From Deltaproteobacteria bacterium (GTDB taxonomy: Bacteria; Myxococcota_A; UBA9042; DTJE01; S145-11), in NCBI GenBank assembly GCA_015493765.1, contig WGCQ01000180.1, positions 1-32,375 of the forward strand: a stretch of DNA of 32,375 nucleotides. Reading direction: 5' to 3'. The notes under the pieces were generated by a model. It saw only the letters and a list, made by a program, of their open reading frames with translations, did no database searches and had not been told where the DNA came from. Positions 1 to 32,375 of this stretch are shown here, piece by piece. Both the position numbers and the translations under genes were made by a program. Position 1 is the first letter of the stretch. Every line of letters starts with the position of its first letter.

Positions 1-305
1 GGCCGAGCGAGTCACGCAGCAGAGCGCAGAAAAACGGCCTCGAGGCCGGCGAGGAATCAGGGAGGCAGGGACACAGTCGGACCCAGTAACCGATATGCAT
101 CGCATATCAATAAAAAATCTTGCAATTCAAAAAACGCTATAAATGCATGCAAATACGCTGCTATAAGCACCAAATGTTTGCTCTAATCCCCTGTACTTGC
201 GTTTTGTCAGAATGGACGATTTTAACCCTTGGTTTTGTAATGCTTTGATAAACAACGTGTTCTAAAAATAACCCTACATCGAAGATCCCTCGGGACATAC
301 TCCTA
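1..305. other. Intergenic stretch at window edge
   Basis: I see no convincing gene here. The first ~80 bases are GC-rich and contain short inverted repeats (CGGCCTCGAGGCCG around 36-49) resembling the GC-palindromic intergenic DNA found elsewhere in the window. The remainder is AT-rich and leads into the promoter-like sequence before the sugar transferase. Confidence 0.5.
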
Positions 306-335
306 TTGACGAAAAACACCCTAATAGTATATAAA
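306..335 (+). promoter_or_regulatory. Candidate sigma70 promoter of the sugar transferase gene
   Basis: TTGACG at 306-311 and TATAAA at 330-335 are separated by 18 bases. Transcription would begin close to 342, which is the first ATG of the gene, so this promoter would give a leaderless or nearly leaderless mRNA. The sequence is AT-rich, so chance matches are possible. Confidence 0.4.
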
Positions 336-341
336 ATAAAC

Positions 342-1742
342 ATGCGCTTGGGTTTATCTATCCGATCATGGAAATACCTCCTGCTAATCGGAGACGCGAT
401 ACTTGTGGCAATTGCCATCTATGCCGGACTCCTGTTGCGATTCGGTCCTGAATCCATATATTTCGTAAGGGTCTGGACACCATTTAAGGTATTCACAGGC
501 GCCACTTTGGGAAGTTATCTGGTTACAATGTTCGCTCTGTGGATTGGTGAACTCTACCATGCCTATATTAACGTATCCGCAGGCAGAATGATAGTCAGGA
601 TGCTGCTAACGCTCACAATATCGAGCCTGATTTTGTCGGCTGGTTTCTACTGGTTGCCCCATTACAGGATGTATCGACTGGCGAACATCTACACGCTCAT
701 AATAACGGCCACCCTGCTGATTGCGTGGCGCCTCCTGTTTTTCCGGGTCTTTTTCGTAAACCTTTCAAGGCGCCGATTAATGCTCGCAGGCTCGGGACCA
801 ATGACGGATTTGCTCGCCAGGACCATCCGGGAAAAGGTTGATACATTATACGAGGCTGTGGGCATCATTCGCCTGCATGAGGGCCAGGAAATAAAAGAGG
901 CCGACATGCCTGTCATCACGGACACTGACAACCTGCCCGATGCTGTAAAACGTGCAAATGCCAGTATGATCGCTGTGGCGACCAGGACAAATATATCGGA
1001 TAAGGCCATGAAGGCCCTGTGGGAATGCAAGATCAAGGGGATTGAAATCCGCGACGCCATGGACCTGTACAAGGAAATCGCCGAATGCGTTCCAATACTC
1101 CACGTCGATGAATCCTGGTTTCTTTTCGGCCCGGATTTTACATTGGTTAGCAATATCTGGATGCGACGCTTTCAGCGGGTCTTTGATATCGCCGTATCCG
1201 TCATTGGGCTGATCCTGGGAGCGCCTCTGATGATACTTATCGCCCTTGCCGTTCGTTTGGACAGCGAAGGCCCTGTGTTGTTCAGCCAGGAACGCGTAGG
1301 TCTTAATGAACAAATCTACACCCTCTATAAATTTCGTACCATGAAAAAAGACGCGGAAAAGGAAACCGGGGCCGTATGGGCCACACGAAATGACTCACGC
1401 GTAACAAGGGTAGGCCGTTTCCTTCGACGAAGCCGCCTGGACGAACTACCCCAGCTGTGGAACGTGCTGATCGGTGATATGAGTTTTATAGGACCACGGC
1501 CTGAACGTGAAGAATTTGTAAAGGATCTGAAAAAAACGATACCTTATTATTTTCTCCGTTTTCTCGTAAAACCGGGTCTTACTGGATGGGCGCAGGTCAA
1601 ATATGGTTATGGCTCGTCCAAAGAGGACGCACTGAAAAAACTTCAATATGACCTGTATTACCTCCAGGAGATGTCTGTGGGCCTGAACTTGCTGATTTTA
1701 TTAAAAACCATCCAGACCGTGTTGTTCAGACCCGGGTCATAA
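342..1742 (+). CDS. Polyprenyl-phosphate sugar-1-phosphate transferase (exopolysaccharide initiation)
   Basis: This is an integral-membrane initiating glycosyltransferase of about 466 residues that transfers a sugar-1-phosphate from a nucleotide sugar to undecaprenyl phosphate, the first step of exopolysaccharide or O-antigen assembly. The N-terminal ~130 residues hold several hydrophobic helices, followed by a nucleotide-binding-like middle region. The catalytic bacterial sugar transferase domain starts near residue 280 after another membrane segment. It carries the family motifs KFRTM (about 329-333), DELPQLWNVL (about 366-375) and IGPRPE, and the YGSSKEDAxxKLxYDLYY block near the end. The start at ATG 342 is my choice; a TTG at 306 is in frame but overlaps a promoter-like -35 box. 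No ribosome-binding site is obvious for either. No other polysaccharide genes follow within the window. The sugar specificity cannot be read from the sequence. Confidence 0.9.
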   Translation: MRLGLSIRSWKYLLLIGDAILVAIAIYAGLLLRFGPESIYFVRVWTPFKVFTGATLGSYLVTMFALWIGELYHAYINVSAGRMIVRMLLTLTISSLILSAGFYWLPHYRMYRLANIYTLIITATLLIAWRLLFFRVFFVNLSRRRLMLAGSGPMTDLLARTIREKVDTLYEAVGIIRLHEGQEIKEADMPVITDTDNLPDAVKRANASMIAVATRTNISDKAMKALWECKIKGIEIRDAMDLYKEIAECVPILHVDESWFLFGPDFTLVSNIWMRRFQRVFDIAVSVIGLILGAPLMILIALAVRLDSEGPVLFSQERVGLNEQIYTLYKFRTMKKDAEKETGAVWATRNDSRVTRVGRFLRRSRLDELPQLWNVLIGDMSFIGPRPEREEFVKDLKKTIPYYFLRFLVKPGLTGWAQVKYGYGSSKEDALKKLQYDLYYLQEMSVGLNLLILLKTIQTVLFRPGS

Positions 1743-1786
1743 TCTATCCGTCTCTGCGGCCACGGAAAAGACCGGCTGAAAGAGGC

Positions 1787-1828
1787 TGTTGAAAAAGTCT
1801 CTTATTGGAGCGCAGGCGGCTCGCCTGG
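1787..1828 (+). repeat. Intergenic repeat module, copy 1 (TGTTGAAAAAGT...TTGGAGCGC...CTGG)
   Basis: TGTTGAAAAAGT is followed after six bases by TTGGAGCGC and then a GC-rich palindrome (AGGCGGCTCGCCT) ending in CTGG. The same arrangement occurs inverted at 12115-12160. Between the sugar transferase and the FKBP gene (1743-2197) no gene is seen; this module and the 13-bp tandem repeat fill its first part. Confidence 0.6.
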
Positions 1829-1837
1829 TTTTTCCGT

Positions 1838-1870
1838 GGCCGTGACCGTTGGCCGTGACCGTTGGCCGTG
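1838..1870 (+). repeat. 13-bp tandem repeat, 2.5 copies
   Basis: GGCCGTGACCGTT is repeated perfectly twice, followed by a partial third copy GGCCGTG. It belongs to the degenerate GGCCGTG/CACGGCC simple sequence that recurs in other intergenic regions of the window (around 26830, 27283, 32270 and 32338). Confidence 0.75.
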
Positions 1871-2197
1871 TGGTTCGTGGTGGTGACAAAGGCCGTGGAG
1901 CGTAGGCGTCAGCCGGCATCTTAAATTATCTTTGTATTTCAAACTATTACAAAACAGGCAAATTTCCGAATTCGTCACTAAATCCATCAAATCGACACCC
2001 TCTGGAATCCGGCGATCCCAGGCCAACGGCCACTGGATTAGGGCATCGGTCGGTGGGATTCAGCCTGACATCAAACGCAAATCCCGATTCGATACACACA
2101 AATCAGGTTGGTATTTGGGGTTGGACCAGGGGTCTTGACAACAGGATATGGACGCGTTAACACCATAGAAGGCGTTTGTTTTATTAAAGGAGTGGAC

Positions 2198-2743
2198 ATG
2201 AGACTTTTGACAGCAGGCTTTACAGCATTCATGCTTTTGACGGCCCTGGGGTGTTCCAAGGGCATGGCAAAAAAGGCCGAAAGGAATGTCACGAAGCAAA
2301 AACAGGTTATCAAAAAGACAAGCAAGGTACACAAGGTCAAAACCAACACTCAGTCAGGTACTAAAATCAGTGCCGCCATACCCGCCATTCCGGCAGGTGC
2401 AAAAACCGTTACCACCGCATCGGGCCTGAAATACATCGACATAAAAAAGGGCAAAGGCGCATCGCCCAAGCCCGGCCAAATGGTGACCGTACACTATACC
2501 GGCTGGTTGACAAACGGCAAAAAATTCGACAGTTCAGTCGATCGTGGCAAGCCGTTTACCTTCAGGATCGGTGCCCACCAGGTGATCAAAGGTTGGGACG
2601 AGGGCGTTATGTCCATGAAAATAGGCGGAAAACGCAGGCTCATTATTCCACCGCAGCTGGGTTACGGTTCCCGCGGAGCCGGCGGCGTGATCCCACCGAA
2701 TGCCACATTAATATTTGACGTGCAATTGCTGGCCATCCACTGA
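2198..2743 (+). CDS. FKBP-type peptidyl-prolyl cis-trans isomerase, lipoprotein
   Basis: This enzyme catalyses cis-trans isomerisation of Xaa-Pro bonds and is predicted to assist folding of exported proteins. The 181-residue product starts with a lipoprotein signal peptide whose lipobox ends at Cys19 (TALGC). A Lys-rich linker of about 50 residues follows, and then one complete FKBP domain of about 110 residues. Typical FKBP residues are visible: VTVHYTGWLTNGKKFDSS, VIKGWDEGV, the IPPQLGYG block and IPPNATLIFDVQLL. The start is fixed by AAAGGAG at 2186-2192, six bases before ATG 2198, and by the signal peptide. TTGACA at 2135-2140 could be a -35 box, but I see no good -10. The gene stands alone, about 455 bases after the sugar transferase. 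Confidence 0.93.
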   Translation: MRLLTAGFTAFMLLTALGCSKGMAKKAERNVTKQKQVIKKTSKVHKVKTNTQSGTKISAAIPAIPAGAKTVTTASGLKYIDIKKGKGASPKPGQMVTVHYTGWLTNGKKFDSSVDRGKPFTFRIGAHQVIKGWDEGVMSMKIGGKRRLIIPPQLGYGSRGAGGVIPPNATLIFDVQLLAIH

Positions 2744-2777
2744 AACACACGATTTGCAAATTGGACCTTGACCTGGT

Positions 2778-2806
2778 TTGCACCATGAGGCGCAGGATAC
2801 TATAAT
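2778..2806 (+). promoter_or_regulatory. Promoter of the metallophosphoesterase gene
   Basis: A perfect TATAAT at 2801-2806 lies 17 bases after TTGCAC (2778-2783), a weak -35. Transcription would start near 2813, giving a leader of about 28 bases that contains AGAGG before ATG 2841. This rules out translation starts further upstream. Confidence 0.6.
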
Positions 2807-2840
2807 GTGGTCAGGGACTGGGAACCCAAAAGAGGAAAAA

Positions 2841-4355
2841 ATGAAAAAACAACCCGTAATATTTTTATTGGCTGCATTGTCTTTGTTTGCCGTGGTTGCG
2901 TGTACCAGCAAAAGCAAGGTTAAAACACGGCCGGATAACGGTTTACATGCCGAGGATACAATACGGGCACACGATACCCACGTCAGGGATACCGGGCGGC
3001 AAATCAAGGATGCCGGACGTGATCGCATCAGGGATGTCAGGGAGGTTGCAGGCGACGCAGTTGATGCCACTAACGATGCACCTCCAGCGTTCGAAATAAC
3101 CAGGTTTCACGGCTGCAATGGCCCGGTGGACCTGAAATCCGTACCTGTTCGTAATTTCATTATTGCGCCTTACCTGATCCTGCCCAAAACAAACGGGATT
3201 ACAATCCAGTGGGAGGCCATGGATGATGGTCCTGCCTACCTGCTTTGGGGCAAAAAAGGGCACTTGACGGACTGCACGTGCGCACCCAAACCCAGGCGGA
3301 TTCCCATTGACTCCACTGACGTAACAACACCGGATGACGGATGGCTGTACAGCGTCACCTTGACCGGATTACAACCATATACGACATACGATTACACGCT
3401 GGCAAATGCAAGGGTGCCCAAGGCGAATCCCAAAAACAGCATCAGCCGGGATGCGGAGTGGGTCGCATTCGGAATGGCCCATTTCACCACTGCGCCTTTG
3501 CCTGGCAAGCCTTTCAACCTGGTGGTTTACGGTGACAATCAACCATTTGCCCTGGAATTGAAACCCGTTATTGACCAGATAATGAAAACCGACGTGGACC
3601 TAGTGTTGCATGTTGGTGACATTGTCCACGACGGGACAATTGAGGAATTCAGGTACGATTATTTCATGGCAGCATCGCCCTTTACACGAAACGTGCCCCA
3701 CCTTTATATCGCAGGCAATCACGAGGGCCATGGCCTGAAACTGCCGTTTGATTCATTTTTCCCGGTACCAAACCGGAAACCGGTTATGGTGGACGGGGAA
3801 CAGGTTTCGCCCGGCCCCAGGACAGGCTATTTTGACTACGGAAACGTTCGTTTCTTTCTGCTGGACTCGGAAAGGGATATGGGCGAGGGGTCCGACCAGT
3901 TGAAATGGTTGAACGCAATGCTTGAGGAAACCGTAAAGAAACACCCTGAAATAACATGGATTTTCGCATCTTGGCATCGCCCCACGTTTACAGAGGCCGG
4001 TCGGGTGTTCATAGGCCCGCGCGAGGCCTTGCACAAGGTCATGAAGCACTGGAAGGTGGACGTGGTTTGGAACGGCCACAACCACCTGTACGAACACTTT
4101 TTGCAGGACGGGGTCGTGTACATTGTGACGGGCGGCGGCGGTGCTTTGCTGAACCTGGACGTAAACGGCGGCACCACATATCCGGAAGACAACCGTATTG
4201 CAGCCGAGGGCGTATATCATTTTGTCCATGGGACAATTGGCAAAACAAAGGCCGTTTTCCAGGCAATCAGGGCTGCGGACAGCAAAAAAGGCAAGGCGGG
4301 TACAGTGATTGATACCTTTACTATCTATGCAAAAGACCGGTCGAGCTTAAGGTAA
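2841..4355 (+). CDS. Metallophosphoesterase lipoprotein with N-terminal fibronectin-like domain
   Basis: The 504-residue product is a predicted lipoprotein phosphohydrolase of the calcineurin-like/purple acid phosphatase superfamily. A lipobox ends at Cys21 (AVVAC). A polar Asp/Arg-rich stretch of about 70 residues follows, with several short D-x(3-6)-D runs. Next comes a fibronectin type III-like domain (about 105-225, with TIQWEA and LTGLQPYTTYDYTL), the usual N-terminal partner in purple acid phosphatases. The catalytic domain shows the dimetal motifs in order: GDN (about 231-233), GDIVHDG (about 259-265), GNHE (about 292-295), a WHRP histidine (about 378) and GHNH (about 412-415). The substrate is unknown. 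It is monocistronic, has its own promoter and is followed at once by a palindromic repeat element that may help end transcription. Confidence 0.9.
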   Translation: MKKQPVIFLLAALSLFAVVACTSKSKVKTRPDNGLHAEDTIRAHDTHVRDTGRQIKDAGRDRIRDVREVAGDAVDATNDAPPAFEITRFHGCNGPVDLKSVPVRNFIIAPYLILPKTNGITIQWEAMDDGPAYLLWGKKGHLTDCTCAPKPRRIPIDSTDVTTPDDGWLYSVTLTGLQPYTTYDYTLANARVPKANPKNSISRDAEWVAFGMAHFTTAPLPGKPFNLVVYGDNQPFALELKPVIDQIMKTDVDLVLHVGDIVHDGTIEEFRYDYFMAASPFTRNVPHLYIAGNHEGHGLKLPFDSFFPVPNRKPVMVDGEQVSPGPRTGYFDYGNVRFFLLDSERDMGEGSDQLKWLNAMLEETVKKHPEITWIFASWHRPTFTEAGRVFIGPREALHKVMKHWKVDVVWNGHNHLYEHFLQDGVVYIVTGGGGALLNLDVNGGTTYPEDNRIAAEGVYHFVHGTIGKTKAVFQAIRAADSKKGKAGTVIDTFTIYAKDRSSLR

Positions 4356-4359
4356 TTAT

Positions 4360-4535
4360 CCCAAATTACCAGCCTGATTCGCGATTCAGCCGGTCCGAAG
4401 CGGCCCATCTACTTCGTCGTTGTACCTGTTTGATGCTCAACATAGTTCTGCTATGCCTCCGCTCAAACAGACTTGACTCCTTGTATCTGCACCACTTCGG
4501 ACGACTTCGGTCATCAAATTAGTCCGGTAATTTGG
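4360..4535. repeat. Long palindromic intergenic element, copy A (CCCAAATTACC family)
   Basis: The element is bounded by CCCAAATTACC (from 4360) and GGTAATTTGG (to 4535). Inside are nested inverted repeats: CCGAAGCGG (4395-4403) with CCACTTCGG (4492-4500, one wobble pair), CTGTTTGA (4426-4433) with TCAAACAG (4463-4470), and CATAG (4441-4445) with CTATG (4451-4455). It sits between the convergent metallophosphoesterase and rpsT genes. Its reverse complement aligns with the right halves of copies B and C. Confidence 0.8.
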
Positions 4536-4560
4536 AAATTATGGTGGGTGAGGGTCAGCC

Positions 4561-4589
4561 ATCTACTCGAACACAGGCGTCGAATAGAT
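4561..4589. terminator. Stem-loop beyond the 3' end of rpsT
   Basis: A 10-bp stem (ATCTACTCGA with TCGAATAGAT, one G-T pair) with a 9-nt loop lies about 25 bases after the rpsT stop on the minus strand. There is no U-run after it, so it may be a transcript-end-stabilising hairpin rather than a classical intrinsic terminator. Confidence 0.4.
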
Positions 4590-4614
4590 TCGCAGATTAA
4601 GGACAGAAATCAAA

Positions 4615-4878
4615 CTAACTGTTGATGGAAAGCCTTTTGGCCAGACGCGAGACCATTCGGGATGCGGTATTGGCATGGTAAATGCCCTTGCTGCGTGCGT
4701 GCATGATCTCTTTTTCCGCGCGTCTGAATGCGGCCAGGCGTTTTGCGTAGTCACTTTCTTCCACGAGCCTGTCCGCCTTCTTGATAAAGGTCTTTACCCG
4801 GCTGCGATAGTGCCGGTTCCTTAACCTGCGTACCTCAGCCTGCTTCAGCCTTTTGATTGCGTCCTTGTGATGAGCCAT
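4615..4878 (-). CDS. rpsT: 30S ribosomal protein S20
   Basis: S20 is a primary 16S rRNA-binding protein of the small subunit. The 87-residue basic product begins MAHHKDAIKRLKQAEVRRLRNR, the usual S20 opening, and ends in the helical NTASRMVSRLAKRLS stretch that is conserved in the family. The length is typical. ATG at 4878 is preceded by GGAGGAAAG, and the promoter lies just upstream. It is transcribed alone and diverges from rplM-rpsI, with about 170 bases between. Confidence 0.97.
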   Translation of the reverse strand: MAHHKDAIKRLKQAEVRRLRNRHYRSRVKTFIKKADRLVEESDYAKRLAAFRRAEKEIMHARSKGIYHANTASRMVSRLAKRLSINS

Positions 4879-4904
4879 CTTTCCTCCAACAAAAAAGCCC
4901 GAAT

Positions 4905-4933
4905 TTTATAGCAGTATTTCCTGAATCCGTCAA
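4905..4933 (-). promoter_or_regulatory. rpsT promoter
   Basis: On the minus strand TTGACG (4933-4928) and TATAAA (4910-4905) are spaced by exactly 17 bases, a near-consensus sigma70 promoter. Transcription would start near 4898, about 20 bases before the ATG and upstream of the GGAGG site. Confidence 0.8.
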
Positions 4934-4951
4934 GCCCGATAGGATGATTTT

Positions 4952-4976
4952 CCCAAATTACCTGACTAAATTTGGG
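4952..4976. repeat. Short palindromic element, copy G (CCCAAATTACC family)
   Basis: CCCAAATT and AATTTGGG form perfect 8-bp arms around ACCTGACTA. It is the shortest family member and lies in the divergent rpsT/rplM intergenic region, 15 bases before the rplM -35 box. Confidence 0.75.
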
Positions 4977-4990
4977 TTGAGAAAAATGGT

Positions 4991-5019
4991 TTGACATGTC
5001 ATGATTTTTGTTGTAGTAT
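4991..5019 (+). promoter_or_regulatory. rplM-rpsI promoter
   Basis: A consensus TTGACA (4991-4996) and TAGTAT (5014-5019) are separated by 17 bases. Transcription would start around 5026, which excludes a TTG at 5023 and supports ATG 5041 or 5047 as the rplM start. Confidence 0.7.
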
Positions 5020-5046
5020 GCCTTGGCCTTTTTGATGGGAATGAAT

Positions 5047-5505
5047 ATGGAACGTCAAACGAAAAGTTTTGCAACAGGTCAGGTGTCCAGGAATTGGGTA
5101 TTGGTGGACCTCGACGGTGTACCGCTGGGAAGGGCTGCAACCAGGATCGCGGATATCCTGCGCGGCAAGCACAAACCTGAATTTACCCCCCATGCGGATG
5201 TGGGTGATTTCGTGGTGGTAATCAATGCATCCAAGGTAAAACTGACCGGTAAAAAAATGGCGGACAAGGTGTACTATCACCATACCGGGTATATAAATCA
5301 CCTCAAGGTCCGGCACGTGGAGCATTACCTGGAAAACAACCCGGCTTTCATTATCAGGCACGCGGTAAAAGGGATGCTGCCCAAGAACCGGCTCAGCCGC
5401 CAGTTGCTGAGGAAAATGAAGGTGTATCCAGGTGCCGAGCATCCACACGCGGCACAACAGCCCAGAAAGATTGACGTAATGAAGAAAGTACAGGAGGTTG
5501 CATGA
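5047..5505 (+). CDS. rplM: 50S ribosomal protein L13
   Basis: L13 is an early-assembly protein of the large subunit. The product (152 residues from ATG 5047) shows the family blocks RNWVLVDLDGVPLGRAAT, LRGKHKPEFTPHADVGDFVVVINA, the KxTGKKMxDKxYYHHTGY block, AVKGMLPKNRLSR and the conserved PGAEHPHAAQQP near the C terminus. Three in-frame ATGs (5035, 5041, 5047) are available. I favour 5047 because GGGA lies seven bases upstream and the N terminus then aligns with usual L13 proteins. The stop overlaps the rpsI start by four bases (ATGA), the universal rplM-rpsI pairing. Confidence 0.96.
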   Translation: MERQTKSFATGQVSRNWVLVDLDGVPLGRAATRIADILRGKHKPEFTPHADVGDFVVVINASKVKLTGKKMADKVYYHHTGYINHLKVRHVEHYLENNPAFIIRHAVKGMLPKNRLSRQLLRKMKVYPGAEHPHAAQQPRKIDVMKKVQEVA

Positions 5506-5906
5506 GCCCCGCTGATGCAAAATGGGATGGTTACGGAACCGGACGCAGGAAAAACGCTGTAGCCAGGGTATGGATTAAAAAGGGTAGCGGTAAGGTGACT
5601 ATTAACCATCGCACGATCGAGGATTACCTACCCAGGCAGGCCCATCGCTTGCATGCAATGGAGCCGTTGGAAACCGTGGACAAGGCCAAGGCATTCGATG
5701 TCATGGTAAACGTGCACGGTGGTGGCCTTACAGGCCAGGCCGGTGCGATCAGGCTGGGTATTGCCCGCGCACTAATACAGTTTGACCCTGAATTGCGTCC
5801 GGCCCTGAAAAAGGAGCGTATGCTGACCAGGGATCCCAGAATGGTGGAACGCAAAAAATACGGGCATCCCAAGGCCAGGAAACGCTTCCAGTTCTCGAAA
5901 CGTTGA
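5502..5906 (+). CDS. rpsI: 30S ribosomal protein S9
   Basis: S9 sits in the head of the small subunit, and its C-terminal tail reaches the P-site tRNA. The 134-residue product has the expected GTGRRKNAVARVWIKKGSG opening, VHGGGLTGQAGAIRLGIARAL and the terminal KARKRFQFSKR tail. The start overlaps the rplM stop (ATGA) after AGGAGGTT in the end of rplM, indicating translational coupling. Its own TGA overlaps the TTG of the next open frame. Confidence 0.97.
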   Translation: MSPADAKWDGYGTGRRKNAVARVWIKKGSGKVTINHRTIEDYLPRQAHRLHAMEPLETVDKAKAFDVMVNVHGGGLTGQAGAIRLGIARALIQFDPELRPALKKERMLTRDPRMVERKKYGHPKARKRFQFSKR

Positions 5907-6910
5907 TTGTATCCTCCGTATTGTTCCGGACCATATTGCTGGTCCTTCCCCTCTTAGGAATCAAAATCACGCCGATAGGTCGGGGACCTATAAAAACAAT
6001 TATCAGTGATACATTGGGACAACAGGTCAAGCACATTGCAACCGATGCCTCGGGTTTCGTAATTGCAATAAAACCTGAAAACACATGCGTCCTGCCATTT
6101 TCAAAACCAACGTGCCTGCTGACCCGTTTTGGCCGCGTGATTCACATGGAAAAGTATATGCTGGTCGGGCCATTTACCGGCCACCTGGCCATCAACAGGG
6201 TCATCGGGCTAAACGTTCGTTTCGAGGGGGCCCCGGTTTCCCGCAACTCTGCAACCGCGGTCGTGGTACTGGAATCCACACATTCGAATACCGCTGCGGG
6301 CGGCATCGTGTTGCTGGGTCAGGGAATGAGCAGCCCCCGCATCAGGCCTGTGGGACTGCCATGTGAGGGCATGTACGCGGTGGACGTAATGTATTCGGGT
6401 ATCGATCCGGCACTGGGCAGGGTATGGCATCGCAGTGTCATATCATTAAAGCAGGGCCAGCCTGTGGCGTTATTTTCCACCGGTGGCTTCAGCATGGGAC
6501 CTACCGGTGCATTCAGCGCAGGCCCGTCATATTGGTTCAGCCAGCCGTTCAGTAACGCCGTACACCTGACCGCCTGGGGGTTCGATGGCTGTAAACTGCT
6601 AAGCACATCCCTGGACCTGTCCCGGGGCCACTCCATACGGGTACATAGCGTGTTGGCAGACCTCGATACAAATCAGAAAAGTTCCAAGGAATTCGATATC
6701 AAAAGCCCTTTGAACCTGGACGCATTAAAGTCAAAAAACCCTGTGGCAATCGCCGGGTGGTTACTGGCTGCTGGCCGCATGTTGCGGCTCCTGCCTGTTC
6801 CGGTATTATGGTGGGCATTCAAGGCGGAATGGACCTTTGTCACCTATTCGCTCACGGAACTACCGTTGAATTACGAACGTGTCCGGGTCTTGTGGCTGGC
6901 TGAGGGATAG
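5903..6910 (+). CDS. Unknown protein coupled to rpsI, possible membrane anchor
   Basis: I do not recognise this 335-residue protein. It opens with a hydrophobic run (VLFRTILLVLPLLGI, about 7-21) that could be a signal anchor. The middle is Gly/Ser/Val-rich and looks beta-structured, and a second hydrophobic patch lies near the C terminus (about 288-315, AIAGWLLAAGRMLRLLPVPVLWW). The proposed TTG start at 5903 overlaps the rpsI TGA (TTGA), implying translational coupling. No clear ribosome-binding site is seen and a TTG at 5921 is an alternative. The frame is open for over 1 kb while the other frames are broken, which supports it being real. Sharing a transcript with rplM-rpsI would make it highly expressed unless it is attenuated. 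The repeat element B follows 6 bases after the stop. Confidence 0.6.
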   Translation: MIVSSVLFRTILLVLPLLGIKITPIGRGPIKTIISDTLGQQVKHIATDASGFVIAIKPENTCVLPFSKPTCLLTRFGRVIHMEKYMLVGPFTGHLAINRVIGLNVRFEGAPVSRNSATAVVVLESTHSNTAAGGIVLLGQGMSSPRIRPVGLPCEGMYAVDVMYSGIDPALGRVWHRSVISLKQGQPVALFSTGGFSMGPTGAFSAGPSYWFSQPFSNAVHLTAWGFDGCKLLSTSLDLSRGHSIRVHSVLADLDTNQKSSKEFDIKSPLNLDALKSKNPVAIAGWLLAAGRMLRLLPVPVLWWAFKAEWTFVTYSLTELPLNYERVRVLWLAEG

Positions 6911-6916
6911 TTTTTA

Positions 6917-7124
6917 CCCAAAATACCGGGCACAATTGTTCTGAAAGTAGGTCGGATACAAGGGATTGAGCCTGTTTTGTTCGTGCCTTTGGCACTCGCT
7001 AGCCTCCGGCTGATAGAGTAAGCGCAGGTATAACAGCGTTACGTCGAGCATACACAGATGAAAATGATGCAGTAACCGGACCGCTTGATGCAACCGATTC
7101 CCGAGTTTAGTCAGGTAATTTGGG
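6917..7124. repeat. Long palindromic intergenic element, copy B (CCCAAATTACC family)
   Basis: The left end CCCAAAATACC (6917-6927) and right end GGTAATTTGGG (7114-7124) match the family termini. The right half, from GTCGAGCAT near 7042 onward, aligns over about 82 bases with copy C, including ATGAxAATGA, GGACCGxTTG and the TTTAGTCxGGTAATTTGGG end. A TAAC-AGC-GTTA hairpin precedes the GTCGAGCAT block, as hairpins of other sequence do in copies A and C. Confidence 0.8.
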
Positions 7125-7125
7125 T

Positions 7126-7155
7126 TTTACATCCAGGCCTGTTTGGACCTATAAT
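7126..7155 (+). promoter_or_regulatory. Promoter of the thioredoxin-like gene
   Basis: TTTACA (7126-7131) and a perfect TATAAT (7150-7155) are 18 bases apart. The -35 abuts the end of repeat element B. Transcription would start around 7162, only about five bases before ATG 7167, so the mRNA would be nearly leaderless. Confidence 0.6.
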
Positions 7156-7166
7156 CCAACGGCCTT

Positions 7167-7688
7167 ATGAGTAAAAAAATGACAAAAAAACAAAAGGCCT
7201 GGGAAATAATCCGGGAACTGCTAATAACTGCGCTGTTGGTTTTGATTTTCAGCAATGTAATCAGTTATTTACGACAACCAAAACTGAAATCAAACAAAGT
7301 GCCGGCAATGGAGGTACGGCTGATTGACAACAGCATCTTCAAGCCGCCAAAAGGCCATCCCCTGATAATACACTTCTGGGGTACCTGGTGCCCCGTATGC
7401 AGGATGGAAGCGCCTAATATAAACTGGATATCCAAACACTACGACGTGTTAACCATTGCGGTCAATTCGGGTGGCAACTCCAGTTTGAAGGCATTTATGA
7501 GGCAAAAAGGCCTGGCTTTCAAGGTCCTGAACGATCCAAAAGGCCTGTGGGCGAGGCGTTTCAGGATACACGCATTCCCAACCACCTTTATTTACGACAG
7601 CAAGGGTAAATTGAGGTTTGCCGAGGTCGGATACACCACCACAATAGGGCTACTGGTACGATTGTGGTGGGTGGGATTGACGGGATAG
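7167..7688 (+). CDS. Membrane-anchored thioredoxin-like (TlpA/ScsD-type) thiol-disulfide protein
   Basis: The 173-residue product has a short Lys-rich cytoplasmic start, one membrane helix (about 15-35) and a thioredoxin-fold domain facing the periplasm. The redox motif is WCPVC, with Cys75 and Cys78 inside HFWGTWCPVCRMEAPN. The cis-proline loop is in FPTTFIYDSKGK. The CPVC dipeptide and the single anchor resemble the protein-disulfide oxidoreductase/ScsD group. The likely role is redox control of periplasmic cysteines, and the cysteine-repeat protein at 31.7-32.1 kb is one possible kind of client, by inference only. It appears monocistronic. I see no Shine-Dalgarno sequence, which fits the nearly leaderless promoter. 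ATG 7179 (residue 5) is an alternative start. Confidence 0.9.
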   Translation: MSKKMTKKQKAWEIIRELLITALLVLIFSNVISYLRQPKLKSNKVPAMEVRLIDNSIFKPPKGHPLIIHFWGTWCPVCRMEAPNINWISKHYDVLTIAVNSGGNSSLKAFMRQKGLAFKVLNDPKGLWARRFRIHAFPTTFIYDSKGKLRFAEVGYTTTIGLLVRLWWVGLTG

Positions 7689-7705
7689 GATTATTAGCTT
7701 TTGAT

Positions 7706-7715
7706 CCCCCCCCCC
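7706..7715 (+). repeat. Homopolymeric C10 tract at a -35 box
   Basis: Ten consecutive cytosines directly precede TTGACC, the predicted -35 element of the dehydratase operon. Tracts of this length can slip during replication and alter promoter strength. Confidence 0.85.
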
Positions 7716-7744
7716 TTGACCAAAGCGCCCGATCCATCTAAAGT
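7716..7744 (+). promoter_or_regulatory. Promoter of the 2-hydroxyacyl-CoA dehydratase operon
   Basis: TTGACC (7716-7721) and TAAAGT (7739-7744) are 17 bases apart. Transcription would start near 7751, giving a leader of about 25 bases that contains TTGGAGA before ATG 7776. Confidence 0.55.
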
Positions 7745-7775
7745 CTAAACACGGCCCAGGCCGTTGGAGAATCGA

Positions 7776-8909
7776 ATGCACGAAATATTTTTGGAAATAG
7801 CCAGGGACCCGATCGGTTACCTTCAATCATGGGCGAAGGGTTCGACCCGGGAACTGGCCCTGACGTTTTCAGGGTTGTTTCCCCTGGAATTGCTGGATGC
7901 CATGGGTTTTCACGGCGTGTGGCTGCCGCCGGTCCTGCGCAATCGTTACAACCGGGCCGACACCATGCTGCAGGTGTTCATGTGCAGCAGGGCACGTTCG
8001 TTCGTGGACGTGGTGGCCGGTTCGGAATTGCCTGTTGCAGCGATTGGGGCCGTGACGGACTGCGACGCAAAGGATGTGATCCCAGGGGTGCTGCACGCGG
8101 GCGGATGCGAAACACCGGTGGTTACACTGCGTATGCCCATACGCGTGGACACGCCAGCGGCTGTTGACTTTGCGGTCAACGGGGTCAGGCACTGGGTGGC
8201 CGAGGCCGAGCACGCATTCAACCGCAGGCTCGACCCCGATCTGCTGGCAGGTGCGTGCGCACTCAGGCTGCGCACCAGGCAGCGCCTGTCCGAAATGTTC
8301 CAGAAACTGGGCACGGAGGTGGACCCGGTATTCGCCTACTCGGCGGCTGTGAGCGCCCAGGTAATGGAGCCCGAGGCCTTTTTGCATGCCCTGGACGCGG
8401 CACCCTGGCCGAAACCGGATCACAAGCGACGCATGATACCGGTCCTGATGTCCGGATCGGAACTTCCGAACATAAAAATTATCGAGGACCTGGCCGGGCT
8501 CGGTGCCCTGATCGTGCTGGATGACACGGAAACAGGCACGCGTGCGGCATCCAGGCCCGTGCAGCACCCAGGTTGCCAGGACGCTGAAACGCCACCTCCA
8601 CCGGACCTGGACGGCCTGCTGGAGGCAATCGGTGCCGGCATCGTGTACAAAAAACACGGTCCAACCAAGGTCTCGCCGGCGGGCAACCGAATCCAGGGCA
8701 TTGTTTCTGCCGCACTGGACCGTGGCGTACAGGCGGCAGTGCTGGGATTGTTCAAATTCTGCGACCCGCACGCATTCGAGGCGCCCGCATTGATCGAGCA
8801 ATTGAAGATGGCGGGCATACACAGCATTGTGGTGGAAACGGACAAGGAAACCGGTCTGCTGGCCCGGGAACGCACCAGGTTGCAGACCCTGTTGGAGATA
8901 GTGGAATAA
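7776..8909 (+). CDS. 2-hydroxyacyl-CoA dehydratase/benzoyl-CoA reductase family subunit (HgdB/FldC-like)
   Basis: This is one of two iron-sulphur subunits of an oxygen-sensitive enzyme that, once activated by one high-energy electron, eliminates water from a 2-hydroxyacyl-CoA through a ketyl radical. The 377-residue product shows the family blocks FPLELLDAMGFHGVWLP, CSRARSF, TDCDA, KHGPTKVS and FCDPHAFEAPALIEQLKMAGI followed by VVETD. Cys70, Cys96 and Cys329 fall in the conserved blocks expected to hold the [4Fe-4S] cluster. GGAG at 7766-7769 sets ATG 7776. The next subunit starts one base after the stop, and the activator follows. The substrate is not evident; a reductase of the benzoyl-CoA type is less likely because only one activator ATPase is present. 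Confidence 0.85.
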   Translation: MHEIFLEIARDPIGYLQSWAKGSTRELALTFSGLFPLELLDAMGFHGVWLPPVLRNRYNRADTMLQVFMCSRARSFVDVVAGSELPVAAIGAVTDCDAKDVIPGVLHAGGCETPVVTLRMPIRVDTPAAVDFAVNGVRHWVAEAEHAFNRRLDPDLLAGACALRLRTRQRLSEMFQKLGTEVDPVFAYSAAVSAQVMEPEAFLHALDAAPWPKPDHKRRMIPVLMSGSELPNIKIIEDLAGLGALIVLDDTETGTRAASRPVQHPGCQDAETPPPPDLDGLLEAIGAGIVYKKHGPTKVSPAGNRIQGIVSAALDRGVQAAVLGLFKFCDPHAFEAPALIEQLKMAGIHSIVVETDKETGLLARERTRLQTLLEIVE

Positions 8910-8910
8910 C

Positions 8911-10101
8911 ATGGCAACACCAGGCAAACGGTTGAAACGGTTGATCGCAGGGCAAATGCTGGCCAGTCGGGGTCTGAAGACCCTGGGACGTCCGGTTGCG
9001 TGGGTGACCTCGGGTGCGCCGGTGGAACCCTTGCTGGCACTCGGCGTGATCCCGTTTTACCCGGAAAATCACTCTGCGATATGCGCTGCCAAGGGCATGG
9101 GCGCACCCTTGTGTCAGCAGGCGGAATCCATGCGCTACAGCCGCGACCTGTGCTCGTATTTCAGGGTGGACCTGGGCAGCCAGGTCACCGGGCAGAGCCC
9201 TTTCGGCGTGATTCCGGCTCCGGACCTGGTGGTTGCTTCGAACAACATCTGCGGGACCGTGCAAAACTGGTTTCGGATCATTGCGCAGCGCCACGGCGTG
9301 CCCTTTTTATTCGTGGACACACCCTATTCGGACAACCCACCCACGCGTGCCGAGGTCGAATACGTGCAGACGCAACTACAGGAATTGACGCAAAAGGTGG
9401 CCGGGCTGACAGGCCGCAAATTCAAGGAATCCGACCTGGTACGTGTGGAAAAAAACTCCCTGGAGGCATTGAAATTGTGGGCCGAAATCCTGCATTTCGG
9501 TGCGGAGAAACCCGCGTACTTCACCAGTTTCGATGCATTCGTGTACATGTATCCCATCGTGACCCTGCGGGGGACCAGGTGGGCGGTGTGGTTTTACAAA
9601 AAACTGTTGCAGGACATCAAGGACAGGCGCAGGCACGGTCAGCAGTCGGTCCCTGGCGAGCGGGCCAGGGTCGTGTGGGACAACATTGCGATGTGGCCTG
9701 TGCACAAGGGGCTGCGAAAATTTTTCATGCAGCACAACATCGCCCTGGTAACGGACACTTACACGGATGCATGGCGCTCCGATCACCTGGACCCGGCAAA
9801 GCCCTTCGAAAGCATGGCATTGTCGTACACGGACATCATCCTGAACCACGGCCCCATGTTCAGGGTGAACAAGTTGATCGCCATGGTCCGCGATTTCAAG
9901 GCCGACGGATTCATCCTGCACTCCAATCGCTCGTGTAAACGCTGGTCACTGGGTGCGTACGCCGTAAAAAAGATGGTCACCAAGGCCACCGGCGTGCCCG
10001 GACTGGTCATTGACGGGGACATGGCCGACCCCAGGGCGGTATCGCTGGATAACATAAAACACAGGCTGGAACCGTTTTTCGAGATGTTGACGGATGAGTA
10101 G
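8911..10101 (+). CDS. 2-hydroxyacyl-CoA dehydratase/benzoyl-CoA reductase family subunit (HgdA/BcrB-like)
   Basis: This is the second dehydratase subunit, 396 residues. The N-terminal half has VAWVTSGAPVEPLLALGVIPFYPENHSAIC and LCQQAESMRYSRDLCSYFRVDLG, typical of the BcrB/BzdO/FldB group. The C-terminal half ends with SNRSCKRWSLG and the characteristic IDGDMADPRAVS...FFEML signature. Conserved cysteines are visible in SAIC, LCQQ, DLCSYF, NNICG and RSCKR. It should form a heterodimer with the upstream gene product, each half with a [4Fe-4S] cluster. It starts one base after the upstream stop, and its end overlaps the activator start by eight bases, so the three genes are probably translated together in fixed ratio. 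Confidence 0.87.
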   Translation: MATPGKRLKRLIAGQMLASRGLKTLGRPVAWVTSGAPVEPLLALGVIPFYPENHSAICAAKGMGAPLCQQAESMRYSRDLCSYFRVDLGSQVTGQSPFGVIPAPDLVVASNNICGTVQNWFRIIAQRHGVPFLFVDTPYSDNPPTRAEVEYVQTQLQELTQKVAGLTGRKFKESDLVRVEKNSLEALKLWAEILHFGAEKPAYFTSFDAFVYMYPIVTLRGTRWAVWFYKKLLQDIKDRRRHGQQSVPGERARVVWDNIAMWPVHKGLRKFFMQHNIALVTDTYTDAWRSDHLDPAKPFESMALSYTDIILNHGPMFRVNKLIAMVRDFKADGFILHSNRSCKRWSLGAYAVKKMVTKATGVPGLVIDGDMADPRAVSLDNIKHRLEPFFEMLTDE

Positions 10102-10885
10102 TGATAACATGAAATTCCTGGGCCTGGACATAGGCTCCAGCGCCACCAAGGGCGTACTGATCGAGGATGGCAGGATTTTGAAACGCATCATCAGGCCGTC
10201 CACCCCGAACATGCAAACCGCTGCCGCCATGATGGCACGGGAAATCGATGCGCCTGACGCTGCGATCATCACCACAGGCTACGGCAGGGAATTGTTCGAT
10301 GGCCGCACTGACACGGTCAGCGAGATCACGGCGCTGGGCATGGGGATCAACGCTGTATTCCCCGGTGTACGAACCGTGATCGACATGGGTGGGCAGGACT
10401 CGAAGGTGGCGCTGCTGAACAATGGCAAGGTCGTGGATTTCACCATGAACGACCGGTGTGCAGCGGGCACGGGCCGGTTCCTGGAGGTCATGAGCCGCGT
10501 GCTGGATGTGCCAATCGAACATTTCGATGAAGAGGCCAAATCGACAACCGAATTGCAGCCCATTACCAGCACGTGCACGGTGTTTGCGGAATCCGAGGTG
10601 GTGGGCCTGATGTCCCGAAACGTTGCCATACCCAAGATCCTGCGCGGGCTTTTGGCGGGAATCGCCCAGCGCGTGGCAGCCCTGGCCGGCCAGGTAGGCG
10701 TTGTGGAGCCCATTGCCGCCACCGGGGGGCCCATGCATTCCCAGGCCGTGGTGGACGCATTGTCCGAGGCACTGGGTACACGCGTCCGGGCCGCACCACA
10801 CCCGCAAACCGTGACCGCATTGGGTGCGGCGCTCGTGGGCATCAAGCGCTCGGGCCGTGCATTACCCAGGGTGCAATGGGATTGA
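10094..10885 (+). CDS. Acyl-CoA dehydratase activase (HgdC-type ATPase)
   Basis: This 263-residue protein belongs to the BadF/BadG/BcrA/BcrD ASKHA ATPase family. It hydrolyses ATP to push one low-potential electron into the dehydratase. The N terminus has the ASKHA phosphate loop LGLDIGSSATKGV, followed by TTGYGRE, the second phosphate loop VIDMGGQDSKV and the C-terminal ATGGPMHS motif. Cys122 (MNDRCAAGTGRFLE) and Cys161 (STCTVFAESEV) are the two ligands that each monomer gives to the bridging [4Fe-4S] cluster of the homodimer. The size and single copy match HgdC-type activators rather than the paired BcrA/BcrD subunits. It overlaps the upstream dehydratase gene and the downstream permease gene. 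An ATG at 10109 is an alternative start. Confidence 0.93.
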   Translation: MSSDNMKFLGLDIGSSATKGVLIEDGRILKRIIRPSTPNMQTAAAMMAREIDAPDAAIITTGYGRELFDGRTDTVSEITALGMGINAVFPGVRTVIDMGGQDSKVALLNNGKVVDFTMNDRCAAGTGRFLEVMSRVLDVPIEHFDEEAKSTTELQPITSTCTVFAESEVVGLMSRNVAIPKILRGLLAGIAQRVAALAGQVGVVEPIAATGGPMHSQAVVDALSEALGTRVRAAPHPQTVTALGAALVGIKRSGRALPRVQWD

Positions 10886-11979
10886 AAAGGCGTCAGCCAT
10901 CGAATGGAGCGTCATTGAAACCCCAGGGAACATTCATTGATTTTGTTCTGAAAGAATGGCTGGTTATTGCCTCGGGTGCCGGTTTTGCACTGACGAGTTT
11001 TTATACAAAACACTTCCCGGTTTACTCGGCAAATGAAACAGAGGTATTGTTCATCCTGTTTGTACTGTTTGTCGCGGTTAATGGTTTCCAGAAAAGCGGG
11101 GTGATATTAAGAATTGCCCAAGGCATGGAAAGGGGCCGGGCCGTACCCTTGAAACTGGTGCTGGCGACGTTCTTTTTGTCGATGCTGGTGACTAACGATA
11201 TTGCGCTAATAGTCATTGTGCCGCTTACGTTATCGCTTAACATCAATCGAAAAGATATTCTTGTTGTTTTAGAGGCGTTAGCAGCCAATTCCGGCTCGGC
11301 ATTGACACCGATTGGCAACCCGCAGAACCTGTATATTTACTGGTTCTACGGTGTTCCACCCGATACATTCATAAAAACAATTGCCCCGTTTTCATTGCTT
11401 TTTCTGGGCCTGCTGATTGTTGCTTCAATGCTTGTAAAAATCCGAAATAACGTGCATGAAGGTCAAGTACAGGCTATAGACAAAAAAAAGGCATATATCT
11501 ATGGGGCGCTGCTCATTGTTGTTCTTTTAACAGTATTGCGCGTTTTGCCTGCTTCAAGTGGGGTCGTGGTCATCCTTTTTGCACTCGCATTCGACCGAAA
11601 GGCCCTGCGCATTGATTATGCACTACTGTTCACTTTCCTGTTCTTTTTCGGTATTACCGACAACCTGAAGGCTATATTGAACTCTCAAATAAGCCATTCA
11701 GGCCATATTTTTCTGTTTTCGGCCCTGGCAAGCCAAATCATGAGCAATGTTCCGGCAACGCTATTATTTGCAAAGTTCACATCCAACTGGCAGGCCTTGT
11801 TATGGGGTTCAAATGCGGGTGGCTTTGGCAGCCTGTTCGGTTCGTTGGCAAACTTGATTGCCTACAAACTATACGTAACACATGAAGGTACAAATAATGT
11901 AGCCATCTTTACTGCGAAATTTATTGTAATTGGCTACACGGCATTATTCGTGTCAATAGGCTTGTATTTCCTGGTTTAA
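10876..11979 (+). CDS. SLC13/ArsB-NhaD-type permease
   Basis: A polytopic inner-membrane transporter of the ion transporter superfamily, 367 residues with about ten hydrophobic helices. The diagnostic segment is LVTNDIALIVIVPLT in the first half with EALAANSGSALTPIGNPQNLYIYW, the re-entrant loop pattern of ArsB, NhaD and SLC13/CitMHS carriers. A second repeat has SQIMSNVPATLLFAKF, followed by a Gly-rich loop. These proteins move dicarboxylates, citrate, arsenite or sodium; the substrate here is not readable. Its ATG overlaps the end of the activase gene by ten bases, so it belongs to the dehydratase operon, and uptake of the 2-hydroxy acid or a related carboxylate is a reasonable inference. 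A long upstream extension of this frame lies inside the activase and is not coding. Codons here are AT-richer than in the dehydratase genes. Confidence 0.85.
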   Translation: MGLKRRQPSNGASLKPQGTFIDFVLKEWLVIASGAGFALTSFYTKHFPVYSANETEVLFILFVLFVAVNGFQKSGVILRIAQGMERGRAVPLKLVLATFFLSMLVTNDIALIVIVPLTLSLNINRKDILVVLEALAANSGSALTPIGNPQNLYIYWFYGVPPDTFIKTIAPFSLLFLGLLIVASMLVKIRNNVHEGQVQAIDKKKAYIYGALLIVVLLTVLRVLPASSGVVVILFALAFDRKALRIDYALLFTFLFFFGITDNLKAILNSQISHSGHIFLFSALASQIMSNVPATLLFAKFTSNWQALLWGSNAGGFGSLFGSLANLIAYKLYVTHEGTNNVAIFTAKFIVIGYTALFVSIGLYFLV

Positions 11980-12026
11980 ATGGGTTAAGCGGGTGTTGAC
12001 TTGATGAAATTGACATTGGATCGTAG

Positions 12027-12051
12027 GGGCGGGTGTAAACCCGCCCTTTTT
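12027..12051 (+). terminator. Intrinsic terminator after the permease gene
   Basis: A perfect 8-bp stem GGGCGGGT/ACCCGCCC with a GTAA tetraloop is followed by five T residues, 47 bases after the permease stop. It closes the dehydratase operon. The stem resembles the GTAGGGGCGGGT-type palindromes that occur as repeats in many bacterial genomes, and a related one lies at about 29880-29905. Confidence 0.85.
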
Positions 12052-12114
12052 GGCAATACAAGATAACACATTGAAAAATGAACAACTTTTATTCCAGTCC
12101 AGGAGTCCCGGGGA

Positions 12115-12160
12115 CCAGGCGGACAAGGACGTCCGCGCTCCAACGGCTACTTTTTCAACA
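12115..12160 (-). repeat. Intergenic repeat module, copy 2
   Basis: Read on the minus strand this is TGTTGAAAAAGT, five bases, TTGGAGCGC, then a palindrome GGACGTCCTTGTCC and CCTGG. It matches the module at 1787-1828 in order and spacing, with the GC palindrome differing in sequence but not in form. Confidence 0.6.
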
Positions 12161-12221
12161 CCGGCTGGATGCCGCCGGTCCCAGGTGAGCCCATGTAACA
12201 TCCGAAATTAACAGGTTGTAA

Positions 12222-12299
<78 letters not shown>

Positions 12300-12314
12300 A
12301 CAAGGACAGAGAGT

Positions 12315-12343
12315 CTTTTAACCCATTCAAAAGATTTTGTCAA
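12315..12343 (-). promoter_or_regulatory. tRNA-Asn promoter
   Basis: On the minus strand TTGACA (12343-12338) and TAAAAG (12320-12315) are 17 bases apart, placing the start of transcription a few bases upstream of the tRNA 5' end. No gene is seen between the tRNA and the next coding region at 12512. Confidence 0.65.
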
Positions 12344-12511
12344 GATTTCGCCGAATGAATTTTCGATGCAAGTTTATTTTCAGAGTATTGAAAATGATGG
12401 ATTCGTAACAAATCAAAACCGGGAAGATCACGTCTGATAAAATCAAAGTGTTAGAGAAATAACCAGGATCGAACTTTTTACGAGTCCGGCAATCTTATCA
12501 AATAAACACGG

Positions 12512-14884
12512 TCAAGATGCCTTAAGAACAATGCCCTTATACGCGTCCAGTGTGACCTCCTGGCCGTTTTTCAGCATGGACATGGCCGATTTCATACCTA
12601 CCACTGCGGGTATGCCATACTCGCGGGCCACCACTGCACCATGGGACAAGGGGCTGCCGATCTCTGTAATCAGACCTCCAATGATACTGTAATATGGTGT
12701 CCACCCTATGTCCGTGTACTCGGAAACCATGATTTCACCCTTTTGCAACATCCTGGCGTCTGCCTGAGACCGCACAATGCGCACCTTTCCAGTCACCTTG
12801 CCGCGGCTCACCGGTATTCCCGTCAGTTGCCCGTCCATTTTTCCGGCCTCGTCCGCGGTTTCCAAAGGTACCGGAACCCCGAAAACCAGGTCCGGAAACG
12901 ACAACTGTTGCATCCGGGGATATAGATTACGCCTAAGATTGGCCTTTTCCATCCAGTCATCCCCGTTTCTTTCCTGTAACAGATGCCCAAGTTCCTGGTG
13001 GGTCAAAAAGTACACCTGGTCCGGGTCTGCCAGCAAGCCATCCCGTACCATCAGGTTCGACAGGACCCGATAGGCCATCTTGAATTGATATTGTACGCCC
13101 ACGGCCCAGGCCTTGGTCTGTTCACGACGCGCCACTGCAACCCTCGCCCGGGGCAACAGCAGTTTCAACACCAGCCGCTGTACCAGGTTGAGCCCGGAAA
13201 AATCATACCCATGTTGTCCATGGTTACCTGGGATGTCTTGTTCAGCCCCGGACAGCAATAAACGGGTTTTGGCCTGGAGGCTTTGCACCACGGGCACAGG
13301 GTCCACGGCCCATTCCTTTTCCCTGAGTTCAGCCTCCCTGACGCATCTATGGCCATGTCGCGCCAAGAACGCATTCCATCGCTCCCTCACCGATTCAGGA
13401 CCTTTTTGCTGCAACCACAACAGTGCGTCATCCATGGAGACATCCAGAAAATTTCGTGAAATGCCAGGCATCCTTGCCAGGCTTCCTGCAAGGTTATCAA
13501 TAGCCCTGAGCACACGGGCGCTCTCGATACCCGGGATGTCCGTAAAAAACCGGGCAGCCTGCTGTTGGTGTTCGTTTCGCGGTATTTTTCCCTTGGAGAT
13601 GATGTTGACAACGGCACTGAAATAGCTGCCGGACTGGGAGGATGATACGTAATGCAGGTCATATGCCCGAAACAGGACCTCCATATGACGGTCGATTAAC
13701 TGCCAGCACTCCAACGCCGTTTGCGGGCAATCCAGCCTGAATTCCTCGTACAGTTTCCGCAGTCTCCTGGCCGCCCTCCCACCTCCTGATACGTACCGGT
13801 ACATACGAAACAGGTTCAGCAAGGCCCTGGGAAAGGATACCACCTTGTGGACCCGGATCCCGGGCACCACGGCGCCCACTACGGAAGAATCAATATTTTC
13901 CTTGGTGGCCAAAAGGGCATGCTGCGCAATAAGGTACAAACTGTTGACCTCGAAGAACAGGTGATTGTAGAATTTATGAACAAACAGGTTGTCAGTTGAG
14001 ATCGATTCCACGGCACCGGAGGTTTTGTAAAAACGCTGCAACCCCAGGTCAATAGCACGGACAAAGGTGGATGCGGTCAAAGGAGTTACCGGTCCTGGCA
14101 TCATTTCACCCACGTTACCACGGGTATAAACCGGTTTCGGATACAAGGGACGGTCATCCAGTTCGTTCATGTGCACGTCCACAAGACCGGTGACAGGTCG
14201 GAGTTGCAACCAATACAGTCTGCCATTGCGATCCACTGCAAATTCAAGGTCTGCCGGCCTGCCAAATTTCTTTTCTATTGCCAATGAACCGTGCGCCAGG
14301 GCAAAAAACAAGTCCCTGGGTAAATCATCAGGGGCCTTGGCATCATGCTTGTAAAACCTGAATGTACGCCCACCCTGCCTGCCGGACATCAGCGCCTCAC
14401 CCTGGCCCTGGGTAATGCTCAGCACACACATGTCATGCCTGTTTTGTACCGGGTCGGCCGTGAACAGGACCCCGGCAAATTCGGCATCCACCATCCGCTG
14501 GATTATCACGTTCATCACCACGTCCACACCGTCCTGGCTTAGATGTCCTTTATATGCCTGACTCCGTTGATTCAAAACAGAATCAAAGCACTGTTTAACT
14601 GCATGTAACAAAGGCTCACCCGGATCGACATCCAACAGGGTTTCAAACTGTCCTGCGAAGGAATACGTACCCCCATCCTCCACGGACGCAGAGGAACGCA
14701 CAGCGAATCGTTTGCCTTCCGGTAACGATGAAACAAAATGCTTCAATTCCCTGTCATCGTAATCCGTACCTGAAACAACAAAGGTCTGCGGTACATCGAA
14801 CCCCCAACTATGCAACAACCGCAATCCCTCAACCTTGCCTCCCGCGCTCCCAGGCTCTACCTGCTCAAGACGGAGAATTTTCAT
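12512..14884 (-). CDS. PEP-synthase-related dikinase of rifampicin-phosphotransferase architecture
   Basis: The 790-residue protein has an ATP-grasp PPDK-N domain at the N terminus: GGKVEGL (15-21), AVRSSASVEDGGTYSFAGQ (61-79), FAGVLFTADPV, and DLEFAVDRNGRLYWLQLRPVTG near 210-230. A long helical middle region follows. The mobile phosphohistidine domain is at the extreme C terminus, with His748 in GSPLSHGAVVAREYGIPAVVG. True PEP synthases and PPDK carry this domain in the middle, followed by a TIM barrel. This protein has no TIM barrel, so it matches the rifampicin phosphotransferase layout (ATP domain, substrate domain, His domain). The likely chemistry is transfer of the beta-phosphate of ATP through His748 to a substrate bound by the middle domain. 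The substrate is unknown. The gene overlaps the upstream unknown gene by 20 bases. Confidence 0.85.
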   Translation of the reverse strand: MKILRLEQVEPGSAGGKVEGLRLLHSWGFDVPQTFVVSGTDYDDRELKHFVSSLPEGKRFAVRSSASVEDGGTYSFAGQFETLLDVDPGEPLLHAVKQCFDSVLNQRSQAYKGHLSQDGVDVVMNVIIQRMVDAEFAGVLFTADPVQNRHDMCVLSITQGQGEALMSGRQGGRTFRFYKHDAKAPDDLPRDLFFALAHGSLAIEKKFGRPADLEFAVDRNGRLYWLQLRPVTGLVDVHMNELDDRPLYPKPVYTRGNVGEMMPGPVTPLTASTFVRAIDLGLQRFYKTSGAVESISTDNLFVHKFYNHLFFEVNSLYLIAQHALLATKENIDSSVVGAVVPGIRVHKVVSFPRALLNLFRMYRYVSGGGRAARRLRKLYEEFRLDCPQTALECWQLIDRHMEVLFRAYDLHYVSSSQSGSYFSAVVNIISKGKIPRNEHQQQAARFFTDIPGIESARVLRAIDNLAGSLARMPGISRNFLDVSMDDALLWLQQKGPESVRERWNAFLARHGHRCVREAELREKEWAVDPVPVVQSLQAKTRLLLSGAEQDIPGNHGQHGYDFSGLNLVQRLVLKLLLPRARVAVARREQTKAWAVGVQYQFKMAYRVLSNLMVRDGLLADPDQVYFLTHQELGHLLQERNGDDWMEKANLRRNLYPRMQQLSFPDLVFGVPVPLETADEAGKMDGQLTGIPVSRGKVTGKVRIVRSQADARMLQKGEIMVSEYTDIGWTPYYSIIGGLITEIGSPLSHGAVVAREYGIPAVVGMKSAMSMLKNGQEVTLDAYKGIVLKAS

Positions 14885-15887
14885 GGCTGTTATCCATATG
14901 CATACCCATTTCCGCTATGCCTATTCCCTTAATTCCGTCCCATGTAAAAAGCGCCTTAGCCTGTCGAATGCGGTAAATACCATCCATGACAAACGGAAAA
15001 AATTTCAGCATATCCACGCTCACTTCACTAATCCTGTTGTCAGGCATCTGGACAAAAAAGTTCAAATTGTGTGGCAGGGGCTCCCTCAGGTTAAACTCCC
15101 TGGTAGAGGGCGTGACCGTTAAGGTTATATACTGATTACCATCCCACAGAAAAGCAGCCCTAAGGTCATCAATAAACCTGTAATCTATTGCGCTAACATT
15201 GAAAAAGCGACCGTCTTCCAGCCTGCCAACCATCCATGCATGCCTGGACCACTGCTCCCAGCGCCTGATCCCGAAACTATGGTCCCGGACACCTGTCAGA
15301 TCCACCGTCTGTTGCTGCCCCCGCCATGTTATACTGCCACGGATCCGCCCTGCCTGTTCGTAATGAAAGGTACGTATGTCATTCAAATTCCTGAAAAAAT
15401 CCACTGTCCAGGGCCTGGCTGCCAACAGGTGTGCCACCATCTCAGGGTTGGTTCCTGTCAATTCAAAGTCTGCAATCGGCACATCACCAACCCACTCGAG
15501 GTCCAGTGTTACACCTGCTTCACGGTCACCATTAAATACAGGCCCATCGTATTCTATACTCCACCTGTGCCCAGGTTCGATACAGGTATAGGCCAGTTTT
15601 CCCTGCCTGAAGCCAGTTCCGGATTCCAGCGCCCTGTTTTCAAAACCCCAGACTCCATCACCGGGTATATCCAGTTTCAACCAGTTTTCAGGCGTCCTGC
15701 CCGTACGAAATGACAGGCGGGTAACCATGGAAAACCCGTCCTCTGATAAGCCTGCAAAATAGATGCTGTCATTGAAATCTTTGCGTCGTGGATCGGTATG
15801 CCTCTGTTCAAGGAAACCCGTATCCTTCAGCCTGCCTCTCCTGCCAGCCAGCGTCCTGGCTATCATAAGTTTCAGCCATGTTTTCAT
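14865..15887 (-). CDS. Unknown protein, possibly lipocalin-like, paired with the dikinase
   Basis: The 340-residue product is rich in Trp, Arg and alternating hydrophobic strands, and has no signal peptide. A segment TGVRDHSFGIRRW (198-210) inside a run of predicted strands resembles the RDHSWG-type motif of AttH/CrtC lipocalin-like and DUF7064/7065-type proteins. That assignment is from memory and is tentative. ATG 15887 is preceded by AGGATGAAG. Its 3' end overlaps the dikinase start by 20 bases, so the two are one transcription unit and very probably work on the same substrate. A binding or cyclase-like role with a hydrophobic small molecule is inference only. Confidence 0.7.
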   Translation of the reverse strand: MKTWLKLMIARTLAGRRGRLKDTGFLEQRHTDPRRKDFNDSIYFAGLSEDGFSMVTRLSFRTGRTPENWLKLDIPGDGVWGFENRALESGTGFRQGKLAYTCIEPGHRWSIEYDGPVFNGDREAGVTLDLEWVGDVPIADFELTGTNPEMVAHLLAARPWTVDFFRNLNDIRTFHYEQAGRIRGSITWRGQQQTVDLTGVRDHSFGIRRWEQWSRHAWMVGRLEDGRFFNVSAIDYRFIDDLRAAFLWDGNQYITLTVTPSTREFNLREPLPHNLNFFVQMPDNRISEVSVDMLKFFPFVMDGIYRIRQAKALFTWDGIKGIGIAEMGMHMDNSHENSPS

Positions 15888-15917
15888 TCTTCATCCTTCA
15901 GGCTCTACAGCCGTTGT

Positions 15918-15948
15918 ATTATACACCAAATGACCCGCGACTCATCAA
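15918..15948 (-). promoter_or_regulatory. Promoter of the dikinase operon
   Basis: A perfect minus-strand TATAAT (15923-15918) lies 30 bases upstream of ATG 15887. A TTGATG (15948-15943) is 19 bases further upstream, a wide spacing for a -35. The rest of 15949-16130 shows no gene. Confidence 0.5.
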
Positions 15949-16130
15949 AGTCATTTCAAAATTTATTTCAGGTGCATGCGGGCATGAAATAAATGACATC
16001 CGAACCAGTTTGCAAAGATTTGAGTCTCGTACGGATTCCACCCGTCATTTCGTCGGAAGTGGCAGTGTGTAGTAGCGGATTCCAAACCCGCCCTCAGTGC
16101 CTGTGATTACGGGAGTCCGTGGCCGTGCAA

Positions 16131-19100
16131 TTACCAGGTCACCATGTCCTTGGCAACGGCCTTGCCGCGTGCAATGAAATGCACCCGGGCACGGTTTGCA
16201 AAGGTATCCAGCATGTTTGGAACCCTGGATTTATCGCCCACGTCAAAGGGCAAGGCAGGCAGGTTGCGGGCCTTGAACAGGTCATAACGCCGCTGGACCT
16301 CTGCATCGATGTCGCCCAGTTTCACGCCCAGTTTCGAGGCCAGGTCAGCCATGACCTGCAACGCATCCCGGTCCACCCAGGCACGGATACCCGCATTGAA
16401 TTTCACCAGTTTGCCCTCCGCATTGACCATGCTGCCTGTGCCCTCGAACGGCAGGGTCACGGGCAGGACCACGTCCGCATAGTCCAGCAACGCACTGTCA
16501 TGCGTATCGAACACGACCACGTGTTTTGCCCTCTTGACCCGGTCCAGGTCCTCCGCATCCGCGGACGGGTTATCCCTGAACAACACGAAGGTTGCGTCAT
16601 TGGCATCACGCAGGACCTCGAAGGTCGTTTCCGCGGCCTCGGCCCGCTCGGTCGCACCCATCACCCACAGTCCCGCAGCATTGAACGGCTGGCGGATGAT
16701 CAACAGTTTGGGCTCCCCGTCCCGGGCCACCTTGGCCAGCATGTATGCCAGCCACAGGTCCTGGGAATAGGCGCTGTCCGTGCCGTCCGCACCGAAAATG
16801 ACCAACGGATTCTTTGCATCCCTGAACAGGGCGGACAGTTTGTTGCCCAGGCTTTGCATCTCGGTGCTGACCTCCACGTCCTCGATACGCTCGGCAATCG
16901 GGTGTTCACAGCCCTCGGAGATGTGCTGCACCGCGCCGGCCAGCATGCCTGAAACCATGCCCTTGGGCACTACGAAATCCGTGGTAGCATGCCTGGCCAG
17001 GCCCTTGGTAAAACCAGAGGGTATGATCAACTGGGCACCCTTGTCGTAACGGGCACGCAGTATGCGATGCCACACCACCTCCTGCTCGTGCACCGCATCG
17101 GGATTCAGCACCAGGATCAGGTCCGCTTTATCAATATCCGCGTACTCGGCATTGCCCTGGCCCAGCACGCTGTCCTTGCCCAGGGTGTCAGGCCCGACCG
17201 CGGTGTACAGTTCATAGCGGCTGCCCACCATGCCGCCTGCCCCGCGAATCAGCCTGGAAAACGCCACCATCTGCTGGTTCGTGGCCCAGGGGCTCAGCAG
17301 GCCCACGTTGTTTTTGCCCTTCATCAATCCGGCAGCGGCCTCGATTGCCTCGTCCCAGCCGACCTCCTGCAGGGCGCCGTTCTTGCGCACCATGGGGCGG
17401 GTCAGGCGGTCGTCCTTCACCACCGCGTTGCCGTAACGCCCCGTACCGCACAGGTCCGTGAAATTACCGTCCCAGGACTTGCGGGACCTGACCGATACCA
17501 TGCGGTCCGTGTACTGGTGCACGCTGATCTCGCACGCCGCAGGACACAACTGGCACACCGTGGCATTGGTATCGTGCTTGATCGGCGTGATGATATCGAA
17601 GTCGTCCTTTTGCAGGATCGCACCGGTCGGGCAGATCTCGGTGCAGTTGCCGCACCCGGTGCACACGCTCTCGTCGAAATCCCCGGCCTGGAACACGACC
17701 TGGGTGTCAAAACCGCGGTCCTTGAATGCCAGGGCGTCCACGTGCATGTACTCGTCGCAGTAACGCACGCACCTCATGCACAGCACGCACTTATTGGGGT
17801 CGATCTCGAAATACGGGTTGCGTTTTTCAATGGGCCGCCTGGGGGAGTCGCCCTTGAACGTGGGCTTGGGCAGTTTGTACGTGTCCGCCAAATAGCGCAA
17901 TTCGCATTCATCAAAATCCGCACACCCGCAGAACAGGCACTTGGATGCCTCCTCCTGGGCAGCCTTGTCCGTGGGGGGCAACTGGACCTCCAAATGATAA
18001 TTACGTGCCCTCTCCTTCGGATCCCTGGCAGGATACCAGTTGCGCTTACCCTTTGGTATGGCCGCGGTTTCATACTCCGGCAGCCCGCCGAACGAGTCCT
18101 TGGTGGACAGGAACACGTTTTCCTGGTCCACGTTGAAGCGATTGATCACCTTGCGGCCCTTCACCACTTCCGCCATGGCCAGCGCAGCCTTGCGGCCGTG
18201 TGCGATCGCATCGATCACCGCAGCCGGTCCCAGTACCACGTCGCCGCCTGCAAACAGCCACGGCAGGGCGGTCCTGCCGTACTCATCGATGGTTGCAATG
18301 GTGTGCCACCGGGTCACGGGCACCTTGATTTCGCCGTCGTCCACCGCGTTGCCCAGGTCCGTGACCTGGCCGATCGCTGCAAAGCAGTAGTCCGCATCCA
18401 CCAGGAATTCACTGCCCGGGATGGGCACGGGACGACGCCTGCCGGATTCATCCGGTTCGCCCAATTCCATCTTTTGCATCTTGACCTGCTTCAGCCGACC
18501 GTTTTCGCCAATCAATTCCACCGGGCTCTGCAGGAATTCGAACACAATGCCCTCTTCACGGGCCTCCTCCACCTCGTAGTGGTCAGCGGGCATCTCCTTT
18601 TCCGTGCGACGGTACAACACGTGCACGCTGTCCGCACCGGCACGCATGGCGGTCCTGCATACGTCGATCGCCGTGTTTCCACCGCCCAGGACCACGACCT
18701 TGCCGTGCAGTTTGGGCAGGCCTTTTTTCTTGGTCTCGATCAGGAAGTCCAAGGCCGGCCGCACGCCCTCCAAATCCTCGCCCGGTATGCGCAATCCCCG
18801 TGATCCCTGGGCACCCAATGCCAGGAACACGGCGTCATACCTGGCATGCAACTCGGACAACGTGATGTCCTTGCCCAGCCTCACGCCGGTCCGTACCTCG
18901 ATCCCGCCCTGCGACAGGATGTGGTTGATTTCCTTGTCCAGAACCTCCTGGGGAAGGCGGTAATCCGGTATACCGTAACGCATCATGCCGCCCAGTTTCT
19001 CGTGGGCCTCGAAGATCACGGAGCCGATCCCCTGCTGCCTCAGGTAGTGCGCCGCGCTGAGTCCGCCCGGACCGCCGCCCACGATGGCCACGGTCTTGCC

Positions 19101-19670
19101 CTCGATCAGCGCCGGTGGCTCGGGAAACGGCGTCTCCAAGGCATGGTCCGCCAGGTAGCGCTTGACCATGTTGATCGATATGGGTTCATCCACCTCCTGG
19201 CGGCGGCACGCCAGTTCGCAGTAACGCACGCACACGCGGCCTACGGACGCGGGGAATGGGTTCTTTTCACGCACCAGGTTCAGCCCACGTTCGAATTCAC
19301 CCAGTTTTGCCAGCCGCAGGTATGCCTGGACATCCACGCCGGTCGGGCAATTCAGACGGCACGGTGCGATGCAGTCCGCGTTGTGGTTGGACAACAGCAA
19401 ATCGATCGCGGTCTTGCGGATGTTTTCCAGCCGGTCGTTGTGCGCCGTCACCTTCATGCCGTCCTGGACCTTGGTCGTACATGCCAGGGGCAATCCACGC
19501 ATGCCCTCGATCTCGACCACGCACAGCGAGCACGCGCCGATCGGGTTCAATTTCGGGCTGTGGCACAACGTGGGTATGAATCCCAGGTGTTTTTCCCGGA
19601 TCACGTCCAAAACGGTCTGACCTTCCCTGGCCTCGACCTCTTTACCGTCTATGTTTACCTTTATTGCCAT
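16131..19670 (-). CDS. GltD-NuoG fusion: FAD/NAD(P) iron-sulphur oxidoreductase
   Basis: This 1179-residue cytoplasmic subunit joins several electron-transfer modules. Residues about 1-75 are a NuoG-type [2Fe-2S] domain (C-x10-C-x2-C-x13-C). Next is a GltD/NfnB-type module: CIAPCRLNCPTGVD and VCVRYCELACRR bind [4Fe-4S], VGGGPGGLSAAHYLR binds FAD, LGGGNTAIDVCR binds NAD(P), and FAGGDVVLGPAAVIDAIAHGRKAA closes the fold. A Cys-rich link and a two-cluster ferredoxin follow (CVLCMRCVRYC; CTGCGNCTEICP). The rest is a NuoG/formate dehydrogenase-like domain with the CxxCxxxC cluster but no Cys or Sec at the molybdenum-ligand position that I can see. ATG 19670 has a perfect GGAGGA upstream. NuoF and NuoE precede it in the operon, so a soluble NAD(P)H-linked, possibly bifurcating complex is likely. 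Confidence 0.88.
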   Translation of the reverse strand: MAIKVNIDGKEVEAREGQTVLDVIREKHLGFIPTLCHSPKLNPIGACSLCVVEIEGMRGLPLACTTKVQDGMKVTAHNDRLENIRKTAIDLLLSNHNADCIAPCRLNCPTGVDVQAYLRLAKLGEFERGLNLVREKNPFPASVGRVCVRYCELACRRQEVDEPISINMVKRYLADHALETPFPEPPALIEGKTVAIVGGGPGGLSAAHYLRQQGIGSVIFEAHEKLGGMMRYGIPDYRLPQEVLDKEINHILSQGGIEVRTGVRLGKDITLSELHARYDAVFLALGAQGSRGLRIPGEDLEGVRPALDFLIETKKKGLPKLHGKVVVLGGGNTAIDVCRTAMRAGADSVHVLYRRTEKEMPADHYEVEEAREEGIVFEFLQSPVELIGENGRLKQVKMQKMELGEPDESGRRRPVPIPGSEFLVDADYCFAAIGQVTDLGNAVDDGEIKVPVTRWHTIATIDEYGRTALPWLFAGGDVVLGPAAVIDAIAHGRKAALAMAEVVKGRKVINRFNVDQENVFLSTKDSFGGLPEYETAAIPKGKRNWYPARDPKERARNYHLEVQLPPTDKAAQEEASKCLFCGCADFDECELRYLADTYKLPKPTFKGDSPRRPIEKRNPYFEIDPNKCVLCMRCVRYCDEYMHVDALAFKDRGFDTQVVFQAGDFDESVCTGCGNCTEICPTGAILQKDDFDIITPIKHDTNATVCQLCPAACEISVHQYTDRMVSVRSRKSWDGNFTDLCGTGRYGNAVVKDDRLTRPMVRKNGALQEVGWDEAIEAAAGLMKGKNNVGLLSPWATNQQMVAFSRLIRGAGGMVGSRYELYTAVGPDTLGKDSVLGQGNAEYADIDKADLILVLNPDAVHEQEVVWHRILRARYDKGAQLIIPSGFTKGLARHATTDFVVPKGMVSGMLAGAVQHISEGCEHPIAERIEDVEVSTEMQSLGNKLSALFRDAKNPLVIFGADGTDSAYSQDLWLAYMLAKVARDGEPKLLIIRQPFNAAGLWVMGATERAEAAETTFEVLRDANDATFVLFRDNPSADAEDLDRVKRAKHVVVFDTHDSALLDYADVVLPVTLPFEGTGSMVNAEGKLVKFNAGIRAWVDRDALQVMADLASKLGVKLGDIDAEVQRRYDLFKARNLPALPFDVGDKSRVPNMLDTFANRARVHFIARGKAVAKDMVTW

Positions 19671-19681
19671 CGATTCCTCCG

Positions 19682-21442
19682 TCAATCCATGATAATCGCA
19701 TCATCCGGGCATACCCTGAAGCAACCTGCACAGTGGATGCACCCTTCCTGGTTGATATAGTGAACTTGTTTGGGCGCGCCCGTGATGGTGTCGCTGGGAC
19801 AGGACTGGGCACACAGGGTGCAGCCCGTGCACTTCTCCGGGTCCACCGTGAACGTGACCAGGGGCAGGCACTGGTGGGCGGGGCACTTCTTCTGGTAGAT
19901 GTGTGCCTCGTACTCCTCGCGGAAGTACTTCAACGTGGTCAACACCGGGTTTGGCGCGGTCTGACCCAGTCCGCAACGGGCCTGGTCCTTGATCACCTTT
20001 GCCAGACTTTCCAGTGTATCCAGGTCCTCGGGTTCGCCGTTGCCTTCCGTGATCCGGGTCAGGATGTCCAGCATGCGCCTGGTGCCCACGCGGCACGGTA
20101 TGCACTTGCCGCAGCTCTCTTTTTGCGTGAATTCCAGGAAGAACCGGGCCACCTCGACCATGCAGGTCTTGTCGTCCAGCACGATCATACCGCCGGAGCC
20201 CATGATCGCGCCGGTCGCCGTGATCTTTTCGTAATCGATCGGCGTGTCGCCCAGTCTGGCCGGTATGCACCCGCCGGACGGACCGCCCATCTGCACGGCC
20301 TTGAACTTGCCGTCGTCCACGATGCCGCCGGCCACGTCCATCACCACCTCGTTGATCGTGATGCCCATGGGCACCTCCACCAGTCCGGTGCGCTTGGACT
20401 TGCCCGCCAGCGCGAACACCTTGGTGCCCTTGCTCTTTTCCGTGCCCATGGACGCAAACGCCTGGGCCCCGTTCAGGATGATCCACGGGATATTTGCAAA
20501 GGTTTCAACGTTATTAATGTTCGTGGGCTTGCCCCACAGGCCGTGGTTCGCAGGATACGGCGGCCTGGTCCTGGGCACTCCGCGGTAGCCCTCGATCGAT
20601 GCGATCAAGGCCGTTTCCTCGCCGCACACGAAGGCGCCGGCGCCCTCCTTGACCCGCAGGTCGAAATTGAATCCCTGGTGTCCCATGATATTTTCACCCA
20701 GGAAACCATGCGCCCTGGCCTGCTCGATGGCCTCGTTGAAATGCCGCACCGCCCTGGGATACTCGGCACGGATGTACGCGTAACCGCGGCTGGCACCGAT
20801 TGCATACGCCCCGATCAGCATACCTTCGATCACGCTGTGCGGGTCCGATTCCAGCACGGTACGGTCCATAAATGCACCGGGGTCGCCCTCGTCGCCGTTC
20901 ACCACCAGGAACTTGGGTTCGCCCTTGGCAGCCCTCGCAAACTTCCACTTCAGCCCTGTCGGGAAGCCTGCACCGCCACGGCCCCTCAAACCGGAATCCA
21001 GCATCTCCTGGATCACCTGTTCCGGGGTCATGGACGTCAGCACCTTTTCAATGGCCTTGTAGCCGTCCCGCTCCATGTAGTCCTCGATGCTATGCGGGTT
21101 GATCAGGCCGCTGTTGCGCAGCACGATCTTTTTTTGTTTGCCGTAGTATTGCTGGTACTCGGCCTCGTCCATCAGGTATTCATCGGCCTTTTTGCCCTCG
21201 AGGTGGGCCTGCACGATCGCCTCGGCCTTTTTCGGGTCCACCTGGACATAGAATGCGGATTCGCCCTTGTCCTCGTCCCTGACCTCGATGATCGGCTCCC
21301 TGGCGCACAGCCCGATGCAGCCGGTTTCCTGCAATTCAAAGGGCAGGTTTTCCTTTTCAATCAGCTCCTTGAGCCGGTCATAAACAGCGTCGGCCCCTGC
21401 ACTGACGCCGCAGGTGGCCATACCAACGTATATCTTTTGCAT
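19682..21442 (-). CDS. NuoF/HydB-type NADH-binding flavoprotein subunit
   Basis: The 586-residue subunit binds NADH and FMN. Domain order is that of HydB/HndC of electron-bifurcating hydrogenases rather than respiratory NuoF. There is an N-terminal thioredoxin-like [2Fe-2S] region (ATCGVSAGA and GCIGLC). The FMN/NADH domain follows with GLRGRGGAGFPTGLKW, VVNGDEGDPGAFMDR, the GAGAFVCGEETAL block and YPANHGLWGKPTNINNVET. Next is the cluster domain with SCGKCIPCRVGT, and last an added C-terminal ferredoxin with two [4Fe-4S] motifs (CTGCTLCAQSCP and CIHCAGCFRVCP). The NuoE gene lies 12 bases upstream and the GltD-NuoG fusion 11 bases downstream. The FMN subunit is the usual hydride-splitting site of such complexes. 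Confidence 0.93.
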   Translation of the reverse strand: MQKIYVGMATCGVSAGADAVYDRLKELIEKENLPFELQETGCIGLCAREPIIEVRDEDKGESAFYVQVDPKKAEAIVQAHLEGKKADEYLMDEAEYQQYYGKQKKIVLRNSGLINPHSIEDYMERDGYKAIEKVLTSMTPEQVIQEMLDSGLRGRGGAGFPTGLKWKFARAAKGEPKFLVVNGDEGDPGAFMDRTVLESDPHSVIEGMLIGAYAIGASRGYAYIRAEYPRAVRHFNEAIEQARAHGFLGENIMGHQGFNFDLRVKEGAGAFVCGEETALIASIEGYRGVPRTRPPYPANHGLWGKPTNINNVETFANIPWIILNGAQAFASMGTEKSKGTKVFALAGKSKRTGLVEVPMGITINEVVMDVAGGIVDDGKFKAVQMGGPSGGCIPARLGDTPIDYEKITATGAIMGSGGMIVLDDKTCMVEVARFFLEFTQKESCGKCIPCRVGTRRMLDILTRITEGNGEPEDLDTLESLAKVIKDQARCGLGQTAPNPVLTTLKYFREEYEAHIYQKKCPAHQCLPLVTFTVDPEKCTGCTLCAQSCPSDTITGAPKQVHYINQEGCIHCAGCFRVCPDDAIIMD

Positions 21443-21454
21443 CTTTCCTCCGAC

Positions 21455-21964
21455 TCAGTTCGATTCCTGTTCAGCCTTCATTTCCTTCAATGTCTTGCGG
21501 TGGATTCGCTTCATCAACCGCTTGACCTTGCTGGCATCCAGTTTGCCGTACACCTTGCCGTCGATCATGACCACAGGCGCCAGGCTGCAACAACCCAGGC
21601 AGGCAACCGCCTCCACCGTGAACACGCCGTCCTCGGTGGTGTTACCAGGCCGGATACCGAAATCCTCCTCGATCTGGTCGATCAGCATGTTCGAACCGCT
21701 CACGTGACACGCGGTACCATCGCACACCTTGACCACGTGACGGCCCGGCTTCTCCAGCCTGAACTGCTTGTAAAAACTGATGATTCCATAGATATCCGTC
21801 TCGGGCGTGCCCGTGGCCGCACTGATATCCTTGATCACCTTTTTCGGGATGTAGCCGTACTCGGCCTGCGAGGTCTGCATCAATTTAATAACATAGTCCC
21901 TGGTGGAGTGGCCTTCCCACAGGAAGGTACTCACAGGGGATAGTTTTTCATCCGGTTTTGCCAT
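21455..21964 (-). CDS. NuoE/HydC-type [2Fe-2S] subunit
   Basis: The 169-residue thioredoxin-like ferredoxin subunit partners the NuoF-type subunit. It has the N-terminal helical bundle (LMQTSQAEYGYIPKKVIKDISAATGTPETDIYGIISFYKQF) and the four ligands in the usual pattern: CDGTAC, then CLGCC about 40 residues later. The Lys-rich tail is slightly longer than typical. It starts three bases after the stop of the upstream REC-like gene, so the four genes form one operon. Confidence 0.94.
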   Translation of the reverse strand: MAKPDEKLSPVSTFLWEGHSTRDYVIKLMQTSQAEYGYIPKKVIKDISAATGTPETDIYGIISFYKQFRLEKPGRHVVKVCDGTACHVSGSNMLIDQIEEDFGIRPGNTTEDGVFTVEAVACLGCCSLAPVVMIDGKVYGKLDASKVKRLMKRIHRKTLKEMKAEQESN

Positions 21965-21967
21965 GAC

Positions 21968-22867
21968 TTACTCCACCTCCAGGATATTGAGGCCTGCAAA
22001 GAGGTCCACACCAAGGACCTGGGGCAAGGCATACACGCCGTGCTCCAGGGTGTCCTGCAGTATGGGCAGGGAAACACCAGCCAACTGGATCAACGCATAC
22101 TTGCCGTCCACTGACACGCTGGTCACGCCCGGACACATCGCCAGTTTGACGCCCATGTTGTCCGGGTCCAGCAACCGGACCCGGGCGAATGCAAAACTAA
22201 TCGCCTCAATCGTGGCCCGCCTGGCACCCAGCAGTGCATTTACGACCTTGTCCGTGCTGTTCGGGAATATGAAGGCCTCGGACGCATCCACGCCTTCGGT
22301 TTTGGCCAGTGCATCCAGTTTTGCCTGCACCGCGGCCTGGTCACCGGCCTGCACGCGTGCGATCATGTGCCAGTTCGGGTCCTGCAGCGCCCATACAGCA
22401 GCGCCCCCAGACATCAGGGCGTTGAATAGTGCCGGTGCATGGAGCCCGTCCGCAGCCCTGGCCAGCATGTAGCCGGAAAAACCGGTTTCCGCATCGGGCA
22501 GGGGCGTAGTAACCTCGCGTATCGGCGCCTCTTTCAGGGCCTTGGCCATGTCATCGGAACCCAATACCACACCAATGCCGGCGGCCTTTAACTGGTCCTC
22601 GACCTTGTCCATCGGCTCAGGCAGCCAACCGAACACGTTGGCCCGGGGATTCAGCATGGTTGCGGCCTTCAGCAATGCAATCGCATCGTACCAAAAAGGC
22701 CCGACTGCCAGCACAAAGGCATCGTAGTCCGCACCCATGGCATTGATCGCCGCATCCACCCGGTCAAAAGACAACACTTCCCAACCGGCGGCCTGCAACA
22801 CGTTCACAGCCCGTGCCAGCATACCGGCATCGGGCTGGATAATGATTACTCGTTTTTTGTCACCCAT
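21968..22867 (-). CDS. Unknown protein with receiver-like N-terminal domain, first gene of redox operon
   Basis: The 299-residue protein begins KKRVIIIQPDAGMLARAVNVLQAAGWEVLSFDRVDAAINAMGADYDAFVLAVGPF, which looks like the beta-alpha start of a response-regulator receiver fold. A conventional phospho-acceptor Asp is not clear: the expected position reads YDAFVLAVGPF. The remaining ~180 residues are Ala-rich with no motif I recognise. ATG 22867 follows AGGTGG; an upstream in-frame ATG has no such site. Because it is first in the NuoE-NuoF-GltD/NuoG operon and only three bases from NuoE, it is likely a regulatory or assembly partner of that complex, but this rests on context alone. Confidence 0.75.
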   Translation of the reverse strand: MGDKKRVIIIQPDAGMLARAVNVLQAAGWEVLSFDRVDAAINAMGADYDAFVLAVGPFWYDAIALLKAATMLNPRANVFGWLPEPMDKVEDQLKAAGIGVVLGSDDMAKALKEAPIREVTTPLPDAETGFSGYMLARAADGLHAPALFNALMSGGAAVWALQDPNWHMIARVQAGDQAAVQAKLDALAKTEGVDASEAFIFPNSTDKVVNALLGARRATIEAISFAFARVRLLDPDNMGVKLAMCPGVTSVSVDGKYALIQLAGVSLPILQDTLEHGVYALPQVLGVDLFAGLNILEVE

Positions 22868-22932
22868 CTTCCACCTCAAAAAGCCCGGATTTCTATTAAC
22901 ACATGCCACGTCTGAAATAAAGGGGTAATCGT

Positions 22933-22962
22933 ATTAAATCGTGATTTCCTGACTCTGATCAA
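22933..22962 (-). promoter_or_regulatory. Candidate promoter of the redox operon
   Basis: On the minus strand TTGATC (22962-22957) and TTTAAT (22938-22933) are 18 bases apart, 66 bases upstream of the first ATG. Confidence 0.45.
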
Positions 22963-23041
22963 GTTGAGGCAACGTCAAAACAATAACGCTCGTCAGGTCC
23001 ACAAATGCATCATCATTAAAAGGCATACAACCAGCATGTTG

Positions 23042-23050
23042 TGGTATAAT
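23042..23050 (+). promoter_or_regulatory. Extended -10 promoter of the matrixin-like gene
   Basis: TGGTATAAT (23042-23050) is a perfect extended -10. No good -35 is visible, as is common for this promoter type. Transcription would start near 23057, right at the GGAGGT ribosome-binding site, giving a leader of about ten bases before ATG 23067. Confidence 0.55.
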
Positions 23051-23066
23051 CCCGATGGAGGTCGTG

Positions 23067-23867
23067 ATGAACCGTTTAAAAATATTCGTGGTATTGGGTG
23101 TGTTATCCATGTGCGCTAATGCAGCCATGGCTTACAGTTATAGTGGCTACAAGTGGTCCCGTTTCCCAATAGTCTGGTATCTGGACAATTCCTCCTATCC
23201 GCTGTCCAACATTAGCCGTGACCAGTTGCGGACCGCCTTACAGCAGGCATTTGACGCGTGGCAGAATGCCCGGTGGAATGGCAGGTGTACGGCAGTACGC
23301 TTCCAGTTCGGGGGCTTCGTAAATGCAAAGGGGGCGCGCAGGGACGGACACAACGTGGTGTCGTTTGCGTATCCGCCTGTTTATGACGGTGCACCAGGCA
23401 GTATGGGCCGTACGTTGATACTGCCGGATACGAACAAGACGATCCAGGAGGCGGATATAGTGTTTCCCATATCCCAGAACGTGCAGTTTTCCGTGGACCC
23501 CAGGTCCTGGCAGTATGACCTGGTTGGTATTGCCATGCATCAGATAGGTTATATGATAGGCTTGGCAGATTCCACGGTACAGGACGCAACCATGGCAGGC
23601 GCATGGCCGCATGCCGGTGATACATCCTGGCGCACCCTCGCGGATGACGATGAAAAGGCGATTGTAAGCCTGTACCCTGCGGATTGTCCCGGGTCACAGG
23701 CCGAAAAGGCCGAATCAGTGTCCTCAGAAAATGCGGAAAACGAAAAACCTCCGTTTCAATGCGCCACCACTATTCCGGGACAGCCTTCAGGCAGCGGCTC
23801 GTTGTTTTTGTTAATCCTGATCACTGCCGGATTGATGTTAACGGCGCGCAGCCACAGGGAATCATGA
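23067..23867 (+). CDS. Secreted matrixin-like protein with degenerate metalloprotease site
   Basis: The 266-residue product has a signal peptide ending in ANAAMA. The matrixin-like domain starts at YKWSRFPIVWYLDNSSY and includes the LRTALQQAFDAWQNA helix. A Glu/Ser-rich linker and a C-terminal sorting-tail-like segment follow (GSGS, hydrophobic LFLLILITAGLML, then basic residues), reminiscent of GlyGly-CTERM or MYXO-CTERM tails. In active matrixins the zinc site is HExxHxxGxxH. Here the aligned segment is HQIGYMIGLAD: His158 remains, but the catalytic Glu is Gln159 and the other two His are Tyr162 and Asp168. The protein is therefore probably not a protease and may act as a binding or inhibitory protein at the cell surface. 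GGAGGT upstream fixes ATG 23067. Confidence 0.75.
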   Translation: MNRLKIFVVLGVLSMCANAAMAYSYSGYKWSRFPIVWYLDNSSYPLSNISRDQLRTALQQAFDAWQNARWNGRCTAVRFQFGGFVNAKGARRDGHNVVSFAYPPVYDGAPGSMGRTLILPDTNKTIQEADIVFPISQNVQFSVDPRSWQYDLVGIAMHQIGYMIGLADSTVQDATMAGAWPHAGDTSWRTLADDDEKAIVSLYPADCPGSQAEKAESVSSENAENEKPPFQCATTIPGQPSGSGSLFLLILITAGLMLTARSHRES

Positions 23868-23886
23868 TTTAATACACGGGGTACGC

Positions 23887-25722
23887 ATGACGAATAGATT
23901 CAGGGAATTGTTGGAAAAGGGTCCTATCCTGTTCGATGGGGCCATGGGTACCATGTTGTATAACATGGGGATTTTTATCAACCGGTCATTCGAATCAACC
24001 AACCTGTCCAATCCGGAACTGGTCAGCAGGGTACATAACGGCTACGTGGAGGCCGGTGCCATGGTACTCCAGACCAATACCTTCGGGGCGAACAGGGTGA
24101 GGCTGGCCAAGTTCGGGCTGGACGAGAAATTGCGTGAGATCAACCTCAGTGGTGTAAAACTGGCCAAAGAGGCGGCAGGGGATGACGTGTTGGTCGCCGG
24201 TTCAATGGGACCCACAGGCATGGTGCCCGACCTGTACCACAGCGACCGTATGGACAAACTGCGCAACGTGTTCCGGGAGCAGGCCGCCGTGCTGCTGGAG
24301 GGCGGCGTGGATGTGATTGTACTCGAGACGTTCAGGCACCCGGCAGAAATCCGCATGGCAATTGAGGCGATCCACGAATTACAAGTGGACATGCCCGTCA
24401 TTGCAATGATGAGTTTTGATGATGACCTGCATGTGGCCGACGGCTCCGACCCACAGAGGGTGGCGCAATTGCTGCTGGAGTGGGGCGCGGATGTGATCGG
24501 GTCCAATTGCGGCATTGGGCCGGCTCAGGTGTACGATGTGGTAGCCGACATGACCGGCGAGGACCGAATATTGATGGCCCAACCAAATGCAGGGATCCCC
24601 AGGCAGGTGGACGCCCGGGTCATGTACATGGCCAATCCTGACTATTTTGCGGAATATGCAAGGCGCTATATCGACCTGGGCGTGAGGATAGTTGGCGGCT
24701 GTTGCGGGACCACACCGGAGCATATCCGGCGCATGGCCCAGGCCTTGAAGATGCGGACTCCAGGCGTTTCCAGGGTGACACCGCGAGAACCGGTGCGGGG
24801 AGTCATTGTTTCCGAACCCATGGAGGAAATGCCGCTGGAACAACGCTCGGCATTTGGTACGGCCCTTACAAAAGAATTCGTGGTGAGCATCGAATTGGAC
24901 CCGCCGCGAGGACTGGACATCGGACCTATACTGGACGGGGTGGAGGACCTGGTCAGCCACGGGGTCCGTTTCGTAAATATTGCTGACGGTCCCAGGGCAT
25001 CTGCACGCATGTCGCCGTCAGCATTGGCGTTGGTCCTGCGTGACAAGGGCGTGGAGCCCATTGTACACGTTACCACGCGTGACCGTAACCTGTTGGGCAT
25101 ACAGGCCGATCTACTGGGGATGTACACGGTGGGCATCCGCAACCTGCTGGTGATCACGGGCGACCCGTCCAAACTGGGCGATTACCCGGAAGCGACAACG
25201 GTGTACGACCTGGATTCCGTAGGACTGCTCCGCCTGATCGCCGATTTAAACATGGGTATCGAACCATCGGGTCGTGCAATCGGCAGCCAGACGAGTTTCG
25301 TGAAGGGGTGCGGCGCCGAGCCCGGGGCCATTGATTTCACCAAGGAAATAGAGCGTTTGTTTAAGAAAGTCGAGGCCGGTGCGGATTTCATCATGACTCA
25401 GCCTGTATTTGACCACACCACCATGGAGCGATTCCTAAGGGCAATCAAGGGGATCAACGTGCCGTTGTTGATGGGGGTGTGGCCTTTGGCGTCCTACCGG
25501 AATGCCGAATTTATGAATAACGAGGTGCCTGGCGTACACATTCCTGACCAGGTGATGCGCAGGATGCGCCTTGCAAATAAAGGGCCCAGGGCCAGGGCTG
25601 AAGGTATTGCAATTGCACGCGAGATGATCGACGAATTTCGTGACCGGGTGCAGGGCATATACGTAATGCCGCCATTCGGCCGCCTGGATGCGGCTCTGGG
25701 CGTGCTGGAAGGCCTGCTGTAG
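23887..25722 (+). CDS. Bifunctional homocysteine S-methyltransferase / methylenetetrahydrofolate reductase
   Basis: The 611-residue protein fuses two one-carbon enzymes. Residues about 1-295 are a homocysteine S-methyltransferase domain: FDGAMGTMLY at the start, LQTNTFGANR, and the zinc cysteines in GSNCGIGP and GGCCGTTPEHI. Residues about 320-611 are an MTHFR TIM barrel (VSIELDPPRGLD, VNIADGPRASARMS, HVTTRDRN, LLVITGDPSKLGDYP and FIMTQPVFD). The arrangement matches YitJ-type proteins, which couple 5-methyltetrahydrofolate formation to methionine synthesis. Both domains appear complete. The gene begins 19 bases after the matrixin-like gene with only a weak GGGG ribosome-binding site, so the two may share a transcript. 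It converges on the DAHP synthase gene with 12 bases between. Confidence 0.95.
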   Translation: MTNRFRELLEKGPILFDGAMGTMLYNMGIFINRSFESTNLSNPELVSRVHNGYVEAGAMVLQTNTFGANRVRLAKFGLDEKLREINLSGVKLAKEAAGDDVLVAGSMGPTGMVPDLYHSDRMDKLRNVFREQAAVLLEGGVDVIVLETFRHPAEIRMAIEAIHELQVDMPVIAMMSFDDDLHVADGSDPQRVAQLLLEWGADVIGSNCGIGPAQVYDVVADMTGEDRILMAQPNAGIPRQVDARVMYMANPDYFAEYARRYIDLGVRIVGGCCGTTPEHIRRMAQALKMRTPGVSRVTPREPVRGVIVSEPMEEMPLEQRSAFGTALTKEFVVSIELDPPRGLDIGPILDGVEDLVSHGVRFVNIADGPRASARMSPSALALVLRDKGVEPIVHVTTRDRNLLGIQADLLGMYTVGIRNLLVITGDPSKLGDYPEATTVYDLDSVGLLRLIADLNMGIEPSGRAIGSQTSFVKGCGAEPGAIDFTKEIERLFKKVEAGADFIMTQPVFDHTTMERFLRAIKGINVPLLMGVWPLASYRNAEFMNNEVPGVHIPDQVMRRMRLANKGPRARAEGIAIAREMIDEFRDRVQGIYVMPPFGRLDAALGVLEGLL

Positions 25723-25734
25723 CAAGGCCAAGGC

Positions 25735-26709
25735 TCAAACGGACAAGGAGTCCAGTGCATGCAGCATATCTTCCAGGGACGGAAAATCCAGGGCCTGGGC
25801 ACCGTCTGACAAGGCTACAAGAGGATTTTCGTGTACCTCGACCATCACCCCATCCAGTCCTGCAGCCCTGGCTGCCAGGACCAACGGGGTAATCAGATTG
25901 GGATTACCTGTGGCATGACTGGGGTCTATGAACACGGGCAAGCCCGTCCTTTGTTTCAACAGGACCGCGCCCGCAAGGTCAAGTGTAAACCGCATGGATG
26001 GCTCAAAGGTACGGATCCCGCGTTCACAGAATATTACCTCCCTGGCCCCTTCGAGAGCCAGGTATTCGGCCGCGTACAGCCATTCCTCTATCGTGGAGGC
26101 AAACCCCCGTTTCAGCAATATGGGCTTACGTGTGGCAGCAGCAGCCCTCAGAAGCGCTGTATTGTGCATATTTCTGGAACCGATTTGCAGGCAGTCGATG
26201 TACGGAGCAGCCAGCCTGGCATGTTGAGGATCCACCACCTCGGATACAATCGCCATGTGGTAGCGGTCTGCCACATCCCTCAGCATCTGCAACGCATCCA
26301 TCCCAAGCCCCTGGAATGCATAGGGACTGGTCCTGATTTTAAACGTGCCCCCCCGCAACAAGGATAGTCCCTGCTGAAAGATTTCGTGTGCAATATTGAA
26401 CAACTGTTCCCTGGACTCCACTGCACAGGGTCCTGCAATCACGGCGAACTCCTTGCCGATCTCTGACTCACCCAGTGTAAAGGTACGTTTCAGGTATTCA
26501 AGCGCCTTGAACTGGTGCATCGGTTCCACTGATACCACGAAATCCAGTCTGTTCAAAGCCTTGTAATCCGCATTGACTTGAACCTGCTTCAGGATTAACA
26601 CCTCTTCATGGTTATGCACCACCTGAAAACCGAGTTGCTCCAGCAGGATTTCAATTTGCTCAAGGTTGATTTTTGAGATATCGACAAGTATTTTTACTTG
26701 CTCGTTCAT
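25735..26709 (-). CDS. aroF: 3-deoxy-7-phosphoheptulonate synthase (DAHP synthase), Thermotoga type
   Basis: This enzyme condenses phosphoenolpyruvate and erythrose 4-phosphate, the first step of the shikimate pathway. The 324-residue product has an N-terminal ferredoxin-like/ACT-type regulatory domain (about 1-75), as in Thermotoga maritima DAHPS. The KDSA/DAHPS TIM barrel follows with FAVIAGPCAVES, FKIRTSPYAFQGLG, LQIGSRNMHNTALL, PILLKRGFASTIEEWLYAAEYL, CERGIRTFE, IDPSHATGN and the metal-ligand region VEVHENP. One small departure is Ile where the usual FKPRTSPY block has Pro. The N-terminal domain suggests feedback inhibition by an aromatic amino acid. No clear ribosome-binding site precedes ATG 26709. 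Confidence 0.94.
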   Translation of the reverse strand: MNEQVKILVDISKINLEQIEILLEQLGFQVVHNHEEVLILKQVQVNADYKALNRLDFVVSVEPMHQFKALEYLKRTFTLGESEIGKEFAVIAGPCAVESREQLFNIAHEIFQQGLSLLRGGTFKIRTSPYAFQGLGMDALQMLRDVADRYHMAIVSEVVDPQHARLAAPYIDCLQIGSRNMHNTALLRAAAATRKPILLKRGFASTIEEWLYAAEYLALEGAREVIFCERGIRTFEPSMRFTLDLAGAVLLKQRTGLPVFIDPSHATGNPNLITPLVLAARAAGLDGVMVEVHENPLVALSDGAQALDFPSLEDMLHALDSLSV

Positions 26710-26754
26710 GTTTATACTTTAGCATATTTCCTGTTAAGATGCGATTGTGCATCC

Positions 26755-26808
26755 CCCAAATTACCGGTCTAAAATCGGGAGTGGAACTTCGCCTGACGGC
26801 TCGTTGTC
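26755..26808 (+). repeat. 54-bp repeat, copy F (CCCAAATTACC left end plus CTTCGCCT...TCGTTGTC)
   Basis: This 54-base segment matches 32168-32221 at 47 of 54 positions without gaps. It carries the CCCAAATTACC family end but continues into AACTTCGCCTGACGGCTCG rather than a second terminus. It is followed by degenerate CACGGY simple sequence (26826-26850). Confidence 0.8.
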
Positions 26809-26919
26809 CATGCCACGGCCAACGATCCTCGGTCACGGTCACGGCCACTGGGGGCGGGCACCAGGACGCAGGGCGGGCTAACGCATGGGCCCTCCCCCGC
26901 CGGCACGCCGAGCCAAATC

Positions 26920-27179
26920 CAGGTCCGGGGACAGACCTGTTCCACCACCAAAGGTCTGTGGGGTTAAACCCCGCGCGCGCTGTCTGACCACCGCGGTCGC
27001 CCTGTCAAACGTCCCAATCGGGACACTGTTTCATTTGCAAGGTATGTGCCAAAACTCATACCTGATGCAATCATGCCGTGGCATCAATAGGTTACACCAC
27101 TATGCATACTTGGCCATGAAAATGAACAGTCCGGAAAACCGGACACATCCGGACCGGGTGTCCGGAAAACCGGACTGTT
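26920..27179. repeat. Hairpin-rich intergenic region with paired GTCCGG-AAAA-CCGGAC hairpins
   Basis: Between the divergent DAHP synthase and outer-membrane barrel genes I see no coding frame but a row of inverted repeats: CAGGTC/GACCTG (26920-26939), GGGGT/ACCCC (26960-26972), GTCCC/GGGAC (27011-27024), AGGTATG/CATACCT (27040-27063) and ATGCC/GGCAT (27073-27084). Then come two identical 16-bp hairpins GTCCGGAAAACCGGAC at 27129-27144 and 27160-27175, flanked by AACA and TGTT that also pair. The last pair is far beyond chance; the smaller hairpins individually could be chance. Confidence 0.65.
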
Positions 27180-27319
27180 TTCAGCACGATCAACGGTCAC
27201 GGACTCTGGATCCTGGTGGCGGGTATCAGGACGCAGCCTGCGGCTGCTTTCAGGAGGACACCCGTTGTAACCGGAAACCACGGTCTCGGCCACGGCCAAC
27301 CTGTACTACCGACAATTAC

Positions 27320-27348
27320 TGGAAACATACGCCCGGGTGCATTATACT
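27320..27348 (+). promoter_or_regulatory. Promoter of the outer-membrane barrel gene
   Basis: TGGAAA (27320-27325) and TATACT (27343-27348) are 17 bases apart. Transcription would start near 27355, just ahead of AAGGA (27363-27367) and ATG 27374. Confidence 0.5.
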
Positions 27349-27373
27349 AAGCCAGCCTTACGAAGGACGCGAC

Positions 27374-28261
27374 ATGAAGAAAACAGCGACCTTGTTACTG
27401 ACCATAACGCTGCTGCTTGCAGCGCACCAGGCATGGGCACAGGCATGGCTGGGCGGCAAGGCATTCCTGCCTGGATTGACCGGACAACCTATGCGGGCCG
27501 TGGGCCTGGCAGGTGCCGTGGATGCGATTTCCATGGGGACCACGGGCTTGTACTATAACCCGGCAGGCATGTTAATGGTGTCCCAATACGCGATCAATGC
27601 CGGTTATGCCTTTGCAGGCGGTGCCAAGGCACACACGATGCGCCTATCAATAGTGGATACCAAGACGAATTCCATGATAGCCGGAGGGCTTGGATATTCC
27701 TTTACCTATTGTTACGGAGCACCTTACCAGACCAGGACGCACACGTTCAGAGGCGCTGTTGCAGGCAGGTTCGGTAACAAAAGAATCCGGGGTGCCGTGG
27801 GTGTAATTTTTGATTACAGGCACCAGGATTTCGGTCCGAATCCCGGTGCGGACAAGGGTCTGACATTCGTTGCTGGGACCCAGGTGACGGTATCTGGTGT
27901 GTTTCATAGCGCAGTCGTGGTACGCAACCTGAGACGCCTGGGCAAGACCACTCCCAGACGCCTGGAAATAGGCACTGGCGCCACCTATAAATTCGTCAAC
28001 ATAGACACGGACATCATATTTGATTTTGATTCCAAGTCCTCCGTGACCACCAGTTACGCCTTCAGCAGCGAATTTTTGACACACGGATTTGCAATTCGCC
28101 TGGGCTTTAACTGGAACAGGGTCATGAACGCCAAAATCATTGGTGCGGGTTTGGGCTATATCAGCAAATGGGTAGGGTTCGACATAGGTTACAACCACAA
28201 TCTGAGTCACAGGAAATACTGGTTTTTGGGACTGGACATGGCCGTGTACCTGCATAGATAG
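27374..28261 (+). CDS. Outer-membrane beta-barrel protein, PorV/UPF0164-like
   Basis: The 295-residue product has a signal peptide (MKKTATLLLTITLLLAAHQAWA, cleavage before QA). Amphipathic, Gly- and aromatic-rich strands fill the remainder and finish with YWFLGLDMAVYLHR, an outer-membrane-barrel style ending. The segment MRAVGLAGAVDAISMGTTGLYYNPAGM near the mature N terminus is typical of the PorV/PorQ/UPF0164 group within the FadL-like barrels. Function is unknown; transport of hydrophobic compounds or support of secretion are both known in relatives. AAGGA upstream selects ATG 27374. The same frame stays open upstream to 26885, but that stretch crosses the hairpin cluster and is not coding. 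It ends three bases from the convergent minus-strand gene. Confidence 0.82.
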   Translation: MKKTATLLLTITLLLAAHQAWAQAWLGGKAFLPGLTGQPMRAVGLAGAVDAISMGTTGLYYNPAGMLMVSQYAINAGYAFAGGAKAHTMRLSIVDTKTNSMIAGGLGYSFTYCYGAPYQTRTHTFRGAVAGRFGNKRIRGAVGVIFDYRHQDFGPNPGADKGLTFVAGTQVTVSGVFHSAVVVRNLRRLGKTTPRRLEIGTGATYKFVNIDTDIIFDFDSKSSVTTSYAFSSEFLTHGFAIRLGFNWNRVMNAKIIGAGLGYISKWVGFDIGYNHNLSHRKYWFLGLDMAVYLHR

Positions 28262-28264
28262 CGG

Positions 28265-29206
28265 TTAAAACGGCAGGTCAGGCTGGGCAGGCGGCATACA
28301 GGTATGAAATGCAATGCCTGCCTTTTTCAACATGGACTCGGCCTTTTGGGACAGGGCACCAATCACGGCAACTTGTCCGGCCTGTGACAACCTGGCCAGT
28401 TTTACCAGGCGCCATGGGTCGATCATACCGCTGAACGGCACCTCGATATCGCCTGTGGAACCTGGCAGGTAAAACCTGGGGCCGGAAAAGCCTGCAATCA
28501 CAGGGGATTCGGCCAAACATGCCGGCCACAGGACCACGGCAGAGCGATGCCTTTGCCCCGGTGCCACGCGTACCGAATTGAATCCAGGCATGCCCAATTT
28601 CTGCGCGAAATGCAGGATCGACTTGTGCAGTAACACCCTCAGGCCTGTGCCACGCAGTGCCAGCGCCAGTTCCACTGCATCCTGGTGCATGGGGGTCAAC
28701 ACGAGGGCACAATTGTGTACTGACAAGCTTTGCTCGATTTGCGGCATGACATGGCGAATGGCCCGGATTGCGGACAGGTTCTTGTTATGGAATGCACCGC
28801 CTGCATTTCGTACTATCAGGACGTCTGCCCTGGGCACCTTGGGCACTTCGGCCGTGCTCCTGCGCTGGTCCATTCCCAGGAATGCCGCATACAGGTAACG
28901 AACACCGTCCACGTGTATCAAAACAATGCTGGAGCCTTTTGAAAAGCCCGATGGATACAGTTTCAGCTCAATCTTTCCAAGGCCCATGGCCTTGCCAAAG
29001 TTCAGAGGCAACACCTTGAGTTGCTTATGCCTGCCAGTCACGGCCAGCATCTGTGGCGTAATCACGACCTGGGCCTTTTTCCTGAGCCCCTTTACCGAGG
29101 CGTGGGTGATTACTGACACGCGCCGACTGGACGGCGCGTCCAGGTTCAAGTTGGTGCCAGCAAGGTGGATGCCCCCTGAGAATCCCAATACGGGTTTCAT
29201 AGGCAT
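28265..29206 (-). CDS. Metallo-beta-lactamase/beta-CASP-like protein lacking metal ligands
   Basis: The 313-residue protein follows the layout of ligase-associated exonucleases and CPSF73/Ysh1-like nucleases: ITHASVKGLRKKAQVVITP (33-51), LKLYPSGFSKGSSIVL (81-96), YLYAAFLGMDQRRSTAE (104-120), PRADVLIVRNAGGAFH (125-140), and a beta-CASP-like second half ending VAVIGALSQKAESMLKKAGIAFH. The metal motifs are lost. The expected HxHxDH is H35-A-S37-V-K39-G40, the PxGH histidine is Phe88, the Y[ST]GD aspartate is gone, the SDHAD block reads SGMID (259-263) and the final HG reads IG (282-283). Nuclease activity is therefore unlikely, while RNA or protein binding remains possible. It starts three bases after the DUF507 gene stop. 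ATG 29200 is an alternative start. Confidence 0.72.
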   Translation of the reverse strand: MPMKPVLGFSGGIHLAGTNLNLDAPSSRRVSVITHASVKGLRKKAQVVITPQMLAVTGRHKQLKVLPLNFGKAMGLGKIELKLYPSGFSKGSSIVLIHVDGVRYLYAAFLGMDQRRSTAEVPKVPRADVLIVRNAGGAFHNKNLSAIRAIRHVMPQIEQSLSVHNCALVLTPMHQDAVELALALRGTGLRVLLHKSILHFAQKLGMPGFNSVRVAPGQRHRSAVVLWPACLAESPVIAGFSGPRFYLPGSTGDIEVPFSGMIDPWRLVKLARLSQAGQVAVIGALSQKAESMLKKAGIAFHTCMPPAQPDLPF

Positions 29207-29209
29207 CCG

Positions 29210-29725
29210 TCACAATTTTTTGGATTTCATGAGTTCAGCAAGTTGTTTCTGGTACTCGATGTCGCGTTCCAGAGTACCTTCCTGTAAGTTTTTGATCCGT
29301 TTACGAATTTCCATATCCAGGTCGTTGTCCATGCCCATGTGCTTTTGGAGGACCGGTGCAATAACCGCTGTAATCTCGTTGTCCTCGCCAAACACCTCGT
29401 CCACGTTCTTGCTGATAAACAGAATTTCGATGATCTGCTTGATGATGTAATCGACTGCCATATCACCCAGTCCGAAACCACGCTTCTGGGCCTCAATGGC
29501 CTTTATTTTACCCAGTTGCGAATAGTTTTCGCCCTTTTTTGCAAGGATGTCCTTGGCCTTTTCCGTGATTTCACGCTCTGTACGCAGGTATTCCTTCAGT
29601 ACGGATTCCACGTCCAGCCGCACCTCTTCCTTCAGGTCCTGCTGTACATCGATCAGGTCCTTGGAAAGCAAGACATCCACTATTTCTTCTGCAATTTCTG
29701 GGATTTTACCGGGAAAAAGCCTCAT
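29210..29725 (-). CDS. DUF507 family protein
   Basis: The 171-residue product is highly charged and almost entirely helical. It starts MRLFPGKIPEIAEEIVDVLLSKDLIDV, the typical opening of DUF507 proteins, and retains the EVRLDVESVLKEYLRTERE block. A second half of about 80 residues has the same kind of helical pattern (DYIIKQIIEILFISKNVDEVFGEDNEI), in keeping with the two-part length of the family. Function is unknown. ATG 29725 has GGAGGAAGGCGA upstream; an extension to 29794 has no such site. It forms an operon with the downstream beta-CASP-like gene. I know of no established link between the two families. Confidence 0.85.
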   Translation of the reverse strand: MRLFPGKIPEIAEEIVDVLLSKDLIDVQQDLKEEVRLDVESVLKEYLRTEREITEKAKDILAKKGENYSQLGKIKAIEAQKRGFGLGDMAVDYIIKQIIEILFISKNVDEVFGEDNEITAVIAPVLQKHMGMDNDLDMEIRKRIKNLQEGTLERDIEYQKQLAELMKSKKL

Positions 29726-29817
29726 TCGCCTTCCTCCAAAAATTCTGTATGATTCTACCAGTTTTTTGGCCACTTGACAACCGATAAAACCCAAATTTGA
29801 CAGGCCATCGGGAAACT

Positions 29818-30079
29818 CCCCAAATTATCTTCAAATTTGAGCGCAGGCGTACCGAGGGGGTTGATTTGATGGCAATTTCAGGGCGGGTTTGGAACCCTCC
29901 CCTACGAATATTGTGTGAATTCAGTATGTTATGATACAGGACAAATTGTGCGTTGGGTCACATAACGACTTTGTAACACCCTCATACTATCGGTATGTCG
30001 AGCATCAAATGGATGAGAATGACGAATCAGATGGACCGATTGTGGTACCCGACTGCCGAATTTAGTCCGGTAATTTGGG
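29818..30079. repeat. Long palindromic intergenic element, copy C (CCCAAATTACC family)
   Basis: The left end CCCAAATTATC (29818) and the right end GGTAATTTGGG (30069-30079) bound 262 bases with no gene. The right half from GTCGAGCAT (about 29997) aligns with copies A and B. A CATAC/GTATG hairpin precedes it at the place where copy A has CATAG/CTATG. The left half also contains a GGGCGGGTTT...AACCCTCCCC palindrome (about 29881-29903) resembling the terminator stem at 12027. It separates the divergent DUF507 and NAD kinase genes. Confidence 0.75.
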
Positions 30080-30131
30080 AGATTGTTGCCCAGATGACAA
30101 ATTCCACGCTTTTATGTTAGGATCCTTGCCG

Positions 30132-31010
30132 ATGAAACTGGATACCATACTGGTGTGCATGAAAAGGACGTTGCTGGAGCGCTTCAGCAGACGAAAGGAA
30201 TTCAAAGAACTGCTGTCCGTTCACGGCAAGGATTCCCCTGCATTCAGGCAGGTCTTCTCAAGCCACGAACACACACTGCAGGCCCGCAGGCTCACATTGC
30301 AGACACTGAAAAAACAGGGTTTGGCGTACGAGGTAATAACAAGGCCGGAACAGGTCGAGGAGGCTGCTTTTGACCTGGCCGTGGTGGTGGGTGGCGATGG
30401 CACAATGCTGGATTACGCAAGGTTTCTGCATCATATCCCTTTGCTGGGGGTCAATTCCTCGCCTCATACCAGTGTAGGCAGGTTTCATTACACGGATATA
30501 ACGGGCTTGGCAGAGGTGTTGGATGCGATCAAACACGACCGGATTAGCCCCATAGAACTGGTCAGATTGAACGTCATGGTGGATGGGGCACAGATATCCT
30601 TTCCCGCACTGAACGAGGTGCTGTTTGCCCACAAAAACCCTGCTGCCACATCCCGCTACACCATCATAGTAGGTAATCAACAGGAAACGCAACGCTCATC
30701 CGGGGTGTGGGTATCCACTGCCGCTGGCTCGTCCGGAGCCATACTGTCCGCAGGCGGTAAATTGCTGAAAACCGGTGAGACAGGCATGCAATACCGGGTA
30801 AGGGAGGATTTCAAGTCCCCTCTCGACAATACCAGGCACCGACTGCTGGGTGGTACCTTGAATACCGGCAACATCGAATTCATATCGCAGATGTTCGACG
30901 GCGCCGTATTTCTGGACGGCATGAGGGGCATGCACGATGTCACTTACTGGTCCAGGGTCACCATCACCCCGGACGGACCCAAACTTGCCATATTTTTGAG
31001 AGACAAATGA
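30132..31010 (+). CDS. NAD kinase family protein, NADK2-like
   Basis: The 292-residue protein should phosphorylate NAD(H) to NADP(H) using ATP or polyphosphate. It has the GGDGT motif (87-91), GVNSSPHTSVGRF, the ALNEVLFA (NE) motif and a C-terminal beta-rich domain. The usual bacterial TPTGSTAYSLSAGG loop reads STAAGSSGAILSAGG. The string QRSSGVWVSTAAGSSGA together with GVNSSPxxSxG recalls the mitochondrial NADK2 group (RSSGLxxxTGTGS; GVNTDPxxSxG) more than classical bacterial NadK. ATG 30132 is ten bases after AGGA and gives a normal N terminus. ATG 30114 and an upstream start near 30075 are in frame but less likely. Its end overlaps the next gene by four bases (ATGA). Confidence 0.85.
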   Translation: MKLDTILVCMKRTLLERFSRRKEFKELLSVHGKDSPAFRQVFSSHEHTLQARRLTLQTLKKQGLAYEVITRPEQVEEAAFDLAVVVGGDGTMLDYARFLHHIPLLGVNSSPHTSVGRFHYTDITGLAEVLDAIKHDRISPIELVRLNVMVDGAQISFPALNEVLFAHKNPAATSRYTIIVGNQQETQRSSGVWVSTAAGSSGAILSAGGKLLKTGETGMQYRVREDFKSPLDNTRHRLLGGTLNTGNIEFISQMFDGAVFLDGMRGMHDVTYWSRVTITPDGPKLAIFLRDK

Positions 31011-31648
31011 GATTACTGCACTTCCCAGTGGAACCGTTTTACGAAAACACATTTGTACTGATACCGGCACAGACCGACCAGGGGGCCGTGATAGTGGACC
31101 CGGGCAGCGACGGCAGCCTGTTGATGGAGGTGCTGCAAGGGAACAGGGTCCCTGTGGTAACCGTCATTCTGACCCACGCACACATCGACCACGTCAGCGG
31201 TCTGCCCGCATTGAAAGCGGCTTTTGGGGATTTAAAAGTTATGATGCACCCTGCGGACCAAAACCTTTACACGCACCTGGACACCCAGGCCAGGTTGTTC
31301 TCGCAACCAGTGCCGGATGTTCCACCCGTGGACCATTTCCTGGAGCACAGCGAGGTGATCACGCACGATGACATTCACATGAAGGTGCTGCACACACCAG
31401 GCCACAGCAAAGGCAGCATCTGTGTACTCATTTCCGGTGAACGCGACATCCTGCTATCCGGTGATACATTATTCCGCGAGGGAATCGGTCGAACCGATGT
31501 GTTGGGAGGCAGCCGGAAACAAATCCTTCACAGCATCAAGCAACACCTTATGGCCCTGGACGATACTACGCTGGTCCTGCCAGGACACGGTGGTGACACC
31601 ACCATAGGCCACGAAAGGCTGCACAACCCTTTCCTGAAAGGTTTGTAA
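31007..31648 (+). CDS. Metallo-beta-lactamase-fold hydrolase, glyoxalase II-like
   Basis: The 213-residue cytoplasmic enzyme has a complete dimetal site. THAHIDH is at 56-62, the HTPGHSKGS block supplies the next His, SGDTLFREGIGRTD supplies the bridging Asp, and LPGHGGDTTIGHERLHNPF supplies the last His and the typical glyoxalase-II-like C terminus. The length matches the short YcbL-type thioesterases that hydrolyse S-acyl-glutathione or related thioesters. The true substrate is not readable. It is translationally coupled to the NAD kinase (ATGA overlap). It converges with the cysteine-repeat gene, with repeat element D between the two functional regions. Confidence 0.92.
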   Translation: MRLLHFPVEPFYENTFVLIPAQTDQGAVIVDPGSDGSLLMEVLQGNRVPVVTVILTHAHIDHVSGLPALKAAFGDLKVMMHPADQNLYTHLDTQARLFSQPVPDVPPVDHFLEHSEVITHDDIHMKVLHTPGHSKGSICVLISGERDILLSGDTLFREGIGRTDVLGGSRKQILHSIKQHLMALDDTTLVLPGHGGDTTIGHERLHNPFLKGL

Positions 31649-31654
31649 ACCTGG

Positions 31655-32101
31655 CTATTTGTCCCAAATTACCTGACTAAAGTCGGTAGGTAATTTGGGC
31701 CTGTGCAAAAAAGATTTACCCGGGAACCTGGACATGGCTCGGCACATATAGCGCATGTCCGAATCATGGATCAGGCCGCAGTCACCACGGCAATACGAAC
31801 GCAGGTCAGAGTCGTGGATCAGGCCACAGTCCTTGCGACAAAAATAACGCAAATCCGAATCATGGATCAGGCCGCAGTCACCACGGCAATACGAACGCAG
31901 GTCAGAATCGTGGATCAGGCCACAGTCCTTGCGGCAAAAATAACGCAAATCCGAATCATGGATCAGGCCGCAGTCACCACGGCACAGGTAACGCATGTCC
32001 GTATTGTGCACCAGGCCACACTCGCCCGAAGCCAGCACCGACGGTGCAGCCACACCCACCAACACGGCCAACATCGTCCACAACAGCAAAAAGTGTTTCA
32101 T
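31655..32101 (-). CDS. Secreted cysteine-rich protein of six tandem 16-residue repeats
   Basis: The 148-residue product has a signal peptide ending near VLA-SGE. Six contiguous 16-residue repeats follow, of the form CGLIHDSDLRYFCRKD, each with two cysteines (C-x11-C) and an invariant H-[DN]-[ST]-D-[LM]-R core. Repeats alternate between YFCRKD and SYCRGD endings, reflecting a 96-bp higher-order unit. After the repeats a short linker (AMSRFPGKSFLHRP) leads to a last 14 residues that are encoded by repeat element D. I do not recognise the family; twelve regularly spaced cysteines in an exported protein suggest disulfides or metal or heme binding. GGGAGG upstream selects ATG 32101 over a GTG at 32104. 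Confidence 0.8.
   Translation of the reverse strand: MKHFLLLWTMLAVLVGVAAPSVLASGECGLVHNTDMRYLCRGDCGLIHDSDLRYFCRKDCGLIHDSDLRSYCRGDCGLIHDSDLRYFCRKDCGLIHDSDLRSYCRGDCGLIHDSDMRYMCRAMSRFPGKSFLHRPKLPTDFSQVIWDK
31663..31699. repeat. Short palindromic element, copy D (CCCAAATTACC family), inside a gene 3' end
   Basis: Perfect 12-bp arms CCCAAATTACCT (31663-31674) and AGGTAATTTGGG (31688-31699) enclose GACTAAAGTCGGT, whose GACT/AGTC also pairs. On the minus strand it encodes PKLPTDFSQVIW and runs into the stop codon of the cysteine-repeat gene. It lies 15 bases after the hydrolase stop on the plus strand and may also act as a bidirectional transcript end. Confidence 0.85.
31761..31952 (-). repeat. 96-bp tandem duplication within the cysteine-repeat gene
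   Basis: Two adjacent 96-bp units (31761-31856 and 31857-31952) differ at only two positions, G31811 versus A31907 and A31838 versus G31934. A third partial unit continues from 31953. Each unit encodes two 16-residue protein repeats. Confidence 0.93.
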
Positions 32102-32124
32102 CACATGCCTCCCATGCCTGCTAC

Positions 32125-32153
32125 AGTCTAACCATTTTACAAACGTGAGGCAA
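32125..32153 (-). promoter_or_regulatory. Promoter of the cysteine-repeat gene
   Basis: On the minus strand TTGCCT (32153-32148) and TAGACT (32130-32125) are 17 bases apart, about 24 bases before ATG 32101, with GGGAGG between. Confidence 0.5.
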
Positions 32154-32167
32154 CCGGCTTAATGTAT

Positions 32168-32221
32168 CCCAAATTACCTGACCAAATTCGGCAGTGAAAC
32201 TTCGCCTTACGGCTCGTTGTC
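32168..32221 (+). repeat. 54-bp repeat, copy E
   Basis: It matches 26755-26808 at 47 of 54 positions. From 32222 to the window end the sequence is GC-rich palindromes (GGCGGGCGAGACGCCCGC; GCAGGCGAGGCCGCCTGC) and CACGGY simple sequence, with no gene. Confidence 0.8.
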
Positions 32222-32375
32222 ACGGCCTGCGGCCTTAGGGAGTACGCCGCAAGCGGCCCATCTGCAAACCACGGCCACGGTCAACCGAAGGCGGGCGAGA
32301 CGCCCGCGAAACAAGCAGGCGAGGCCGCCTGCGCTCCACGGCCTCGGCCACGGTCATCGGGTTAATTTCCAACAC

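Follow-up and report, generated by a model that had tools for sequence, protein, structure and literature searches.

In the anaerobic breakdown of cholesterol, a molybdenum enzyme generates a tertiary alcohol, the kinase 25-HSK phosphorylates it, and a lyase then eliminates the phosphate to leave an alkene (PMC7411048, PMC8449060, PMC11061730). Phosphate esters of tertiary alcohols, such as the steroid 25-phosphate, have a transfer potential at or slightly above that of the outer phosphate of ATP, and phosphorylation by 25-HSK is fully reversible (PMC8449060). Small molecules are also phosphorylated by dikinases, among them rifampin phosphotransferase (RPH), in which mutations show that Lys22, Arg117, Thr136, Arg666 and Glu667 matter and His825 carries the phosphate (PMC4844700). 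In M. tuberculosis, the genes Rv3168 and Rv3169 are adjacent and co-regulated by one TetR repressor (PMC5340868). Dehydration by a kinase together with a phospholyase (25-HSK and the 25-phosphosteroid lyase, 25-PSL) and small-molecule dikinases are already known; we found no description of a dikinase combined with a phospholyase in the literature searched, which covered few subscription papers.

The window analysed here, a stretch of 32,375 nucleotides from a deltaproteobacterial contig, contains a gene for a lipocalin-like protein (lp) followed by a gene for a putative dikinase (dk) (Table 1). Both open reading frames are present and overlap by 20 bases, as an earlier note on this DNA had claimed. 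Its further claim, that one promoter serves both genes, is plausible given the tight overlap and the Shine-Dalgarno-like AAGGA that precedes lp, but drew no support from a promoter scan, which found sites no more numerous than in shuffled sequences and none upstream of lp. A terminator scan gave no signal exceeding that of shuffles. The gene next upstream of lp (16131-19685) is co-directional and separated from it by 243 bases.

Table 1. Positions, in the window, of the two genes and of the residues discussed in the text
Feature	Position	Strand	Remarks
lp	15887..14865	(-)	ATG start; 340 residues; predicted lipocalin fold; DUF7064/DUF7065 family; phospholyase-like
dk	14884..12512	(-)	ATG start; 790 residues; predicted small-molecule dikinase
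Overlap of lp end and dk start, 20 bases	14865..14884	(-)	From open reading frame coordinates
Codons of lp residues 201-206, RDHSFG	15270..15287	(-)	Computed from gene start 15887
Codon of dk His748, predicted phosphohistidine (GSPLSHGAVVAREYG)	12641..12643	(-)	Computed from gene start 14884
Codons of dk residues 587-591, REQTK	13112..13126	(-)	Aligned with RPH Arg666-Glu667...Lys670

The dk protein carries an ATP-grasp domain (residues ~1-235), a substrate-binding middle domain (~240-685) and a swivel phosphohistidine domain (~690-790), with the ATP-grasp and swivel domains on a single chain. A Pfam scan assigned PPDK_N (E 2.5e-39) and PEP-utilizers (E 7.6e-22, residues 714-784), and revealed no PEP/pyruvate-binding barrel. 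His748 aligns with the phosphohistidine of RPH: in a pairwise alignment, R63, T82, R587, E588, K591 and H748 of dk correspond to Arg117, Thr136, Arg666, Glu667, Lys670 and His825 of RPH, and K17, the lysine that is invariant across the family alignment, is matched to Lys22. Because the catalytic residues of RPH are kept, dk is, judging from its sequence, very probably an active small-molecule dikinase. The RPH-type architecture described in the earlier note (C-terminal His748, no barrel) is therefore upheld, and the best guess for dk, given that architecture and those residues, is still that it uses ATP to phosphorylate a small molecule that may be hydrophobic.

ATP-grasp and swivel domains are common to PEP synthases as well, and one might regard dk as a divergent PEP synthase with lp as an unrelated neighbour. 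This is hardly credible, because the barrel is missing, dk scores 193 bits against the PEP synthase family (TIGR01418, cut-off 740) and the pairing with lp is conserved (see below). PEP-synthase activity, which the earlier note had named as one finding that would undo its reading, was rejected on the absent barrel.

The same note had considered inactivation of an antibiotic; in such a system dk would phosphorylate rifamycin or another drug, with lp assisting. RPH is indeed the closest solved full-length relative of dk and has its catalytic residues in common with it, but identity is only ~20%, the score against the rifamycin phosphotransferase family (NF041857) is 252 bits for a cut-off of 999, and the RIF-binding domain of RPH could not, over its first half, be aligned to dk by sequence. 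The residues that bind RIF (Gln336/337, Tyr351, Val368, Phe479) belong to a region unaligned with dk, where the dk model falls in parts to a pLDDT of 39-60, within a prediction that is weak overall (pLDDT 73, pTM 0.53). Moreover, distant RPH clades are without the RIF signature, and a protein of clade N gave no RIF resistance (PMC4844700). On score, identity and the unalignable binding domain, we rejected inactivation of rifampicin or other antibiotics as very improbable. A defence system was also considered and dropped, there being no PADLOC match.

When GTDB species genomes were scanned with an alignment of three lp sequences, 16 loci were returned, in 9 of which a full-length or contig-limited dk adjoins lp on the same strand; two of these nine (L056 and L057) had themselves supplied sequences to the query alignment, and the other seven are independent. 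The rest of the 16 include a locus with a dk fragment beside lp (L055), one with an APH kinase in place of dk (L063) and one from Thorarchaeota (L060) in which a split dikinase lies 1.4 kb from lp on the opposite strand. In another locus, L105, the two parts of a split dikinase flank lp. The nine paired loci span Bacteroidota, Myxococcota/Deltaproteobacteria, Chloroflexota, Pseudomonadota and Thermoplasmatota. Both gene orders occur, lp-dk in some loci and dk-lp in others, and this variation argues for a functional tie and against the inheritance of a single operon.

In a sample of 98 lp-family loci from Myxococcota, ranked by score rather than drawn at random, with flanks of up to ~4 kb and the window excluded, 8 loci had a co-directional dk within 300 bp of lp, and none had a dk farther out in the flanks. 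Three of the eight had served to build the profile and five were new; by a rough estimate, fewer than 0.06 such adjacencies are expected by chance. In the reverse test, on 284 genomes, the best 5 dk matches were all paired with lp and the next 25 were unpaired. On the dk tree, paired members fall into two lineages or more, and the dk of the window groups with those of the paired loci L115 and L118; its lp groups with those of L115, L118 and L048, all dk-paired. No fused lp-dk protein was noticed. The dk-lp pairing is genuine and far beyond chance. Absence of the pair from other genomes would have counted against the earlier note; the neighbourhood survey found it across phyla and in archaea.

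The lp family has a second kind of partner. An APH-type phosphotransferase lies within 700 bp of lp in 20 of the 98 Myxococcota loci (19 of them co-directional) and at 700-4000 bp in 7, counts that may miss others since the APH profile had been built up from proteins encoded next to lp; dk and an APH kinase occur together in none of the 98. Three of these APH proteins were verified by Pfam. On plasmids there was one distant lp match, whose operon also encodes an APH-type phosphotransferase, an AMP-binding protein and an acyl-CoA dehydrogenase. Rv3169, the second gene of the M. tuberculosis pair, gives the lp family its name, and its neighbour Rv3168 is the APH-type kinase of PDB entry 3ats, which appears among the APH matches. 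Many lp relatives have no adjoining kinase. The lp family accompanies small-molecule kinases of two unrelated superfamilies.

The lp protein scores 31.6 against DUF7064 (Pfam cut-off 24.7) and 25.6 against DUF7065, slightly under the cut-off of 27 (27.1 with its neighbours in frame); against the Rv3169 family (NF053593) it reaches 30.3 bits, below the cut-off of 150. Neither DUF is named in any paper of the literature searched. Conserved residues are H175, E177, Q178, R201, D202, S204, G206, R208, W218 and E326, and the RDHSFG motif was confirmed at residues 201-206. The predicted structure (pLDDT 85.8, pTM 0.83) bears out the description of the partner as lipocalin-like. When it was compared with the PDB by Foldseek, 25-PSL ranked first (E 2e-13, TM 0.55-0.60), followed by AttH NE1406 and then by lipocalin-like pericyclases.

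The relation to 25-PSL is also seen in sequence. A profile of 16 lp-family members reaches 25-PSL by sequence alone (E 3.5e-19). The lp of the window by itself gave no significant PDB match in a sequence search, and the profile of its four-member clade gave no match to 25-PSL. Along its length, however, this clade is clearly homologous to those lp proteins that are paired with APH kinases (hhalign E 2e-30), and these in turn match 25-PSL at E 4.6e-12. The link from the lp of the window to 25-PSL goes via its relatives and the predicted fold. RDHSFG aligns with RDRSWG of 25-PSL (the RDxSWG motif), the Asp being D202 of lp. A deposited variant, 9g4c, has RNRSWG, with Asn for this Asp as the sole difference in the stretch compared, and is presumably an engineered active-site variant. 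His175 and Glu177 of the lp family are not matched in 25-PSL, where the residues differ.

Two other roles for lp have to be weighed against that of a phospholyase. As a non-catalytic binder, lp would present a hydrophobic substrate to dk and the phosphate ester would be the end product, which fits a lipocalin fold encoded together with the kinase. We consider this unlikely, since the conserved polar residues D202, R201, Q178, E326 and H175 exceed what a carrier needs, and 25-PSL, the closest relative of known structure, is an enzyme that also has this Asp, replaced by Asn in the deposited variant. Alternatively, dk would activate a substrate on which lp, as a cyclase or pericyclase-like enzyme, makes a C-C bond, a biosynthetic pair in the manner of PigC/RedH and the lipocalin-like Diels-Alderases. 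In keeping with this, the alignments of dk to RedH and PigC are of about the same quality as that to RPH, and the fold of lp also matched the pericyclases Fsa2, CghA and Phm7, with lower scores than 25-PSL. Against the curated cut-offs for PigC and RedH, dk falls short (239 against 1300 and 248 against 1350 bits). Both 25-PSL and AttH outrank the pericyclases, however, strong sequence-profile significance was obtained for 25-PSL only, nothing PKS- or NRPS-like was noticed among the genes near the pair in the window, and partnership with APH kinases suits phosphate chemistry better; we regard the cyclase, too, as an improbable identity for lp. The earlier note had seen in the pair a kinase and a handler of its small molecule: the kinase holds, and the handler gives way to what is more likely the next enzyme of the pathway, resembling 25-PSL.

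We propose that dk phosphorylates an alcohol and lp eliminates the phosphate, the two forming an ATP-driven dehydration module, and put the probability of this reading at roughly 60%. In the first step, His748 of dk would take the beta-phosphate of ATP, as the architecture and conserved catalytic residues suggest, and the phosphate would then go to a hydroxyl group of the substrate, a small and probably hydrophobic molecule lodged in the middle domain, as in RPH and HpeHI. In the second, the double lipocalin barrel of lp would bind the phosphorylated product and expel phosphate to give an alkene, as 25-PSL does; fold, motif and association with kinases point this way, and the candidate for the catalytic residue is Asp202, in RDHSFG. 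We infer both reactions and their order from the observed pairing, fold match, motif and conserved residues. The dikinase would here replace the kinase of another family used in the steroid system. Since esters of tertiary alcohols match or exceed the transfer potential of ATP, a dikinase splitting ATP to AMP would drive the first step.

In L095 the dk-lp pair is followed, 95 bp on and on the same strand, by the alpha subunit of a molybdenum enzyme of the type II DMSO-reductase family, which includes the steroid C25 dehydrogenase, S25DH (PMC8449060). By analogy, L095 puts the dikinase in the position of 25-HSK. APH-lp pairs lie near the same type of molybdenum enzyme in L063, L132 and L134, the last two being nearly identical. 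The genome that contains the window gives no pointer to a sterol or hopanoid, because neither a squalene-hopene cyclase nor an S25DH-like enzyme was detected in it, the latter in a search without a control, whose empty result shows little. The neighbours of the pair in the window point to no pathway; around other dk-lp pairs the called neighbours vary by locus, and L115, L118 and L048 give no common pathway.

More tentatively, and at somewhat less than even odds, the pairs may represent a widespread and hitherto undescribed class of ATP-dependent dehydratases, present in bacteria as well as archaea. An unreactive (tertiary) alcohol would be phosphorylated by a His-swivel dikinase and would then lose the phosphate through the action of a lipocalin-fold phospholyase, whose family would have recruited two unrelated kinase superfamilies to one and the same task. 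If so, ATP-driven dehydration of inert alcohols would have arisen two or more times, always with this lyase fold but with different kinds of kinase; use of a dikinase would overcome the thermodynamic difficulty posed by the fully reversible 25-HSK; and a possible role would be hinted at for Rv3168-Rv3169 in the tuberculosis bacterium. The proposal offers a testable function for the DUF7064/DUF7065 family and for a branch of RPH-like small-molecule dikinases.

Among the known systems, AttH and the lipocalin-like pericyclases (NE1406, Fsa2, CghA) have the double lipocalin-type barrel in common with lp but are weaker matches, and we know of no kinase partner for them. RPH resembles dk in its ATP-grasp domain, middle substrate domain, C-terminal swivel His and conserved Lys/Arg/Thr/Arg/Glu/Lys/His, and differs in its low identity to dk, in its middle domain, in a family cut-off far above the score of dk and in dk having a lyase-like partner. 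The two-component phenolic dikinases HpeHI, CreHI and PpsAB share small-molecule dikinase chemistry, and L105 combines a split dikinase with lp; the dikinase of the window is, in contrast, single-chain, and the second gene of the window is not an ATP-grasp component. In Rv3168-Rv3169 a kinase-fold protein likewise adjoins an lp-family protein under one repressor (PMC5340868), but the kinase there is of the APH type, and the lp of the window scores under the cut-off for the Rv3169 family. Closest is the steroid system (PDB 9fzn, 9g2i, 9g4c). It differs in that 25-HSK is of the phosphotransferase family whereas dk is a His-swivel dikinase, expected to convert ATP to AMP, in that 25-HSK had no lyase candidate nearby (PMC8449060) whereas lp and dk overlap, and in that no steroid context was detected in the genome of the window. 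Like the proposed dk-lp module, 25-HSK and 25-PSL are a kinase plus a lyase; many lp relatives have an APH-type kinase next to them, in some cases along with molybdenum enzymes of the S25DH family, and lp resembles 25-PSL in its predicted fold, in an RDxSWG-type motif and in family-level sequence similarity.

Kinase partnership appears to be a general trait of the DUF7064/DUF7065 family, to which the 340-aa lipocalin-fold protein of the window belongs. APH-type phosphotransferases, a kinase superfamily unrelated to the window dikinase, adjoin DUF7064/7065 proteins on the same strand at loci L103, L104, L117, L119, L123, L126, L127 and L132, and likewise at L134, L136, L137, L139, L144, L165, L173 and others. 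At L105 the dikinase itself is split into a swivel component of 538 aa and an ATP-grasp component of 399 aa, the latter carrying a second PEP-utiliser domain.

Features and their coordinates
Feature	Coordinates	Strand	Remark
L105, split dikinase and lipocalin-fold gene	3869-7609	-	lipocalin-fold gene between both dikinase components
L216 operon, Sulfitobacter plasmid	NZ_CP018080.1 164061-172409		
Window, NuoE/NuoF/NuoG- or HydABC-like cluster (putative)	16131-22909	-	immediately upstream of lipocalin-fold gene, same strand
Window, dehydratase/reductase-like trio (putative)	7764-10885	+	followed by anion transporter gene
Window, repeat ORF	31655-32104	-	149 aa

Other dikinase lineages seem to have partners different from the lipocalin-fold protein, because the unpaired relatives of the window dikinase at L200, L201, L205 and L206 share a fixed neighbourhood, which, read from sequence, would comprise F420/luciferase-like oxidoreductases and a DUF1015-like protein.

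Around the window pair, the upstream subunit cluster includes a 1184-aa putative fusion of an FAD-dependent oxidoreductase with an iron-sulphur/molybdopterin-type protein. The three successive genes of the trio resemble 2-hydroxyacyl-CoA dehydratase/benzoyl-CoA reductase-type subunits and an ATP-dependent activator. The repeat ORF has a signal-like start and several near-perfect repeats of ~20 residues (CGLIHDSDLRYFCRxD).

Family genes at L097, L100, L169 and L171 have no adjacent kinase and lie near type II DMSO reductase-like molybdenum enzymes; these are candidate loci for anaerobic sterol-type degradation in Myxococcota. The Sulfitobacter operon encodes a TRAP transporter, a phosphotransferase family protein, an AMP-binding protein, an acyl-CoA dehydrogenase and a lipocalin-fold family protein; it is possibly catabolic and may share the logic proposed for the window pair, phosphorylation of an alcohol followed by phosphate elimination.
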